64,000 nt of DNA from Rugosibacter sp. (GTDB lineage Bacteria > Pseudomonadota > Gammaproteobacteria > Burkholderiales > Rhodocyclaceae): the NCBI GenBank assembly GCA_030645365.1, contig JAUSMB010000041.1, forward strand, positions 1 to 64,000, read 5' to 3'. Every line of letters begins with the position of its first letter. Positions within the stretch are counted from its first letter, which is position 1. Below, one piece after another: positions 1-64,000 of the stretch. A program made the position numbers and the translations under genes. The notes under the pieces are model-generated. The model was not told where the DNA came from. It was given only the letters and a program-made list of their open reading frames with translations, and did no database searches.

Positions 1-840
1 TATATTTTGGGTTTCATGCGCACCCTTGGGCTGGGCCGACTGGCTTTCTGGGGACATGGCTGCAACTGGCAGCAGGATGGCACGCCGTGGATAGAGCCGG
101 TTAAACGCGCCTTGTTAGGAAAGGTGGACTGGTGGTTTGCCTATACGTCTAGAGTTGCGCAGTACGTGGTGGACAATGGCTTCCCCCCTGAGCGCGTTAC
201 CGTTGTCCAGAATAGTGTCGATATAACCTCTTTCAGCGAGGCGGTTGAGGCTTTCACCGAACGTCAGCGATCAGATTTGAGACAGAGCCTGAGCATAGCG
301 CCTGAAGCATCTATCGGCCTGTTTTGCGGCAGTATGCATGCTTCGAAAAAGCTGAATTTTTTGGTCGAGGCGGCAATCCAGATTCATGCACGGGTGCCTA
401 GCTTTCATCTGATTTTGGTTGGGGCTGGGCCGGATGAGCACATTGCACGAGAGGCGGCAGCCGAGCATGACTGGATTCATTACACCGGCCCGCTATTCGA
501 GAAGGATAAAGCTGCCCATTTTGCCATTGCTGACCTTTTTTTATGCCCCGGTCTGGTTGGGCTTGCTGTGCTGGAGGCTTTTGCAGCCAGCCTGCCGTTG
601 TTCACCACCAGCATTCCAGTGCATTCCCCGGAAAGTGATTATTTAACTGATCAGGTCACGGGCATGATCACTGACTTTGATCCGGTAATTTATGGCACGG
701 CCGTGTCTTCCTGCCTCCATGACCCTGCCTCGCTCGCACGTATGAGCGCGGCGGCGCGTGAGGCATCCCGAGGTTACGGATTGGAGCCTATGGTCGAAAA
801 TTTTGCACAGGGGGTACTCGCATGTCTCAACGCATCCTGA
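1..840 (+). CDS. Glycosyltransferase, GT4-like, 5' end outside window
   Basis: The reading frame is open to the left edge (Tyr-Ile precede the TTG used by the ORF track), so the N-terminus is missing. The visible part holds the C-terminal Rossmann half of a GT-B retaining glycosyltransferase: a substrate-side segment (GHGCNWQQDG), a linker with PERVTVVQNSVD, and the nucleotide-sugar-binding region with VLEAFAASLPLF, the E-x7-E-like signature of family 4. It overlaps the next glycosyltransferase by 19 bases, as expected in a tight operon. The donor and acceptor sugars cannot be read from sequence. The most likely role is cytoplasmic-face assembly of an exopolysaccharide repeat unit, judging from the neighbours. 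Confidence 0.8.
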   Translation, partial: YILGFMRTLGLGRLAFWGHGCNWQQDGTPWIEPVKRALLGKVDWWFAYTSRVAQYVVDNGFPPERVTVVQNSVDITSFSEAVEAFTERQRSDLRQSLSIAPEASIGLFCGSMHASKKLNFLVEAAIQIHARVPSFHLILVGAGPDEHIAREAAAEHDWIHYTGPLFEKDKAAHFAIADLFLCPGLVGLAVLEAFAASLPLFTTSIPVHSPESDYLTDQVTGMITDFDPVIYGTAVSSCLHDPASLARMSAAAREASRGYGLEPMVENFAQGVLACLNAS

Positions 841-1958
841 TCGCAACGCTCATGCGGCCCGTGGGTGACACAGGAGTGCAGACGCACTTTCGTGCATTCA
901 TGGCGTACCTGCACGAGACAGGCCGGCAATGTGACCTGATTACCCCTTATAACGCACCACTTTGGCAGGTATACCCGGTATTTGGCCTGCGCAAGCTGGT
1001 CAATCTGTTCAGTCGGGAGCTGGGTGTGTGGTGGTATCGATACTGGCATGCCTATTTTTTACAGCAGGCATTGAAACATCGCTTGCAAACAGGTGCTGCG
1101 TGCGTGGTCTATGCGCAATGTCCGCTTTCTGCGCAAGCGGCGCTGCGCGCACGGGTGTCGACAAACCAGCGGGTGGTAATGGTGGCCCATTTCAATATCT
1201 CGCAAGCCGACGAGTGGGCCGGCAAGGGCTTGATTCAAAACGGTGGTCGTCTCTATTGCGCGATCCAGGCTTTTGAAGCCGAGGTGTTGCCTCGGCTGGA
1301 CGGACTGGTGTTCGTCTCCGACTTTATGCGGCGCGAACTGGTCGGGCGCATCCCGGCCATTACGAACGTTGCCGCCGCCGTGGTGCCGAATTTCTTGTCC
1401 GACCCCGGTTTGCCGGAAGGGCAAACGGCGGTGGCCGACCTCATCAATATCGGCACCCTGGAAGCCCGCAAGAATCAGCACTACCTGCTGGAGATTGTCG
1501 CAGCACTGCACGAGTTGGGGCGGCCTTTGACGCTGACCCTGGTGGGTGACGGGCCAGATCGCAAGGTACTGGAAGACAAGGCGCGCGTCTTGAAAATAGA
1601 CGGGCTGGTGCGCTTTGCCGGATACGTCAGCAATGCGGCCGAACAAATTGGACGGCACCGTGCCTGCATTCATGTGGCTACGCTGGAAAATCTGCCGATC
1701 ACGCTGATTGAAGCAATGGCGCGCGGGCGGCCAGTGTTTGCCGCGCCGGTCGGCGGCGTTCCGGAAGTGCTGGGCGATGGCGCAGCGGGGTTGGCGCTGC
1801 CGTTGGACGATGCCCAAGCGGCAGCCCGGATCGTGGCCGATGCCATGAGTAATCCGGACTGGGTGGCAGCTGCCGGGCGCGCTGCACGCGAGCGTTTTCT
1901 TAAGGAATATGCCAGTGGCGTCGCGGCAAGGCGACTTGTGTTGTTTCTTGAAAGTTAA
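822..1958 (+). CDS. Glycosyltransferase family 4-like protein
   Basis: A full-length 378-residue GT-B glycosyltransferase. The N-terminal half opens with ILIATLMRPVGDTGVQTH, the acceptor-domain glycine-rich loop seen in WcaL/WbaZ-type enzymes. The C-terminal half carries NIGTLEARKNQHYLLE, LTLVGDGPDR and LIEAMARGRPVFAAPVGGVPEVL, which are the donor-binding motifs of family 4. The ATG at 822 follows a GGGGG Shine-Dalgarno run and lies inside the 3' end of the previous gene, implying translational coupling. It belongs to the surface-polysaccharide operon. Substrate specificity is unknown. Confidence 0.88.
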   Translation: MSQRILIATLMRPVGDTGVQTHFRAFMAYLHETGRQCDLITPYNAPLWQVYPVFGLRKLVNLFSRELGVWWYRYWHAYFLQQALKHRLQTGAACVVYAQCPLSAQAALRARVSTNQRVVMVAHFNISQADEWAGKGLIQNGGRLYCAIQAFEAEVLPRLDGLVFVSDFMRRELVGRIPAITNVAAAVVPNFLSDPGLPEGQTAVADLINIGTLEARKNQHYLLEIVAALHELGRPLTLTLVGDGPDRKVLEDKARVLKIDGLVRFAGYVSNAAEQIGRHRACIHVATLENLPITLIEAMARGRPVFAAPVGGVPEVLGDGAAGLALPLDDAQAAARIVADAMSNPDWVAAAGRAARERFLKEYASGVAARRLVLFLES

Positions 1959-1995
1959 TTTGGCAAGTGCATATAAGGTAAATGAAGGAATGAAA

Positions 1996-2430
1996 ATGAC
2001 GGATGTTCGATGCGACCCGATTGGCCCAGTCAACCGATTTATTGTTTGGGTATACAGCGGGAAACGCCCGAGGGTGTTACGGCGCTTAGTGTCGATACTG
2101 TTTCATATTGAGTTGCCTATTCTTCGGCAGCCCATACGTATGGCTCATCCCTACGGGATCATCATCAGTGGTGATGTGGTCTTGGGTAAAAATGTGACGG
2201 TGTTTCAGGGGGTAACAATAGGAAACAAAAGAGATGGGCGAAGAGCGGGGTCGCCTGTCATCGAGGATGACGTCTGTATTTTTCCAAATGCCGTGGTGAT
2301 CGGCCAGATAACAATAGGGGCAGGCGCGATCATTGGAACTGGGGCAGTGGTGGTAAATGACGTGCCGCCTGGCGTGACTGTGGTAGGTAATCCGGCGCGC
2401 CAGATTCATGCAGGAAGCGGGGCAAAGTGA
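1996..2430 (+). CDS. Serine acetyltransferase-like hexapeptide acyltransferase
   Basis: A small left-handed beta-helix acyltransferase related to CysE and the colanic-acid type acetyltransferases. Hexapeptide repeats run through most of the protein: PYGIIISGDVVLGKNVTVFQGVTIG, then PVIEDDVCIFPNAVVIGQITIGAGAIIG, ending in VVGNPAR. It lacks the long N-terminal helical domain of true CysE. Inside a glycosyltransferase operon, a sugar O-acetyltransferase for the polysaccharide is more likely than cysteine synthesis. The ORF track extends to 1909, inside the previous gene. I prefer ATG 1996 because GAAGGA sits six bases upstream; ATG 1990 is the alternative. Confidence 0.75.
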   Translation: MTDVRCDPIGPVNRFIVWVYSGKRPRVLRRLVSILFHIELPILRQPIRMAHPYGIIISGDVVLGKNVTVFQGVTIGNKRDGRRAGSPVIEDDVCIFPNAVVIGQITIGAGAIIGTGAVVVNDVPPGVTVVGNPARQIHAGSGAK

Positions 2431-3602
2431 ATTTTTTACGCATATTGCTGGTACACAATGCCTACCAACTGCGCGGTGGGGAGGATGCCGTTGTCGACGC
2501 TGAACTTGAGTTATTGCGTGGACATGGGCATGCCGTTGAGGTTTTTCAGCGGCATAACGATGAATTGAAGGTCACACCGCGCTGGAAGGCAGCGGTGGAT
2601 ACCGTCTGGTCAACCTGTTCCGTAACCGCTTTGACTGAATCGATTCGTCGGTTTCGGCCGGATGTCGTGCACTTCCACAATACTTTCCCGCTAATTTCTC
2701 CTTCTGCATACTGGGCGGTGAGGGCGGCCGGTTTGCCGGTGGTGCAGACATTGCATAATTTTCGTCTGCACTGTCCTCAAGCGACGTATCTGCGTGAAGG
2801 GCGGGTGTGCGAAGACTGCCTTGGCCATTTGCCATGGCGCAGTGTGCTGCATGGTTGCTACCGTGATTCAAGGGCGCAGTCGGCGGTGTTGACTGGTATG
2901 CTGGTCTTGCATCGTTCAATACTGAACACCTACCGCGACAAGGTAACGCGCTACATTGCGCTCAATGAGTTTTGCCGACGCAAGTTCATCGAGGGCGGTT
3001 TGCCTGCGGAGCGCGTGATGGTGAAGCCGAATTTCGTGGACTCCCCACCACCACCACTTGCCGAGCGTACGAGTTTTCTCTTCGTTGGGCGTTTGTCGGC
3101 CGAAAAGGGTATTGATGTACTGGTTCGGGCCTGGGCGTTGCTGGACATAGCGCCCTGCTTACGGGTAGCGGGAACAGGGCCTGAGGCGGGTTTGCTTGAG
3201 GGGCATCCCGGGCTGATTGCGTTGGGTGCGCTCTCCGAGGAGGCAGTACGAACCGAAATGGGATGTTCGGTGGCGCTGGTGCTACCGAGTATTTGTTACG
3301 AAAGCTTCCCCAGAACGTTGGTGGAAGCGTTTGCCTGTGCTCTGCCTGTGATCGCCAGTCGGCTTGGGCCGTTGATCGATTTGATTGAAGAGGGTGTTAC
3401 CGGCCTGTTGTTCGAACCGGGAAATGCCGCTGATCTGGCGCATAAGTTGAATTGGGCTCACGCACATCCAGAGCGCATGGCAGAAATGGGGCGTAACGCG
3501 CGGGCAAAGTACGAAGCAGAATTTTCTGCAACGCGAAATTACGCACAATTGATCGCGATCTACGAAGAGGCGATTAGTGCGGTTGCAAAGGAAGTTAGAT
3601 GA
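2427..3602 (+). CDS. Glycosyltransferase family 4 protein
   Basis: 391 residues with the classic GT4 start ILLVHNAYQLRGGEDAVVDAE (acceptor-side G-G-E loop), then VVHFHNTFPLISP, a Cys-rich patch CEDCLGHLPW near residue 125, and the donor domain with FVGRLSAEKGIDVL and YESFPRTLVEAFACALPVIAS. The Cys-rich insertion is common in this subgroup of polysaccharide transferases and may bind a metal (inference). Translation starts at a GTG overlapping the previous stop by four bases (GTGA), and the end overlaps the next gene by ATGA. It is an operon member for polysaccharide assembly; the sugars are unknown. Confidence 0.9.
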   Translation: MNFLRILLVHNAYQLRGGEDAVVDAELELLRGHGHAVEVFQRHNDELKVTPRWKAAVDTVWSTCSVTALTESIRRFRPDVVHFHNTFPLISPSAYWAVRAAGLPVVQTLHNFRLHCPQATYLREGRVCEDCLGHLPWRSVLHGCYRDSRAQSAVLTGMLVLHRSILNTYRDKVTRYIALNEFCRRKFIEGGLPAERVMVKPNFVDSPPPPLAERTSFLFVGRLSAEKGIDVLVRAWALLDIAPCLRVAGTGPEAGLLEGHPGLIALGALSEEAVRTEMGCSVALVLPSICYESFPRTLVEAFACALPVIASRLGPLIDLIEEGVTGLLFEPGNAADLAHKLNWAHAHPERMAEMGRNARAKYEAEFSATRNYAQLIAIYEEAISAVAKEVR

Positions 3603-4357
3603 CGATACAAGACAAGCGGGTGAGGGCTCCGGTGCTGGGGGCATCGATTGATGTGGTGGGATGGGATAACGCGCTGTCGCGGATTAGCACATGGGCAGCG
3701 GCGCGTGAATCGCGTTATGTGTGTATATGCAATGTGCATTCTGTGGTAACAGCCGGGCAGGATGTAGCCTTTGGACGCATTGTTGAAGCCGCTGATATGG
3801 CGACGCCGGATGGCGCGCCTGTGGCCAAGATGCTGCGAATACTGGGGTTCTCTGACCAGCAGCGTATCAACGGACCGGATCTTATGTGGAAGTATTGCGA
3901 GCAGGCGGCATTACGCGGGGAGAGCATTTATCTTTATGGCGGGCTCCCCACTACTCTGAAATTATTGCAGCAGCGCTTGAAAGCGGCCTTCCCGGGTTTG
4001 ATCATTGCGGGTGCTTATTCGCCGCCTTTTCGATCAGCGACGGCTGAAGAGGACGAGGCTGATGTGGCCCGGATTAATTCTTCTGGCGCTGGCACCATTT
4101 GGGTGAGCCTCGGTTGTCCCAAGCAGGAACAATGGATGGCCGCCCATCGGGGTCGTGTGAAGGGTGTGATGATCGGTGTAGGTGCAGCTTTTGATTACCA
4201 TGCGGGTACGATTAAACGGGCGTCAAAATGGATGCAGAACGCCGGGTTGGAGTGGCTGCACCGCCTGTGCTCAGAGCCGCGACGTTTGTGGAAACGCTAC
4301 CTGGTGACAAATACTATTTTCATTGCTAGGGCGATGCGGCAATTGCTTCGTTGCTAA
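3599..4357 (+). CDS. WecG/TagA/CpsF family glycosyltransferase (GT26)
   Basis: 252 residues matching the WecG/TagA/CpsF family throughout. Visible features are the N-terminal CNVHSVVTA segment, DGAPVAKMLRILGF, IYLYGGLPTTLKLL, then WVSLGCPKQEQWMAAHRGRV and the conserved end GVGAAFDYHAGTIKRASKWM-x-GLEWLHRLCSEPRRLWKRY. Family members transfer N-acetylmannosamine, mannosaminuronate or glucose to a lipid-linked sugar during exopolysaccharide or teichoic-type polymer assembly. The start overlaps the previous gene by four bases (ATGA). It is the last gene of the polysaccharide operon. Confidence 0.9.
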   Translation: MTIQDKRVRAPVLGASIDVVGWDNALSRISTWAAARESRYVCICNVHSVVTAGQDVAFGRIVEAADMATPDGAPVAKMLRILGFSDQQRINGPDLMWKYCEQAALRGESIYLYGGLPTTLKLLQQRLKAAFPGLIIAGAYSPPFRSATAEEDEADVARINSSGAGTIWVSLGCPKQEQWMAAHRGRVKGVMIGVGAAFDYHAGTIKRASKWMQNAGLEWLHRLCSEPRRLWKRYLVTNTIFIARAMRQLLRC

Positions 4358-4528
4358 CTAGATTGGGATATGTGCGACGTTATCGTCCACCGCCTGCGAA
4401 ATGAACTTTATCCAAGACAATCAAATTCCAAGCGGCATTCTCGAGTAGGATTTATGCGTAGAACTACCTCTGTTAGCATCATCTTTTGGCCTGAAAAGCA
4501 GGCTTGATGCACTGAAAGGAACATCGTA

Positions 4529-5095
4529 ATGAATCGTTTTTCGATTTTTGTTTTATGCCTGCTGCTAACTCCGGTGACTTGGGCGGCAGGCTATGGCCCA
4601 TTGGTTATTGAGCGTAGCAGCATCCGCTTTGTATCCAAACAGATGGGTGTATCTGTCGAAGGCGGTTTTCGTCGATTCACTGGGCAACTTGACTTTGACC
4701 CGGCGCATCCAGAGACGGCGCGAGCGCACATTGACGTCGAGCTGGCGAGTGTCGATGCGGGGTCTACCGAGGCGAATGATGAAGTTGTTGGCAAGGACTG
4801 GTTTTTTGTGCGCCAGTTTCCGGTGGCTCGTTTTGACATGCATCGCGTAAAAGCCTTGGGTAACGGTTTGTTCGAAGTGCAGGGTAGGCTAACGATCAAG
4901 AATGTGACGCAAGAGATGGTAACCAAGGCGAGCTTTCATCAAGCAGACGGTCTAGGGTTTTTCACAGGAAACTTTATGATCAAACGACTCGCTTTTGGCA
5001 TTGGCGAGGGCGCATGGGGAGACCCGAGTGTTGTTGCGGATGAGGTTAAGGTTAACTTTGTTTTGGTAGCCAAACCGTTGGCCAGCCAAAAGTAA
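4529..5095 (+). CDS. YceI-like periplasmic lipocalin-fold protein
   Basis: 188 residues with a Sec signal peptide (MNRFSIFVLCLLLTPVTWAAG, cleavage likely after WAA). The body has the YceI beta-barrel pattern: SSIRFVSKQMGVSVEGGFRRFTGQLDFDP, a middle segment DEVVGKDWFFVRQFPVARFDM and an end FMIKRLAFGIGEGAWGD. YceI proteins bind polyisoprenoid or amphiphilic ligands in the periplasm; their function is only partly known. It starts at ATG after GAAAGGAAC and is a single gene with about 170 bases before it. The hairpin at 5133-5166 follows its stop. Confidence 0.85.
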   Translation: MNRFSIFVLCLLLTPVTWAAGYGPLVIERSSIRFVSKQMGVSVEGGFRRFTGQLDFDPAHPETARAHIDVELASVDAGSTEANDEVVGKDWFFVRQFPVARFDMHRVKALGNGLFEVQGRLTIKNVTQEMVTKASFHQADGLGFFTGNFMIKRLAFGIGEGAWGDPSVVADEVKVNFVLVAKPLASQK

Positions 5096-5132
5096 TACTT
5101 ATCTTCGAGTCATCCCGAGTAGAAGGGATCAA

Positions 5133-5166
5133 CGCATTTGATACCACATTGCTGGCATCAAATGCG
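5133..5166. terminator. Inverted repeat downstream of yceI-like gene
   Basis: Arms CGCATTTGATACC and GGCATCAAATGCG pair over 13 bases with one A-C mismatch around an eight-base loop. No T-run follows on the plus strand, so it is a weak intrinsic terminator at best, or a transcript-end stabilising hairpin. It lies between the yceI-like stop and the repeat copy at 5206. Confidence 0.4.
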
Positions 5167-5205
5167 GATAAAACGACGGGTCAATGGATGTTACCCCGGT
5201 TGAAT

Positions 5206-5231
5206 CGCCGTATCACCAGCGCCGACTTTTT
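5206..5231 (-). repeat. Dispersed 26-bp element, copy 1 (intergenic)
   Basis: Reads CGCCGTATCACCAG + CGCCGACTTTTT on the plus strand, so the AAAAAGTCGGCG orientation is on the minus strand. It lies between the yceI-like gene and the 3' end of the monooxygenase operon. It is one of eleven clear copies in the window (see findings). Confidence 0.85.
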
Positions 5232-5281
5232 GCAATTTCGCGTGTGCATTAAGCCGGTATGAAAAACCGGCTAGACCCGAC

Positions 5282-5680
5282 TCAAGCTGTGGGGCCACCT
5301 TGCTTTATCCAGTCGGCAAGATCCCAATATTCGCGCCATTGGGTAATCTTTCCTTCAGCATTCAGTTCAAACACGCCGTTGACGGGAAGATCGAGTTTGC
5401 CTCCATTTTTAAACCGAAAATAGTCAACGCGCTCGGTAAAAATAACCGCGCCGTTTGCGGCAATATTGAGCACATCGAAGGTAATGCTATCCAGCATGGA
5501 CCAAAAGGGCGCAAGAAAATCTCCAATGGCTTGATGCCCCTTGAGTGGCGCCCACGGCATGTTGTGGTAGATGGCATCTTCAGTGAAATAGGGGAGTAGT
5601 ACCTGGTTAGAGCATTTGCTCCAGTCAGCGCAGAAGTTGCGAACGATGTCGATATTGCGTTGTTCAAGGGTGCTTTGCAT
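5282..5680 (-). CDS. Limonene-1,2-epoxide hydrolase-family protein
   Basis: 132 residues of the SnoaL-like/LEH fold. Unlike generic SnoaL proteins it keeps the residues known as the epoxide-hydrolase active site of the Rhodococcus enzyme: a Tyr-x-Asn (AIYHNMPW), an Arg-x-Asp (TERVDYF) and a late Asp (REYWD). Family enzymes add water to an epoxide in the cytoplasm without a covalent intermediate. It is the last gene of the monooxygenase operon, 47 bases after the alcohol dehydrogenase, with GAGGAT upstream of its ATG. The context suggests it handles an epoxide made by the diiron enzymes (inference). A non-catalytic NTF2-like role is the alternative. Confidence 0.78.
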   Translation of the reverse strand: MQSTLEQRNIDIVRNFCADWSKCSNQVLLPYFTEDAIYHNMPWAPLKGHQAIGDFLAPFWSMLDSITFDVLNIAANGAVIFTERVDYFRFKNGGKLDLPVNGVFELNAEGKITQWREYWDLADWIKQGGPTA

Positions 5681-5727
5681 GATGAGATATCCTCGTTTTT
5701 GAAATGAACAGCATATCTTAGTACGTA

Positions 5728-6789
5728 CTAGGGCTTGATCAAGACTTTCATTGCGCCATCGGTTTTGTGAAAGAACGTAGCAAAAGCTTGATCAACATCC
5801 GACAGTGAAAACGTATGTGAGAAGTATTCTTCGGGTTTGACAACACCACGCTCCATCATACGCAGGGCTTCCCACATATAGGGCTGCACGTTGGCAAAAC
5901 CATTCATGTGCAGCGTGATATCACGCAAGAATACATCAGCGAGATTCAGATTGAATTTATCATCGCAGAATACGCCAAGAGCCGCGATCGTTCCTCCGGG
6001 GCGAATCAGGTCAAGACTCATCTGCAAGGTTTCGGGTAGCCCAACCATTTCGATGACTTTGTCAAAGCCACGCCCCCCTGTGACTTCAAGCGCTTGTTCT
6101 TTCCATCCCTCGTGCGACGAGTCAAACGTTGCCGCCCCTTTTTTCGCTGCAATGGCCAGTCTTTTGGGCAAGGCATCCACGGCGATCAATCGCCCTGGTC
6201 CTCGGTGCAGAGCAATATCCAGCGCCATCAAGCCAGTCGGCCCGCACCCGATCACCGCAACCGTTTCACCCACCTGAATATTGGCCAACTCATTGGCGAT
6301 AACTGCTGAAGGAAGGTTGCAAGAGAGTGTGATTGCTGCACTATCGGAAATTCCTGCAGGGACTTTCATGGCATGGCCGTCTGCATAAGGCAACACCAGT
6401 GTTTCCGCATGCGTACCATTCAAGCTGCCAAACGGCACCCCAAAGCCATACACTGCTTTGTGTGTGGTTTCGCAGTGTGCTGTTTGGCCCACTTTGCACA
6501 TGTAGCAGTCTCCACATGAGGCCGAGTAGCCCATGCTGATTCGATCGCCTTTCTTAAAGCGACCAACTGTTTTACCTACTGCAAGCACCTCGCCGATCAG
6601 TTCATGCCCGGTTTGTGACTTTCCCTTTTCCATGATGCCATCAAGCGCTCCACGGTATAGATGCAGATCCGATCCACAGATCGAAGTTGCGGTCACCTTG
6701 ACTAGCACTTCATGATCGGCACGCAGCGTCGAGTCTGGAATCGTCGTGCATCGAATATCTTGCGGGCCAAAATAGACTGCTGCTTTCAT
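5728..6789 (-). CDS. Zinc-dependent medium-chain alcohol dehydrogenase
   Basis: 353 residues, the usual MDR length. The N-terminal GroES-like domain carries the catalytic-zinc motifs (SICGSD and TGHELIGEV) and the four-cysteine structural zinc lobe CGDCYMCKVGQTAHC near residues 93-107. The Rossmann domain has VAVIGCGPTGLMALD, and the acid that selects NAD sits in IAVDALPKR. It oxidises an alcohol or diol, or reduces the matching carbonyl. It follows tmoE closely in the monooxygenase operon, with a GAGGGACC ribosome site, and precedes the epoxide-hydrolase-like gene, so a diol or aryl alcohol from the upstream steps is a reasonable substrate (inference). Confidence 0.88.
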   Translation of the reverse strand: MKAAVYFGPQDIRCTTIPDSTLRADHEVLVKVTATSICGSDLHLYRGALDGIMEKGKSQTGHELIGEVLAVGKTVGRFKKGDRISMGYSASCGDCYMCKVGQTAHCETTHKAVYGFGVPFGSLNGTHAETLVLPYADGHAMKVPAGISDSAAITLSCNLPSAVIANELANIQVGETVAVIGCGPTGLMALDIALHRGPGRLIAVDALPKRLAIAAKKGAATFDSSHEGWKEQALEVTGGRGFDKVIEMVGLPETLQMSLDLIRPGGTIAALGVFCDDKFNLNLADVFLRDITLHMNGFANVQPYMWEALRMMERGVVKPEEYFSHTFSLSDVDQAFATFFHKTDGAMKVLIKP

Positions 6790-6867
6790 GAGGTCCCTCT
6801 TGTTTTATCAAGTTTATTAAATTGACGGGTGATGATTGGGTTTAGTCTGAACGGATTGATTGGCTGA

Positions 6868-7854
6868 TTAAAGTGCCAGAGAAAGCCGAAAATCCCGTGT
6901 TGCTTGTTTGGCGTCATGTGCGGCATCGGGAACTTCAGGTGTGGCAGCACAAAAAGCGTCTATGGCTTTGTCAGCCAAGGGTTCCCATTTGGCAATCCAC
7001 TGTTTGATCGCTGCAGCATTACCCTCTTTTTCCAGAGTCATTTTGACCAGCGCTGTCGTCCAACGACGATGGCGGACTGCATCCATCAACTGATTGTCCG
7101 TCAGCATGCCCAATAAAGTATCGCCATTGTGACGAGCAGCTTCACCCAGTTTGCGCAACACTGCTTCCTCAATCGCTGGTTTGGTAACCAAATTCAAGGC
7201 GACAAAAGCTTCACCCCAATCCCAGGCAATTAACAGTTTTTCCATTAATTCGCGAAAGCCTTGCCATGCGGGATCAGTCTCCCAATAGGCGCATTCATCC
7301 ACACCAAAGCCTTTGTCGGCAAAGGTGAGCGAAAGCTCTTTGGTGCGATAGGCCGTATGACTTAACCAGCGGAAGGAATCAGCCGCTTGAAAAGCGGCGC
7401 AGTTGGTAATGGTGCTGGCAGGCGACATTTGCTGTATGTATGCCGATGCCATTTGCACGGTATGAAATAAGTATCGTGTAGGGGTATAGAGACGTGCCAA
7501 TGTACCGGCCCATTTGGAATCAAGCGCTTTGTCGTGCTCGCGCTCATTGAACTGGTTGAATAGGCCATGAATATAAGTTTCCTGGCCATCTTGCAGCATG
7601 TTGTAGGTGCGATAGACAAGCTCATCGGGATCGCGAAACGCATTCCAGTCGTCGTGCTGCAAGGGGCTTGCATCGCGATATTGCTTGTACCACCGATTCA
7701 TCGCGACTTCCGGATCCAGGTCGTAGGGCGCGCATCCTTTCCGCGTGTTATACAGAATGTTGACGGAAACAATTTCATATTCGCTTGGCTTGCGACGCCT
7801 TTTAGCCAAATGACTCCAGGTTTTCAGGGGTTTTAAAACCTCGATTTCGCTCAT
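6868..7854 (-). CDS. tmoE: Toluene monooxygenase hydroxylase beta subunit (TmoE/TbuA2-like)
   Basis: 328 residues, the normal length for the beta subunit of the four-component toluene monooxygenases. It starts with the family pattern LKPLKTWSHLAKRRRKPSEYEIVSVNILYN and contains YRDASPLQHDDWNAFRDPDELVYRTYN, typical of these beta chains. Beta subunits share the ferritin-like helical fold of alpha but lack the iron ligands; they scaffold the (alpha-beta-gamma)2 hydroxylase. AAGGAG precedes the ATG. It is the fifth gene of the TmoABCDE-like set; a reductase (TmoF) is not found after it, which is unusual for this family. Confidence 0.9.
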   Translation of the reverse strand: MSEIEVLKPLKTWSHLAKRRRKPSEYEIVSVNILYNTRKGCAPYDLDPEVAMNRWYKQYRDASPLQHDDWNAFRDPDELVYRTYNMLQDGQETYIHGLFNQFNEREHDKALDSKWAGTLARLYTPTRYLFHTVQMASAYIQQMSPASTITNCAAFQAADSFRWLSHTAYRTKELSLTFADKGFGVDECAYWETDPAWQGFRELMEKLLIAWDWGEAFVALNLVTKPAIEEAVLRKLGEAARHNGDTLLGMLTDNQLMDAVRHRRWTTALVKMTLEKEGNAAAIKQWIAKWEPLADKAIDAFCAATPEVPDAAHDAKQATRDFRLSLAL

Positions 7855-7884
7855 GAGGAAGCTCCTTGAATTTAATTATTCAGT

Positions 7885-8193
7885 TTATAAATGCTTGGCG
7901 TGGTAAAAGCGGATGTATTCAACTTGGGTATCGATACGTCCGGCAAAAGAGGCGAGTTCGATTTCAATTTCACTCATGCTGAATGGCCGCCCCAGCATTT
8001 CTTCAATGGTTTGTCGTTTAAGAATCATTTCATCGCTGGTCTGGATGCGCAAGTAGGCAACTTTGTCTTCAACTTTGATGATCTTGTCAGGATTATCAAT
8101 TTCTGCCGCTTCCACAACAGCTTGCGCTAGTTCACCCTGGCGCATCACGGGGCCGACATTATTATTTTGGGATACCTCTGCTGCAGTGCTCAT
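7885..8193 (-). CDS. tmoD: Toluene monooxygenase effector (coupling) protein, TmoD-like
   Basis: 102 residues, the size of TmoD/TbuV. The motifs VGPVMRQGELAQAVVEAAEIDN, DKVAYLRIQT and EMLGRPFSMSEIEIELASFAGRI match the MmoB/DmpM effector family. The protein carries no cofactor; in the family it docks on the hydroxylase over the diiron site and raises turnover and regiospecificity. It lies between tmoC and tmoE with a GAAAGGAAG ribosome site. A second effector for the other monooxygenase (dmpM-like) is at 13703-13972. Confidence 0.9.
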   Translation of the reverse strand: MSTAAEVSQNNNVGPVMRQGELAQAVVEAAEIDNPDKIIKVEDKVAYLRIQTSDEMILKRQTIEEMLGRPFSMSEIEIELASFAGRIDTQVEYIRFYHAKHL

Positions 8194-8257
8194 TTTTCTT
8201 CCTTTCTAAGGTGGGGATCAACCCACCACGGTTGCAAATCCATTGGATCGTAGCGAC

Positions 8258-8593
8258 TCAAACAGGCGTAAATAAGGGCACCACGCCTTCAGTGTCAACA
8301 AAGATTTCTTCGTTCTCGATGCGCACAGGATATTTCGCCAGTTGGCAATCATCCGGATTGATGCCTGTTCCAGTTTTGGCATCAAATACCCACTGGTGTG
8401 CACGGCAAATGAGCGATTTGCCATCGAATTGACCTTCCGCCAGCAAAATATCCTGATGCGGGCACATCCCTTGGTAGGCGCGAATATCTCCTCCCTCGAG
8501 ACTTAACAATAAAACTTCCTGATCATTGACCGAGTAGGATTCCATCTCGCCTTCCCACAGGTCATCCAGTGTGCAGACTTTTTTAAAGGCCAT
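8258..8593 (-). CDS. tmoC: Rieske-type ferredoxin of toluene monooxygenase (TmoC-like)
   Basis: 111 residues from ATG 8593. The ORF track starts at 8623, but the family begins at MAFKKVCTLDDLW. The Rieske [2Fe-2S] ligands are visible as C-P-H (MCPHQDILL) and C-R-A-H (ICRAHQW), about 18 residues apart. The protein passes electrons from a flavin reductase to the TmoA diiron hydroxylase in the cytoplasm. Because no TmoF reductase is encoded, its electron donor is probably the DmpP-like reductase at 10542-11609 (inference). It begins five bases after the tmoB-like stop. Confidence 0.9.
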   Translation of the reverse strand: MAFKKVCTLDDLWEGEMESYSVNDQEVLLLSLEGGDIRAYQGMCPHQDILLAEGQFDGKSLICRAHQWVFDAKTGTGINPDDCQLAKYPVRIENEEIFVDTEGVVPLFTPV

Positions 8594-8598
8594 AGTGT

Positions 8599-8853
8599 TT
8601 ATTCCCAGATGACTTCGATGCATTCCATCGGTTTCAAGCCGGATTCGCTCACTTTGAGGGTACGTGGCAAGGGTTCCTTGGCGCCTTGCTGACGTACCCG
8701 CATGGTGTGGCCAGGACGTGCGGGGACACGACGGCCAACGGAATGATGAGCTGCCGCCGCTGCGACTTCGTCCATGGTATTTTCAGTATCCACAGGCAGA
8801 AGCTGCAATACAAAATCCCCTTGAAAATTGGACGTTAAGGGAAATAATGCCAT
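8599..8853 (-). CDS. tmoB: Toluene monooxygenase hydroxylase gamma subunit (TmoB-like)
   Basis: 84 residues, matching the small ubiquitin-like gamma subunit of T4MO-type hydroxylases (MALFPLTSNFQGDFVLQLLPVDTE..., then VGRRVPARPG and the end MECIEVIWE). The subunit binds the outer face of the alpha chain and has no cofactor. CGAGGA lies nine bases before the ATG. About 120 bases separate it from tmoA; I see no promoter or hairpin there. Confidence 0.88.
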   Translation of the reverse strand: MALFPLTSNFQGDFVLQLLPVDTENTMDEVAAAAAHHSVGRRVPARPGHTMRVRQQGAKEPLPRTLKVSESGLKPMECIEVIWE

Positions 8854-8973
8854 TTTTAAATCCTCGAAATATAGTTAAAAATAAAGTTAATCAGGCGGTG
8901 AAGGTGGGTGAAGGCGATGACAACAAGTCAAGCTTTCATCCACGGGTCAATCACCAGCTGGCAAGGATGTGTC

Positions 8974-10476
8974 TCAGGCAGCTGCTTTTTGGCGAGCAGC
9001 ACGAATTTTTTCAACCCAGGCGTAGTTGTGTGCATCGTCGCCGATTTCTCCAGGTGCCAATGCCATGTACTGCAGGCCACCGGCGAGATTCATTGGCTGA
9101 ACCATGCCAGCCAGGAAACGATCAATTAACGATAAATGATCTTTGTAACGTTCTGGTTCTTGCTCAAAACACCACTGACAGCCTTCAGAGCAGAAATGGT
9201 ACGTCCGCCCTTTGTAATCAAGCGGGAAGTCACGGACTTTCCAGGTCGGGCCAGGGGTGGCATTGATCGGTAGCTGACACATATTGCATACCACCGGTAG
9301 CGTCTCGGGGTAGGATAATTCGCGTTTTCCCGCGAGCAAATTGTCCGTGATGACGTCCCAGTTGGTTCCCCAGGTAGCATTCCAGCCGGGATATTTTTCT
9401 TCCAGCCATGTGCGCTCTTCGGGTGAAACCCCCGCAGCTGGGTTCCACCACACGGTTGACCGCCAGTACCATACGCCCAGGTGCATGCCGTGGTGCTGGT
9501 AGTTGAGCTCTTCTAGAAATTGATCCCAGAACCAGGGTTTATCCAGGCCAAGATCAATTAATGAGCGCTCAAACTGCGTCACAATCCATTCCTCCATGAA
9601 CTCTTTGAAGGATTGTTTTCGATGCTCTAGCGGAGTGTAGTAATCCATCATTGGGCCGGTAAGCACAGAGAAAAGTTTCCAGGCTCGCCAGATACCAATA
9701 TCAACCATTTTTTGTGCTTCGGCTTTCTTCCCGTTTTTAATCAGGATTGCAACCAGTGGAGCGCCAATCTGGGCGTGTCGTGATTCATCCGTTTGCACGC
9801 TGGAGATCAAGTTGGAAAACGTCCAGTCTCCTGCCTCGGCAGCATCAGCTGCCAGGCCTAGAAACTGCATATTGGTAAACCCTGTTTCAAAGGCAAAGGT
9901 CAACATGAGTGCCGTATCAACGGCACCGCGAGTCGTCATCATGTCATCAAACATGTGGCGCGAGGCAAGAATGGCCCATTCGTTGGTATCGTAGGCTTTA
10001 TGTGCCCAATCAAACTGGCGATCTTTGGGGCAATATTCATGAGGAAAGTAAAGCTGAATTTGGCCATGACGAATTTCATCCAGCATACCCATGGTGGCCA
10101 TGTTGCGCATGCCAGGCGCTTTGCCAAAGCGCGCCATGCGGGCTTCAGCCGTCGAGGCTGAGTATTCAGCCCGTGCAATTGCACCAAAGTGTGCTTTCAG
10201 GACACTAAGCCAGCCGGGATCAGCATTTTCAAACATGTTGCTGCGCTCAAGTGCTGCCTTGACAGAATACGCGCCGGCATCTTTTTCCCGCTGAATCTTG
10301 ACGTATTCGGGATAGGTCTGTTTATAGGGCTCGTCATATGATTCCCATTCTGGCAAGGGAATCCCCATGCTGCCTGACATTTGTGGAGGAAACAACTCAT
10401 CTTCTTGAACGTAGGTGGGCTGCCAGTTGGTATTGCGAGCAATGTCATACCAGTCCAATCTGCCTAAATTTGCCAT
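8974..10476 (-). CDS. tmoA: Toluene monooxygenase hydroxylase alpha subunit (TmoA/TbuA1-like)
   Basis: 500 residues, the length of T4MO-type alpha chains. Both diiron motifs are intact: E-Y-S-A followed by MLDEIRHGQIQ, and later SVQTDESRHAQIG. The C-terminal CNMCQLPI...CSEGCQWCF zinc-type cluster, typical of this family, is present. The enzyme hydroxylates aromatic rings and epoxidises alkenes using O2. The residue just before the first glutamate ligand is Ala (ARAEY), where T4MO has Gly103, a position known to steer regiospecificity; this suggests an altered product pattern (inference). AGAGGAG precedes the ATG. It follows the DmpP-like reductase by 65 bases in the same operon. Confidence 0.93.
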   Translation of the reverse strand: MANLGRLDWYDIARNTNWQPTYVQEDELFPPQMSGSMGIPLPEWESYDEPYKQTYPEYVKIQREKDAGAYSVKAALERSNMFENADPGWLSVLKAHFGAIARAEYSASTAEARMARFGKAPGMRNMATMGMLDEIRHGQIQLYFPHEYCPKDRQFDWAHKAYDTNEWAILASRHMFDDMMTTRGAVDTALMLTFAFETGFTNMQFLGLAADAAEAGDWTFSNLISSVQTDESRHAQIGAPLVAILIKNGKKAEAQKMVDIGIWRAWKLFSVLTGPMMDYYTPLEHRKQSFKEFMEEWIVTQFERSLIDLGLDKPWFWDQFLEELNYQHHGMHLGVWYWRSTVWWNPAAGVSPEERTWLEEKYPGWNATWGTNWDVITDNLLAGKRELSYPETLPVVCNMCQLPINATPGPTWKVRDFPLDYKGRTYHFCSEGCQWCFEQEPERYKDHLSLIDRFLAGMVQPMNLAGGLQYMALAPGEIGDDAHNYAWVEKIRAARQKAAA

Positions 10477-10541
10477 AATTTTTCTCCTCTAAAAGGGTAT
10501 GGTTTGTATGTAACGGGTAATACAAAAAATCGGGGTGATGA

Positions 10542-11609
10542 TTAAATTTTTCTAAATAAAGGTGAGCGTACCTGCTGCGCATCGGCAGCAGAAATAAACT
10601 TCTCAAAATAAATATCATCTTCAAACAAGCGGCCTTGCATCAAGGCGTTAATACAGGCATCGATCATTAATGGCGGGCCGCATAAATAGGCTTGGTTACC
10701 TACAAATCCATCAGGGTAGGTCGCGGTGGCCGCATCATGAACATATCCACGGTATCCGCCCCAGTCAGACTCGGCAGGCTCGTTTGACAAGGCGGGGATA
10801 TAACGGAAATTTTGGTGCGTTGCTGCGAGTGCAACAAACTCATCGTGGTAATACAACTCTGCTCGATTGCGTTGGCCGTAAATGAGTGTGATGGGAAGAT
10901 CCCAGCCATTGTTCAGCAAGTCCAGAATCATCGAGCGCGGGCTGGATAAACCCGAGCCACCTGCCATGAAAACGAGTGGTTTGCGCGCAGATTGGTGTAC
11001 GAAAAATCGTCCATAAGGTCCTTTCACCGTAACACCATCGCCGACTTTTAGTTGATTGTGAATATAGGTCGTGCCTTCGCCTCCTGCGACAATGCGTACA
11101 TTGATTTCAATTTCTTTCGCAGTAGAAGAAAGCGATGAAGGTGCATTGGCCAGAGAGAAAGCCCGCTCGATGCCTTTGCCGGGCACGACAAACTGAATGT
11201 ATTGCCCTGCCTGAAAGTGAATCGGCTCGTCCAGCTCGATGAATACGCCTTTGATGGTGGGCGTCAAATCAACAACCCGGCTCACCGTGCCCGGAAAATC
11301 TCGCACAGGGATTTGCTCAGCGTCGGTGTCTTCTTCTATTTCAGCTTCGATGGTGACATCGCTATTGAGGGTGGCACAGCAAGCCAGAGTCATGCCTTCA
11401 TCGCGTTCGAAATCCATGAGCGCAAAAGAAGAGGCTTGACCATGCTCGATCTCGCCATCCAAAACCTGTACTTTGCAGGTGCCGCACAAGCCATGTCCAC
11501 AAGCATTGGGAATATAAATGCCTGCTCGCAAAGCAGCATCGAGAATGGTTTGACCCTCTTCAATTTCGAGCGTTGCGCCCATGGGTTCAATGGTCAGTTC
11601 GTAAGTCAT
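10542..11609 (-). CDS. dmpP: Phenol hydroxylase reductase, P5 component (DmpP-like)
   Basis: 355 residues with the three expected domains. An N-terminal plant-type [2Fe-2S] ferredoxin has ligands in CGHGLCGTC and the later LACCATL; an FAD domain has RAFSLANAPSS; an NAD(P)H domain has FMAGGSGLSSPRSMI and YLCGPPLMIDACI. It moves electrons from NADH to the diiron hydroxylase. It is the only reductase in a cluster that encodes two diiron monooxygenases, so it may serve both (inference). The ribosome site is weak (AGAGGA about 14 bases upstream of the ATG). Confidence 0.93.
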   Translation of the reverse strand: MTYELTIEPMGATLEIEEGQTILDAALRAGIYIPNACGHGLCGTCKVQVLDGEIEHGQASSFALMDFERDEGMTLACCATLNSDVTIEAEIEEDTDAEQIPVRDFPGTVSRVVDLTPTIKGVFIELDEPIHFQAGQYIQFVVPGKGIERAFSLANAPSSLSSTAKEIEINVRIVAGGEGTTYIHNQLKVGDGVTVKGPYGRFFVHQSARKPLVFMAGGSGLSSPRSMILDLLNNGWDLPITLIYGQRNRAELYYHDEFVALAATHQNFRYIPALSNEPAESDWGGYRGYVHDAATATYPDGFVGNQAYLCGPPLMIDACINALMQGRLFEDDIYFEKFISAADAQQVRSPLFRKI

Positions 11610-11708
11610 GCGGTGCGTTTTTTCCTCTTGTCTTTAAAAGAAAGAAGGGCAGCATTTTGCACATATGCCGCACTTCACCCTGTTTTAAAGAATAGTTAAA
11701 GGTTACGT

Positions 11709-12068
11709 TCACAAGCCAGCATTGTTCAGGCCTTTAAGTTCTGGCGTGATAAACAGAAGGTAGTCTTTGTGGCCTACCTTGTTTTCAGCCAGCGATTTGT
11801 CGAGATCCGGTTGCCACGGTTGGTGATCTTTCTCCCATTGCACAGTATTCCAGTCAATTTTTTCAGCATCCGGGTGAAAGGCAATGGACGGCACAATCCG
11901 CGTCATGATTGCTTCACGAAGCGTCATGGCAGGTGGCAGGGCAACGGCAAACGGCGCAGAAACGAGTACGTGCCGATCCCAGCAAAAATTGACCAGAATA
12001 TTTCCGTGGAAATTTTTTACCTGGTCGCGCGGGGCAAACTCGTAAGGCCCCAAAGCAATGACTGACAT
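11709..12068 (-). CDS. dmpO: Phenol hydroxylase subunit P4 (DmpO-like)
   Basis: 119 residues matching the P4 gamma-type subunit of multicomponent phenol hydroxylases (SVIALGPYEFAPRDQVKNFHGNILVNFCWDRHVL..., PPAMTLREAI, ending KVGHKDYLLFITPELKGLNNAGL). It forms part of the (P1-P3-P4)2 hydroxylase and, by family knowledge, carries a structural zinc. AGGAGG precedes the ATG perfectly. The hairpin at 12093-12115 separates it from dmpN. Confidence 0.9.
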   Translation of the reverse strand: MSVIALGPYEFAPRDQVKNFHGNILVNFCWDRHVLVSAPFAVALPPAMTLREAIMTRIVPSIAFHPDAEKIDWNTVQWEKDHQPWQPDLDKSLAENKVGHKDYLLFITPELKGLNNAGL

Positions 12069-12092
12069 ATTTAACCTCCTGTAGTTAGCAAG

Positions 12093-12115
12093 GGCTGCTG
12101 CGTGTTGCAGCAGCC
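12093..12115 (-). terminator. Intra-operon hairpin between dmpN- and dmpO-like genes
   Basis: A perfect nine-base-pair stem (GGCTGCTGC / GCAGCAGCC) around the loop GTGTT, directly after the dmpN-like stop on the minus strand. It has no T-run, so it is more likely an mRNA-processing or stability element that sets relative subunit levels than a full terminator (inference). Confidence 0.45.
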
Positions 12116-12136
12116 GGAATCAATGACTAATGCGAT

Positions 12137-13690
12137 TTAATTCTTTGATGCTTGACCACGCCACATAGCAAAGTTGCGCTGATCTTCGGAGCCTTCAAAG
12201 TCGCCGTTATCTCGACCCAGGTTGTATTTGAAGTATTCCAGCACAGCCTTGAGCGGATCAAAATCAGGTGCGGTGGGATCAACATCCGGGTTAAAGCAGT
12301 TGCCCTGGTAAATCTGATTTACCGGCAACCAGCTTTGTACAAACTTTTCTGGCTCGTTGCCGAAGATTTCCTGGCAATGGTCAGAGCAGAAGACATATTT
12401 TTCATCTTTGTGCACGGTTTCACGGTGAGAAATTTTGGTCGGGTCACCCGGCTCGGTGAAGCACAGTGGAATCTGGCAGGTGGTGCACAAGGTTGGCAGC
12501 GTGCCTTGGTAAACACGTTCGCCACGCGCATGCTTGTCGCGTAAAAATTCCAGACGTGGCCGATAGTATTTATCGAAGCTGTCAGGGTATTTTGCTGACA
12601 ACCAGTCGAGTTCTTCATCCGTTAGCGACCATGTATGGAACGCAGCCGCACCACCATATTCGTAGAAAAGTAGCCAGACTTGGTGGGAGAGATGATCTTT
12701 TGCTTCACAGGCATCTGCCCATCCTTTTGGAGGACGAATGCCGTAACGGGCAAGGTCGCGGAACAGTGCGCCACCATTTTCTTCGGCATAGATTTCCCAA
12801 GCCTCCTTCCAGCTCATCACCCGTTTGGGCAGCATGTAATCCATCATCATGCCTACCAGCGCGAGTACTTTGCTACCACGCCAAAACCATTTATCGATCC
12901 AGCCTTGAACGATAGGCACATTTGCCGGGTCTTGTTCCAGCAGAAACTTGATGGCCTCAATACCGAGTGTCATATGACGGGATTCATCGGACTGTGCTGA
13001 AAAGCCAAATGTGACCGTACTCATGTCACCGTTATAGGCGGCACCCGACATGAAGGGAACAAACAAGAGATTCGTCAGTACATATTCAAATGAAAAGCTG
13101 ATCGCGATCAGAAATTCAAAGGGGCCGGAGGTTAGCGCATCTTCACCAAACGATTTGGGAACCGAGAGGTACCACACACGATCCCACATATGCCGTTGGC
13201 TGTGGAACCCGTTGTAGTACTTGTTGTAGTTGGAAATTGAGTGCGCCTGGGTTTGATAATGACGTAATTCATCGACAGCTTGCATCTGGCATGCGACGCG
13301 CGAAGCTTCACCGCGAAAATGTCGGCCAGCACGTGCGAAGCCTTGCACCACATAATTTTCAAGCGGACTCACGCCTTGCCAGAATAGCTTGATGGCACTG
13401 AGGTAACGTGCATCCGTGATATTCAGGTGACCATTGTTTTGCGCAAAGGCCTCGATTACTGCGTACAGTTTGCGATCTTTTTCGCCTTGATATTTCCAGT
13501 AGGCATCCATTGTTAACCGAAAGGGATCTACCCACTTGTCCCAGTCGTGAATCTTGATTCCTTCGTATTTGTCATAAGGAAATACGGCATCGGCCGATTG
13601 GTAGGTTGGCTCCCAACCCAATCCGCGTGTCATATGCGCGTAGCGTTCTTTGATGCCGAGCTTTTTCTTGGTAGCTTTCATGTCCATCAT
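12137..13690 (-). CDS. dmpN: Phenol hydroxylase large subunit P3, diiron oxygenase (DmpN-like)
   Basis: 517 residues, the normal size of P3. The diiron ligands are visible in SPLENYVVQGFARAG, QAVDELRHYQTQ and SAQSDESRHMTLG. The C-terminal CTTCQIPL...CSDHCQEIF cluster is the zinc-type site shared with TmoA. The enzyme hydroxylates phenol to catechol with O2 in the cytoplasm. It begins MMDMKATKKK after AGGAGAC, 12 bases after the dmpM-like stop. It is distinct from the TmoA-like chain 1.7 kb further on: the two represent different branches of soluble diiron monooxygenases in one operon. Confidence 0.94.
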   Translation of the reverse strand: MMDMKATKKKLGIKERYAHMTRGLGWEPTYQSADAVFPYDKYEGIKIHDWDKWVDPFRLTMDAYWKYQGEKDRKLYAVIEAFAQNNGHLNITDARYLSAIKLFWQGVSPLENYVVQGFARAGRHFRGEASRVACQMQAVDELRHYQTQAHSISNYNKYYNGFHSQRHMWDRVWYLSVPKSFGEDALTSGPFEFLIAISFSFEYVLTNLLFVPFMSGAAYNGDMSTVTFGFSAQSDESRHMTLGIEAIKFLLEQDPANVPIVQGWIDKWFWRGSKVLALVGMMMDYMLPKRVMSWKEAWEIYAEENGGALFRDLARYGIRPPKGWADACEAKDHLSHQVWLLFYEYGGAAAFHTWSLTDEELDWLSAKYPDSFDKYYRPRLEFLRDKHARGERVYQGTLPTLCTTCQIPLCFTEPGDPTKISHRETVHKDEKYVFCSDHCQEIFGNEPEKFVQSWLPVNQIYQGNCFNPDVDPTAPDFDPLKAVLEYFKYNLGRDNGDFEGSEDQRNFAMWRGQASKN

Positions 13691-13702
13691 GTGTCTCCTA
13701 AA

Positions 13703-13972
13703 TTAGTTTGCCCATGCAACGGTTAAGTAGTCATCATCTTCATCAATGTGACCACTAATTGAAATTAGATTGACATGCAATTGCTGGATATTGAAGGGTT
13801 GTCCGGTTAAATCTTCTACCGTGGCACGGTTAAGTGTCATTTTCCCTTCCGCTTCGACGCGTACCATGGCAGGGGATTCCTGAGCTACGGCATGGGGGTT
13901 GTCTTGCAAGAGCGCTTCCACGATGGGGCGCGCTTCTTCATTGGCTTGCACAATAATAAAAACCTTAGACAT
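13703..13972 (-). CDS. dmpM: Phenol hydroxylase effector P2 (DmpM-like)
   Basis: 89 residues, typical of the cofactor-free P2 activator. KVFIIVQANEEARPIVEALLQDNP and LNRATVEDLTGQPFNIQQLHVNLISISGHIDEDDDYLTVAW match the DmpM family. It binds the P1-P3-P4 hydroxylase and is needed for turnover. GGAGG precedes the ATG, and the gene sits between dmpL and dmpN with short gaps of about 12-14 bases. Confidence 0.92.
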   Translation of the reverse strand: MSKVFIIVQANEEARPIVEALLQDNPHAVAQESPAMVRVEAEGKMTLNRATVEDLTGQPFNIQQLHVNLISISGHIDEDDDYLTVAWAN

Positions 13973-13986
13973 TCGAGTGCCTCCGT

Positions 13987-14982
13987 TTAAGCTGCGATGC
14001 CAAGCTTCTTGGCGCGCGCATTGAATTGTTCAATCACTTCATTCATCATGGTCTCTTGGCTATTGCCAAACGCCATGGCCGCGATCGGCGTGAGCGCCGT
14101 CACCGCGCGATCACGCCAGGTGGTTGTCCATTGGCTGATCAGCGCCTTGTTTTGTTCCGATTCAGCCACGGCTACTTTGAGCACGCCATCAACCCATTTG
14201 CTGCTCTGACCAAACCACATGGGCATAAATGAGGTCAGCATGGCCACGGCACTCCCTCCGCGCGAGGTGAGTGTGTCATCCACGAAGCGGTCATAAATGA
14301 GCGGGTAGAGCAAGCCATCAAAGACAAAATTTTGTACCAAGAATATTTCCATGAAGTCGCGGACAACGAAAGAATCTTCGATCATGTGACGCAGGGGTTG
14401 CCATGCCTCGCCTGACATCCATTGGGCTTTGGCGGCGTCGAGGACTTCAGGTTCATCCAGCAGCAGGCCGAGGCGGGTGAGGTACTGCGCGATCCCCAGG
14501 TTATCCATGGCTTGCATGATGGCCGGGGAAATAAGCACCTCAGAAAAAGCGCGCGAGCAGAGCTCGTTGTTGTTCATGTTGGCGCCCCAGGCGGCGTGAC
14601 GCAACGGCAACAGAACGTCTAGCGAGAGTTTTTTTACATCGTCAGGCAAGCTCAAATGCAGGTAACGTGATTCGACAAAATCAAAATTGGCTTCTTGCGT
14701 TTCCTGCTCCTTGGCACGCTGTATCGTCCAGGAGGCGTAGTAAAGCTGGCGTGGATCTTTCAAGTCATACCATTCACGCATTTGAATGGCGCTACGCCGC
14801 GGATCGAATAACTCAAACTCAGGCTCCCAGGTGGGGCGGTAATGCATGTTGGTTGTTGCTTGAACACCCAAAGTGGCTTCTTGATAACGGGATGCAGGTT
14901 TATCACCGCCGATGAGTTCGGCCACATTGGTAAATGTGTTGCGCAATGGCTTGATTTCTACTGCCTTGATTTCTACCGACAT
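13987..14982 (-). CDS. dmpL: Phenol hydroxylase subunit P1 (DmpL-like beta subunit)
   Basis: 331 residues matching P1 of multicomponent phenol hydroxylases: KPASRYQEATLGVQATTNMHYRPTWEPEFELFD, RSAIQMREWYDLKDPRQLYYASWTI and a long helical remainder. P1 is the beta-type chain that dimerises with P3. It lacks iron ligands. AAGGAGGG precedes the ATG. Gene order K-L-M-N-O-P is that of the dmp/phe/tom operons. Confidence 0.92.
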   Translation of the reverse strand: MSVEIKAVEIKPLRNTFTNVAELIGGDKPASRYQEATLGVQATTNMHYRPTWEPEFELFDPRRSAIQMREWYDLKDPRQLYYASWTIQRAKEQETQEANFDFVESRYLHLSLPDDVKKLSLDVLLPLRHAAWGANMNNNELCSRAFSEVLISPAIMQAMDNLGIAQYLTRLGLLLDEPEVLDAAKAQWMSGEAWQPLRHMIEDSFVVRDFMEIFLVQNFVFDGLLYPLIYDRFVDDTLTSRGGSAVAMLTSFMPMWFGQSSKWVDGVLKVAVAESEQNKALISQWTTTWRDRAVTALTPIAAMAFGNSQETMMNEVIEQFNARAKKLGIAA

Positions 14983-15036
14983 ATTGCCCTCCTTGAAAAA
15001 TCTGAATTATTGGTTTCGTGAAGTGTTTGCAGCGTT

Positions 15037-15306
15037 TTATTGATCAAAAGTACCAGGAGTCTTACTGCCTTTAGCGACATTTCGTAGCGTCCAGTCAAAT
15101 GCGCTTTCGCTTTTTTGTTCACCTTCAGGCAGAAACTCCACATTGTTTTCAGCACAGAAAATATGAAAATCTTTTTCTTTAAGCATGAGTTCGGCAAAGT
15201 ATTCTGTATGTCCAATGGCAAAATGAAATTCGATAAATCCATCAGCGCGACGCTGAATAACGCGCACGTAGCGTTTGGCGATATCAGGATTTTCCGAACT
15301 GCTCAT
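15037..15306 (-). CDS. dmpK: Phenol hydroxylase assembly/activation protein P0 (DmpK-like)
   Basis: About 89 residues of the P0 family (RYVRVIQRRADGFIEFHFAIGHTEYFAELML, KDFHIFCAENNVEFL). In Pseudomonas DmpK is not needed for catalysis but helps insert iron into, or activate, the hydroxylase. The ORF track uses a GTG at 15309; I prefer ATG 15306 because GGAGG ends only one base before the GTG. It is the first gene of the operon, about 45 bases downstream of the predicted sigma-54 promoter. Confidence 0.88.
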   Translation of the reverse strand: MSSSENPDIAKRYVRVIQRRADGFIEFHFAIGHTEYFAELMLKEKDFHIFCAENNVEFLPEGEQKSESAFDWTLRNVAKGSKTPGTFDQ

Positions 15307-15350
15307 CACTCCTCCATGGATGTTTTGTAATTGTGACTTTCTAGTTGATA

Positions 15351-15366
15351 TGCAGGTTATGTGCCA
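15351..15366 (-). promoter_or_regulatory. Sigma-54 (-24/-12) promoter of the monooxygenase operon
   Basis: On the minus strand the sequence reads TGGCAC-ATAAC-CTGCA, which fits TGGCAC-N5-TTGCA with one mismatch and the strict GG/GC spacing. It lies upstream of the dmpK-like gene and next to a divergent sigma-54 activator gene, exactly where a DmpR/TbuT-controlled promoter is expected. Confidence 0.85.
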
Positions 15367-15412
15367 TCTGCAATTGCTGCAATGCGCAATATTTATTTAT
15401 CTCTATTTTTAG

Positions 15413-15457
15413 TTTTGGAAAATAAAATATTGCGACGCAATATTTTATTTTCCAAAA
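15413..15457. promoter_or_regulatory. 45-bp perfect palindrome, candidate activator-binding site
   Basis: Two 22-base arms (outer end TTTTGGAAAATAAAAT..., inner end ...ATTGCG) are exact reverse complements around a single A. The palindrome ends about 47 bases upstream of the sigma-54 -24 element and about 63 bases before the regulator start codon. A third, same-sense half-site beginning CGCAATATTT lies at 15385-15400. The position suits the enhancer of a DmpR/XylR-type activator and could also give autoregulation. It does not resemble the TTGATCAA-type enhancer I know for XylR/DmpR. Confidence 0.65.
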
Positions 15458-15520
15458 GATTTTGCCAATAGTTAATCATTGATATACATTATTGATATTA
15501 ATTTTATTAATAATTGACTT

Positions 15521-17311
15521 ATGAAGCGGCAGCCTCAACCGAAGACTTTGGGAGGTTTTAAAAATAACCAGCTACCTGGTTTTGATGATCTGATAGCACG
15601 GTTGCATCTTGCGCCTGAATCCGGCCAGATATGGCTCGATGGCAAGCGCATGTTTATGCTGCATTTGTCAGCATTTTCTGCTTTACGGCGTGAGCTCATT
15701 GAAAGTCTGGGCATTGATCGGGCGCGTGGATTGCTCACGCGGATGGGTTATCTGGCCGGGAGTAAAGATGCAGAGCTGGTAAATAGCGTGCGCAAAGACA
15801 GCAGCGTGTATGACGCATTCTCAATCGGACCCCAGCTTCATGCCCTGGAGGGTGTGGTCAGAGTGGAGCCGGTGGTCGTTGATGTTGATGTGGCGCGCGG
15901 CCGGTTTTACACCGAGTTTTTGTGGTGGGGCTCTATTGAAGATGAGGCGCATGCCGCAGATTATGGGGTATCGGCAGACCCGGTTTGCTGGATGCAGATT
16001 GGATATGCCTCAGGTTACAGCAGCGCATTTTTTGGCCGACGTGTGGTTTACCGGGAGGTGGAATGCGGTGCGATGGGTCACGATGCTTGCCGCATTATTG
16101 GCAAACCGGTAGATGACTGGCCAGATGTTCAAGAGGATTTACGCTATTTTGATGCGCAACCCTTTGCGAATCGAAAAATTATTAGCCTGGGTGACCAAGA
16201 GACGGCTGTTTCCGGAAATATCGAGCAAGTGTCTGCGGTAGAAAATGCAAATAAGTCGCGCTTTAAGGGGCGTCAGCTCATTGGTATTTCTGCCGCTTTC
16301 AATAGCGTATGCCACATGATCGAGCGGGTGGCAGATACGACGGCACCTGTTCTTCTGCTCGGCGAGACAGGCGTAGGTAAAGAGATTTTTGCGCAAACGC
16401 TACATGCTGTGAGCCCCCGCGCAGAAAAGCCGTTTGTTGCGATCAACTGTGCGGCGATTCCCGAGTCACTCATCGAGACTGATTTATTCGGGGTGGAGAA
16501 GGGGGCTTTTACCGGTGCTACCATTTCGCGACCGGGCCGTTTTGAGTTAGCAGATACCGGATCCCTGTTTCTCGATGAAATCGGCTGCTTAAGCCTGGCG
16601 GCACAAGGCAAACTGCTGCGCGTATTGCAAGAAGGTGAGGTAGAGCGTGTCGGTAGCACGAAGTCGCGCCATCTGGATGTGCGCATCATCGCAGCAACCA
16701 ACATTGATCTTGAACTGGCCGTTGCCAAAGGCAACTTTCGGCAGGATTTAATGTTCCGCTTGAATATTTTTCCGATTGCGATTCCTCCGTTGCGCGAGCG
16801 GAGGGAAGATATTCCTATTTTGGCGGATTACTTTTTGCGGCGTTATTGCGACATCCATAAACGACATCGCACGGGGTTCACCGAGCGGGCGCTTGATGCG
16901 CTGCTTTCCTATGAATGGCCGGGGAATGTGCGCGAGGTTGAAAATATCGTGGAACGCGCGATTATTCTTTCTGCTGAAGGTGGTGCCATGGATATTGGAC
17001 ACCTTCCTGCTGCGGTAGCTGCCGGGGTGGGTTTGCCACGACCGGCGCTACCAATGACGCGAGTGGCACCGCAGCCTGTTTTTGCTAGTTCAACGCCGGG
17101 TGTTGTTAATGATCAGCCCATATCTGAGATGGATGTTGTAAATCATGAGGGGGGATTGAATTCCATCACGGCGGTTTCACTGCAAGCGGCGATAGAACAG
17201 CATCGTGGCAACCTGTCTGCCGTGGCCAGAGCCTTGGGTGTTACCCGTCCGCGCGTGGCATATCAAGCAAAGAAGCTTGGGTTAGAGTCGCAGTTGCGGC
17301 GCAGGACATAA
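15521..17311 (+). CDS. DmpR/XylR/TbuT-family sigma-54-dependent activator
   Basis: 596 residues in the standard order. The aromatic-sensing XylR-N domain (about 20-140: IWLDGKRMFMLHLSAFSALRREL) is followed by a V4R vinyl-4-reductase-type segment (about 140-210) with VECGAMGHDACRIIG cysteines. An AAA+ domain (about 250-490) has Walker A GETGVGKE, the sigma-54 contact loop GAFTGATIS, LFLDEIG and the R-finger region. A C-terminal Fis-type helix-turn-helix reads NLSAVARALGVTRPRVAYQ. It should sense phenol or a related aromatic and activate the divergent operon. The ATG at 15521 has no clear Shine-Dalgarno, implying low expression. Its promoter region is AT-rich with repeated ATTGATAT. Confidence 0.93.
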   Translation: MKRQPQPKTLGGFKNNQLPGFDDLIARLHLAPESGQIWLDGKRMFMLHLSAFSALRRELIESLGIDRARGLLTRMGYLAGSKDAELVNSVRKDSSVYDAFSIGPQLHALEGVVRVEPVVVDVDVARGRFYTEFLWWGSIEDEAHAADYGVSADPVCWMQIGYASGYSSAFFGRRVVYREVECGAMGHDACRIIGKPVDDWPDVQEDLRYFDAQPFANRKIISLGDQETAVSGNIEQVSAVENANKSRFKGRQLIGISAAFNSVCHMIERVADTTAPVLLLGETGVGKEIFAQTLHAVSPRAEKPFVAINCAAIPESLIETDLFGVEKGAFTGATISRPGRFELADTGSLFLDEIGCLSLAAQGKLLRVLQEGEVERVGSTKSRHLDVRIIAATNIDLELAVAKGNFRQDLMFRLNIFPIAIPPLRERREDIPILADYFLRRYCDIHKRHRTGFTERALDALLSYEWPGNVREVENIVERAIILSAEGGAMDIGHLPAAVAAGVGLPRPALPMTRVAPQPVFASSTPGVVNDQPISEMDVVNHEGGLNSITAVSLQAAIEQHRGNLSAVARALGVTRPRVAYQAKKLGLESQLRRRT

Positions 17312-17377
17312 AAAAACGGATTCGCATAACCACGGCGGCCAGTTTTCTCCGCTTATACCCGTGTGGCAGCAGTTGTC

Positions 17378-17403
17378 CGCCGTCTCACCAGCGCCGACTT
17401 TTT
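17378..17403 (-). repeat. Dispersed 26-bp element, copy 2 (intergenic)
   Basis: CGCCGTCTCACCAG + CGCCGACTTTTT on the plus strand, 67 bases after the regulator stop. Same orientation as copy 1; the two flank the whole monooxygenase-regulator module. Confidence 0.85.
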
Positions 17404-17441
17404 GTGGGATCAATCAATTAGGCAGGTTGTGAATTGTCAAT

Positions 17442-17478
17442 GCACGATGGCGCAACAAGTATCGTCGCGCCATCGTGC
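17442..17478. terminator. Bidirectional hairpin terminator between convergent genes
   Basis: A perfect 12-bp stem, GCACGATGGCGC / GCGCCATCGTGC, with a 13-base loop. It lies between the regulator (plus) and the HpaB-like gene (minus). T content after the stem is modest on both strands, so termination may be partial. Confidence 0.6.
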
Positions 17479-17509
17479 TTGCTACTTAAATCAATCAGGG
17501 AATGAAGCC

Positions 17510-19063
17510 TTACTTTTTACCAAACAGGCCAACATCGGTCGGGTTGATGAGGTCTGGGGCTGTCCAGCCATTGAGGTCATATTCATTCAGGCAGGTATCG
17601 ACAAACCCCTTGAGCTGGTCTATTTTTCCCGTCGCGGTAGCGTAACCGAGTGTCTGTATCCGGTTATCTTCGTGATTGCCTGCGTAGTTGCGCTCATACA
17701 ACTCATGTCGGCTGCCAAATTCAGTGCCAATGGCATCCCAGAGCAACTTGAGAATTTTTACGCGGCTCTCTGCTGTAATCCCATTGGATCCACGTACAAA
17801 GCGATCAAGGTAAGGCCTGGTATCCGGGTTGAGAAAATCAGCGGCATGCGATGGTAAGTAGACAAGCGCAGCGCCGAGATCTTTTTCGATCAGATCCTTG
17901 ATCATGGGGTAGGCCATGGGCGCAAAAACACGATAAGCGCTGGCGGCTTCGTTATTGACCTGGACAGAATCCTTGCCCCATGGTTCCGGGTTGCGTGCCA
18001 TGGCTTCCGAGAGACTCCAGAACAAGTTGCGCCAGGCCAGCACTTCGCCGATACGCCCTTGCACGCCACGAAATTCGTTGGCACCGGTTGTTTCTGTCGC
18101 TTTGATAAACAAGCCGGTAATGAAATCAAGTTTGACTGCCAGCCGTGTGCAGCCATGAAACAAGGCGCGCGACATGAAGCCTGAACCAAAAATGAAGTTA
18201 TTCACGGTATTGATGTCGCGATAGGCGAAGACATTTTCCCAAGGCACTAAAACCTTGTCGAGCACGAGGACGGAGTCGTTTTCGTCCATGCGGCTGGAGA
18301 GCGGGTAGTCAAAAGGGGTGCCCATGACGGCTGCGGCATACTCGTATGAGGTACGGCAGATAATCTTCAGGCCGGGTGAGTTCATTGGCAGGGTGAAAAT
18401 CAAAGCGAAACGAGGGTCTTTGACGGGAACACCGTATAAGCCGACAAAATTCTGGTGGGTTAACGCCGAATTGGTAGCAACAACTTTAGCACCTGACACG
18501 ATAATGCCGGCATCGGTTTCGCGCTCCACATGCACGCAGATATCTTCTATTTCAGATGAGCCCTTGTTGCGATCAATCGGCGGGTTAACAATGGCATGGT
18601 TCCAGTAGAGCAGGCTCTCTTGGGTTTTCTTGTGCCAGGCCCGGGCATTGCCCTCGTACTCGCCAAAAAACTCCGGGATAGCGCCCATCGCTGCAATAAA
18701 GCTGGCTTTGTAATCGGGTGCCCGCCCTTGCCAGCCGTAGCCGATGCGCTGCCATTCCGCAATCGCATCGCGCGATTTAACTAGGTCTTCAGCATTACGC
18801 GGCGCTTTGAAAAACGGATGGGTAAAGCCGCCGCTGCCTGTGTCGGTGGGCACAGCCAACTGGCTGTTTTTGGCCGGATCATGCATCGCGTCATATAAAC
18901 GTGCAGTCATCCGCGCTGAATTGCGAAAGGCCGGGTGGGTGGTGACATCCTTGACGCGCTCGCCAAAAATGTACACTTCACGCCCATCGCGCAGGCTTTC
19001 CAGATATTCGTCCCCCGTCATCGGGCGGGTAACGGCGGCTTTTCCGTTTTCTTTTTTTGTCAT
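17510..19063 (-). CDS. HpaB-family FADH2-dependent aromatic hydroxylase
   Basis: 517 residues from ATG 19063, which has GGGGGA upstream; the ORF track start at 19105 adds a poorly supported extension. The sequence fits the 4-hydroxyphenylacetate 3-hydroxylase/PvcC family: [37 protein letters not shown] at the start, [13 protein letters not shown], and [26 protein letters not shown] near the C-terminus. Family enzymes use reduced FAD from a separate reductase (HpaC) to ortho-hydroxylate phenols. No HpaC is encoded in this window, so the reductase must come from elsewhere. It is the last gene of a leftward set with an SRPBCC protein, a glutathione transferase and a TodX-like porin. The substrate is not known. 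Confidence 0.82.
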
Positions 19064-19160
19064 CTTTTCCCCCTGGTGCATCAAGAATTGGTTGCCTGCC
19101 ATCAAGTGTTTATAGCGTTTATAGCAACTGATGACAGGTCAGCGTGTGCGACTTGGCGAT

Positions 19161-19586
19161 TTAGGTGTGCAGTTTCACGAGCTGGTCAATTCCTGCATTG
19201 TAGAGGCCATTAATCATGCCAACGACATCAGCTTCAGGGGCGCCGACGACGACGAAAGTCGATGACCAGCTTACGGCGCAGCGATTGTTGCCCAGGTCAC
19301 GCACTGCCAGTTCGCTAAGATAATCCTGAAAAGGAACAGGTGCTTCGACAATGGAATAACGCTGGATGCGCGCTGCATCATCCAGTGCTTCGAGGCGCTC
19401 GCGAAAAATAGCATCGCCTTGTTTAAGGGTGCGAATTGAGCCGATCGTGTTATCAGCCTGGCCGACCAATTCAAGCATGGGTAAAAACTTTGTAATGCCA
19501 GAAAAGTCACGTACGGTTGCCCATACGGCACTGGCTGGTGCATCCATCTCACGGGTGACATGGACGGTGGTTTTTTTATCGCTCAA
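19161..19586 (-). CDS. SRPBCC-fold (Bet v 1-like) ligand-binding protein
   Basis: 141 residues with the START/Bet v 1 pattern: a first strand TVHVTREMDAPASAVWATVRDFSGITKFLPMLE, a middle IGSIRTLKQGDAIFRERLEALDD, and the C-terminal long helix VVGMINGLYNAGIDQLVKL. Members bind hydrophobic ligands such as polyketides and aromatics. The start is a TTG with GGAGAAG upstream. It lies between the glutathione transferase and the HpaB-like gene, so a role in handling the same aromatic compound is likely (inference). Confidence 0.72.
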   Translation of the reverse strand: MSDKKTTVHVTREMDAPASAVWATVRDFSGITKFLPMLELVGQADNTIGSIRTLKQGDAIFRERLEALDDAARIQRYSIVEAPVPFQDYLSELAVRDLGNNRCAVSWSSTFVVVGAPEADVVGMINGLYNAGIDQLVKLHT

Positions 19587-19678
19587 AATATCTTCTCCTC
19601 GTTTTTTTAGTTATACACGATGCGGCAGGCAGCCCCAGATTTTCTGGTTTGGAGCCACCTGCTGCTTTTAGCGATGCC

Positions 19679-20296
19679 TTAAGCGGAAGGAATCAGGCCT
19701 TCTGCCTTGAGTGCGGCTTGCACGGCGGGACGCATGAAGATACGGCCATGGTATTCCTTCAGCGCCGGCCATTTGCCGATGTCCAGACCAACGTATTGCC
19801 CCCAGCCGAGGATGGTGAACAAATACGCATCGGCAATGGTGAAGTTATCTCCGACGAGAAACTGCTTGCCAGCGAGTTGTGTAGCGACATATGCCAAGCG
19901 GCGATCCACCGTCTCAAGAGATGCTTTTTTCCAGTCGTCGGACGCAGCAGGATTAAATAGCGGCGAAAAACTTTTGTGCAATTCGGTACCCAAAAAAGTC
20001 AGCCATTCTTGCAGGCGATAACGGTCTATCGAGCCGTTGGCGGGGGCCAGTTTTTTTTCTGGTACACGGTCAGCGAGGTATTGGTTAATTGCCGGGCCTT
20101 CGGTGAGCAGTTGGCCGTCATCCATTACCAGCGCGGGAACATAGCCTTTGGCATTGATCTGGCTAAAGTCTTTGCCAGAGCTGGTCATACGGTTGCCACG
20201 CAGGTCAATGGCTTCTGACTCATAAGCGAGGCCGGATTCTTCGAGCACAATGTGTGGCGCAAGCGAACAGGCGCCAGGGGCGTAATATAGTTTCAT
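19679..20296 (-). CDS. Glutathione S-transferase (beta-class-like)
   Basis: 205 residues. The N-terminal thioredoxin-like domain begins MKLYYAPGACSLAPHIVLEESG with the cysteine at position 10 that is typical of bacterial beta-class enzymes; GYVPALVMDDGQLLTEGPAINQYLAD is the glutathione-binding region. The all-helical C-terminal domain includes NFTIADAYLFTILGW. It conjugates or reduces electrophiles in the cytoplasm; epoxides and quinones from aromatic oxidation would fit the neighbourhood (inference). AGGAGAG lies upstream of the ATG. Confidence 0.88.
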   Translation of the reverse strand: MKLYYAPGACSLAPHIVLEESGLAYESEAIDLRGNRMTSSGKDFSQINAKGYVPALVMDDGQLLTEGPAINQYLADRVPEKKLAPANGSIDRYRLQEWLTFLGTELHKSFSPLFNPAASDDWKKASLETVDRRLAYVATQLAGKQFLVGDNFTIADAYLFTILGWGQYVGLDIGKWPALKEYHGRIFMRPAVQAALKAEGLIPSA

Positions 20297-20416
20297 GAAA
20301 CGTTCTCTCCTGTGTATGTAAAGTGAAACGATGTTTCAACGGGACAAGTCTGCACATTCTGCAGAGCCAATTGAGGTTTTTATTCTATAGCGTATCCTCG
20401 TGCCAAAGTAGGCAAA

Positions 20417-21733
20417 TTACAAACGCCAACTCCAGGCAGCGCTCAGGGTGTTGACGTAGGGCGTCACTGATTCCATAGCGCCGGGAAACAACGCAGAAGG
20501 TCCTTGATACGTGCCCTTGATAAATCGTGAGGCTGCCATATGAAATTCGCTACCTTGATCTGTTTTCCAGCTAAATCCGAGGCTAGCCTGACGTAAAGGG
20601 TTAGGTGTCAGGAGGCTAAAGCTGACTGCGTTAATATCATTGTCGTTAGGCCGTTGGCCATAGGCAAAGCCCGTGCGCAACGTGAGTTTGGGGGTTGCTG
20701 CGTAAGCTATGCCCAGTTTGTAATTGGTTTGATTTCGCCGCCAGCCAAAGCCACTACCCGAAGCGCTGCCTAGTGGATTGGCGACGGGATTGGTCAGCGT
20801 ATTCAAAAGACTGTTGCCAAGCGCTTTGACATCACCAAAATTGATGCGCTGAACATCAAAAGCCACCAACCAACCGGTGACCGGCTTGATGGCAACCCCA
20901 AGGCTGTAATTTGACGGGATATCGAAACTGCCTTCTGCAAACAAGCCCTTGTATTTATCAAAATCCTGCATGTAAATCTTGGTTGAATAGGCCGCGCCCA
21001 GGTTGAGCCAGGAGTTGATCTCGCCATACCAGCCAATCCGTACGCCGCCACCGAACGCATAGTCATAGCCCCGGTTGGTGACTTTGTCTGGATAAAGCGA
21101 AGTCGGCGCAAACGCTTGCAGTCCAAAAGACTTGAAGCGCTGCACGGTCAAGAGCGGTGAGATACCAATGCTGTGGCCTGGCGCGATCTTCCAGGCGGCA
21201 GTTGGGGCAACAATGAGTTGCGCCAGATCAAAGCCGGCTTCATAACAACCACCAAAAAAATTGCCCGGCGTAGTGCCGCACTGTGCGGGGTTAAGATTGG
21301 TGCCGGGAATGCCCGTTGAATCGTTATATTCGCTATTGAGTCCACCATTGGCATAGACAGTCACCCCAAGGGACAGCTGATCGTTCATCCGACGGACATA
21401 GGCAAACTCCGGGATAAGAAACAATGAGTTTTTGCTGTCTGATGAAAAATCAAAAGGTGTGCCGGAGCCTGTGCGTTCCACTTTGCGATGAGGATTGAAT
21501 AGTTCGGCACCTGCTTCAAAACGGTCGCTGACTGCGCTGAGTTTTGCTGGGTTGGAAGAGCCAGCAAACGCATCCTCGGCGACGGCCGTGACAGCCCCTG
21601 CCATTTGTCGTGCGATAGGGCCGTAGCCCAAGGAAAAATAGCCGCCTCCTGCCAAGGCAGTATGGGTCGTTAAAAGTGAAAAAAGCGTGAGAAAAAACCG
21701 CACTAGATGAGCAGACTTGATGTTGGCTTGCAT
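20417..21733 (-). CDS. FadL/TodX-type outer-membrane hydrophobic substrate transporter
   Basis: 438 residues with a signal peptide (LVRFFLTLFSLLTTHTALAGG). The mature N-terminus GGYFSLGYGPIARQMAGAVTAVAEDAFAGSSNPAKLS is the FadL hatch-domain motif, and alternating beta strands continue to the C-terminal aromatic end LSAAWSWRL. TodX/TbuX relatives let toluene and similar molecules cross the outer membrane. It is the first gene of the leftward set at 17.5-21.7 kb, and the only such porin close to the monooxygenase operon, so it may feed both (inference). Confidence 0.87.
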   Translation of the reverse strand: MQANIKSAHLVRFFLTLFSLLTTHTALAGGGYFSLGYGPIARQMAGAVTAVAEDAFAGSSNPAKLSAVSDRFEAGAELFNPHRKVERTGSGTPFDFSSDSKNSLFLIPEFAYVRRMNDQLSLGVTVYANGGLNSEYNDSTGIPGTNLNPAQCGTTPGNFFGGCYEAGFDLAQLIVAPTAAWKIAPGHSIGISPLLTVQRFKSFGLQAFAPTSLYPDKVTNRGYDYAFGGGVRIGWYGEINSWLNLGAAYSTKIYMQDFDKYKGLFAEGSFDIPSNYSLGVAIKPVTGWLVAFDVQRINFGDVKALGNSLLNTLTNPVANPLGSASGSGFGWRRNQTNYKLGIAYAATPKLTLRTGFAYGQRPNDNDINAVSFSLLTPNPLRQASLGFSWKTDQGSEFHMAASRFIKGTYQGPSALFPGAMESVTPYVNTLSAAWSWRL

Positions 21734-21885
21734 GTGGATCCCCCAGAAAAATTATGAAACCAAGACATGGTTTGAAATTATTATTGGATCAAGTGTAACT
21801 GATGCTAATGCACCTCAAATGCTGCTTGGTTGCCTCTTGGCAGTTTTGGGTATAAAGCAAATTCGGTAGCTGTAATGACTACTGT

Positions 21886-22482
21886 TTATGACCCGATAGA
21901 ATTGTTCGTTAGCAGGTCTGCGGGTGTATCAATATCGGCAAGGACTCCTGGGTCATCGCATGTGATTAGCTTGATTTTGTTTCTATGCTGCATTAACAAG
22001 TCGCGTGCCCCTATGTCGCCATGTAATGCGCGCAATGACTCGCCGAAGGCGGCAGAAAAGCCTACTGGATGACCGCGTCGGCCTTGATAAAGCGGCGCGG
22101 TGATGGCGCTACCGCATTGCAATGAAGCCAGCACTTGAGCGATTGTTTCGGACTGAATGAAAGGCATGTCAGCCAGTGCAATGAGCCAGCCGCAGGCGCT
22201 ATGGGTGGCGGCAATACCGGCGGCGATGCTCAGACCCATGCCGCCATCCGTCTGGGCAAGTGTGACTGTTTGTATGCCCTGCGCTGCAAATTGTTTGATC
22301 AAGCTGAACTGATCTGGTCGCACGACGGCGAGGGTGTGGGGCAGTACGCATTGGAGATGGGCTGCACTGACACAGGCCATAGGCAGGTCAGCGGCGAGCG
22401 GATGCATGAGTTTGTCGGTGCCGAAGCGTTGAGAGCGACCTGCGGCTAGCAAAATGCCGCAGTAACCGGATGTACTGCTCAT
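21886..22482 (-). CDS. MobA-like nucleotidyltransferase (MocA/CTP:Mo-cofactor type)
   Basis: 198 residues of the NTP_transf_3 fold: ILLAAGRSQRFGTDKLMHPL is the G-x-G-x-R-x-G...K nucleotide loop, LIALADMPFIQ holds the metal-binding aspartate, and the end GDIGARDLLMQHRNKI...DIDTPADL is typical of MocA/CoxI-like proteins. MocA makes molybdopterin cytosine dinucleotide for xanthine-oxidase-family enzymes. The ATG overlaps the xdhC stop by four bases, tying it to the upstream molybdoenzyme genes. Confidence 0.83.
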   Translation of the reverse strand: MSSTSGYCGILLAAGRSQRFGTDKLMHPLAADLPMACVSAAHLQCVLPHTLAVVRPDQFSLIKQFAAQGIQTVTLAQTDGGMGLSIAAGIAATHSACGWLIALADMPFIQSETIAQVLASLQCGSAITAPLYQGRRGHPVGFSAAFGESLRALHGDIGARDLLMQHRNKIKLITCDDPGVLADIDTPADLLTNNSIGS

Positions 22483-23486
22483 GGCAGCGAGCAGCTTTCT
22501 TCGTTGATTGTGGTTGGTTTGTACCCAGCATTATTGATTGTCACGCCATGCCTGACGGCCGTCATTTCAGCCAGAATGGATACGGCAATTTCGGCTGGCG
22601 TGCGACTGCCGATGGGTAATCCTACCGGCCCGTGCAGCCGATCAAGTTCTTCCGGACTGAGATCAAAATACTGACGCAGACGCTCTTTGCGCTTGGCTGT
22701 GTTGGCGCGCGAGCCGAGAGCGCCGACATAAAACGCGGGCGATTTGAGCGCTTCGAGCAGGGCCATGTCATCCAGTTTGGGATCATGCGTCAATGCAACA
22801 ATTGCGGTGCGCGCATCGGCATTGAGCGCGCGCACCGCATCATCGGGCATTTCGGTGATCAAGCGTGTTCCGGACACTTGCCAAGCGGCGCGATATTCTT
22901 CGCGGGGATCGCACACGGTGACTGCGTAGTCGAGGGCTTGTGCCATGGTGGATAGATAGTCGGAAATTTGCCCCGCACCAATGATCAGCAGACGCAGTTG
23001 CGGGCCGTGAATGCTCGTCAGTTGCTGGCCGTTCCAGCTAAGGGTGTCTTTTCCTGTTGCATCATCCAGCGTGACATGGCCGCTGGCCAGATCGAGTGTG
23101 CGCGCAGTTATTTGGCCTGATTGAATGCGTTGCAGTAGTTGTTTCATCTGTTGTAGATCCGGTGCGCTTTCAAGTATCAGCCGCAGCGTGCCGCCGCAGG
23201 GCAGACCAAAGCGGGCAGATTCTTCGCGCGTCACGCCGTAAGTGACGACATCCAACGGCCGATCGTTCATCAGGCTGCCGTCACGCACACGCTGCACCAG
23301 GTCATCCTCAATGCAGCCGCCGGAGACCGAGCCGGTGAATGCGCCATCATCGCGTATTAGCGCCCAGGCACCCGGCGGGCGTGGTGCTGAACCCCAGGTT
23401 GCAGCGACTGTAACCAGCATCACGCGATGTCCGGCTTCTAGCCAGACAATGGCGGTGCGCAAAACCTGCAGGTCGGCGCTATCCAT
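22479..23486 (-). CDS. xdhC: XdhC-family molybdoenzyme maturation factor
   Basis: 335 residues with the XdhC/CoxI N-terminal domain (VMLVTVAATWGSAPRPPGAWALIRDDGAFTGSVSGGCIEDDL and FGLPCGGTLRLILE) and a C-terminal Rossmann domain (LLIIGAGQISDYL, YVGALGSRANTAKRKERL). XdhC binds sulfurated Mo cofactor and loads it into xanthine-dehydrogenase-type enzymes. It lies between the large-subunit gene and the MocA-like gene. Its 5' end sits in a triplicated GGATAGCG tract (see findings). Confidence 0.88.
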   Translation of the reverse strand: MDSADLQVLRTAIVWLEAGHRVMLVTVAATWGSAPRPPGAWALIRDDGAFTGSVSGGCIEDDLVQRVRDGSLMNDRPLDVVTYGVTREESARFGLPCGGTLRLILESAPDLQQMKQLLQRIQSGQITARTLDLASGHVTLDDATGKDTLSWNGQQLTSIHGPQLRLLIIGAGQISDYLSTMAQALDYAVTVCDPREEYRAAWQVSGTRLITEMPDDAVRALNADARTAIVALTHDPKLDDMALLEALKSPAFYVGALGSRANTAKRKERLRQYFDLSPEELDRLHGPVGLPIGSRTPAEIAVSILAEMTAVRHGVTINNAGYKPTTINEESCSLP

Positions 23487-23518
23487 TGGCGCTATCCACG
23501 CTATCCATTAAGTGACTG

Positions 23519-25732
23519 TCATGCCGACTTTGCCGCGCCCAGCCTGAACGGCAATTGCCTCAGACGCTCGCCGGTTGCAGCAAACAAAGCATTCGCCACG
23601 GCAGGCGCGACAACTGGCGTGCCCGGCTCACCGACACCTGTGGGTGGTTCGGCTGAGGGTACGATGTGCACTTCAATATCGGGCATTTCATTGATGCGCA
23701 ACACCGGATAGTCGGTGAAATTTGATTGCTCGACACGCCCTTCATTCAACGTAATTTCGCTATGCAGCGCAGCGCTGAGGCCAAAGCCGATGCCGCCTTC
23801 CATTTGTGCGCGCACCACATCGGGATTAACCGCAATGCCGCAATCGACAGCGCAAACTACCCGATCGACCTTGAAGCTGCCATCGGGCTTGACGGTGACT
23901 TCGGCTACATTGGCAACAAAACTGTTAAACGACTCATGCACAGCAAAGCCCCGTCCGCGTTTTTCGCCGAATTTTCCTGGGGCCAAGGGTTTATCCCAGC
24001 CGCTGGCACGCATCGCTAAATCAATGACACCAAGATGGCGCGGATGCTCGGTGAGCAATTTGCGGCGGAATGCTATCGGGTCTTTTTTAGCCGCATACGC
24101 CAATTCATCCACAAAGGATTCAATCGCAAACGCGGAATGCGTCGAACCGACAGAGCGCCACCATAACACCGGCACGCCGAGCTTTGGCGAGTGGAGATCG
24201 ACGCTGAGATTAGCGGTTGCATAAGGCAGGTTGACTGCGCCTTCTACCGAGCTCATGTCGATGCCATCTTTCACATAACCTTCGAGGGCTGTCCCGACAA
24301 GAATTGATTGCCCGACGATGCGTTGCTTCCAGGCCATGAGATTTCCTTCGGCATCCAGTCCGGCGGTGATCCGGTGCATGAATTGTGGCCGGTAGGAGCC
24401 AGCACGCATATCGTCTTCGCGAGTCCATACCAGCTTGATCAAGGCGGGTTTGCCGGCGGTGAATATGGCTTTAGCGATCTGGGCCGCTTCGAGTGGATAG
24501 TCGGACTGGGTGCTGGAGCGACGGCCAAAACTGCCGCCTGCGTACAGCATATTGATCTTGACTTGTTCCGGCTTCAAGCCCAGGGCGGCGGCAATCTTTA
24601 GTTGGTCGGTAGTTTGAGCTTGCTCGCCATTCCATACTTCGCAACCTTCGGTATCGAGCCGGATGGCGCAATTCATCGGCTCCATCGTGGCGTGTGCGAG
24701 ATAGGGCAAGCTGAAGTCTGCCGATAATTGCGTATGGGCGGCCATCAGCGCCGTATCAGCAGCGCCGACTTTTTTTGCAGTGGCACCTGGTGAATCGAGT
24801 AATGTTTTGTACTGCTGGGTGATTTCCGCCGTGCTCAGGCGGAATGCCGCAGTTTCGTCCCAGGTCACGGAAAGCGCATCGCGGCCTTTTTTCGCCGACC
24901 AGAAGTCTTTGCCCAGCACGGCAACCCCGGTGGGAATTTCGACAATATCAACGACACCTTTGACGCTCCGGGCACGTGTGGCGTCGAAACTTTTCACTTT
25001 TGCACCAAAACGCGGCGGGTGAGCCACCACGGCAGTGAGCATGCCGGGCAGGTGAATATCCTGGGTATAAATGGCTGTCCCGTTAATTTTGGCTTTACTG
25101 TCGGTGCGCGCAACGTGTTTGCCGATATATACAAAATCCTTTGGCGCTTTCAGTTTGACATCCTGCGGGACGGGTAATTGAGCGGCGGCTTCAACCAATT
25201 CGCCAAAGCGCGCTTTGCGATTTGAGGCGGCATGAGTCACCACGCCTTGACGGATAGTGATGGATTCTGGCGCCACCTGCCAGCGCTGCGCGGCGGCACT
25301 CACCAGCATGGCGCGGGCGGTTGCGCCCGCTTGCCGCATCTGCATAAAAGAGTTGGCGAGGGAGGTGCTGCCCCCGGTAGCCTGCATGGGGCCAAAGAAC
25401 AGGTTGTTGTAGCGCTTGGCGTCTGCTGGCGCTGCTTCAACATGAATCTGTGACCATGCAGCGTCGAGTTCTTCAGCAACTAACGTGGATAGACCGGTGT
25501 AGGTGCCTTGCCCCATTTCAAGATGCTTGGCAATGACGGTGACACGATCGTCTGTGCCAATGCGCACAAAGGCATTGAGTGAGAGTGGCAGGGGTGGGGT
25601 GGATGTGTTGGCGAGCGATGCAGCCCCTTTGCCAAGGTTTGATGCGGCGAGGCTGGGCGGTAAATAAAAGGCGAGGGTGAGTCCTGCGCCGACTTTAAAA
25701 AACTCACGACGATTTGCGTTGTCTATGCTCAT
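23519..25732 (-). CDS. Molybdenum hydroxylase large subunit, Tat-exported (IorB/aldehyde oxidase type)
   Basis: 737 residues of the xanthine-oxidase large-subunit family, in the IorB-like branch that carries a twin-arginine signal: [31 protein letters not shown]. Later motifs include [39 protein letters not shown] and the C-terminal [23 protein letters not shown], which contains the catalytic glutamate. It would hydroxylate an aldehyde or N-heterocycle in the periplasm together with the [2Fe-2S] subunit upstream. The substrate is unknown. The 26-bp element lies inside this gene (KKVGAADTA). No cytochrome electron acceptor is encoded next to it. Confidence 0.88.
24749..24774 (-). repeat. Dispersed 26-bp element, copy 3 (inside molybdoenzyme large subunit)
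   Basis: CGCCGTATCAGCAG + CGCCGACTTTTT. Read in the gene's sense it encodes KKVGAADTA within a variable stretch just before the conserved [10 protein letters not shown] region; the frame is undisturbed. Confidence 0.85.
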
Positions 25733-25744
25733 GATTCTGCTCCT

Positions 25745-26215
25745 TCAAGCCAGCGCCCGCGAGGCGTCGTGAATCGCCGCACGGATACGATGATAGGTGG
25801 CGCAGCGGCAGATATTGCCTGCCATTGCCGTGTCGATATCTGCATCGGTCGGTTTGGGATTACTGGTGAGCAATGCAACAGCCGACATGATTTGTCCGGA
25901 CTGGCAGTAACCGCATTGCACGACATCCAGTTTTTCCCAGGCGGCTTGCACGGCACGGGCTGCTTTGTTACCGGTCTTTGCCGTGGGCAAACCCTCAATG
26001 GTCGTGACGCGCTGGCCAACGGCTGCGGAAACCGGTGTAACGCAAGAACGAGTTGGCGCACCATTAAGCAACACGGTGCACGCGCCGCAGGCCGCAATGC
26101 CACATCCATATTTGGTGCCAGTGAGTTGGAGCGTATCGCGCAAAGCCCACAGCAAAGCGGTATCGGGTTCCACATCGAGCTTGTGATTTTGCCCGTTGAT
26201 GTTCAAAGTCGGCAT
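25745..26215 (-). CDS. [2Fe-2S] small subunit of the molybdenum hydroxylase (IorA-like)
   Basis: 156 residues from ATG 26215, with GGGAGA upstream; the ORF-track start at 26254 lacks support. The first [2Fe-2S] domain has [15 protein letters not shown] and the second has [10 protein letters not shown] and [13 protein letters not shown], the full set of eight cysteines. It carries electrons from the molybdenum centre. It lies 12 bases before the large-subunit gene, consistent with a co-folded complex exported by the Tat signal of the large chain (inference from the family). Confidence 0.9.
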
Positions 26216-26380
26216 AGTGATCTCCCTGTATTGAAAGGCTGAGAAACAGCGCAATGGTCTAATTATTATCTTAATCCAAGTCGATTACAAAATTCCCGCA
26301 AAGACATGGCATGCCGTAGGCAAAAAATTTTCTGCTAGTTTGCATTCTCGTCAAAACAAGACGGCGATAACACCAGAAAC

Positions 26381-26389
26381 TGTTAGAAT
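26381..26389 (+). promoter_or_regulatory. Extended -10 promoter of the SRP RNA
   Basis: TG-T-TAGAAT about ten bases before the SRP RNA 5' end. I see no good -35, so the call rests on the extended -10 and its spacing. Confidence 0.4.
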
Positions 26390-26398
26390 TTGCGCCGC

Positions 26399-26498
26399 GG
26401 CGGGTCTCCCCGCATTGTAGGGTGGTGAACCTGGTCAGGTCCGGAAGGAAGCAGCCACAGCCGCTTTCTGCAAGTGCCGGGGATCAGGCTCGCCGCCC
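26399..26498 (+). ncRNA. ffs: Signal recognition particle RNA, small bacterial (4.5S) type
   Basis: The 5' GGCGGG and 3' CCGCC-type ends pair (GGCG...CGCC), and the diagnostic domain IV loop is present: GGTCAGGTCCGGAAGGAAGC followed by the complementary strand with GCCGGGGATCAGGCT. It is about 100 nt long. A T-run (TTATTTTTT) follows the 3' end as a terminator. It lies directly upstream of dnaX, a common arrangement in proteobacteria. It forms the RNA core of the Ffh complex that targets membrane proteins. Confidence 0.95.
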
Positions 26499-26582
26499 TT
26501 ATTTTTTGAATGTGTACTAAATTGTGTACAACATTAAGCTGCGTCATACTTTTGCGCAGTTTTTGCTTGGTAAAATCAGCGC

Positions 26583-28292
26583 ATGAGTTATCAGGTACTC
26601 GCTCGTAAATGGCGCCCTAAATCGTTTGCCACGCTGGTCGGGCAAGAGCACGTCGTGCGTGCGCTGACGCATGCGCTGGAACAAAATCGGCTGCATCACG
26701 CGTATTTGTTCACTGGTACGCGCGGCGTGGGTAAAACCACCTTGGCGCGCATCATGGCCAAAGCGCTCAATTGCGAAACGGGTGTCACTTCAACGCCTTG
26801 CGGGGTATGCGCTTCTTGCACGGAGATCGATAGCGGGCGATTTATTGATTACATCGAGCTGGATGCCGCGTCGAATCGCGGCGTGGATGATATGACCCAG
26901 CTGCTTGATCGCGCAACCTATGCGCCAACGAGTGGCCGCTACAAAGTTTACGTCATTGACGAAGTACATCAGCTCTCCGGGCATGCTTTTAATGCCATGC
27001 TGAAAACGCTGGAAGAACCCCCGGCGCACGTCAAATTCATTCTCGCAACGACCGATCCGCAAAAAATCCCGGTGACGGTGCTGTCACGCTGCCTGCAATT
27101 CAATTTGAAGCAGATGTCGCAAACCTCGATTGTGGACCATTTATCGCAGGTGTTGGTGGCTGAAACCATTCCGTTCGAGCTACCCGCGCTGCGTCATCTG
27201 GCCAAAGGCGCAGCAGGCAGCATGCGTGATGCGCTCTCGCTGCTGGATCAAGCCATTGCCCATGGCGCTGGCCACGTTACCGAAGAGAGTGTGCGTGCCA
27301 TGCTGGGCACGGTGGGCGACGAGTATTTATTCACCCTGCTGGATGGTTTGTTGGCACAGGATATTCACGCCATGCTGGCAGTGGCAAAACAGATGGATGC
27401 CGGGAGTTTTTCGTTTGATGGGGGCTTGCAAGAATTAGCCACGTTGTTTCACCGCATTGCGCTCGCTCAATTTGCGCCCGAGGCCTTGACGGATGAAGCA
27501 GAGCGTAGCCGTTTAACTGTTTATGCGCAGGCACTGGATGCTGAATTTTTGCAACTGGCGTATCAAATTGCTATCCATGGTCGGGATGAGCTGGCATTGG
27601 CACCGGATGAATATGCTGGTTTTGTCATGACTTTGCTTCGCTTGCATGCGTTTCGGCCTGAGCGCAATGGGTCGAATGTGCCAAATGGATCGACTGCATC
27701 GGCTACCGCGCTTGCAACACCCGTCAAGTCTGCGCCAGTAAAAATATCACCGCCCAAGGCTGCGCCTGTCGCGGCTTCCCAAGGAAACACCCAGAACACG
27801 GTATCAAGTACCGCCCCCCAAGAGGACTTGCTTTGCGGCGTATTACCAGCGCCGACTTTTGCCAAGACGCCAATGAGTGTTCCAGTGCCTAGCACGCCAG
27901 CCCATTCAGACGACGACTGGCACACTCAGGTGGCGAAACTCTCGCTAACCGGTATGGCCAAGCAGCTTGCGCAGCACTGCGACCTCACGCAGCTGACCGA
28001 CACCGCCATCCTGTTGCGGCTGTCCCCGGTGCATAAGCATTTGCTCGGTACGGTGCAGCAAGACAAACTTCAGGCGGAGTTGCAATCCCATTACGGACGC
28101 AAGCTGCGTCTGGAAATCGAAGTCGCCGAGCCTGCCAGCCTGACCCCGGCTGATCGTATCCGCTCCACGCAGCGTGAGCATCAAGATCGCGCAATTGCTG
28201 CCATTGAACAAGACCCTTTCGTGCGTGAAGTGGTCGATCTGTTTGATGCCAGCATTGATGAATCAACCATTAAATCAGTGGCAAATCAGTAA
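26583..28292 (+). CDS. dnaX: DNA polymerase III gamma/tau subunit
   Basis: 569 residues. The N-terminal AAA+ clamp-loader domain has KWRPKSFATLVGQEHV, Walker A GTRGVGKTTLARIMAKALNC, the four-cysteine zinc module (CETG...CGVCASC), DEVHQLSGHAFNAMLKTLEEPP and the sensor SRC. A Pro/Ala/Ser-rich linker (about 355-445) is followed by a tau-type C-terminal domain (DDDWHTQVAKLSLTGMAKQLAQHC...). I see no obvious A-rich frameshift site for making gamma. The 26-bp element is embedded in the linker. It is the first gene of the dnaX-ybaB-recR operon. Confidence 0.95.
   Translation: MSYQVLARKWRPKSFATLVGQEHVVRALTHALEQNRLHHAYLFTGTRGVGKTTLARIMAKALNCETGVTSTPCGVCASCTEIDSGRFIDYIELDAASNRGVDDMTQLLDRATYAPTSGRYKVYVIDEVHQLSGHAFNAMLKTLEEPPAHVKFILATTDPQKIPVTVLSRCLQFNLKQMSQTSIVDHLSQVLVAETIPFELPALRHLAKGAAGSMRDALSLLDQAIAHGAGHVTEESVRAMLGTVGDEYLFTLLDGLLAQDIHAMLAVAKQMDAGSFSFDGGLQELATLFHRIALAQFAPEALTDEAERSRLTVYAQALDAEFLQLAYQIAIHGRDELALAPDEYAGFVMTLLRLHAFRPERNGSNVPNGSTASATALATPVKSAPVKISPPKAAPVAASQGNTQNTVSSTAPQEDLLCGVLPAPTFAKTPMSVPVPSTPAHSDDDWHTQVAKLSLTGMAKQLAQHCDLTQLTDTAILLRLSPVHKHLLGTVQQDKLQAELQSHYGRKLRLEIEVAEPASLTPADRIRSTQREHQDRAIAAIEQDPFVREVVDLFDASIDESTIKSVANQ
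27836..27861 (-). repeat. Dispersed 26-bp element, copy 4 (inside dnaX linker)
   Basis: CGGCGTATTACCAG + CGCCGACTTTTG on the plus strand. Read by dnaX it encodes GVLPAPTF in the low-complexity linker between the clamp-loader and tau domains. Confidence 0.85.
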
Positions 28293-28308
28293 ATAAGGAG
28301 TAGTGAGC

Positions 28309-28632
28309 ATGATGAAAGGTGGCATTGCCGGATTAATGAAGCAAGCGCAACAAATGCAAACCAACATGGCTAAAGCGCAAGAAGCATTGGCCTTGCTGGA
28401 TGTGGAAGGCCAGTCAGGTGCTGGAGCCGTGAAGGTGGTCATGTCTTGCAAGCATGAGGTCAAGCGCGTGACAATTGATCCTTCAGTGATGGATGATAAG
28501 GAAATGCTCGAAGATTTAATCGCTGCAGCGATGAATGATGCCAATCGACGTGCCGAAGCGATTACCACTGAAAAGATGAGTGGATTTACCGCAGGGATGT
28601 CATTGCCACCGGGCTTTAAACTGCCTTTTTGA
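28309..28632 (+). CDS. YbaB/EbfC nucleoid-associated protein
   Basis: 107 residues from ATG 28309 (AAGGAG eight bases upstream); the ORF track begins at a GTG two codons earlier. [34 protein letters not shown] is the YbaB start, and [11 protein letters not shown]...[17 protein letters not shown] is the conserved dimer core. The protein forms a tweezer-like dimer that binds DNA without strong sequence preference. It lies between dnaX and recR as usual. Confidence 0.93.
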
Positions 28633-28705
28633 GCAGGACGTTAGAAAACTGCCGAAACCTATTGACGTATCGTATAGGCGAGTAATTTCCATTTGAGACA
28701 TCCGC

Positions 28706-29305
28706 ATGCCAGCCAGCACTAGCCTGGAAGAACTGATCGAGGCATTGCGCGGCTTGCCCGGCGTCGGCCCCAAGGCGTCGCAGCGCATGGCTTATCACCT
28801 GCTGCAGCGTAACCGGCGCGGTGCTGACCGGCTTGCCCGTGCGCTTGATTCGGCTTTGCATAATTTGCATCACTGCAACCGTTGCAACAATTTTACCGAA
28901 CAGGAAATTTGCGAGCGCTGCCTTTCCACGCGTCGCGACCCGGCGCAGTTATGCATCGTTGAAATGCCGATTGATCTGAACAGCATGGAGCAAACGCAAG
29001 CTTATAACGGGCTTTATTATGTACTGATGGGCCGCTTGTCTCCGCTGGACGGCATTGGCCCGACAGAGCTGGCATTTGGCCGCTTGATTGCGCGAGCCAC
29101 GGATGGCGTGGTTAAAGAAGTGATTCTCGCTACGAATTTCACGAATGAAGGTGAAGCCACAGCGCATTATCTGTCCGAGCTGCTGCATGCGCGCGATATC
29201 AAGGTGAGCCGCATTGCGCGCGGCTTGCCGGTCGGTGGCGAGCTGGAGTTTTCCGATGCGGCCACTGTCGCACAGGCCTTGCGCGAACGGCGAGACTTTG
29301 ACTAG
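28706..29305 (+). CDS. recR: Recombination mediator protein RecR
   Basis: 199 residues with the helix-hairpin-helix [20 protein letters not shown], the four-cysteine zinc finger ([16 protein letters not shown]), and the Toprim domain ([32 protein letters not shown]), ending in the Walker-B-like [14 protein letters not shown]. With RecF/RecO it loads RecA onto gapped DNA. It ends the dnaX operon. The following 209 bases hold the petABC promoter region, with a possible TACAAT -10 near 29456. Confidence 0.95.
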
Positions 29306-29514
29306 TCTCCAAGTCGGCGGGATTATTTGGTGCAGGCACGCGCGTACCTGAGGTGTCTACAAAATTAAGACACTATCTATCTGTAATTATTAGACTATTT
29401 TTATCGGAATAGGCGATAAATTGAGCAAAGGCTTTAATCTCGAACGGAGATTCGTTACAATGGAAAGCTTAGGTGATTTAAGCGACATTTTTAGCAATTT
29501 TCAGGGAAAACAAC

Positions 29515-30114
29515 ATGAGCAATGACGGAAAAGTCGATTGCAGCCGGCGGCGGCTTTTGGTGGCCACTGCAACAATCGGTGGTTTGGGTGGCGTAGCGGC
29601 GGCTGTGCCGTTTGTGGCCAGTATGATGCCCTCCGAGCGCGCTAAAGCAGCAGGTGCGCCGGTTGAGGTGGATATCAGCAAGTTGGCTCCCGGACAAATG
29701 ATGACGGTTGAGTGGCGTGGTAAGCCGGTGTGGATTATCAATCGCACTCCAGAGCAGCTGGCATCACTTAAGACTACCGATACAAAAGTGAGTGATCCCA
29801 AGTCGGATAAAAAGCAGCAGCCGGATTACTGCAAGAATGAAACTCGCTCTATCAAGCCCAGCATTTTGGTTGCTGTAGGTATTTGTACCCACTTGGGTTG
29901 TTCACCTTCCGAAAAGTTCAAGACAGGCGCTGAATCCGGTGTGGAGCCTGATTGGGTAGGGGGATTTATTTGTCCGTGTCACGGCTCGACGTTTGATTTG
30001 GCGGGGCGCGTTTATAAGAGCAAACCTGCGCCTGATAATCTGGAAGTGCCACCGCATATGTACCTTGGCGATGCACGCATTGTTATTGGCGAAGATAAGG
30101 GAGTCAAGGCATGA
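29515..30114 (+). CDS. petA: Ubiquinol-cytochrome c reductase Rieske iron-sulfur subunit
   Basis: 199 residues. A twin-arginine signal-anchor (CSRRRLLVATATIGGLGGVAAAVPF) is followed by the Rieske domain with CTHLGCSP and CPCHGSTFD, the Cys-His ligands and disulfide cysteines. It carries electrons from quinol to cytochrome c1 in the bc1 complex on the periplasmic face. It is the first gene of petABC and overlaps petB by four bases. Confidence 0.95.
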   Translation: MSNDGKVDCSRRRLLVATATIGGLGGVAAAVPFVASMMPSERAKAAGAPVEVDISKLAPGQMMTVEWRGKPVWIINRTPEQLASLKTTDTKVSDPKSDKKQQPDYCKNETRSIKPSILVAVGICTHLGCSPSEKFKTGAESGVEPDWVGGFICPCHGSTFDLAGRVYKSKPAPDNLEVPPHMYLGDARIVIGEDKGVKA

Positions 30115-31406
30115 GCGTCGTAAACACCAAACTCAAAGACCTGCTTGGCTGGGTTGATGAGCGGTTTCCGTTAACTTCCAACTGGAAGGCGCATCTATCT
30201 GAATACTATGCGCCAAAAAATTTCAACTTCTGGTATTTCTTTGGCTCGCTAGCCCTTTTAGTTCTAGTGATACAGATCGTGACCGGTATTTTCCTGGTCA
30301 TGCATTTCAAGCCTGATGCTTCGCTAAATGCTGCCGGCGTTCCGGTGGCGTTTGCCAGCGTTGAATACATCATGCGCGATGTGCCCTGGGGCTGGTTGAT
30401 TCGTTACATGCACTCTACGGGCGCTTCGGCGTTTTTCATTGTGGTCTACATGCATATGTTTCGCGGTATGCTGTATGGCTCGTACCGCAAGCCACGCGAG
30501 CTGATCTGGATTTTCGGCATGCTGATTTTCCTGTGCTTGATGGCCGAGGCTTTCTTTGGTTATTTATTGCCCTGGGGACAGATGTCTTATTGGGGTGCGC
30601 AGGTCATTGTCAATCTGTTCTCTGCCATTCCTTTTGTCGGGCCGGATCTTTCACTGTGGATTCGCGGCGATTATGTCGTCGGCGACGCTACGCTGAACCG
30701 CTTTTTTGCGTTTCACGTGATTGCGGTGCCCCTTGTGCTGGTGGGCCTTGTGGTGGCACATATTCTTGCGCTGCATGAAGTGGGTTCCAATAATCCGGAT
30801 GGCATTGAAATCAAGAAGAAAAAAGACGCCAAGGGAATTCCATTGGATGGTATCCCGTTTCATCCGTATTACACGGTGAAAGACATCATGGGTGTAGTCG
30901 TATTTTTAATGGCTTTTTCACTCATCGTGTTTTTTGCGCCGGAGGTTGGCGGCTACTTTCTTGAATACAACAACTTCTTCCCGGCTAACCCGCTGCAAAC
31001 CCCGCCGCATATTGCGCCGGTATGGTATTTCACGCCGTTCTATTCCATTTTGCGCGCTGTGACTTATCCGCTCTTTGGGATTGATGCCAAGTTTTGGGGC
31101 GTCGTTGCGATGGGTGCCTCGGCCATGATTTTTGTTTTATTACCTTGGCTTGATCGCAGCCCGGCAAAATCGATTCGCTATCGTGGCCCAATCTATAAAA
31201 CGTTTCTGGTGGCTTTTGTGATCAGCTTTTTTGTATTGGGTTATCTCGGCGTGTTGCCACAAACCCCAGTACGTACGCTGATTTCACAAATATGTTCAGT
31301 CATCTATTTTGCCTTCTTCCTGCTTATGCCGATTTATAGCAGTATTGATAAATGCAAACCCGAACCCGATCGTGTGACGTCTTCAGGGCATGGGGTGAAC
31401 AAATGA
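30111..31406 (+). CDS. petB: Cytochrome b of the bc1 complex
   Basis: 431 residues with eight expected transmembrane helices. The four heme-ligand histidines fall in helices B and D (MHSTGASAFFIVVYMHMFRG and FFAFHVIAVPLVLVGLVVAHI), the Qo-site PDWY-type motif appears as PVWYFTPFYSILRAV, and GYLLPWGQMSYWGAQVIVNL is well conserved. It oxidises ubiquinol and contributes to the proton gradient. It is coupled at both ends by ATGA overlaps. Confidence 0.95.
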   Translation: MSVVNTKLKDLLGWVDERFPLTSNWKAHLSEYYAPKNFNFWYFFGSLALLVLVIQIVTGIFLVMHFKPDASLNAAGVPVAFASVEYIMRDVPWGWLIRYMHSTGASAFFIVVYMHMFRGMLYGSYRKPRELIWIFGMLIFLCLMAEAFFGYLLPWGQMSYWGAQVIVNLFSAIPFVGPDLSLWIRGDYVVGDATLNRFFAFHVIAVPLVLVGLVVAHILALHEVGSNNPDGIEIKKKKDAKGIPLDGIPFHPYYTVKDIMGVVVFLMAFSLIVFFAPEVGGYFLEYNNFFPANPLQTPPHIAPVWYFTPFYSILRAVTYPLFGIDAKFWGVVAMGASAMIFVLLPWLDRSPAKSIRYRGPIYKTFLVAFVISFFVLGYLGVLPQTPVRTLISQICSVIYFAFFLLMPIYSSIDKCKPEPDRVTSSGHGVNK

Positions 31407-32137
31407 AGAAACTGGTCACTTCCCTTTTCATTTCCCTCGCCACGTCGCTTCTTTTTGTGCCTTCACTGGCCATGGCTAGTGAAACAGAACTGCATCTTGA
31501 TCGTGCGCCGGATCGCTCAGGTGATAAAGCTGCATTGCAAAATGGTGCCAAGATTTTTGTCAATTACTGTTTGAACTGCCATTCTGCGTCTTACATGCGC
31601 TATAACCGCTTGCAGGATATTGGTCTGACTGATCAGCAGATCAAGGATAATCTGTTGTTTACTGCGGACAAAGTAGGCGAGTCGATGAGCATAACTATGC
31701 GACGCGATGAGGCTAAAGAATGGTTCGGTATTGCGCCACCTGATCTAACTGTTATCGCTCGTGCTCGGGCCTCCGGGTTCGGTTCTGGTGCTGATTGGCT
31801 ATACACGTATTTGCGCGGGTTTTATCGTGACAGCGAACGGCCTACCGGCTGGAACAATACTGTGTTTGAAAATGTCGGCATGCCCCACGTACTTTGGGAG
31901 TTGCAGGGTGAACAAGTCTTGGGTGAAGATCACAAGCTCACCTTGGCTACTCCAGGCAAGATGAAACCACAGGCGTATGACGACATGGTGGCTGATCTGG
32001 TTGGGTTTTTACAATATATGGGCGAACCAGGTGCTGCAAAGCGCAAGAGCCTTGGCTGGATAGTTTTACTTTTTCTAGGTGTTTTATTTGTCTTGGCGTA
32101 TGCGCTGAAACGCGAATACTGGAAAGATATTCATTAA
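31403..32137 (+). CDS. petC: Cytochrome c1 of the bc1 complex
   Basis: 244 residues from ATG 31403, overlapping the petB stop; the ORF track extends to 31352 inside petB. A signal peptide (KKLVTSLFISLATSLLFVPSLAMA) precedes the single heme-binding CLNCH, and a C-terminal anchor helix (SLGWIVLLFLGVLFVLAYALKREYWKDIH) holds it in the membrane. It accepts electrons from the Rieske protein. Confidence 0.94.
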   Translation: MKKLVTSLFISLATSLLFVPSLAMASETELHLDRAPDRSGDKAALQNGAKIFVNYCLNCHSASYMRYNRLQDIGLTDQQIKDNLLFTADKVGESMSITMRRDEAKEWFGIAPPDLTVIARARASGFGSGADWLYTYLRGFYRDSERPTGWNNTVFENVGMPHVLWELQGEQVLGEDHKLTLATPGKMKPQAYDDMVADLVGFLQYMGEPGAAKRKSLGWIVLLFLGVLFVLAYALKREYWKDIH

Positions 32138-32235
32138 CTTTATAGGTAATGGCAACTATGGGACATCGAGAAATGAATGCACCACCCGTGCGTAAGGTCG
32201 TGCGTGATGCGGATTATTCCTGGGGCACTAGCGCA

Positions 32236-32832
32236 ATGATGAACTTGTATTCGGGGACAACCTGTCCCTTCAGTCATCGCTGCCGCATTGTCTTATACGA
32301 AAAGCAGATGGATTTTCAGGTGATTGATGTTGACCTTCTGAACAAACCAGAAGAAATAGCGATTATCAACCCTTACAACCATGTGCCCGTACTGGTGGAC
32401 CGCGATCTGGTGTTGTATGAGTCCAACATTATCAATGAATATATTGATGAGCGTTTCCCCCATCCGCAATTGATGCCGCCGGATCCACAAACACGCGCCA
32501 AGGCTCGCCAGCTGTTGTTCACAATGGAACATGAGCTGTTCAGCCATGTGCCGGTACTGGAGAAAAATCTGAAAACAGCCGATAAATCGCGCCTGCATAT
32601 TCGCGACAGGCTGGTTGATTTATCCAGTATGTTCAACAAACAAAAGTATCTAATGGCTGATGAGTTTTCCATGCTTGATGTGGCGATTGCCCCGTTGCTA
32701 TGGCGTCTGGATCATTATGGTATTGAGTTGCCTAAAACTGCATCGTCATTGATGAAATATGCCGAGCGTATTTTCTCTCGACAAGGTTTCATCGATGCAT
32801 TGACGCCAACAGAAAAAGCGATGCGCCGATAA
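32236..32832 (+). CDS. sspA: Stringent starvation protein A (GST-fold)
   Basis: 198 residues from ATG 32236, where the family normally begins (MMNLYSGTTCPFSHRCRIVLYEK). The frame is open upstream to 32149, so a longer form cannot be excluded. NPYNHVPVLVDRDLVLYESNIINEYIDERFPHPQLMPPDP is the SspA signature. SspA binds RNA polymerase and helps stationary-phase and stress gene expression; it lacks glutathione activity. It is placed after petC as in many betaproteobacteria. Confidence 0.9.
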   Translation: MMNLYSGTTCPFSHRCRIVLYEKQMDFQVIDVDLLNKPEEIAIINPYNHVPVLVDRDLVLYESNIINEYIDERFPHPQLMPPDPQTRAKARQLLFTMEHELFSHVPVLEKNLKTADKSRLHIRDRLVDLSSMFNKQKYLMADEFSMLDVAIAPLLWRLDHYGIELPKTASSLMKYAERIFSRQGFIDALTPTEKAMRR

Positions 32833-32937
32833 ATTTTCATGCGTCTGATGCCGTGCGCTGCTTTTTTATAGTGTGTTTCGCACGGCATTCATCGTACTGT
32901 TTTTGCTATACCGCGACATCTTTAGTCTAACCAGGCC

Positions 32938-33477
32938 ATGCAATCAACCAAACCCTATCTGATTCGTGCGCTACATGAATGGTGTATCGACCAGGGCTTT
33001 ACGCCTTACCTTTCGGTGGTTGTGGATGCAATGACGCGTGCACCGGCAGAGTTCATCAAGAATGGTGAAATCGTTTTTAATATCGGGCTGGATGCAACGA
33101 ATCAATTACAGCTCGGTAATGACGAAATCACGTTTCAAGGGCGGTTTAGTGGCAAGGTTTTCCCGGTCATTGTGCCTATTGCTCGCGTAGCGGCCATTTA
33201 TGCACGTGAGAGCAGTGAGGGGATGGCATTTGAGGTAACGGAATCAGTTTTGCCCACATTACCTGCGGATTCAGCAACGACATTGAAAACTAAGCCGCCT
33301 ATGCTATCTTCTGTCGAGCGCGAACCAGCGGCTAAAGAAAATTCGGAAAACCCGGAAAACCCGGAAAATCCGGCGAGTACTCCGGCGGCGAAAAATATGG
33401 AAGGTGGCGCAACCGATACATCACTTACCAAATCACTTGCCTCACCTAATCGCCCGGCACTCACGCGAATCAAGTAA
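32938..33477 (+). CDS. sspB: ClpXP adaptor SspB
   Basis: 179 residues. The folded domain starts STKPYLIRALHEWCIDQGFTPYLSVVVD and includes GRFSGKVFPVIVPIARVAAIYARE, the ssrA-tag-binding core. A long disordered tail follows, with tandem ENP units (ENSENPENPENP) encoded by nine-base repeats, ending in RPALTRIK, the ClpX-tethering XB peptide. It delivers ssrA-tagged proteins to ClpXP. Confidence 0.92.
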   Translation: MQSTKPYLIRALHEWCIDQGFTPYLSVVVDAMTRAPAEFIKNGEIVFNIGLDATNQLQLGNDEITFQGRFSGKVFPVIVPIARVAAIYARESSEGMAFEVTESVLPTLPADSATTLKTKPPMLSSVEREPAAKENSENPENPENPASTPAAKNMEGGATDTSLTKSLASPNRPALTRIK

Positions 33478-33495
33478 ACAAAACTGCAAACGGGC

Positions 33496-33571
33496 TGGTG
33501 CCCTCGAGCAGAATCGAACTGCTGACCTACCGCTTAGGAGGCGGTCGCTCTATCCACTGAGCTACGAAGGC
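33496..33571 (-). tRNA. tRNA-Arg (anticodon CCT)
   Basis: The minus strand folds into a full cloverleaf: acceptor GCCTTCG / CGAGGGC (one T-G pair), D arm GCTC...GAGC, anticodon stem ACCGC / GCGGT with loop CTCCTAA (anticodon CCT, reading AGG), T arm AGCAG-TTCGATT-CTGCT, discriminator A and an encoded CCA end. Confidence 0.95.
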
Positions 33572-33688
33572 GCGCCGCGAATTCTAACCGTTCACCTATG
33601 ATTTCGCAGCTTTCGCTGCACACTCAAGTCACACTTTCTTCATCAAGTCACACTTTCTTCATTCTCACTTCATGTCTTAAAAAATCTT

Positions 33689-35596
33689 ATGCCTTTAATT
33701 ACCATTGATCGCGCTTGTCTTGCCTATGGCCATGTGGCCCTGCTGGATCGGGCTGCAATGCAGCTTGATCCCGGCGAGCGGGTGGGGTTGATTGGCCGTA
33801 ACGGGACAGGTAAATCCAGCTTGCTCAAAGCGCTGGCCGATTTGGGTTCGCTGGATGATGGGGTCATCTGGCGCCAACCGGGCCTGAGCATTGCCTATGT
33901 GGCGCAAGAGCCTGAGTTTGCTGATGAAACCAGCGTGTTTGATGCCGTTGCTTCTGGGCTGGGAGATATCGCTGCGGTCGTTGCCGAATATCATCAGGTC
34001 ATGCAAAAAGTCGGCGCTGGTGATACGGCGGCGATGGATCGGATGCATGATCTACAAACCGCGCTAGAGGCAGGTGATGGCTGGCGCTTGAGTTCGCGTG
34101 TTGAGCAGGCGGTATCGCGCTTAGGTCTGGATGGCGATGCGCGTGTTGCGGCGCTCTCTGGTGGCGGAAAAAAACGTGTGGCTTTGGCGCGTGCACTGGT
34201 GGCCGAGCCTGATTTGTTGCTGCTTGATGAGCCAACCAATCATCTCGATGTTGAAGGCATTCTGTGGCTGGAGGAGTTGCTCCGAGCCTATCCTGGCGCG
34301 GTGATGTTTGTCACCCATGACCGAGCGTTTCTGGATAGCGTCGTGACTCGTATCATCGAGCTGGATCGCGGCAATCTGGTGAGCTTCCCAGGTAGTTTTG
34401 CTTCGTATCAGCAACGCAAAGAACTGCTGCTGCATGAAGAATCTCTTGCCAATGCGCGGGCAGACAAGCTCTTGGCGCAAGAAGAAGTCTGGATACGCAA
34501 AGGGGTGGAAGCGCGTCGCACGCGCAGTGTGGGCCGTATCCATCGGCTTGAGTTGCTGCGCAGTGATCGGGCCAGCCGTCGCTCGCAACAGGGCAAGGTT
34601 GATTTTCAGCTGGTGCGCGGGGATGAATCCGGCAAGCTGGTTGCCGAGCTTGATGGTGTTTCCAAAAAGTTTGGCGAGCGCCTTGTGGTGGATAATTTTT
34701 CCTGCCGCATTCAGCGCGGCGACAAGATTGGGCTGATCGGCCCCAACGGCGCAGGTAAAACCACGCTGCTGCGTCTGTTGCTGGGCGAAATCGAGGCCGA
34801 TGCGGGCAATGTGCGCATGGGTAGCCGTGTTGAAGTGGCTTACTTCGATCAGTTTCGTACGCAGCTTGACCCAGATGCCGCGTTAGTCGAAGTGATCAGC
34901 CCCGGCTCGGATTATGTCGAAATCGGGCAGACGAAAAAGCACGTTATCGGCTATCTGGAAGATTTTTTATTTGCCCCCGCACGTGCCCGCTCACCGGTTA
35001 AATCACTCTCTGGTGGCGAGCGTAATCGCCTGCTGCTGGCGCGGCTTTTCGCCCGGCCCGCCAATGTACTGGTGCTGGATGAACCCACGAATGACCTGGA
35101 TATTGAAACGCTGGAATTGCTCGAAGCGCTTTTGCAGGATTATGTCGGCACGGTTTTTCTGGTCAGCCATGACCGCGAATTTTTGGATAATGTGGTTACG
35201 CAAACCATCGCCAGCGAAGGGCAGGGGCGCTGGAAAGAATATATCGGGGGCTATAGTGATTGGCTGCAACAGCGGCCGGCAGCCAATGGCGCTAAAGCTT
35301 CAAGCGATTCCAGCAGTGCAGCACCCGTGAAAAAAAACAACGCTAGCAAATCGTTAGAGCCCGTTTTGGAAAGAAAAAAAACGAGTTTCAAGACACAGCA
35401 ATCCATTGATCAGTTACTTGCGCAAGTCGCAACGCTGGAGTCTCGGCAGGCTCTGCTGCATGGGCAAATTGCCGAGCCGAATTTTTATCAGCAAGAGGCT
35501 GACAAGCAAAAGAAAATTCATCAAGAGCTTGCTGAAATAGAAGCCGCAATCGCCACCGCCCTGGCGCAGTGGGAAGCGCTGGAAGAGAAAATATAA
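33689..35596 (+). CDS. uup: ABC-F family ATPase, Uup-like
   Basis: 635 residues with two ABC domains and no membrane segments. The first has Walker A GRNGTGKSS, signature LSGGGKKRVALARAL and LLLDEPTNHLD; the second has GPNGAGKTT, SLSGGERNRLLLARL and LVLDEPTNDLD. A C-terminal coiled-coil (about 560-635) marks the Uup branch. Uup binds branched DNA and ribosomes and affects transposon excision and stalled-ribosome rescue. The 26-bp element lies in the first domain (QKVGAGDTAAMD) without breaking the frame. Confidence 0.92.
   Translation: MPLITIDRACLAYGHVALLDRAAMQLDPGERVGLIGRNGTGKSSLLKALADLGSLDDGVIWRQPGLSIAYVAQEPEFADETSVFDAVASGLGDIAAVVAEYHQVMQKVGAGDTAAMDRMHDLQTALEAGDGWRLSSRVEQAVSRLGLDGDARVAALSGGGKKRVALARALVAEPDLLLLDEPTNHLDVEGILWLEELLRAYPGAVMFVTHDRAFLDSVVTRIIELDRGNLVSFPGSFASYQQRKELLLHEESLANARADKLLAQEEVWIRKGVEARRTRSVGRIHRLELLRSDRASRRSQQGKVDFQLVRGDESGKLVAELDGVSKKFGERLVVDNFSCRIQRGDKIGLIGPNGAGKTTLLRLLLGEIEADAGNVRMGSRVEVAYFDQFRTQLDPDAALVEVISPGSDYVEIGQTKKHVIGYLEDFLFAPARARSPVKSLSGGERNRLLLARLFARPANVLVLDEPTNDLDIETLELLEALLQDYVGTVFLVSHDREFLDNVVTQTIASEGQGRWKEYIGGYSDWLQQRPAANGAKASSDSSSAAPVKKNNASKSLEPVLERKKTSFKTQQSIDQLLAQVATLESRQALLHGQIAEPNFYQQEADKQKKIHQELAEIEAAIATALAQWEALEEKI
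34005..34030 (+). repeat. Dispersed 26-bp element, copy 5 (inside uup)
   Basis: AAAAAGTCGGCGCTGG + TGATACGGCG, a perfect consensus copy. In uup it encodes KVGAGDTA in a helical, variable part of the first ATPase domain. Confidence 0.88.
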
Positions 35597-35673
35597 TGGT
35601 GAGTAATAAGTAAAAAGTAATAATTGATACCGCCGATAAATGTATTATTTATTGACTAGGGACCTATAAATTC

Positions 35674-36108
35674 ATGAACCTGTTAACCCACATTGTTTCT
35701 GCCGAAGAAGATGAAGTGGTTGCCATTGGCGAATCATTGCGGCCGACTGACGAATGGAGTGGCATTGAGCGACGTGGCATTGATGCCGCCAAGATTGTCA
35801 CGCTGCACACCTTGCTGACCAATGATGATTTTGATGTAGCGTGCGCTCTGTATGAGCCACTGTATATCGGCAGCGAAGGGGCTGTGGTGTTAAAGCTGGC
35901 CGATTCAGTGACAGAAAAGCTAGCTGAGCTGGATGAAGAAGCGCTAGAGCAGGTGGCTGAAGAGCTCGCTGCGACAGCAGAATTTGAAATGGAAGGATGG
36001 CCTGAGGAAGACATCCACGCCATGATCATGGACATGGCGGATCTGGCACGGCTGGCCTCAGCTCAAGAGCAGGCACTGTTTGTCTGGATGCATCCTTTGC
36101 TCACCTGA
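35674..36108 (+). CDS. Uncharacterised acidic protein
   Basis: 144 residues that I do not recognise. The protein is strongly acidic, mostly helical by composition, with a start MNLLTHIVSAEEDEVVAIGESLRP and a Glu-rich helix (EKLAELDEEALEQVAEELAATAEFEMEGW). There is no signal peptide or membrane segment. It lies between uup and a GIY-YIG gene, 77 bases after uup. Coding potential looks real (the antisense frames are shadows). Confidence 0.65.
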   Translation: MNLLTHIVSAEEDEVVAIGESLRPTDEWSGIERRGIDAAKIVTLHTLLTNDDFDVACALYEPLYIGSEGAVVLKLADSVTEKLAELDEEALEQVAEELAATAEFEMEGWPEEDIHAMIMDMADLARLASAQEQALFVWMHPLLT

Positions 36109-36147
36109 CATCTCGCTGAACTCGTGGTAAATCCGCGCTAAACCATC

Positions 36148-36456
36148 GTGGCTGAGGATAGAAGCTGGTTTGTTTACCTGATTGAATGCACCGACGGCAG
36201 CATTTACACCGGCATTGCTGTGGATGTAAAAGCCCGGTTTGATGCGCACTGCGCGGGCAAAGGTGCGCGCTACACCCGCTCACATCCGCCGCTGCGCCTG
36301 TTGGCCAGCGCCGCCTATCCTGACCGATCCACCGCCTCACAAGAAGAATATCGCATCAAGCAACTCACCCCGGCGGTGAAGCGCGCTTATGCTGATATGC
36401 TCATTGCGCGTCAAATTTCACCCGCCTGCCAAACCACCGCCGCTCAGGAGCCCTAA
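36148..36456 (+). CDS. GIY-YIG nuclease-fold protein (YhbQ/UPF0213-like)
   Basis: 102 residues beginning at GTG (MAEDRSWFVYLIECTDGSIYTGIAVDV). The GIY-YIG signature appears as VYLIE...YTGIA, followed by the catalytic-type Arg (KARFDAHCAGKGARYTRSHPP) and a late Glu (EYRIKQLT). Single-domain members of this family have weak or unknown nuclease activity. The next gene starts immediately after its stop. Confidence 0.85.
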   Translation: MAEDRSWFVYLIECTDGSIYTGIAVDVKARFDAHCAGKGARYTRSHPPLRLLASAAYPDRSTASQEEYRIKQLTPAVKRAYADMLIARQISPACQTTAAQEP

Positions 36457-37713
36457 ATGAAACGTATCTCACTTAATAGCTTGATTTTTTCAGGGGCAGC
36501 CGCAGGCGTAGTGCTGGGCTTGATTTTTTCCGCACTGGGTGCTGCTTCACCCATTACGCAGCAAGGCATTTACGTTGCAGGACTAATTGGCACGCTGTTT
36601 GTGGACATGCTCAAAATGATCGTCATTCCGCTCGTATTCACCTCGATAGCTGTGGGTGTAGCCAACTTGCGGCAGCACCAGCAAATGCACCGCGTGTGGA
36701 CGCGCACGGTGGGTTTTTTTGTTTTTTCCATGGGGCTGGCCATTGTCGTTGGGCTGACTGTAAGCCGAATTTTTCGTCCTGGGCAAGGCCTGCATCTTGA
36801 GATGTTTTCTCACGTCATGACCGATGCACCCGTTCAAGCAGCCTCAGCGGCAGATTTTTTTGCCAAGTTTTTGCATGCCGTATTTATGAACCCGATCAAA
36901 GCCATGGCGCAGGGTGACGTTTTTGCTGTGGTCGTTTTCGCGCTGATATTGGGCGTCGCGCTCGTGAAAGGCGGCGAACGTTTTGCCCGTGTGCATAGTC
37001 TTTTAGAAGAAGTCCTGGGCATCATGCTCATGCTCGTTGGCTGGATTATGCGTTTAGCCCCTTTAGGGGTAATGGCCTTGCTCGCCAAGCTCATGGCCAC
37101 GCAAGACGCCACCATGCTCAGCACGCTAGCCACGTTTATCGCGGTGGTAATCGGCTCATTGTTGCTGCATGGCGTGGTGTTATTGCCGTTGATTTTGTAT
37201 GCCGTTACCGGCATGACACCCTGGCATTTTTGGCGCGGCGCGCGTGAAGCCCTGGTGACGGCCTTTGCTACCAGTTCGAGCTCTGCCACCTTGCCAGTTA
37301 CCCTGCGCTGCACAGAGCAACATCTGCATGTCAAACCTGATATTGCCGGATTTGTGATTCCCCTGGGGGCCACCATGAACATGGATGGCACGGCGCTTTA
37401 CGAAGCCGCTGCTGCCTTATTCATCGCCAATCTCGTCGGCATGGATTTGAGCCTGACGCAACAACTCATTGTTTTCATCACCGCCATGATCGCCGCCATT
37501 GGCGCGCCGGGCATTCCTTCCGCAGGCATGGTGACCATGGTAATGGTGCTGCAATCCGTAGGCCTGCCCGCAGAGGCTATCGCCATCTTGCTGCCCATAG
37601 ATCGCCTGCTGGATACCTTCCGCACCGCAGTGAATGTCGAAGGCGACATGGTGGGTAGTTTGGTGGTGCAAAAATGGGTGAGGGCAAAAGAAAACAAATC
37701 TTTGCCCCAATAG
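36457..37713 (+). CDS. Dicarboxylate/amino acid:cation symporter (DAACS family)
   Basis: 418 residues, about eight transmembrane helices plus two re-entrant hairpins. TSSSSATLPVTLRC is the serine-rich hairpin, GATMNMDGTALYEAAAALFIA the NMDGT motif, and GAPGIPSAGMVTMVMVL the second hairpin; DRLLDTFRTAVNVEGD holds the substrate-binding Asp/Arg region. It imports glutamate/aspartate or C4-dicarboxylates with Na+ or H+. It begins one base after the GIY-YIG gene. Confidence 0.92.
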   Translation: MKRISLNSLIFSGAAAGVVLGLIFSALGAASPITQQGIYVAGLIGTLFVDMLKMIVIPLVFTSIAVGVANLRQHQQMHRVWTRTVGFFVFSMGLAIVVGLTVSRIFRPGQGLHLEMFSHVMTDAPVQAASAADFFAKFLHAVFMNPIKAMAQGDVFAVVVFALILGVALVKGGERFARVHSLLEEVLGIMLMLVGWIMRLAPLGVMALLAKLMATQDATMLSTLATFIAVVIGSLLLHGVVLLPLILYAVTGMTPWHFWRGAREALVTAFATSSSSATLPVTLRCTEQHLHVKPDIAGFVIPLGATMNMDGTALYEAAAALFIANLVGMDLSLTQQLIVFITAMIAAIGAPGIPSAGMVTMVMVLQSVGLPAEAIAILLPIDRLLDTFRTAVNVEGDMVGSLVVQKWVRAKENKSLPQ

Positions 37714-37732
37714 ATCGATGTCGTCATCCTTT

Positions 37733-37755
37733 AAATGATCATATTTTGATCATTT
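37733..37755. terminator. AT-rich hairpin between convergent genes
   Basis: Perfect nine-bp stem AAATGATCA / TGATCATTT with loop TATTT, between the symporter (plus) and gloA (minus). It has no GC-rich core, so its strength is doubtful; it could also be an operator-like palindrome. Confidence 0.35.
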
Positions 37756-37835
37756 GAATAAGGCGAGTTACCGTGGTGAAAAATCATTCCTTATCCTGAA
37801 CTGCATGCGATTGGTTTTGGAGAATCGGATAGCAG

Positions 37836-38219
37836 TCAATTTTTTTCAATCAATTCAATTTTGTAACCGTCAGGATCTTCGACAAACGCAATTACGGTGC
37901 TGCCGCCTTTCATTGGCCCGGCTTCGCGAGTAATGTTGCCGCCACGCTGGCGTATGGCTTCGCAGGTGGCAGCGGCGTCTGGCACGGCGATGGCGATATG
38001 GCCGTAGGCGGTGCCGATGTCGTAGTGATCAACGCCCCAGTTGTAGGTGAGTTCGATCACCGCGCTATTTTCTTCATCATCAAAGCCGACAAAGGCGAGG
38101 GTGAATTTGCCAGCGGGAAAATCGGCACGGCGCAGTAATCGCATGCCCAGGATTTCGGTGTAAAAGTGCAACGAGCGATCAAGATCGCCTACACGCAGCA
38201 TGGTATGTAAAATTTTCAT
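37836..38219 (-). CDS. gloA: Lactoylglutathione lyase (glyoxalase I)
   Basis: 127 residues, the compact Ni-type GloA length. [31 protein letters not shown] contains the first metal His, [24 protein letters not shown] the Glu and His, and [14 protein letters not shown] the last Glu. It isomerises the methylglyoxal-glutathione adduct. Confidence 0.93.
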
Positions 38220-38229
38220 GGTATTCCTT

Positions 38230-38970
38230 TCATAGAATGGGCAGGGAGGCTGCGCAGGTTTTGAGTTCGTCGCGTGCGGCTTTCCAGTCGGGATAGAGGG
38301 TGCTTACGATACGCCAAAAATTCGCGCTGTGATTCATCTCGAGCAAGTGCGCTACTTCGTGCGCGACGACGTAATCACCCAGATGCGGCGCGAGATGAAT
38401 CAGCCGCCAATTGATGCGGATACCGCTGTTGCGGCTGCAACTTCCCCACCGAGTGCGGGCGGCGGAAAGCCCCAGCGGAGGGGGGGCGAGATTGATCTGT
38501 GCGGTGTAATGTGTCAGCCGCTCGCCAAAGTGAGTCAGCGCGTGTGCTTTTAAGGCGCGGGTGACGAGCCCGCCGAGATCGGCATCGGGGCGGGCTTCCA
38601 GCACGAGCGTTTGGGCAATCCAGCGGAAGCGGTTGGCACCGGGAATCACGCGCACTTCGATGTTCTGACCCAGCAGGGGAAGCGGGGTGCCATCTTTGAT
38701 GCTGATGTGCCGTGGGCGATAAACACGCGCCAGTTCGTCCAGCTTTTGCAGCACCCAGGCACCGTGGCCAAGCACAAAATGATCGATGTCTGCCAACCCC
38801 ATGCGGGCAGGAGCGGATAAGCGCAGGCCACGCTCGTCGATGGTCATGCTCAAGTTGCGTGCCCCTGTTTTGATGCGGAAATCGACAATACGCCCGGCGA
38901 CCACGATTTGCCGGGTTTTAGGCGTCGGCGTGGGTTGCGGCAGAAGAAAAAGCTTGAGCTGCTCAAGCAT
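38230..38970 (-). CDS. YgjP-like (DUF45) zinc metallohydrolase
   Basis: About 246 residues from ATG 38970, overlapping the upstream stop by eight bases; the ORF track begins at 39003. The core shows [22 protein letters not shown] and the metalloprotease motif [18 protein letters not shown] (HExxH). The family is M48/SprT-related; its substrate is unknown. A related but altered protein is encoded just upstream. Confidence 0.85.
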
Positions 38971-39484
38971 GCGAGGCAAACAACGGGTGGCTTGGTTGAT
39001 CAAATGAAAAATAGGGCCGCAGTGCTTGATTCAGCGCGGCGTCAATTATTTCTGGCGATTGTTCGATGAGGCGCCAATAGCAGCGCAGGGTGGCAGGTTC
39101 AGGCGCAATGTCAGTAGCCGATGCGGGCGCGGCATCAAGCAGTTCAACCCAATTGCCACGGGTGGCAAAAGAGAGCACGAGACGAGGTTGCCGCCGTATT
39201 GCCAGCGCCGACTTTTCAGCGATACAGTGTGTCAGGTAGCGAATGGCGTCTGCGCGCAGCCAGGCTTCAGCACTATCTTGAATCTGCCGTGGCGTGGCAT
39301 GTGGTGGTAGGGGTAAAAACAAGGTATCCCCTTGACGGCACGTTTGGACATGTTCGTGGCTGAGCGTCAAGCGCAGCGATAAACCCAGGTAGCGAATGAG
39401 TGTGCCCTCATGCCAGCGTAATGCAGCATCAGGTGCGGTGGCGTCCAGCCGTAGATCAAGTTGGCGTTTGCGGATTGACCTCAT
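38963..39484 (-). CDS. DUF45/YgjP paralogue lacking the HExxH motif
   Basis: 173 residues. It parallels the downstream YgjP-like protein: ATRGNWVE sits where the active protein has RTRWGSC, and LRCYWRLIEQSPEIIDAALNQALRPYF matches [29 protein letters not shown], with HEVAH replaced by NQALR. It is therefore likely a non-catalytic partner or regulatory paralogue (inference). The start lies 29 bases inside plsC. The 26-bp element encodes AEKSALAIRR in its middle. Confidence 0.7.
   Translation of the reverse strand: MRSIRKRQLDLRLDATAPDAALRWHEGTLIRYLGLSLRLTLSHEHVQTCRQGDTLFLPLPPHATPRQIQDSAEAWLRADAIRYLTHCIAEKSALAIRRQPRLVLSFATRGNWVELLDAAPASATDIAPEPATLRCYWRLIEQSPEIIDAALNQALRPYFSFDQPSHPLFASHA
39192..39217 (-). 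repeat. Dispersed 26-bp element, copy 6 (inside DUF45 paralogue)
   Basis: CGCCGTATTGCCAG + CGCCGACTTTTC on the plus strand; in the gene's sense it encodes KSALAIRR, a reading frame different from copies 3 and 5. Confidence 0.85.
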
Positions 39485-40244
39485 TGATATTGGTCTCGGT
39501 AGCGAGATAGAGATCCGGGCTGATGCGACGCATTTCCGCTTCGATCCAGGTCTCTGCCTGCGCCAGAATGTCGGATGCGGTTAAACCCTTGGGATCAATG
39601 GCAGGGCCGACACTCACGGTGACGACACCACTTTTTTTGAACAAGGCGTTCTTCCCCCAGAATTCACCTGAGTTCAGCGCCACAGGAACCACAGGCGCGC
39701 CGGTGGCTGTGGCCAGAAAGGCACCGCCCCCTTTGTAGCGGTGCTTTCCACCAGGAGGAGCGCGCGTGCCTTCAGGGAAGATGACGACGGTATACCCTTC
39801 GTCCAGGCGTGCACGACCGAGTTCGACCAAATGCTTGATCGCTTCTTTACCTGCCCCGCGATCAATCGGAATCATGGGCGTGAGCGCCAGTGCCCAGCCG
39901 AAAAATGGCAGCTTCTTGATCTCTTTTTTCCAGACGAACACCGTATCTTTGAAGACTTCTTGCAGGACCAATGTTTCCCAGGCGGACTGATGTTTGCAAA
40001 ACACGATCGCCGATCGCGGCGGGATATTTTCTGCACCAATGAGGCGATAAGGGATGCCCAGGACATGTTTGACCAGCCAGATCGCAAAGCGTACCCAAGG
40101 CATGGCCAGCCGGTGACGCCAGCGCAGCGAGAGTGGAAAGCTGACCAGAATAAACAGCACCATGTAGGGTGGCGTGGTGATGATCAATATGATCAGATAG
40201 AGCAAAGATCGGAGGAATGACAGCATGGCGTTATTCGTGCTCAT
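39456..40244 (-). CDS. plsC: 1-acyl-sn-glycerol-3-phosphate acyltransferase
   Basis: 262 residues with N-terminal membrane helices (SLLYLIILIITTPPYMVLFILVSFPL). The acyltransferase block I appears as CKHQSAWETL, with Glu where H-x4-D usually has Asp, and block III as VVIFPEGTRAPPG. It acylates lysophosphatidic acid at the inner membrane. The ATG at 40244 follows gmhB closely; ATG 40226 is an alternative start. Confidence 0.9.
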   Translation of the reverse strand: MSTNNAMLSFLRSLLYLIILIITTPPYMVLFILVSFPLSLRWRHRLAMPWVRFAIWLVKHVLGIPYRLIGAENIPPRSAIVFCKHQSAWETLVLQEVFKDTVFVWKKEIKKLPFFGWALALTPMIPIDRGAGKEAIKHLVELGRARLDEGYTVVIFPEGTRAPPGGKHRYKGGGAFLATATGAPVVPVALNSGEFWGKNALFKKSGVVTVSVGPAIDPKGLTASDILAQAETWIEAEMRRISPDLYLATETNINEVNPQTPT

Positions 40245-40250
40245 GCGTGC

Positions 40251-40784
40251 TCATGCGAGCAGGTGGGCGACCGCTGCTGCGAGATCAGGAAAAACGAGTG
40301 TGCCCGCAGGCAGTTCCGGATCAGTGGCGGTTTTTTTGCCTTTGCCGGTGAGCACCAGAATGGGTTTGGCCCCGACGGTGACAGCGGCTTCCAGATCACG
40401 CAGCGCATCGCCTATGGCGGGCACATTGGTTAAATTCGTATTAAAGCGTTTGGAAATTTCGTGCAACATCCCCGGTTTGGGTTTGCGGCAAGCGCAATTG
40501 TCAGCACTGGTATGCGGGCAAAAAAAGATAGCATCAATACGCCCACCGACTTGCGCCAGGGCTTTGTTCATTTTTTCGTGAATTGCGTTGAGCGTATCCA
40601 TCTCGAACAAGCCACGGCCCACGCCGGATTGATTCGTCGCGACTACTACGCGATAGCCCGCCTGATTCAGCCGCGCGATGGCAGCGAGGCTGCCAGGAAT
40701 GGGCTTCCATTCGTCAGGTGACTTGATGAACTGGGCGGAATCAAAATTGATCACACCATCGCGGTCGAGAATAATCAGCTTCAT
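40251..40784 (-). CDS. gmhB: D-glycero-beta-D-manno-heptose-1,7-bisphosphate 7-phosphatase
   Basis: 177 residues of the HAD family: MKLIILDRDGVINFDS (DxD nucleophile motif), VVATNQSGVGRG, the zinc loop CPHTSADNCACRKPKPGML, and AIGDALRDLEAA with the Mg-binding Asp. It removes the 7-phosphate in ADP-heptose synthesis for LPS inner core. It is followed by plsC seven bases later. Confidence 0.92.
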   Translation of the reverse strand: MKLIILDRDGVINFDSAQFIKSPDEWKPIPGSLAAIARLNQAGYRVVVATNQSGVGRGLFEMDTLNAIHEKMNKALAQVGGRIDAIFFCPHTSADNCACRKPKPGMLHEISKRFNTNLTNVPAIGDALRDLEAAVTVGAKPILVLTGKGKKTATDPELPAGTLVFPDLAAAVAHLLA

Positions 40785-40910
40785 ATCAATATCAGTTTAT
40801 GTTTTATGGTGACAGCGGAAGGCGAGGAAAACAGCCCTCTGTCCCGGCTATTCGTGGGTATTCGTTAGTTTTTGTCGGTTTATTTTCAACGGGTGTTGTT
40901 GCTGCGTGGT

Positions 40911-41261
40911 CTAGAACAGCTCAATACCTGCGCGGCGCACGGCAAGTGCAAACAGGCCAAAACAAATGACCGTGATAACGACACTGGCGAGCAAGGTTAG
41001 CCAGAATCCTAAACGCGGCAACAGCAACGGAAAGGCGAGGAACATCGGTAGTGTGGGTACAACATACCAAAACGTATACCAGGCGTGATTGGCTATTTTG
41101 GATTCGGGCTGATTTTCAATCTGCAGCCAGATGAGGGTCAAAATTGTCACCAGCGGCAGCGCGGCGACCAGGCCGCCGAGCTTGTCGCTGCGTTTGGCAA
41201 GCTCCGACACCAGCACGACCACGGCGGCGGTAGTGAGATATTTCGTGATGAGCCAGAGCAT
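40911..41261 (-). CDS. DUF3147-like small membrane protein
   Basis: 116 residues with about four hydrophobic helices (LITKYLTTAAVVVLVSELA, LVAALPLVTILTLIWLQ, FWYVVPTLPMFLAFPLLL, TLLASVVITVICFGLFALAV). The pattern resembles the DUF3147 family; its function is unknown. It lies between gmhB and glyS on the same strand. Confidence 0.7.
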   Translation of the reverse strand: MLWLITKYLTTAAVVVLVSELAKRSDKLGGLVAALPLVTILTLIWLQIENQPESKIANHAWYTFWYVVPTLPMFLAFPLLLPRLGFWLTLLASVVITVICFGLFALAVRRAGIELF

Positions 41262-41276
41262 GTTGGTGCGGTAGCC

Positions 41277-43370
41277 TTAGCTTGATAAGCGTGAAATATC
41301 CGCCACGCAGTTCATCAGCTTGGCCAGCTGTACCAGCAGTGCCAAACGATTAGTGCGCATCGCTGGATCATCTGCATTGACCATCACGCCTTCGAAAAAA
41401 GCGTCGACTGCCGGACGCAGGTCAGCGAGTGATTTCAGGGCCGTGGTGTAGTCGCTTTTGGCGAGTTGTGCTTCGATGAGCGGGGTGAGTTTTTGGACTT
41501 CGGCAAACAGGTTTTTTTCTGCCATCTCATGGAGCAGCGCAGGGTTAACTGTTTGGCCTGCCGGCTCGGTCGATTTTTTCAGGATATTGATGATGCGTTT
41601 GTTGGCTGCAGCCAGCGCGGCCGCTTCGGGCAGGGCGGCAAAGGCTTTGACAGCGGCCAGGCGTTGCGGCACTTCATCCATGCGCGTGGGGTTTTGGGCG
41701 AGTACGGCATCCACGGCGTTAGGCTCGTGTCCGGCATCGCGCAGCAAGTGACGTAGCCGTTCACGGAAAAAGTCGGCGCTGGTAATACGGTACTCGGCGG
41801 TTAATAACGCCGGAGAAAAGCCTTCAGCAGCATCTTCAATCAAATCGGCAAGGTTTAACGGCAGCGGCGCTTCCATCAGGATACGCAAAACACCGAGCGC
41901 AGCGCGACGCAAACCGAAGGGATCTTTATCGCCCGTCGGGATTTGACCGATGCCAAAAAAGCCGATCAGGGCATCCATTTTGTCGGCCAGCGCAACAGCG
42001 CAGGCAACGGCGCCCTGCGGCAGCACATCGCCATTGAAACGCGGGCGATAGTGTTCTTCAATCGCCCCAGCGACGACCGCCGGTTCGCCATCGGCCAGCG
42101 CGTAATAACGCCCCATGATGCCTTGCAGCTCAGGGAATTCGCCAACCATGTCGGTGACCAGATCGGCCTTGGCAAGCAATGCGGCGCGCTCGGCGAGCGT
42201 TGCATCAGCGCCGAGCCGGTGAGCAATCCGCGCTGCGAGCTTGATCAGCCGGTCGACACGCTCGCCCTGCGTGCCAAGCTTGTTGTGATACACCACGCTG
42301 GCGAGCTTGCCAATGCGTGCGGAAAGCGGCGTTTTCTTGTCGGTTTCGAAAAAGAATTTCGCATCCGCCAAACGCGGACGCACCACGCGGGCGTTGCCGG
42401 CGATGATGTGCGTCGGATCATTCACCTGCATGTTGCTGACGATGAGAAAGCGGTTGGTCAGCTTGGCATCCGGCCCAGTGCCATCCATCAGCGGAAAGTA
42501 TTTCTGGTTCGCCTTCATGGTCAGAATCAGGCATTCCTGCGGCACAGCGAGAAATTCTTCTTCAAACCCCGCTTCATAGACGGCGGGATATTCGACTAAG
42601 GCGGTGACTTCATCCAGCAGCGCATCGTCTTGCAACCAGGTGCGGCTACCAGCTGCGGCATCGAGTTGCTGGCGAATCATCTCGCGGCGTTGCTCAAACG
42701 AGACAATCACGCGACCTTGTTGCTCTAGCATGCTGGCATAAGCGTTCGCATCAGTGAGTGTGATCTCGCCTGTGCTCATAAAGCGATGGCCGCGCGTGGT
42801 GTTGCTGCTACTCAAGCTCAGCGCAGAGCCTGGCACAACGCGCATGCCATGCAGCAGCACCAGTCCATGCACGGGACGCACAAACTGCACCTCGCTATTG
42901 CCCCAGCGCATGAGTTTGGCGACGGGGAGTTTTTTCAGTGCGGTTTCGACCATGGCAGCTAACACGGTGTCGATAGGCTCGCCGGATTTATGCAGGCGCA
43001 CGACAAAGTATTCAGCCTTGCCATCGCTCACTTTTTCGAGCTGCGCAAACGTGACCCCGGCGCCGCGCATGAAGCCTTCTAGCGCCTTGGTCGGCGTTCC
43101 GTCAGCGCCGACCCCGGCGCTCACCGCCGGGCCTTTTTTTTCTATCGTCCGGTCTGGCTGGGTTTCCAGACAGTCGGGGAACAACAAGGCCAGACGACGC
43201 GGCGTGGCGAACCATTGCCCGGCATTCGCCGCGTCAATATAGCCCGCTTCGGCGAGCGCTTGCTGCATTTGCTCGCGGAATGCCAGCCCCAGCCTGGCCA
43301 GCGATTTCGGTGGCAGTTCTTCACAGAGAAGCTCAATCAACAGCGTGGCTTTCATGGGTGTCGCCTTCAT
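41277..43370 (-). CDS. glyS: Glycyl-tRNA synthetase beta subunit
   Basis: 697 residues, full length for GlyS. It starts [19 protein letters not shown] and includes [24 protein letters not shown]-type [17 protein letters not shown], and [18 protein letters not shown] near 490. The C-terminal anticodon-binding region is DALR-like. The ATG at 43370 overlaps the glyQ stop (ATGA); an in-frame ATG five codons later is the alternative. The 26-bp element encodes YRITSADFF in the C-terminal third. Confidence 0.95.
41767..41792 (+). repeat. Dispersed 26-bp element, copy 7 (inside glyS)
   Basis: AAAAAGTCGGCGCTGG + TAATACGGTA, antisense to the gene. In glyS it encodes YRITSADFF just before a conserved helical segment ([12 protein letters not shown]). 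Confidence 0.85.
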
Positions 43371-44257
43371 GCTGAGTCTCCCTTCAACATCGGAAAGCCC
43401 AGCCGCTCGCGCGAGTCGTAATACGCTTGCGCCACTTCACGCGCCAGCGCGCGCACGCGACCGATATAGGCGGCGCGCTCGGTGACTGAAATCGCACCGC
43501 GCGCGTCCAGCAAGTTGAAACTGTGCGAGGCTTTCATGACCATCTCGAAACCGGGCAGGGGAAGGTTAAGGCCAATGAGTCGGTGGGCTTCGGACTCGAA
43601 TTTGCCAAACTGGGCAAATAGCCAATCCACATCCGAATGCTCAAAGTTGTAGGTGGATTGCTCCACTTCATTCTGGTGATATACGTCGCCATAGGTCACA
43701 CCCGGTGACCATACTAGGTCGTACACGTTCTCTACGTCTTGCAAATACATCGCCAGACGTTCGATGCCATAAGTAATTTCGCCCAGCACGGGGCGGCAGA
43801 CGAGTGAGCCGACTTCCTGAAAATAAGTGAATTGGGTGACTTCCATGCCATCCAGCCACACTTCCCACCCCAGACCCCAGGCGCCCAGCGTGGGCGATTC
43901 CCAGTCATCCTCGACAAATCGGATGTCATGTTCGGCGGTGTTAATGCCCAAGTGACGCAGGCTATCGAGGTACAGTTCCTGGATATTGGGCGGGTTGGGT
44001 TTGAGCACTACTTGGTATTGGTAGTAGTGCTGCAAGCGATTCGGATTTTCGCCATAGCGGCCATCTTTCGGCCGCCGCGAAGGCTGCACATAAGCCGCCC
44101 GCCAAGGCTCGGGGCCGAGCGCGCGCAGAAAAGTCGCGGTGTGAAATGTGCCGGCGCCAACTTCAATATCGTAAGGCTGGAGCAACACACAGCCCTGCCG
44201 GTTCCAGTAATCCTGCAAGCGCAGGATGATTTCCTGGAATGTGGGTTTTTGATTCAT
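43367..44257 (-). CDS. glyQ: Glycyl-tRNA synthetase alpha subunit
   Basis: 296 residues from ATG 44257 ([37 protein letters not shown]); the ORF-track extension to 44284 is unlikely. [39 protein letters not shown] is the catalytic core of the alpha chain. It pairs with GlyS as an alpha2-beta2 enzyme. Confidence 0.96.
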
Positions 44258-44371
44258 GAAATTATCCAACAAGCCCCAAAGCAAGCGATTTTACAGTGCT
44301 TTGAGCGGCTATAGCCTGAATGCAAAGGTGGAAAGTCGGTTGTCGCCTATTGGCAAAAAAGGATGGCATTG

Positions 44372-44397
44372 AAAAAGTCGGCGCTAGCAAGACGGCG
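44372..44397 (+). repeat. Dispersed 26-bp element, copy 8 (intergenic)
   Basis: AAAAAGTCGGCGCTAG + CAAGACGGCG between glyQ and the ArsR-rhodanese gene, at the left edge of the sulfide/copper module. Confidence 0.87.
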
Positions 44398-44469
44398 CCC
44401 CAGGCGATGTCGTCACTTTGAACGTCTGCTGGATACGCAGTCGGCCCACAAAAAATAAAAATACCACCT

Positions 44470-44495
44470 ATATTCGTATTATCGTTAGAATGTAT
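44470..44495 (+). promoter_or_regulatory. Candidate operator/promoter of the ArsR-rhodanese operon
   Basis: An imperfect inverted repeat, ATATTC...GAATGTAT, encloses TATTAT, a good -10 about 16 bases before the ATG. ArsR/BigR repressors bind such AT-rich palindromes. There is no Shine-Dalgarno, so the mRNA may be leaderless or have a very short leader. Confidence 0.4.
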
Positions 44496-44497
44496 GA

Positions 44498-45169
44498 ATG
44501 AATAAACGTTCATTGAAAGACCTGCTGTACGAACAAGTTGCTCGCATCGGCAAGGCTGTCGCAAGCCCGAAGCGGCTGGAGTTGCTGGAGTTGCTTGCCC
44601 AGAGCGAAAAAACTGTTGAGGCGCTGGCTGCCGAGCTGTCAATCGACATCAAGCTCACCAGTGCACATTTAAAGGCTTTGAAGGGCGCTCGCCTGGTTAC
44701 CTCACGTCGTGAGGGCAAGTACATGGTGTATCAGCTCACCGGCAGTGACGTAGCTGGCCTTTGGGTGATGTTGCGCCAAGTGGCTGAGGAACACCTGCTG
44801 GAGTTGAGGCTGGCACTGGATCAGATGGTGGCGGATCCAGCGAGGCTCGCCTCTGTCAGCCGTAAAGCATTACTAGAGCAAGCGCGACGTGGCGATGTCA
44901 TTGTCATTGACGTTCGTCCGCGGGCCGAGTACGAGGCGGCACATCTGCCTTTTGCCCGCTCGATGCCCCTTGTCGAGATCAAAAAACGGCTTGCGGAATT
45001 GCCGACTGACAAGGAAATCGTCGCCTACTGCCGTGGCCCCTTCTGTCTGCTGGCTGACGAAGCCGTGGTTTTGCTCGCTGCCAAGGGTTACCGGATACGC
45101 AAGATTCTTGACGGCGTCAGCGAGTGGCAGGCGGCTGGATTGCCGCTGCAAAGTTCTGTTGAGGAATGA
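44498..45169 (+). CDS. ArsR-family repressor fused to a rhodanese domain
   Basis: 223 residues. The N-terminal winged helix (about 1-100) has SPKRLELLELLAQSEKTVEALAAELSIDIKLTSAHLKALKGARLVTSRREGKYMVYQL. The C-terminal rhodanese domain (about 120-220) has VIDVRPRAEYEAAHLPFARSMPL and the active-site loop AYCRGPFC with the catalytic Cys. Such fusions control sulfide/persulfide detoxification operons of the BigR type, with the rhodanese domain probably sensing or transferring sulfane sulfur (inference). It heads an operon with a DsrE remnant, an MBL-fold hydrolase and an MFS transporter. Confidence 0.9.
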   Translation: MNKRSLKDLLYEQVARIGKAVASPKRLELLELLAQSEKTVEALAAELSIDIKLTSAHLKALKGARLVTSRREGKYMVYQLTGSDVAGLWVMLRQVAEEHLLELRLALDQMVADPARLASVSRKALLEQARRGDVIVIDVRPRAEYEAAHLPFARSMPLVEIKKRLAELPTDKEIVAYCRGPFCLLADEAVVLLAAKGYRIRKILDGVSEWQAAGLPLQSSVEE

Positions 45170-45198
45170 AGCACTGACCAAGGAGAAGGAGACAGGTA

Positions 45199-45431
45199 AT
45201 GGGTTCCATACTTTTCATTCTCAACGAAGCGCCTTACGGAAGTGGGCGTGCCTACAACGCGCTGTGTTTGGCCGATGTGTTCAGCTGCGCTAAGGCGAGG
45301 TCGCACTCTATGGGGTCTGCATGGATGCACGCGGCATGACCGAACCGAAAATCATCGCAGGCGCCAGGCGTTCGACGCTTGCATAGCTCGCCGACTGGAC
45401 GATCGAGGCGGACAAGGTGCTGGTTTTCTAA
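45199..45431 (+). pseudogene. Decayed DsrE-family sulfur-carrier gene
   Basis: The start reads MGSILFILNEAPYGSGRAYNALCLAD, a standard DsrE/YchN-like N-terminus after AGGAGAAGGAG. The C-terminus is present in another frame as EVALYGVCMDARGMTEPKIIAGARRSTLA-stop-LADWTIEADKVLVF, including the conserved CMDARGMTE segment. The middle (about half of a normal 115-residue protein) is deleted, the frame is shifted, and a TAG interrupts the end. It is a pseudogene between the rhodanese-fusion gene and the MBL-fold gene, whose intact RBS (AAGGAGG) follows the remnant stop. Confidence 0.8.
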
Positions 45432-45444
45432 GGAGGAATCGACC

Positions 45445-46182
45445 ATGTTTTTCAAACAACTGGCCACCAGGGAATCATCCCTGTCTTACTTCTTCGGCTG
45501 TGCGGGGCTGGGCAAGGCTGTCGCCGTGGATGTCGTCGCGGGTGACGAAGACTGGTTTATCGAAGAAGCCCGCAAGGCGCAGGTCGACATCCGCTACGTG
45601 ATCGACACGCATGTCCATGCCGACCACTACTCAGGCGGGCGGGCGCTGGCCCAGCGCGTCGGCGCACCGTACTGCCTGCATGCGTCCAACCGGGCGCTGG
45701 TGAAGTACGACTTTGAACCCTTGCAAGACGGTCAGTTGCTAGATGTCGGCAACGTCAAGGTCAAGGTGCTGCACACCCCGGGCCATACGCCGGATAGTGT
45801 CTGTTTGCTGGTTACCGATTCGCGTCGTGGCTTGGCGCCCTGGTTCGTGATCACTGGCGACACATTATTCGTCGGCGCGATAGGCCGCCCCGACCTGGCA
45901 GGCAGGGAAAAAGAAATGGCAGCCGTGTTGCACGACAGCCTGCATACCAAGTTGCTGACGCTGCCCGACGAACTCGAAATTTTCCCCGGCCATCAAGCCG
46001 GCAGCGTCTGCGGTGCGGGCTTGTCGGGCAAGCCGTCATCGACCCTTGGTTTCGAGAAACGCTGGAACCCAGCGCTGACAATGGACAAAACCGCCTTTGT
46101 CGACTACCTGACCAGGGAGATTCCGCCCCGACCCGCCAATATGGAGGCCATGGTGCAAGCCAACCTGGGCATAAGGCACTAA
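45445..46182 (+). CDS. MBL-fold persulfide dioxygenase/Blh-like hydrolase
   Basis: 245 residues from ATG 45445 with AAGGAGG upstream; the ORF-track start at 45379 lies in the pseudogene. Metal-binding motifs are THVHADHYSG, LHTPGHTPDS and ITGDTLFVGAIGRPDL, then FPGHQAGSVCGAG, as in ETHE1/Blh proteins. These oxidise glutathione persulfide to sulfite in sulfide detoxification. It shares an operon with the ArsR-rhodanese gene and the transporter. The C-terminal part (PSSTLGFEKRWNPAL) is typical of the bacterial subgroup. Confidence 0.87.
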   Translation: MFFKQLATRESSLSYFFGCAGLGKAVAVDVVAGDEDWFIEEARKAQVDIRYVIDTHVHADHYSGGRALAQRVGAPYCLHASNRALVKYDFEPLQDGQLLDVGNVKVKVLHTPGHTPDSVCLLVTDSRRGLAPWFVITGDTLFVGAIGRPDLAGREKEMAAVLHDSLHTKLLTLPDELEIFPGHQAGSVCGAGLSGKPSSTLGFEKRWNPALTMDKTAFVDYLTREIPPRPANMEAMVQANLGIRH

Positions 46183-46187
46183 GACAT

Positions 46188-47423
46188 ATGCATACAACGC
46201 CCATCCGTCTCGGGCTGCGTGAAAACTTCGGCCAATTCTCGCTGCTGGTCCTCGTCAATGCCTTTGTCGGCGCGATGGTGGGCCTCGAGCGCAGCATTCT
46301 GCCTGCCATTGCCGAGCAGGAATTCCACATCGTGGCGCGGACGGCGATTCTTTCATTCATCGTGGTGTTTGGCGTCACCAAAGCACTGACGAATTATTTT
46401 GCCGGACGTTTTGCCGACCGCTTTGGCCGCAAGCACGTGCTGGTCGCAGGATGGCTGGTGGCTATCCCGGTGCCATTCGCCCTGATGTGGGCGCCAGACT
46501 GGAACTGGGTGGTCGCGGCCAACATGCTGCTGGGCGTGAGCCAAGGGTTGACGTGGTCTACCACGGTCATCATGAAAATCGACCTGGTCGGCCCGAAACA
46601 GCGTGGGCTGGCGATGGGTCTCAACGAGTTTTCCGGCTATTTCGCGGTGGCGGGCAGCGCCCTGGCCACCGGTTGGATGGCCGCTCGATACGGGCTGAGG
46701 CCCGAACCGTTCTATCTGGGCGTCATTTATGTTATTGCTGGATTATTACTTTCTTTGTTTGCAGTTCGTGAAACCCGGCATCATGTGGCGCACGAACTGC
46801 GGGTGCACCATCCGGCAACCAACGACGAGAAAAAACTCACGCAAGGCGAGATTTTTCGCCGCACTTCGCTGACCGACCGCAATCTCTCCAGCGTCAGCCA
46901 GGCGGGGCTGGTCAACAACCTGAATGACGGCATGGCCTGGGGCCTGTTCCCGCTGTTCTTCGCCGCAGCCGGCATGACGCTGGCGCAAATTGGCATCCTC
47001 GCCGCAATCTATCCTGCCGTCTGGGGCGCATCGCAAATAGTGACCGGCGCCCTGTCCGACAGGATAGGCCGCAAGTGGCTCATCGTGTGGGGGATGTGGC
47101 TGCAGGCAGTGGGCATTGGCGTGACTGCGCTGGCTGCGGATTTCCGTGGCTTCGGGCTGGGTGCGGTATTGCTTGGCATTGGGACGGCGATGGTTTATCC
47201 GACCCTGCTGGCTACTATCGGGGACGTCGCCCATCCCGCCTGGCGCGCTTCCGCCGTGGGTGTCTACCGGCTCTGGCGCGACCTCGGTTACGCGGTGGGC
47301 GCTCTCTTGGCCGGCATCACCGCTGATCTGTTCGGCCTGGCGTCGGCCCTGTGGCTGGTGGCGGGGCTGACCTTGCTGTCGGGCATAATTGCAGCAGTGC
47401 GGATGAATGAAACCTTAGCGTGA
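46188..47423 (+). CDS. Major facilitator superfamily transporter
   Basis: 411 residues with about 12 hydrophobic segments. The MFS loop motif between helices 2 and 3 is GRFADRFGRKHVL, repeated in the second half as GALSDRIGRKWLI. It starts six bases after the MBL gene and probably exports a sulfur compound or a related metabolite (inference from the operon). Substrate unknown; TauE-type sulfite exporters, common in related operons, are not seen. Confidence 0.85.
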   Translation: MHTTPIRLGLRENFGQFSLLVLVNAFVGAMVGLERSILPAIAEQEFHIVARTAILSFIVVFGVTKALTNYFAGRFADRFGRKHVLVAGWLVAIPVPFALMWAPDWNWVVAANMLLGVSQGLTWSTTVIMKIDLVGPKQRGLAMGLNEFSGYFAVAGSALATGWMAARYGLRPEPFYLGVIYVIAGLLLSLFAVRETRHHVAHELRVHHPATNDEKKLTQGEIFRRTSLTDRNLSSVSQAGLVNNLNDGMAWGLFPLFFAAAGMTLAQIGILAAIYPAVWGASQIVTGALSDRIGRKWLIVWGMWLQAVGIGVTALAADFRGFGLGAVLLGIGTAMVYPTLLATIGDVAHPAWRASAVGVYRLWRDLGYAVGALLAGITADLFGLASALWLVAGLTLLSGIIAAVRMNETLA

Positions 47424-47472
47424 AATACTTGGTCAAGCGCGCTATGTAATAACCGAGCGTGGCGGGCCATAG

Positions 47473-47514
47473 AGAAGCCTCCCCGAGAGGGGAGGATGGG
47501 AGGGGCGGGCTTCT
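47473..47514 (+). terminator. Hairpin terminator after the MFS gene
   Basis: A CCTCCCC-GAGA-GGGGAGG stem-loop (GNRA-type loop) lies inside an outer pairing AGAAGC / GCTTCT, followed by GATTTTCCGCTTTT. It lies about 50 bases after the MFS stop and probably ends the sulfide operon. Confidence 0.6.
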
Positions 47515-48101
47515 GATTTTCCGCTTTTCGCGTATTTCATCATCAGTGGGTGGCCTTCTCGACCATGAGCGTTAGCAGGTGAAACAGTCTGATCGGGCAG
47601 GGCAAACCAATCAAGGGTAGCAATGGCGGCAAGGGCGCTTATTGTGGCGCCCATTGGCATACCCGGAGAGAGCTTGCTGAGGTGCAAACCGAAATAAAAG
47701 CAAGTCAACTTTTCGTTTTTAGTAACCGTAACACCTATCCTGGAGGCGCATCATTCTTAGCCAAAGGTAGGTGTGGCGGCTGACATGAAGGCTATTCAAT
47801 CTACTGGCGAAGGCCTCAAAACAATGCAGGACAATGTGAAAAATGCGGTCACAACTTGATCGCATCGCCAAGGGCATGATGAATGTGGACTCTATGATGA
47901 AAAGTCAATTGGGTGTCGCCGCTATGCCTTTGGAAAAATGAGGAATAAACCGCGGCTCGGCTAGCTGCCGCTTATGTACAGTATGCTTAAGCGGGTGGTA
48001 CCGGCGGTGATCGATAAATTTGGCGTTCCTGGCTGGATGCCAGATGGAACCCCTAGCTTATATTCACACTGTAACGTCACGTCTGATCGAGGAAAGTCAT
48101 T
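47515..48101. other. Gene-poor stretch with probable gene remnants
   Basis: About 590 bases without a convincing intact gene. On the plus strand, 47785-47941 reads MKAIQSTGEGLKTMQDNVKNAVTT-stop and then, in a shifted frame, DRIAKGMMNVDSMMKSQLGVAAMPLEK-stop, resembling the end of a Met-rich helical protein that has lost its frame. A 43-codon ORF (47974-48105, MYSMLKRVVPAVIDKFG...) overlaps the copA start as ATGA but has no ribosome site. The minus-strand ORF 47442-47708 looks non-coding. I see no clear CueR-type operator. Confidence 0.4.
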
Positions 48102-50429
48102 ATGAGTCAAACACATCAGCCAGCCCATCAGCATAGGGCAGAAAATCATTCGACCGCCATTGAGGAAAACAAAGACCCGGTGTGCGGCATGACGGTATCA
48201 CCGGATGCAACGATAGCTTCCGATTATCAAGGTAGGCGTTATCTCTTTTGCGGCACCAAATGCAAAACCAAGTTTGATCTGGATCCGCAACGCTACTTGC
48301 AACCGGCTGAACCTGAACCTGCCATCGAAGGTGCGATCTACACCTGTCCCATGCACCCGGAAATCCGTCAGCCAATGCCCGGAACCTGCCCCAAGTGCGG
48401 CATGGCATTGGAACCGGAGATGCCCTCGCTGGATGATGAAGAGAATCCCGAACTGACCGACTTCCGCCATCGGTTTTGGTGGACGCTGCCGCTGACAATT
48501 ATTGTGACCGTACTCGCAATGGCTGGACACAGCTTGGCCCTGATGGCCCCGCAAACCCAGAACTGGGTTGAATTGATTCTGGCAACGCCTATCGTGCTCT
48601 GGGCGGGCTGGCCGTTTTTTGTGCGCGGTGTGCAATCTGTCATCACACGCAATCCGAACATGTGGACGCTGATCGGTTCGGGCACTGCCGCTGCCTATTT
48701 TTATAGCGTGGCAGCCACCGTGGCGCCGGATATTTTCCCTGCGTCCTTTGTTGAACATGGCCGGGTTGGCGTGTATTTCGAGGCGGCGGCGGTGATTATT
48801 TCCTTGACGCTGCTCGGCCAGATATTTGAATTGAAGGCGCGTTCGCAAACATCGGCGGCGATCAAATCTCTGCTCGGTCTGGCGCCCAAGACCGCGCGGC
48901 GGATTGCTTCTGATGGCAGCGAAGAGGACATCCCTTTAACGCATGTGCATATCGGCGACCGGCTGCGCGTGCGGCCTGGCGAGAAGGTGCCGGTGGATGG
49001 TGTTGTGGAAGAGGGCGCAAGTGTGGTGGATGAATCCATGCTGACCGGCGAGCCGATTCCTGTTTCCAAACAACCGGGTGACAAACTCATCGGGGCGACG
49101 ATCAACGCCAATGGCAGCCTGATCATGCGTGCCGAAAAAGTCGGCTCTGCCACCACGCTGGCGCAAATTGTGCAGATGGTCGCGCAGGCGCAGCGCTCGC
49201 GGGCACCCATGCAGCGGCTGGCCGACGTGGTGGCGGGTTATTTTGTGGTGATCGTCGTGAGCATTGCCTTACTCACCTTCTTCATCTGGGGCTTCTTCGG
49301 CCCTGAGCCAAGCTGGGTATATGGCCTGATCAACGCGGTTGCTGTACTGATCATCGCCTGCCCCTGCGCGCTCGGCTTGGCGACGCCGATGTCGATCATG
49401 GTGGCGACCGGCAAGGCCGCCACCGCCGGCGTGCTGTTCCGCGATGCGGCGGCGATCGAACAATTGCGCACGATTGATACGCTGATTGTGGACAAGACCG
49501 GCACGCTCACTGCGGGTAAACCGGCTTTTCATCGCATGGTGGCGGCTACAGGCTGGAACGAGGACGAGGTGCTGCGCTTGGCCGCCAGTATCGACCAGGG
49601 CAGCGAGCATCCATTGGCCCACGCCATTGTTACCGAGGCGCTACGGCGGCAACTGGTGCTGGATAAGCCGGAGCGTTTTGAATCCAGCACCGGCATTGGT
49701 GTGCGCGGGCAGGTTGCGGGCAAGGCAGTCATCCTCGGCAACACTGCCCTGATGGCCGACGCGCAGGTCACTGTGATCGGCATGGCGGAAACCGCTGAAA
49801 CCCTGCGTAAAGAAGGCGCCAGCGTCATGTATCTGGCGGTGGACGGGCATCTGGCCGGTATCGTAGCGGTGGCCGATCCGATCAAGGACTCAACACCCGA
49901 AGCCTTGGCGGGTCTTAAAGCCGTTGGCATTCGCGTCATCATGGCGACGGGCGACGGCTTGACCACAGCGCGCGCGGTTGCCACGCGGCTGGGGCTTGAC
50001 GAGGTATACGGCGAGGTCAAACCGCAAGACAAGCTGGCGCTGGTCGAACGCCTGCAGAAGGAAGGCCGCAAAGTCGCCATGGCAGGCGATGGCATCAACG
50101 ACGCCCCGGCGCTGGCGCGTGCCGATGTCGGCATTGCGATGGGCACCGGCACGGATGTGGCGATGAACAGCGCCCCGGTAACACTGGTCAAGGGCGATTT
50201 GCGCGGCATCCTGCGCGCGCGGGCGCTCTCGGTCGCAACGGTCGGCAACATGCGCCAGAACCTGGCCTTTGCCTTTCTCTACAACGCGCTTGGCATTCCG
50301 CTCGCAGCGGGCGTGCTCTATCCCTTCACCGGCTTGTTGCTCTCGCCGCTGATCGCCGCCGTGGCCATGAGCTTCAGTTCGGTGTCGGTGATTTCCAATG
50401 CGCTGCGCTTGCGGCGGGTGAAGATATGA
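48102..50429 (+). CDS. Copper-translocating P1B-type ATPase with YHS and metal-binding N-terminus
   Basis: 775 residues. An N-terminal YHS domain ([28 protein letters not shown]) is followed by a heavy-metal-binding module ([26 protein letters not shown]), replacing the usual HMA domains. The ATPase core has the TGE loop (MLTGEPIPV), the membrane CPC motif ([13 protein letters not shown]), the phosphorylation site [19 protein letters not shown], and [20 protein letters not shown]. It exports Cu+ (or Ag+) across the inner membrane. GAGGAAAG precedes the ATG. It lies at the right end of the sulfide/copper module. Confidence 0.93.
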
Positions 50430-50467
50430 ATACTGTTCTTTCACCGTGATCCATCCCAACAAAACCC

Positions 50468-50493
50468 GAAAAGTCGGCGCTGCTGACACGGCG
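50468..50493 (+). repeat. Dispersed 26-bp element, copy 9 (intergenic)
   Basis: GAAAAGTCGGCGCTG + CTGACACGGCG, 38 bases after the copper ATPase. Direct orientation relative to copies 8 and 10. Confidence 0.86.
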
Positions 50494-50637
50494 GTATAGG
50501 CTATATATTCAGGATAAATCGCGCTGCAAGCGGTTTTCGTTCTTTCACTTGTTGTCTTTCTCTCAGGAAAATACAACTGAAGCTCGTTAAACTGTGCCGC
50601 GTTTCATCAACTACCGTCACTAGCGAGACAATATCCC

Positions 50638-50982
50638 ATGAGTAATTTACCTAGCTGCCCGCAATGCCATTCCGAATTAACCTATGAAGATGGCGAGCTT
50701 GTCATCTGCCCTGAATGCGGCCACGAGTGGGCTAAAAATAGCGTAGCGGCAGAAGATTCTGAGCAAACCAAGCACGTGCGTGATGCCGTGGGCAATCTGT
50801 TGGCCGATGGCGACACCGTTACCGTGATCAAAGACCTCAAAGTCAAAGGCTCATCCCTCGTGGTGAAAGTGGGCACCAAGGTGAAGAATATCCGTTTGGT
50901 GGATGGCGACCATGACATAGACTGCAAAATCGACGGCATTGGCGCGATGCAGTTGAAGTCTGAATTTGTGAAGAAAGTTTAA
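50638..50982 (+). CDS. PhnA/YjdM-like zinc-ribbon protein
   Basis: 114 residues with an N-terminal zinc ribbon ([28 protein letters not shown]) and the C-terminal PhnA domain ([54 protein letters not shown]). Despite its old name the family is not clearly tied to phosphonate use. It stands alone between two copies of the 26-bp element together with the restriction-modification-like gene. Confidence 0.92.
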
Positions 50983-51064
50983 GGAAATAAGCAAAGTAGA
51001 TTCATCATCCATAGCAATAAACGCCTACTAGAATCAGCACATTATCAATTCATCTGCCTATTTC

Positions 51065-53470
51065 ATGAGCCTGTATACCCAACTCCAGCAAGCCAGAAGT
51101 GAAGAAGATGTTAAAGACGCTTACATCAAAGCGCTAGGGTTAAAGGGGTTTACCAAGGGTTTGATTGACATACAAACCAATGAACTCTGGTTTGAAGCCA
51201 AAGACACCAGCAAATATTCCAGCTACGCCATGTTCACGCAATTGCTGCATTATGTGCAAGCGGCGCTTAACCGTGGCGAAACCGTGCCGCCGTTTTTAGC
51301 GGTGATCGATACCGAAAAAGCCGCGCTCATGAAAAGCGCCGACGTGCTGCCGTTTCTGACCAAAAAGACCGTGAAGTGGGGTAAGTCCGCCAGCCAATAC
51401 ACGCAAGAAGCGCTGGACGAAATATCCGCACACATTGGCACGCATTTCGTGTCCTTCCGTATTGCCACGCATGAAGACGAATTCATCAGCACCGTTAAAG
51501 CGGCGATTAAATCCGGCGACATTATCCGCACGCAGATCACCCCAGACAACTTGAAGCAGGTGTTTGATAAATGGGTCGCCATGATCGGCCGCGAGATCGA
51601 CGGCGTGAGCGAAGACGATTACGCGCTGCTGTTTTTTGCCGACATCATGCACGATGGCACAGTATCCACCCATAGCAATTTGCCCGCCGAACTGCTGCAC
51701 AAAAACGGCGCGCCGGTGTTTAGCTTGGGCGGAAAAATGTATGAACTCCGCAGCAAGGAAGGCTACCGCCAATTTTGGGCGATTTATCACAAACCGCCCA
51801 AATCCGAATACCGCGATTATTTGCTGGAGCGCCGTGACAGCCTGATTCCGCTGGACGAGCGCAGCTTCAAGGGCGCGTATTACACGCCGCTGGCCGTGGT
51901 CGATAAAGCCTACGACAAACTCACCGAAACCTTAGGTAATAACTGGCAAAAAGACTACATCGTGTGGGACATGTGCTGCGGCGTGGGCAACCTGGAAGTC
52001 AAGCACAGCAACCCGCGCAACATCTACATGTCCACGCTGGACGAAGCCGATGTGGACGTGATGAAGGCCACCAAAACCTGCGTCGCCGCGCAGCGCTTTC
52101 AATACGATTATTTGAACGACGACATCACGGACGACGGGCAGATTGATTACCGCCTGACCAACAAAGTGCCGGAAGGATTGCGGCGGGCGATTGCCGAGGG
52201 CAAGAAGATTTTGGTGCTGATTAACCCGCCGTATGCGGAGGCTATGAATGCTGATAATGTGAGTATTGCTGGGGGCTAAAATGCTGAAAGCAAATTAGGT
52301 GTTTCAAAAACGCGCGTTGCTGAAATCATGGATAAGCAAGGCTATGCAGCTAGAGAATTATTTGTTCAATTTCTTGTGCGTATGGCAAAAGAAATACCAA
52401 CGGCTACTGTGGCTATTTTTAGTAAGTTGAAATATGTAAACGCTCCAAATTTTGAAAAATTCCGTTATGTGTGGAATGCCAAGTTTTTGAGTGGTTTCGT
52501 AGTTCACAGTAAAGCCTTTGATGGGTTGAATGGTAACTTTCCGATAGGTTTTTTGGTATGGGAAACTGATCAAAATACCAAGAAAAAAACACCCATTATT
52601 GAAATTTCAACTGAAGTGCTTGATAAAACGGCACAAGCTATAGGTGAGAAGAAATTTTATAACTTACCTAATGAGCAATTACTCAGCAATTGGATTATCC
52701 GAGTAAAACCAAACGCAGTTGATGCGCTACCTTTGAAAAATGCGATCTCGCCCACAACCAGCACTAAGGATGTTCGAGGGACTAAATGGGCAGATGGTGC
52801 GATAGGGGGGATGATTTGCAAAGGCTCTGACCTACAAAATGCAGCAACCCAAACTGCCTTACTGTCTTCTGGATATTGTAGCGCAGGCGGTTTTTTGGTT
52901 ACTGATAAAAATCTCTGGCAAGCCTCGATTGTCTTCACTGTTCGCCGTGTCATAAAACAAACATGGATTAACGATCGCGATCAGTTTCTACAACCTACCT
53001 CCCCACTTTCCGACGAGTTCAAGAATGACTGTCTGATCTGGATGTTGTTCAACGGCAGCAATCTCACCGCAAGCGCGAACGACCTGGAATGGAACAACAA
53101 AAAATGGTCGCTGGTGAATCACTTTATTCCCTTCACCGAAGCCGAAGTCGGTGCGCCGGACCGGTTTGAATCCGACTTTATGGTGCAGTATCTGATGGGT
53201 AAAACCTTGTCCAATGAGGCGCAAGCGGTGCTGGATGCAGGACGTAGCTTGTGGCAGGCCTATTTTGCCCACACCGATGTGCGCACGGTGCGTGACGAAT
53301 TGAAGCTCAACCGCCCGGATGTGGGCTGGTATCAAATCCGCAATGCGTTAAAAGCGCGTAATGCGAGTGGCGATGCCGTGCCGGTGAGTTTTTCTGCGTT
53401 TGAATCGGCCTATCAAACCTTGAGTGAAAAACTTCGCCCGCAAGTATTTGAATTGGGATTTTTGCGTTAA
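51065..53470 (+). pseudogene. Type IIG-like restriction-modification gene interrupted by an in-frame TAA
   Basis: Two ORFs (51065-52279 and 52328-53470) lie in the same frame, separated by one TAA at 52277-52279 and an open stretch (NAESKLGVSKTRVAEI) that continues the homology; the whole gene would be about 802 codons. The N-terminus shows a PD-(D/E)xK-like motif (GLIDIQTNELWFEAK). The methyltransferase part has VWDMCCGVGNLEVK (motif I region) and LINPPYAEA (NPPY, N6-adenine type). The C-terminal half is likely the target-recognition part and is visibly more AT-rich at 52.28-52.96 kb. The stop falls just after NPPY, so a truncated product would lack target recognition. Readthrough is possible but unproven. 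Confidence 0.8.
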
Positions 53471-53486
53471 CCATTTGATTATAAAT

Positions 53487-53512
53487 AAAAAGTCGGCGCT
53501 GGCAATACGCTG
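53487..53512 (+). repeat. Dispersed 26-bp element, copy 10 (intergenic)
   Basis: AAAAAGTCGGCGCTGG + CAATACGCTG, 16 bases after the restriction-modification-like gene; same orientation as copies 8 and 9. Confidence 0.86.
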
Positions 53513-53649
53513 TGAAGCTTTGAATCTGACCGCAGGGAATGCAGAGCCGCTTCTGGAAAGTCCTCTTGGGGGGGGCGGCGAGACGGCAATGTTTTAAGTA
53601 CACGAGCTTGTTAAGATCACTCTTTATTTCATGAACAAGGAGGTGCTTC

Positions 53650-54351
53650 ATGCTCACCCTGCGTAAATCAGAAGACCGTGGCTATGCGGATCACGGCTGG
53701 CTCAAGAGTTATCACTCATTTTCATTCGCCGATTATCACAACCCGGCCTTTATGGGATGGGGCAACCTGCGCGTGATTAACGAAGACTTTATCGAGCCGG
53801 GCAAAGGTTTTGGCAAGCACGGCCATCGCGATATGGAGATCATCAGCTATGTGCTGGCAGGTGAGCTCGCGCATCAGGACAGCATGGGCAATATCGAGGG
53901 CATTCCACCGGGCGACGTGCAGCGCATGAGCGCGGGCACGGGCGTGACGCACAGTGAATTCAACCATGCCAAAGATCAAACCACGCATTTGCTGCAAATC
54001 TGGATTTTGCCCAATGTCATAGGGGTGACGCCTGGTTATGAGCAGAAAACCATTGCGGCGATAGATAAGCGCGGCTCATTGCGGCTGGTAGCATCCCCAC
54101 AGGGTGAGCAAGATTCGGTCACGATTCACGCTGACGCCAAACTCTATCTGGGCCTTTTCGATGGCGACGAGCGTGCAGAACTGGCCCTTGATCCAACCCG
54201 CAAAGCCTATGTGCATCTGGCGCGCGGCACGCTGGATGTCAATGATCGGCGCATCAGTGCGGGAGATGCCATCATGATCGAATCCGAAAGCCGAATCATC
54301 CTGGCGAAGGGCAGTGATGCTGAGGTACTTGTGTTTGATCTGGCTGCCTGA
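53650..54351 (+). CDS. Pirin family protein (YhhW-type bicupin)
   Basis: 233 residues. The start MLTLRKSEDRGYADHGWLKSYHSFSFADYHNP and GFGKHGHRDMEIISYVLAGELAHQDSMGN contain the metal-binding His/Glu cluster of the first cupin; RMSAGTGVTHSEFNHA follows. YhhW relatives show quercetin dioxygenase activity in vitro; their cellular role is unclear. AAGGAGG precedes the ATG. Confidence 0.9.
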   Translation: MLTLRKSEDRGYADHGWLKSYHSFSFADYHNPAFMGWGNLRVINEDFIEPGKGFGKHGHRDMEIISYVLAGELAHQDSMGNIEGIPPGDVQRMSAGTGVTHSEFNHAKDQTTHLLQIWILPNVIGVTPGYEQKTIAAIDKRGSLRLVASPQGEQDSVTIHADAKLYLGLFDGDERAELALDPTRKAYVHLARGTLDVNDRRISAGDAIMIESESRIILAKGSDAEVLVFDLAA

Positions 54352-54428
54352 ATGTTCGGCAGTGATCCGCTGTGCTCTGATCGCTGCGATTTTAAAGCAG
54401 ACGATTTCTTGGCGCTGAATTAACGTGA

Positions 54429-56000
54429 TCAGGTGCGATGCCGTACCGCTGGCAAGCAGGCCAATATCGCCAGCAATAAAGCCAGCACATTTCCCCAGCG
54501 GGCATAGGGTGTCAGGCCGCTATAGCCCTGTGCGGTAACTGTCAGTGCGGCAGTAGTGAAGGGTGGCAACATGGCGGCGACCATGCCGTCGGGGGTGATC
54601 ATCGCGGTCATGCCGGTGTTCGTTGCGCGCAACATGGTGCGGCCGGTCTCAATCGCACGCATCCGGGCGATTTGCAGATGCTGCGGCTGCGCCAGCGAAT
54701 CGCCGAACCAGGCGGTGTTGGATAGATTGATGAGCAGGGTGGCTTGCGGTAAGGCGGAGAGAATCTCTTCGCCAAAGATGTCTTCATAACAAATATTCGG
54801 GGCGATTTTTTGGTCGCCCAATATCAGCGGTGCTTGCCGCGCTGTGCCTGCGGTAAAGCTCGACATGGGGATGTTTGCGAGCTCAAAAAACCAGGAAAAT
54901 CCGGGAGGCGCGTATTCGCCAAAAGGCACTAAATGCTGCTTGGCATAGGCTCTTGGCTGTTCAGATGCGGATGTAGAAAAAGCCGACATCCCAAGGGGGT
55001 TCTCTGCAGGGCGTGCCAGCAACACGGCGCCATTGACATAACTGCCATCTTTTGTGGCAATGGGCGCACCGATCAGGGCTGCACCATGGCGGGTGAATTC
55101 TCGCAGCACGCTGCGCGGTACTTCGTTAAAAAATAGCGGCAGGGCGGTTTCTGGCAATACAGTGAGATCGGCCGGATGCTGCTGAGCAAGTTGCGTATAG
55201 GTGTTGATCGAAAGTGCCAGGCGGTTTGGATCCCACTTCAAACTTTGTGGCACATTGCCTTGTAGTAACGCAACAGTGAGTGGTGCACCCACAGGTTGCG
55301 TCCAGTCCATGTGGCGCAATAAGGCACCGCTAGCCAAGAACAGGAAGATAGCGAACCCTGCCGACAGCGATTTGCCACGCTTTTCGACGAGCACTGCGCC
55401 GAGGCCGCCCATCAGTGCAACGATAAGGCCAATACCATAGACGCCGAGTACCGCGCCCCAGCCGGCCAACGGGCTGGGCGGGCTTTGGGCATAGCCGACA
55501 GCAAGCCAGGGAAAGCCGGTGAACAGCGTGCCGCGTAGCCACTCGCTGAGCGTCCATACGCCAGCAAAAAGGAGCGCGCAATGCCAGGGTGTGGCGCGTT
55601 TTTGCCAGCGTGCAAATAGTCCGCCAGCAAGGGTGGGGAAGAGCGCCAGCGTTAAGCAGAACAGCAGGGTAGCCATGGCGGCTAGCGGCGCTGCCATGCC
55701 ACCAAATTCATTCAAGCTGACATATATCCACGACACGCCGGTGAGAAAATAGCCCAACCCCCAAGCCAAGCCAAGCAGTGCGGCTTGCCGTGGCGAAGCG
55801 GCGCGCTGCCACAGCATGAATAACCCCATTAATGAAAAAGTCGGCGCTGGCCAGACGGCGAAGGGCGCAAAGCCGATGGTGCATAGCGCGCCTAGAAGAA
55901 GGGCGATAACCGGTCGGGGCGTGCTAGCTAAGCGCTTGAAAAAAAATGCGGAAACGCGTGCATTAGCAGGGGAAGTCTGCAACGCGTCGCGGCTTTTCAT
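54429..56000 (-). CDS. lnt: Apolipoprotein N-acyltransferase
   Basis: 523 residues with about six N-terminal membrane helices, a periplasmic nitrilase-fold domain and a last helix. The catalytic triad is visible: Glu in VLPETALPLF, Lys in AYAKQHLVPFGEYAPPG and Cys in PNICYEDIFGEE. It adds the third acyl chain to lipoproteins. It overlaps the corC stop by four bases. The 26-bp element encodes AVWPAPTF in the second membrane segment region. Confidence 0.93.
   Translation of the reverse strand: MKSRDALQTSPANARVSAFFFKRLASTPRPVIALLLGALCTIGFAPFAVWPAPTFSLMGLFMLWQRAASPRQAALLGLAWGLGYFLTGVSWIYVSLNEFGGMAAPLAAMATLLFCLTLALFPTLAGGLFARWQKRATPWHCALLFAGVWTLSEWLRGTLFTGFPWLAVGYAQSPPSPLAGWGAVLGVYGIGLIVALMGGLGAVLVEKRGKSLSAGFAIFLFLASGALLRHMDWTQPVGAPLTVALLQGNVPQSLKWDPNRLALSINTYTQLAQQHPADLTVLPETALPLFFNEVPRSVLREFTRHGAALIGAPIATKDGSYVNGAVLLARPAENPLGMSAFSTSASEQPRAYAKQHLVPFGEYAPPGFSWFFELANIPMSSFTAGTARQAPLILGDQKIAPNICYEDIFGEEILSALPQATLLINLSNTAWFGDSLAQPQHLQIARMRAIETGRTMLRATNTGMTAMITPDGMVAAMLPPFTTAALTVTAQGYSGLTPYARWGNVLALLLAILACLPAVRHRT
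55835..55860 (+). repeat. Dispersed 26-bp element, copy 11 (inside lnt)
   Basis: AAAAAGTCGGCGCTGG + CCAGACGGCG, antisense to lnt. It encodes AVWPAPTF in the sense of the gene, matching the normally occurring VWPA segment without an obvious indel. Confidence 0.86.
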
Positions 56001-56842
56001 TCTTCGGTAACGGTGAGCGGCAGGCCTTTTTGTGGATCGACCAGCAGGGTGTGCACACGACGGCTATCGGCGCGCAGAATTTGAAAATGCAAGCCTTCAA
56101 TGTCGATGACTTCATTGCGTTTGGGCAGACGTCCGAGATGGTGAATAACCAAACCGCCGACGGTATCGAAATGTTCATCAGAATAATTTGTATCAAAAGC
56201 CGCGTTGAAATCCTCGATTTCGGTAAGGGCTTTCACCCTGTAGCTGCCGCTGTTGTCCAACACGATGGTGCCTTCGGTTTCATCGAAATCGTATTCGTCT
56301 TCAATATCGCCAACAATTTGCTCGAGCACATCTTCAATGGTCACAATACCCGCCACGCCACCATATTCATCGACCACGACCGCCATGTGATTGCGCGAGG
56401 CGCGAAATTCGCGTAACAGCACATTCAGGCGTTTTGATTCAGGGATGAAAATTGCTGGCCGCAAGCTGCCACGCAGATCAAAGTCTTTATCAGAAAAGTG
56501 ACGCAGCAGATCTTTGGCGAGCAAAATGCCGATGACATCGTCTTTGCCTTCGCTAATGACGGGAAAACGGGAATGCGCAGTTGTTACCACCAGTTCGATG
56601 ATTTTTTCTGGCGGGTCATTGATTTCAACGAAATCCATTTGCGCGCGCGGCACCATGACGTCACGCACAGGCATATCGGCGACGGAAAGCGCACCTTCGA
56701 TAATGGACAGTGCATCGGCATCCATTAAATGACGTTCAAACGCGTTATGCAGCAAATGCAGGAGTTGTTCGCGGTCTTCAGGTTCGCGCATCAAGAGCGA
56801 AGAAAGACGTTCAATCAAGCTGGGTCGACTGGAAGGGTCCAT
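55997..56842 (-). CDS. corC: CorC/HlyC-type CBS-domain protein
   Basis: 281 residues: PVRDVMVPRAQMDFVEI starts the paired CBS domains, VVVDEYGGVAGIVTIEDVLEQIVGDIEDEYD ends them, and VGGLVIHHLGRLPKRNEVIDIEGLHFQILRADSRRVHTLLV is the C-terminal transporter-associated domain. It is linked to Mg/Co efflux in enterobacteria. It lacks the DUF21 membrane domain, as expected for CorC. It lies between ybeY and lnt. Confidence 0.9.
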   Translation of the reverse strand: MDPSSRPSLIERLSSLLMREPEDREQLLHLLHNAFERHLMDADALSIIEGALSVADMPVRDVMVPRAQMDFVEINDPPEKIIELVVTTAHSRFPVISEGKDDVIGILLAKDLLRHFSDKDFDLRGSLRPAIFIPESKRLNVLLREFRASRNHMAVVVDEYGGVAGIVTIEDVLEQIVGDIEDEYDFDETEGTIVLDNSGSYRVKALTEIEDFNAAFDTNYSDEHFDTVGGLVIHHLGRLPKRNEVIDIEGLHFQILRADSRRVHTLLVDPQKGLPLTVTEE

Positions 56843-56844
56843 AG

Positions 56845-57291
56845 TTAGCAGTAAGGATCGGGATAGCTCAAGAGTCTTAAAATCTCGCGCTCACGTGTTT
56901 CCATGAGGGCTGCATCCGCAGCACTGGTTTCGTGATCAAAACCTTGCAGATGCAGAATACCATGCACGATGAGATGTGCGAAGTGCGCTTCTGGTTGTTT
57001 GTTTTGTTCAGCGGCTTCACGCAGCACCACGGAAGAACAAATGACCAGATCACCGTGAAGCATGGGCTCATGCTCGTAAGGAAACGACAACACATTGGTG
57101 GCGTAGTCTTTACCGCGCCACTGCTGATTGAGGTTTTGTCCTTCGTTAACATCAACAAAACGAATGGTGATTGCCGCTGGCAAGGTGCAGACCGCACGCA
57201 CCCAGCGTCGCACTTGGGTGCGTGTAGGCGCGCCATTTTTGCCGCCGGGATATTGCACGGCCAGATGAAGTTCAGGGAGTCGCCGCGCCAT
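56845..57291 (-). CDS. ybeY: Endoribonuclease YbeY
   Basis: 148 residues with FVDVNEGQNLNQQWRGKDYATNVLSFPYE and the zinc motif HLIVHGILHLQGFDHE (three His). It takes part in 16S rRNA 3' maturation and ribosome quality control. It overlaps the phoH-like stop by 20 bases. Confidence 0.93.
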   Translation of the reverse strand: MARRLPELHLAVQYPGGKNGAPTRTQVRRWVRAVCTLPAAITIRFVDVNEGQNLNQQWRGKDYATNVLSFPYEHEPMLHGDLVICSSVVLREAAEQNKQPEAHFAHLIVHGILHLQGFDHETSAADAALMETREREILRLLSYPDPYC

Positions 57292-58204
57292 GTTTTTTGT
57301 AGGCTTTAACGATGCGCATTACCACCGGTTGGCAAACAACGTCATCGGCTGAAAAATCAGTAAAGGCCAGGCCTGATACACCCGTCAAGACCTGGCGGGC
57401 TTCCACCAAGCCGGACTTTTCTCCGGCAGGAAGATTAATCTGGTTTATATCTCCAGTAATGACTGCTTTGGTGCCTGCGCCAATTCGGGTAAGAAACATT
57501 TTCATTTCCTGCGGCGTTGTATTTTGAGCTTCATCCATCACAATGAATGTGTGATTGAGCGTGCGGCCTTGCAGGTATTTCAGCGGAGACACTTCGATTT
57601 GTTGCTTTTTGCAGAGTTTGGTTGTTTTCTCAAATCCGATGAGATCATGCAACACATCATAAAGCGGGCGTAAAGAAGGGTTGATTTTTTGGGACAATTC
57701 CCAAGGCGATAGACAGCAAAATTTTTCTGCTGACGGACGAACCAGGATAATGCGTTTGACTTCATCACGAGCCAGCGTATCCAAGGCGGCTGAGATCGCC
57801 AGATACATTTTGCCTGTGTCTGCAGGCCCTATGCCAAAGGTAACGTCGTGGGTTTGAATGTTTTTGAGGTAAGCCGTCTGATTGGGTGTATGCCCACGGA
57901 GACTGTTGGACTGTTTAGGCTCAATTTCAGTCGGCTCAATTGCCTGGCCTGTGCTTTCCGGTGTGCGGTGATTCGTTTCGATCAGTTTCTGCTGAAGATC
58001 TTCTATGGACAGTGGCTGATGTGCCAGCGTGTAGTGGTTCTGTAGAAATTCAGCGGCCAGCGCCGATAGTTCTGCATTGCCACTGATACGCAATTGCCCC
58101 CCTCGACGAGCAATGGCGACATTGAAATGGGTCTCGATGTGGCGCAGATTCTCATCTAGCGGGCCACACAGGTTTTGCAGCAGCAGTTTGTCAGGCGGCT
58201 GCAA
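57272..58204 (-). CDS. PhoH-like (YbeZ) protein with altered Walker A
   Basis: 310 residues in the usual ybeZ-ybeY-corC-lnt position. The P-loop region reads FGIGPADTGKMYLAISAALD: the Lys is kept but the following Thr/Ser of GxxxxGK[T/S] is Met, and the normal GPAGTGKT Gly is Asp. The next block (RPSAEKFCCLSPWELSQKINPSLRPLYD) is also diverged from the family GE-LGFLPGDL pattern. Walker B (FIVMDEAQNTTPQEMKMFLTRIG) and ITGDINQINLP are intact. It is a full-length but perhaps ATPase-defective PhoH. miaB, often next upstream, is absent. Confidence 0.85.
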   Translation of the reverse strand: MQPPDKLLLQNLCGPLDENLRHIETHFNVAIARRGGQLRISGNAELSALAAEFLQNHYTLAHQPLSIEDLQQKLIETNHRTPESTGQAIEPTEIEPKQSNSLRGHTPNQTAYLKNIQTHDVTFGIGPADTGKMYLAISAALDTLARDEVKRIILVRPSAEKFCCLSPWELSQKINPSLRPLYDVLHDLIGFEKTTKLCKKQQIEVSPLKYLQGRTLNHTFIVMDEAQNTTPQEMKMFLTRIGAGTKAVITGDINQINLPAGEKSGLVEARQVLTGVSGLAFTDFSADDVVCQPVVMRIVKAYKKHGAATP

Positions 58205-58369
58205 GGTAATAGCAAGATGGCGCGATGGGGTATTCAGAACCTGTACTCTCGCATGATGAGACGCTTTAAGTTACTTTGAGCAATACAACTTTGCCCTTGG
58301 TCTGTCGCTAGGCCTGCTATTTTGCAAGTGCCGCACAATGTCGATTTTTATCAACACGTTTCATTTAAT

Positions 58370-58446
58370 TGGTGCGCCCGGAGAGATTCGAACTCCCTAC
58401 CCCTTGGTTCGTAGCCAAGTACTCTATCCAGATGAGCTACGGGCGC
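58370..58446 (-). tRNA. tRNA-Arg (anticodon ACG)
   Basis: The minus strand gives acceptor GCGCCCG / CGGGCGC, a D arm with GCTC...GAGT, anticodon stem CTTGG / CCAAG with loop CTACGAA (anticodon ACG, read as ICG), T arm with GTTCGAATC and an encoded CCA. 77 nt. Confidence 0.95.
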
Positions 58447-58618
58447 TAAAGAGGTGAAGATTATACGCAGGAAATTGAAAAATTTGGCGACTATTTAGGG
58501 GCAGTGGATGAAAAATGGAAAAGGGGGATGCCTACGATGTGCAGCACCACTGCTTTTGCCAATGTACCAATGCACCAATGCATCGCCAAGCCGGGGCGGC
58601 AGTGTATATTTCGCCCCG

Positions 58619-59605
58619 ATGCTTGCCTACATCATTCGCCGTCTTTTATATGCTGTACCGATTTTGCTCGGAGTGAATCTGATCACTTTCGTGCTGTTTT
58701 TTGTCGTCAATTCGCCAGACGATATGGCGCGTATGCAGTTAGGGATCAAGCGCGTTACGCCTGAGGCGATTCAGAAGTGGAAAGCCGAGCGCGGCTACGA
58801 TCAGCCGCTCATCTGGAATGCCACTGCGGTTGGCTCAGCGGGTATGGCGCATCTGACAGAAACGGTATTTTTCAATAAGTCGATGCGTATGTTCGCGGGC
58901 GACTTTGGCCGTGCGGATGATGGCCGTGATATTGCCAGTGAAATCAAGCATCGGGCGTGGCCGAGCCTGGCGATTGCAGTGCCGACCTTTATTCTGGGGC
59001 TGGGCGTGGCGATTGCTTTTGCCTTGCTGCTGGTATTTTTTCGCGCGACACGGCTGGATTTTTTCGGCGTCGTGCTGTGTGTTGCGATGATGTCTATTTC
59101 AGGCCTGTTCTACATTATTGGCGGCCAATGGCTGGTGGCCAAGGTGTGGCATTGGGTGCCTATTTCAGGTTATGCCACGGGGCTCACAGCGGCAAAATTT
59201 CTTGTTCTGCCGGTGTTTATCGGTGTCATTGCCGGGCTGGGTGCTTCTGCACGTTGGTATCGCACGATCTTTCTGGAAGAAATCACCCGCGATTATGTGC
59301 GCACCGCCCGTGCCAAAGGCGCGTCTGAATCGGCGGTGTTGTTTCGCCATGTGCTGCGCAATGCGATGATTCCGATTCTGACAGGTGTCGTGGCGGTGAT
59401 TCCCACGCTATTCATGGGCAGCCTGCTGACGGAATCATTCTTTGGCATTCCGGGTCTGGGCAGTTACACCATTGAAGCGATCAACGCGCAGGATTTTGCT
59501 GTGGTGCGCGCAATGGTATTTATTGGTTCAGTCCTGTATATCCTGGGTTTGCTGGCCACGGATATTTCTTACACCCTGGCTGATCCAAGGGTGAGCTTGA
59601 AGTGA
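58619..59605 (+). CDS. Oligopeptide-type ABC transporter permease (OppB/YejB-like)
   Basis: 328 residues from ATG 58619 (MLAYIIRRLLYAVPILLGVNLITFVLFFVVN), the canonical OppB start; the ORF track extends to 58508 through the tRNA spacer. A periplasmic loop with TPEAIQKWKAERGYDQPL and DFGRADDGRDIASEIKHRAWPS follows, then the inner-membrane domain with the EAA loop DYVRTARAKGASESAVLFRHVLRNAMIPIL. It resembles the YejB/microcin-C-type permeases. First gene of a three-gene operon with no substrate-binding protein in the window. Confidence 0.9.
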   Translation: MLAYIIRRLLYAVPILLGVNLITFVLFFVVNSPDDMARMQLGIKRVTPEAIQKWKAERGYDQPLIWNATAVGSAGMAHLTETVFFNKSMRMFAGDFGRADDGRDIASEIKHRAWPSLAIAVPTFILGLGVAIAFALLLVFFRATRLDFFGVVLCVAMMSISGLFYIIGGQWLVAKVWHWVPISGYATGLTAAKFLVLPVFIGVIAGLGASARWYRTIFLEEITRDYVRTARAKGASESAVLFRHVLRNAMIPILTGVVAVIPTLFMGSLLTESFFGIPGLGSYTIEAINAQDFAVVRAMVFIGSVLYILGLLATDISYTLADPRVSLK

Positions 59606-59626
59606 GTTTTCAATGAGTTTTCAATA

Positions 59627-61075
59627 ATGTCACTGCCATTTCAAGTGGTTGTATTGTGGTCTGACGCCTTGTTTTTCGGCTTGATCACGGCGGTTGTCAT
59701 GCTCGGTATGTGTACCCGACGACAAGCGCCGCTGCGTCAATCCTGGGCGCGGGTGGCTAGCGATAAAGTCGCGATGGTTTCCGCGACCATACTGGCTGCG
59801 TTTTTATTCGTGGGGGTGCTGGATTCGCTGCACTACCGTGCTCAGCTGGATGCAGTTCCAGGCCAGGCTGTGGCGCAAAAAATAAACTATGCCGTCGAGG
59901 TGAATTCTTTACTGGATGTTCTGCTTGCCCCTTTGCGGTTGCATCCCGAGAAAACCTATTCAGCGCCGCTGGCAACGCATTTGTTTTCCAAAGAACCTTT
60001 GCCCGGCTCGATTGAGCGCGGCTTTCCGCGTTTGGCATGGGGTGGGGGGCATCTGGGGAAGGCACTGGAACATCGCACGATAGATATCGTGCAGCGTAGT
60101 GCGCTGGGCGCGGCAGGGGGGCTGCTGCTCTGGTTGATGCTGGTGTCAGCGATGCGCCTTCGCTTTAATCGACACAATCATGTCATTGACAGTGCTGAAA
60201 AAATTCCCAACGGGACGCAAAGCGCTGGCGCTGGTAATGCGGCGAGAAAAACTTCCCGGCGCGCGGCAAGCCATGCCGCGATGCTTACTTTGCTGGTGCT
60301 ATTTCTGATCATGGGCATCACCATGGCGTTAGGCAGTGGCTATCACGTGTTGGGGACAGATAAAGTGGGGCAGGACGTGCTGTATCTTTCGCTCAAAAGC
60401 ATACGCACGGGGTTGTTGATTGGCACGCTCACCACGCTGGTGATGCTGCCTATGGCTGTGCTGCTGGGCATTTTGGCGGGCTATCTGGGTGGCTGGGTGG
60501 ATGATGTGATCCAGTATTTATACACCACGCTGAATTCCATCCCCGGTGTGTTGCTCATTGCTGCAGCGGTGCTGATGATGCAAGTGGTGATCGACACCCA
60601 CCCGGATTGGTTTGCCACCTCGGCCGAGAGGGCCGATGCGCGGCTGCTGGCCTTATGCCTGATTCTCGGCATGACCAGCTGGACAGGGCTGGCGCGTCTC
60701 CTGCGCGGGGAGACGCTCAAGTTGCGCGAGCTGGAATTTGTTCAGGCGGCGCGCGCTTTCGGGGTCAGTCATTTCGCCATCATGCAGCGCCATATTCTGC
60801 CGAATCTGATGCACATCGTTCTCATTGCTTTGGTGATGGATTTTTCCGGCCTGGTGCTGGCCGAAGCAGTGCTCTCGTATGTCGGGGTCGGGGTTGATCC
60901 GGCGACTATCTCTTTTGGCACGATGATCAATGCGGCGCGCATGGAACTGGCGCGCGACCCGATGGTGTGGTGGTCGCTGGCGGCAGCCTTTACCTTCATG
61001 TTTATCTTGGTGCTGGCCGCCAACTTGTTGACCGATGCCGTGCGTGATGCCTTCGACCCAAGGACTGCGGCATGA
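59627..61075 (+). CDS. ABC transporter permease (OppC-like) with an unusually long N-terminal part
   Basis: 482 residues, well above the roughly 300 of standard OppC. The C-terminal half has the expected domain: LGTDKVGQDVLYLSLKSIRTGLLIG, the EAA loop EFVQAARAFGVSHFAIMQRHILPNL and the end NLLTDAVRDAFDPR. The N-terminal half holds extra hydrophobic helices (ALFFGLITAVVMLGM, ATILAAFLFVGVL, LLLWLMLVSAMRL) and a polar spacer with a degenerate 26-bp element. It overlaps the ATPase gene by four bases. Confidence 0.87.
   Translation: MSLPFQVVVLWSDALFFGLITAVVMLGMCTRRQAPLRQSWARVASDKVAMVSATILAAFLFVGVLDSLHYRAQLDAVPGQAVAQKINYAVEVNSLLDVLLAPLRLHPEKTYSAPLATHLFSKEPLPGSIERGFPRLAWGGGHLGKALEHRTIDIVQRSALGAAGGLLLWLMLVSAMRLRFNRHNHVIDSAEKIPNGTQSAGAGNAARKTSRRAASHAAMLTLLVLFLIMGITMALGSGYHVLGTDKVGQDVLYLSLKSIRTGLLIGTLTTLVMLPMAVLLGILAGYLGGWVDDVIQYLYTTLNSIPGVLLIAAAVLMMQVVIDTHPDWFATSAERADARLLALCLILGMTSWTGLARLLRGETLKLRELEFVQAARAFGVSHFAIMQRHILPNLMHIVLIALVMDFSGLVLAEAVLSYVGVGVDPATISFGTMINAARMELARDPMVWWSLAAAFTFMFILVLAANLLTDAVRDAFDPRTAA
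60218..60244 (+). repeat. Degenerate copy of the 26-bp element (in oppC-like spacer)
   Basis: CAAAGCGCTGGCGCTGG + TAATGCGGCG. The right half is near consensus and the left half is altered. It encodes QSAGAGNAA in the polar spacer of the OppC-like protein. Confidence 0.5.
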
Positions 61076-63126
61076 GTTTGCTTAACGTGAGCAATCTGGT
61101 CATCGACATTGGCGCGGCGCGGCCAGTGGATGGTGTTTCATTTTCGATAGCGGCGGGCGAATGTTTTGCGCTGCTGGGTGAATCCGGCTGTGGAAAATCC
61201 ATGACGGCACTGGCCTTGATGCGTCTTTTGCCTCCCGGCGCGAAGGTGAGCCAAGGGCAGATTGAGTTTGCCGGTACGCCATTGCTCACGCTGCCGGAAA
61301 ACCGCATGCGTCAGGTGCGTGGCGGCGGTATCGGCATGATTTTCCAGGAACCGGCCACCAGCTTGAATCCGGTGATGCGCATTGGGCATCAGATTGGTGA
61401 AGCACTGGCCCTGCATGAGCAGCTGCAAGGCGTGGCGGCGCGCGCTCGTGCGGTTGAGTTACTCACGCAAGTGGGCATTCCTGACCCCGTGCGGCGATTG
61501 GATGAGTTTCCTTTTCAGCTGTCTGGTGGCATGAAACAGCGGGTGATGATTGCCATGGCCTTGGCCGGGCGGCCGCGTTTGTTGATTGCGGATGAACCGA
61601 CCACAGCACTGGATGTCACGATTCAAGCGCAAGTGTTGGATGTGCTGGATGCCTTGCGCCGCAAGCAGGGCATGGCTGTTCTGTTGATTACCCATGATCT
61701 GGGCGTGGTGGCACGCATGGCGGATCGGGTGGGAGTCATGTACGCCGGTCAGTTGATCGAAGAAGCGCCGCGTGCGCAGTTTTTCGCTCATCCTGCGCAC
61801 CCGTATTCAGTCCGGCTATTTGCTGCCTTGCCCGATCCGGCAAGGCGTGGCGGGCATTTGGCCACCATACCCGGCAATGTTCCGCCGGCGGATACGCGCT
61901 ATACCGGATGTCGCTTTGTTGACCGGTGCCCCGAGGCGCTGACGCAATGCCGTGAGTCTGCTCCTGAGTGGCGCGCCGTGACTAGCGATCAGAAAATGCG
62001 CTGCTTTCTTGAGCGTTCAATGAGCGCAAAAAAAACCGACACAGAAAAAGTCGGCTCTGATGACGCAACTGCGCTACAAGGCGGTCAGGTAAAAAACGCC
62101 TTCCTCGCCGTAGAGGATGGTGATACGGCAGCAGAAGACAATGACGATGCGGTTGTACCACCTTTGCTCACCGTCAATGATCTGCACGTGCACTTCCCCA
62201 TTCGGCGCGGCCTGTTGCAACGCACCGTGGGGCATGTGCGCGCTGTTGATGGCATCTCCTTGCAGCTCAGGGCTGGACGCACCTTGGCTCTGGTCGGTGA
62301 ATCTGGCTGCGGCAAAACAACGGCAGGCAAAGCGATACTGCAGCTCATACCACCTACTGCCGGGCAGGTGTATTTGAACAGCCAGCCGCTGACGGGTTTG
62401 TCGGTCAGTGAGTTGCGTCCTTTGCGTGCGCAGATGCAGATGATTTTTCAAGACCCCTTTGCATCACTCAACCCCCGTATGCGGGTGGGCGATATTATTG
62501 CCGAAGGCATGCGTGCATTGGGTTTGCAAAAAGAATCACAAAAAGATACCACGCAACGTATTGCGGCACTGCTAGGGCGCGTGGGTCTGGGTGCGGAAAT
62601 GGCGAGCCGCTATCCGCACGAGTTTTCTGGCGGCCAGCGGCAGCGGATTGCAATTGCTCGCGCGCTTGCGGTTAATCCCGCATTGCTGATCTGCGATGAA
62701 CCCACCAGCGCACTGGATGTGTCGGTGCAGGCGCAGATATTGAATCTGCTGGCGCAGCTACAGCGCGAACAGCAGTTGGCTTTCTTGTTTATCACCCACA
62801 ACATTGCAGTTGTGGATTATCTGGCGCATGAAGTTGCTGTGATGTATCTAGGCCGCATTGTCGAGCGCGGCACGACGGATGAAGTATTGCGCAATCCCCA
62901 GCACCCTTACACCCAGGCACTGTTAGCCGCCGTGTTGCCTGTGCATAGGCCTGTTGCTGCCGTAACCCGGCTCACCGGCGAGATGCCATCGGCTGCCAAG
63001 CCGCCCCTCGGTTGCCACTTTCATCCGCGTTGCCCACATGCGGATGCGGCATGTCGCACAACCGATCCGGCGGAAGTCACAATCAGCGCGACGCATAGCG
63101 CGCGCTGTTTGAAACTAAAAAATTAA
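61072..63126 (+). CDS. Fused double ATPase of peptide ABC transporter (OppD-OppF type)
   Basis: 684 residues with two ABC domains. The first has [47 protein letters not shown]; the second has [44 protein letters not shown]. Each is followed by an oligopeptide-type C-terminal zone with paired cysteines ([14 protein letters not shown] and [14 protein letters not shown]), which in related ATPases bind an Fe-S cluster. The linker (about 312-355) is low in conservation and holds a degenerate 26-bp element. The stop overlaps the convergent lytic transglycosylase stop by four bases. Confidence 0.92.
62045..62070 (+). repeat. Degenerate copy of the 26-bp element (in OppDF linker)
   Basis: AAAAAGTCGGCTCTG + ATGACGCAACTG: the first half matches except one base, the second half is degraded. 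It encodes EKVGSDDAT in the interdomain linker. Confidence 0.45.
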
Positions 63127-64000
63127 CGCCGCGCTTTCTTTTTATTGGCCGGTTTTTTGGTAGATTTGCCCGATTTTCTAATGCTGACAGATACGCGATT
63201 GCCTTTTTTCATTGATTTTTTAGCACTGCTTTTTGCACCACCTTTTGCTGCCGCAAGGACACGTTTACCTGCTTTTTTGCCATGAGTCTTGAGTTTGGAT
63301 GATCGTTTTGAACTCACTTGCGGTTCATCGTCATCCACGGCGGCACTCATTGCCTCCGTGATAATTGTGCCCTTGCCCGGGACGAGCAAGCCATAACCTG
63401 GGGGGACTTTTGTTCGCTTGCCCAGGCCATTGAGTTGTCTGAGATAGGCCACGCTAATGCCATAGCGGCGGGCGATGGTATTCAGTTTTTCGCCGCGCGC
63501 CAAGGTGTGAGTGCGCCATGCGGAGAGTGGCTTGTCCTGTGCTTCGTGAGCGCGCAGATTATCGAGAAATACTTTGACTTTCTCGCTGGGAATCACCATC
63601 GGGCTATTCGCGCTATCAGGCATCACCGGGCGGTTGTAGGCGGGGTTGAGCGCGAGAAATTCCGTCACTGGGATTTCTGCAAAGCGCGCAGCCAAGGCCA
63701 CATCCATGTCACCAGTGCGTTCAATTACCTTAAAGTAAGGTCGATTAGGAATCGGGTCGAGCTTAAAGCCGAAGAGTGCGGGGTTTGCCACAATGTTTTT
63801 AATGGCTTGCAGCTTGGGCACGTAATAACGTGTTTCGTTCGGCATGCCCAAATGCGCATAATCCGTAGGTAAGCCCTTGGCTTGATTTTTAGCGATTGCG
63901 CGGCCTACAGCGCCTTCGCCCCAGTTATAAGAGGCCAGTGCCAGCTGCCAGTCGCCATGCATTTCATAAATGTATTTCAGGTAATCCAGTGCTGCCGTGG
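63123..64000 (-). CDS. Lytic transglycosylase with LysM domain (MltD-like), 5' end outside window
   Basis: The frame continues to the right edge (LDYLKYIYEMHGDWQLALASYNWGEGAVGRAI), so only the C-terminal part of the SLT domain is present. A LysM domain follows (HTLARGEKLNTIARRYGISVAYLRQLNGLGKRTKVPPGYGLLVP). The tail is a Lys/Arg/Ser-rich stretch of about 60 residues (KSSAKKSMKKGNRVSVSIRKSGKS...), which may help peptidoglycan or nucleic-acid binding. It cleaves murein glycan strands. The final TAA overlaps the OppDF stop on the other strand. Confidence 0.87.
   Translation of the reverse strand, partial: TAALDYLKYIYEMHGDWQLALASYNWGEGAVGRAIAKNQAKGLPTDYAHLGMPNETRYYVPKLQAIKNIVANPALFGFKLDPIPNRPYFKVIERTGDMDVALAARFAEIPVTEFLALNPAYNRPVMPDSANSPMVIPSEKVKVFLDNLRAHEAQDKPLSAWRTHTLARGEKLNTIARRYGISVAYLRQLNGLGKRTKVPPGYGLLVPGKGTIITEAMSAAVDDDEPQVSSKRSSKLKTHGKKAGKRVLAAAKGGAKSSAKKSMKKGNRVSVSIRKSGKSTKKPANKKKARR

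Follow-up and report, generated by a model that had tools for sequence, protein, structure and literature searches.

Rugosibacter is a bacterium of groundwater and soil, and the DNA analysed here (the window, 64,000 nucleotides in all) is part of one contig (C50) of a 2.36-Mb genome in 87 contigs. The open reading frames and their Pfam matches revealed a run of 13 genes on the minus strand that leads from dmpK (15309) down to a gene resembling limonene-epoxide hydrolase (LEH; 5282), in the order dmpKLMNOP, tmoABCDE, alcohol dehydrogenase (ADH) and LEH. A preliminary description of this DNA had put the LEH gene and a zinc ADH at the end of a monooxygenase operon, and both are indeed real open reading frames on the minus strand and the last two of the run. 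The features of the operon and its control region are as follows:

15521..17311, plus strand: XylR_N/V4R/sigma-54 activator of the DmpR/MobR type, divergent from the operon (Pfam)
15351..15366, minus strand: sigma-54 promoter-like site TGGCACATAACCTGCA, one mismatch to TGGCAC-N5-TTGCW, 42 bp before dmpK
15037..15309, minus strand: DmpK-type protein, gene 1 of the operon (order conserved; named by position)
13987..14982, minus strand: DmpL-type beta subunit (order conserved; named by position)
13703..13972, minus strand: DmpM-type effector (order conserved; named by position)
12137..13690, minus strand: DmpN-type phenol hydroxylase alpha subunit (Pfam PF02332 and conserved order)
11709..12068, minus strand: DmpO-type subunit (conserved in L004, L006, L072 and L087; named by position)
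10542..11609, minus strand: DmpP-type reductase, the sole reductase of the operon (Pfam Fer2, FAD_binding_6 and NAD_binding_1)
8974..10476, minus strand: TmoA/TouA-type hydroxylase alpha subunit (PDB matches 1t0q and 3dhg; di-iron ligands)
8599..8853, minus strand: TmoB-type subunit (Pfam PF06234)
8258..8623, minus strand: TmoC-type Rieske ferredoxin (Pfam PF00355)
7885..8193, minus strand: TmoD-type effector of the MmoB/DmpM family (Pfam PF02406)
6868..7854, minus strand: TmoE-type hydroxylase beta subunit (Pfam PF02332)
5728..6789, minus strand: zinc-dependent ADH, 353 aa (Pfam, motifs, relatives beside toluene monooxygenase operons)
5282..5680, minus strand: LEH-family protein, 132 aa, last gene (Pfam PF07858, PDB alignment, residue table, AF2/Foldseek)
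5252..5272, minus strand: GC-rich 7-bp hairpin without a U run, just 3' of the LEH stop codon (folding z -1.7; sequence reading)

Two sites in the 64 kb, the promoter-like site included, differ from the sigma-54 consensus at no more than one position, and the divergent activator found its top NCBIfam match in the MobR model, yet scored under that model's cut-off. No intrinsic terminator was found in the gaps of 78 bp between TmoE and ADH and 47 bp between ADH and LEH, and the hairpin beyond LEH is a possible, weak end of the transcript. The operon, which would start the breakdown of toluene, benzene and phenol, is best read as a sigma-54-controlled BTEX/phenol operon with a phenol hydroxylase and a toluene/o-xylene-type monooxygenase, to which two tail genes of different history are joined. 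It had been proposed that the operon also handles an alkene or an arene oxide, but no single alkene is indicated; the two monooxygenases, the XylR/DmpR-type activator and a nearby TodX-type porin speak instead for BTEX/phenol catabolism. Among the operon genes at 5282-15309, the open reading frames and Pfam matches held no aldehyde dehydrogenase, and no other diol-using gene was found there.

The surroundings of the operon are of two kinds. Beyond its end lie plus-strand genes of glycosyltransferase/polysaccharide type and YceI-like type, named from sequence alone (1-4357 and 4529-5095 of the window). On the other side, a minus-strand set at 17510-21733, ending beside dmpR, comprises a TodX/FadL porin, a GST, a polyketide-cyclase-like protein and an HpaB-type hydroxylase. 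This GST (19679-20296) is a few genes away from the operon and is 61% identical to the GST of the btx cluster discussed below. GSTs 85-86% identical to it were seen in the neighbouring regions of L086 and L114, and L088 has the GST, the cyclase-like protein and HpaB in the same order as the window.

TmoA was best matched in the PDB by TouA of ToMO (1t0q, 836 bits) and by T4MO (3dhg, 816 bits). It has the complete set of di-iron ligands (E104, E134, H137, E197, E231 and H234), along with I100, A107, T201, Q204 and F205. Besides oxidising aromatics, enzymes of this group epoxidise alkenes (McClay et al. 2000, as cited in PMC13188929), in agreement with the alkene epoxidation that the preliminary description ascribed to TmoA-type enzymes. 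There is no tmoF in the fused dmp-tmo operon (6868-15309), where DmpP is the only reductase, and hence the toluene monooxygenase must depend on either DmpP or an unlinked reductase. A single reductase, DmpP, may serve both monooxygenases; a TmoF-like gene (51%) is located on contig C63 of the same genome.

The ADH is made up of the Pfam domains ADH_N and ADH_zinc_N, and its motifs (catalytic CGSD and GHE, the structural-zinc CX2CX2CX7C, and GxGxxG with the Asp of the NAD type) indicate one catalytic and one structural zinc and the use of NAD. Its closest relatives among plasmids, 41-76% identical, are encoded next to toluene monooxygenases: in Paraburkholderia aromaticivorans BN5 (76%; tmoABCDEF-gstA-adh), Marinobacter salarius (70%; adh-tmoABCDEF), Ancylobacter polymorphus ZM13 (54%) and Rhodococcus sp. 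WAY2 (41%), with no LEH in any of these four stretches. The more distant Rugosibacter genome G113 likewise has dmpKLMNOP, a catechol 2,3-dioxygenase gene, tmoABCDEF and the ADH (77%), followed by meta-cleavage genes, and lacks LEH. The ADH recurs as a companion to toluene monooxygenases, and its presence in this type of operon is independent of LEH; it therefore cannot be taken for a chain's diol dehydrogenase and was rejected as evidence for a diol pathway. With this, the main support is gone for the proposed chain of monooxygenase, epoxide hydrolase and diol dehydrogenase, of which only the epoxide-handling step survives, as the leading hypothesis. The ADH would most likely oxidise alcohols that the monooxygenase makes from its substrates or their side chains.

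The assignment of the last gene to the limonene-epoxide hydrolase family, made earlier from the letters alone, was borne out by several lines of evidence. Its product scored 56.1 bits against the Pfam LEH family PF07858 (curated cut-off 24; E 6e-15), and its best solved relatives are the limonene-1,2-epoxide hydrolases 5aif (1.6e-20) and 1nww (7e-18). An AF2 model built on a nine-sequence alignment (mean pLDDT 89.7) shows the LEH fold, in which helices pack against a curved sheet of six strands, and the top PDB match of this model in Foldseek was Tomsk-LEH 5aif (TM 0.83/0.88, rmsd 1.7 A).

In the Rhodococcus enzyme (Re-LEH), the catalytic water is held by Tyr53 and Asn55 and deprotonated by Asp132, while the epoxide oxygen receives its proton from Asp101 (PMC9763437, PMC7383614). 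Alignment with 1nww equates Y38-H-N40 of the window protein with the water-binding Tyr53 and Asn55, and R84-V-D86 with Arg99 and the acid Asp101, so that the Tyr-x-Asn and Arg-x-Asp noted earlier are kept. The general base is another matter: Asp132 (in WRDYFD) is aligned to Glu117 (in WREYWD), and the claim that the catalytic Asp is also kept was thus wrong. D120 was considered as the catalytic Asp and rejected, the gap-free alignment placing it on Asp135 of Re-LEH. In a table of 38 aligned homologues, Tyr, Asn, Arg, Asp and Glu117 are present in all seven Rugosibacter copies (76-100% identical), and every one of the 23 other LEHs whose aromatic-x-Asn/Arg-x-Asp set is intact has Asp as its base. 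Glu is found at this position in six further proteins of the table only, each without the water-binding Asn. In this sample, the change of Asp to Glu at the base of an otherwise complete LEH site is unique to Rugosibacter. The Rugosibacter LEHs form a single clade (99/99) separate from the other Glu-bearing proteins, in a tree whose deep branches are weak. With a pairwise dN/dS of 0.04-0.13, the gene is under purifying selection, from which it follows that Glu117 is a fixed trait of a maintained protein; a decaying pseudogene was rejected on the same low values. Since a Glu at the base is otherwise confined to relatives that lack the Asn, the activity could differ or be absent, and the window protein is best filed as a homologue within the LEH family, its catalytic set being a variant one, rather than as a proven LEH. 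In the LEH-family proteins at L125, L126, L130 and L132, Leu-x-Ser replaces Tyr-x-Asn and Glu replaces Asp132; they form a subfamily whose active site differs.

The LEH gene is present in seven of nine Rugosibacter genomes, and a sample of 299 genomes of the family held no match above 42% identity outside the genus. The full order of phenol hydroxylase, toluene monooxygenase, ADH and LEH is found on single contigs at L004, L006 and L072 (the last in the single-contig genome G149), and L003 and L087 are consistent with it at contig ends. In every genome that shows both genes on one contig, LEH adjoins ADH on the same strand, with a gap that ranges from 47 to about 126 bp. No LEH was found beside a toluene monooxygenase outside Rugosibacter among the loci from 200 relatives and 369 genomes of the class, and plasmid-borne LEH relatives (up to 47%) are found in unrelated contexts. 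As the synteny is confined to one genus, linkage is weak evidence of joint function. In G203 (L088, 3513-3656), 11.3 kb are missing, from the 3' region of dmpR as far as the last 17 bp of ADH. Foreign sequence fills the junction, next to which the LEH gene is intact; the deletion could alternatively be an effect of assembly. The downstream YceI gene of G203 is also broken, by transposase-like sequence. In G224 (L086, 1-10100), TmoA breaks off some 140 residues from its start, and an IstB-like fragment and genes for efflux/ABC transporters come next. The phenol hydroxylase part is intact, so the toluene monooxygenase half was apparently lost by insertion.

A close known counterpart is the btx cluster of Cupriavidus cauae PHS1, in which the toluene monooxygenase genes are followed by btxV (GST) and adh, in that order (PMC10394343), and to which the BN5 cluster is nearly identical. 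The btx clusters of C. cauae PHS1, P. aromaticivorans BN5 and C. metallidurans CH34 share with the window a phenol-hydroxylase-type and a ToMO-type monooxygenase and the same ADH downstream of the latter. However, the btx operon includes tmoF, meta-cleavage genes and a GST and lacks LEH, whereas the window operon has LEH but neither tmoF nor meta-cleavage genes; in the tails of BN5 and PHS1 the GST is placed between tmoF and adh; the window has LEH in the tail and its GST outside. The earlier statement that no standard operon ends in this way is accordingly true of LEH and not of the ADH, a toluene monooxygenase-GST-ADH end having been published. The component parts and the general design were already known, and the open-access literature yielded no mention of LEH in an operon for a toluene or phenol monooxygenase.

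The nearest published system is ibc cluster 1 of Mycolicibacterium sp. ELW1, in which a group 2 SDIMO and an epoxide hydrolase, together with an ADH and an aldehyde dehydrogenase, deal with isobutylene (PMC13188929, PMC12442371). Cluster and window both join a group 2 SDIMO (TmoABCDE in the window), an epoxide hydrolase-type gene and an ADH, but IbcK is an alpha/beta-hydrolase (Asp117/Asp256/His284), a fold unrelated to that of LEH, and the aldehyde dehydrogenase has no counterpart in the window operon. Isobutylene is a growth substrate there, and no phenol hydroxylase is named in cluster 1, whereas the window operon has one. The isoprene and propene pathways also begin with an SDIMO, after which isoprene oxide is joined to glutathione, or the epoxide to CoM (PMC13188929); such conjugation by transferases differs from the hydrolysis that the window protein would employ. 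As for the LEHs themselves, Re-LEH (Rhodococcus erythropolis DCL14, 1nww) and Tomsk-LEH (5aif) have the fold and Arg-x-Asp in common with the window protein, and the Tyr-x-Asn of Re-LEH is likewise that of the window, in contrast to the Trp-x-Asn of Tomsk-LEH. We know of no aromatic monooxygenase operon that includes either enzyme.

Given the LEH family and fold of the last gene product and the epoxidation of alkenes by the TmoA/TouA-type group, the explanation we favour, which stands only just on the probable side, is that a BTEX/phenol operon, complete with the ADH usual for its kind, was extended in one genus by an LEH that hydrolyses epoxides made by the monooxygenases. The two broad-range monooxygenases would form these epoxides from alkenyl, arene or chlorinated-alkene co-substrates, and LEH would most likely hydrolyse them to diols. 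In this mechanism, Tyr38 and Asn40 would hold the water, Glu117 would deprotonate it, and Asp86, positioned by Arg84, would protonate the epoxide oxygen; the reaction, the role of Glu117 and the substrate we infer from what was observed of the protein, namely its family and fold, four of the five catalytic residues, a conserved gene order and purifying selection. LEHs of soil bacteria are known to hydrolyse styrene oxide (PMC7429986). An LEH acting on epoxides here would fill the role that glutathione and CoM transferases have beside other alkene monooxygenases. The conserved order and the selection on a clade with invariant Tyr-x-Asn and Arg-x-Asp and a fixed Glu117 count for epoxide clean-up, and so do the equivalent tail of the nearest operons (tmoF-GST-adh), GSTs being a class of electrophile-handling enzymes, and the related GST of the window. 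Against it stand the Glu base, the one-genus synteny, the persistence of LEH in G203 after the operon deletion, and the lack of an aldehyde dehydrogenase or diol-using gene. A more specific version, in which aromatic catabolism has in the Glu-base LEH a step of its own for opening the arene or vinylarene oxides (PAH oxides among them) made by the toluene and phenol monooxygenases, would place an LEH-based epoxide step in an aromatic monooxygenase operon for the first time, but is decidedly improbable.

The main rival is a dedicated pathway for growth on an alkene or vinylarene, in which the toluene monooxygenase would epoxidise, for example, styrene or indene, LEH would open the epoxide and the ADH would oxidise the diol. 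The gene order is compatible with this and the ibc cluster is a published analogue, but the want of genes that would use the diol, aldehyde dehydrogenase included, counts against it, as does an ADH not tied to LEH; moreover, the phenol hydroxylase and the DmpR-type activator indicate aromatic, phenolic substrates, and we regard such a pathway as unlikely. The replacement of Asp by Glu might instead mark another reaction on the LEH fold (an isomerase, a cyclase, or lactone/enol hydrolysis of an aromatic-pathway intermediate) or a binding role, which would suit both the company that Glu keeps elsewhere in the homologue table and a fold that hosts many reactions, ketosteroid isomerase, SnoaL and polyether cyclases being among the matches. 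Yet the remaining four catalytic residues are retained in all seven Rugosibacter copies, and Glu can act as a base, Lsd19/LasB of the same fold having the catalytic pair Asp38/Glu65 (PMC4648038), so that this too appears unlikely. That LEH came to lie after the operon by chance, as a passenger with no functional tie to the monooxygenases, would account for its survival in G203 and for the variable gap to ADH; its constant strand and place beside ADH, the terminator-free gaps and the strong purifying selection make this very improbable.

Epoxides are toxic by-products when toluene monooxygenases are used to clean up alkenes and chlorinated ethenes, and laboratory strains have been built with a toluene monooxygenase and an epoxide hydrolase against them (Rui et al. 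2004, as cited in PMC12442371). If epoxide clean-up is the true function, a natural operon that pairs the two would be a ready-made version of such strains and would also provide a small hydrolase that needs no cofactor. The fixed Glu at the catalytic base also offers a simple test of the tolerance of the LEH active site.

Other genes for aromatic compounds are present in these genomes. Relatives of catechol 2,3-dioxygenase were seen on contigs C66, C63 and C36 of the source genome. A second tmoABCDE set, with a TmoA of 76-79% identity, occurs in several Rugosibacter genomes (L073 of G149; L082-L085); at L073, where ADH and LEH are absent, it adjoins extradiol and ring-hydroxylating dioxygenases.
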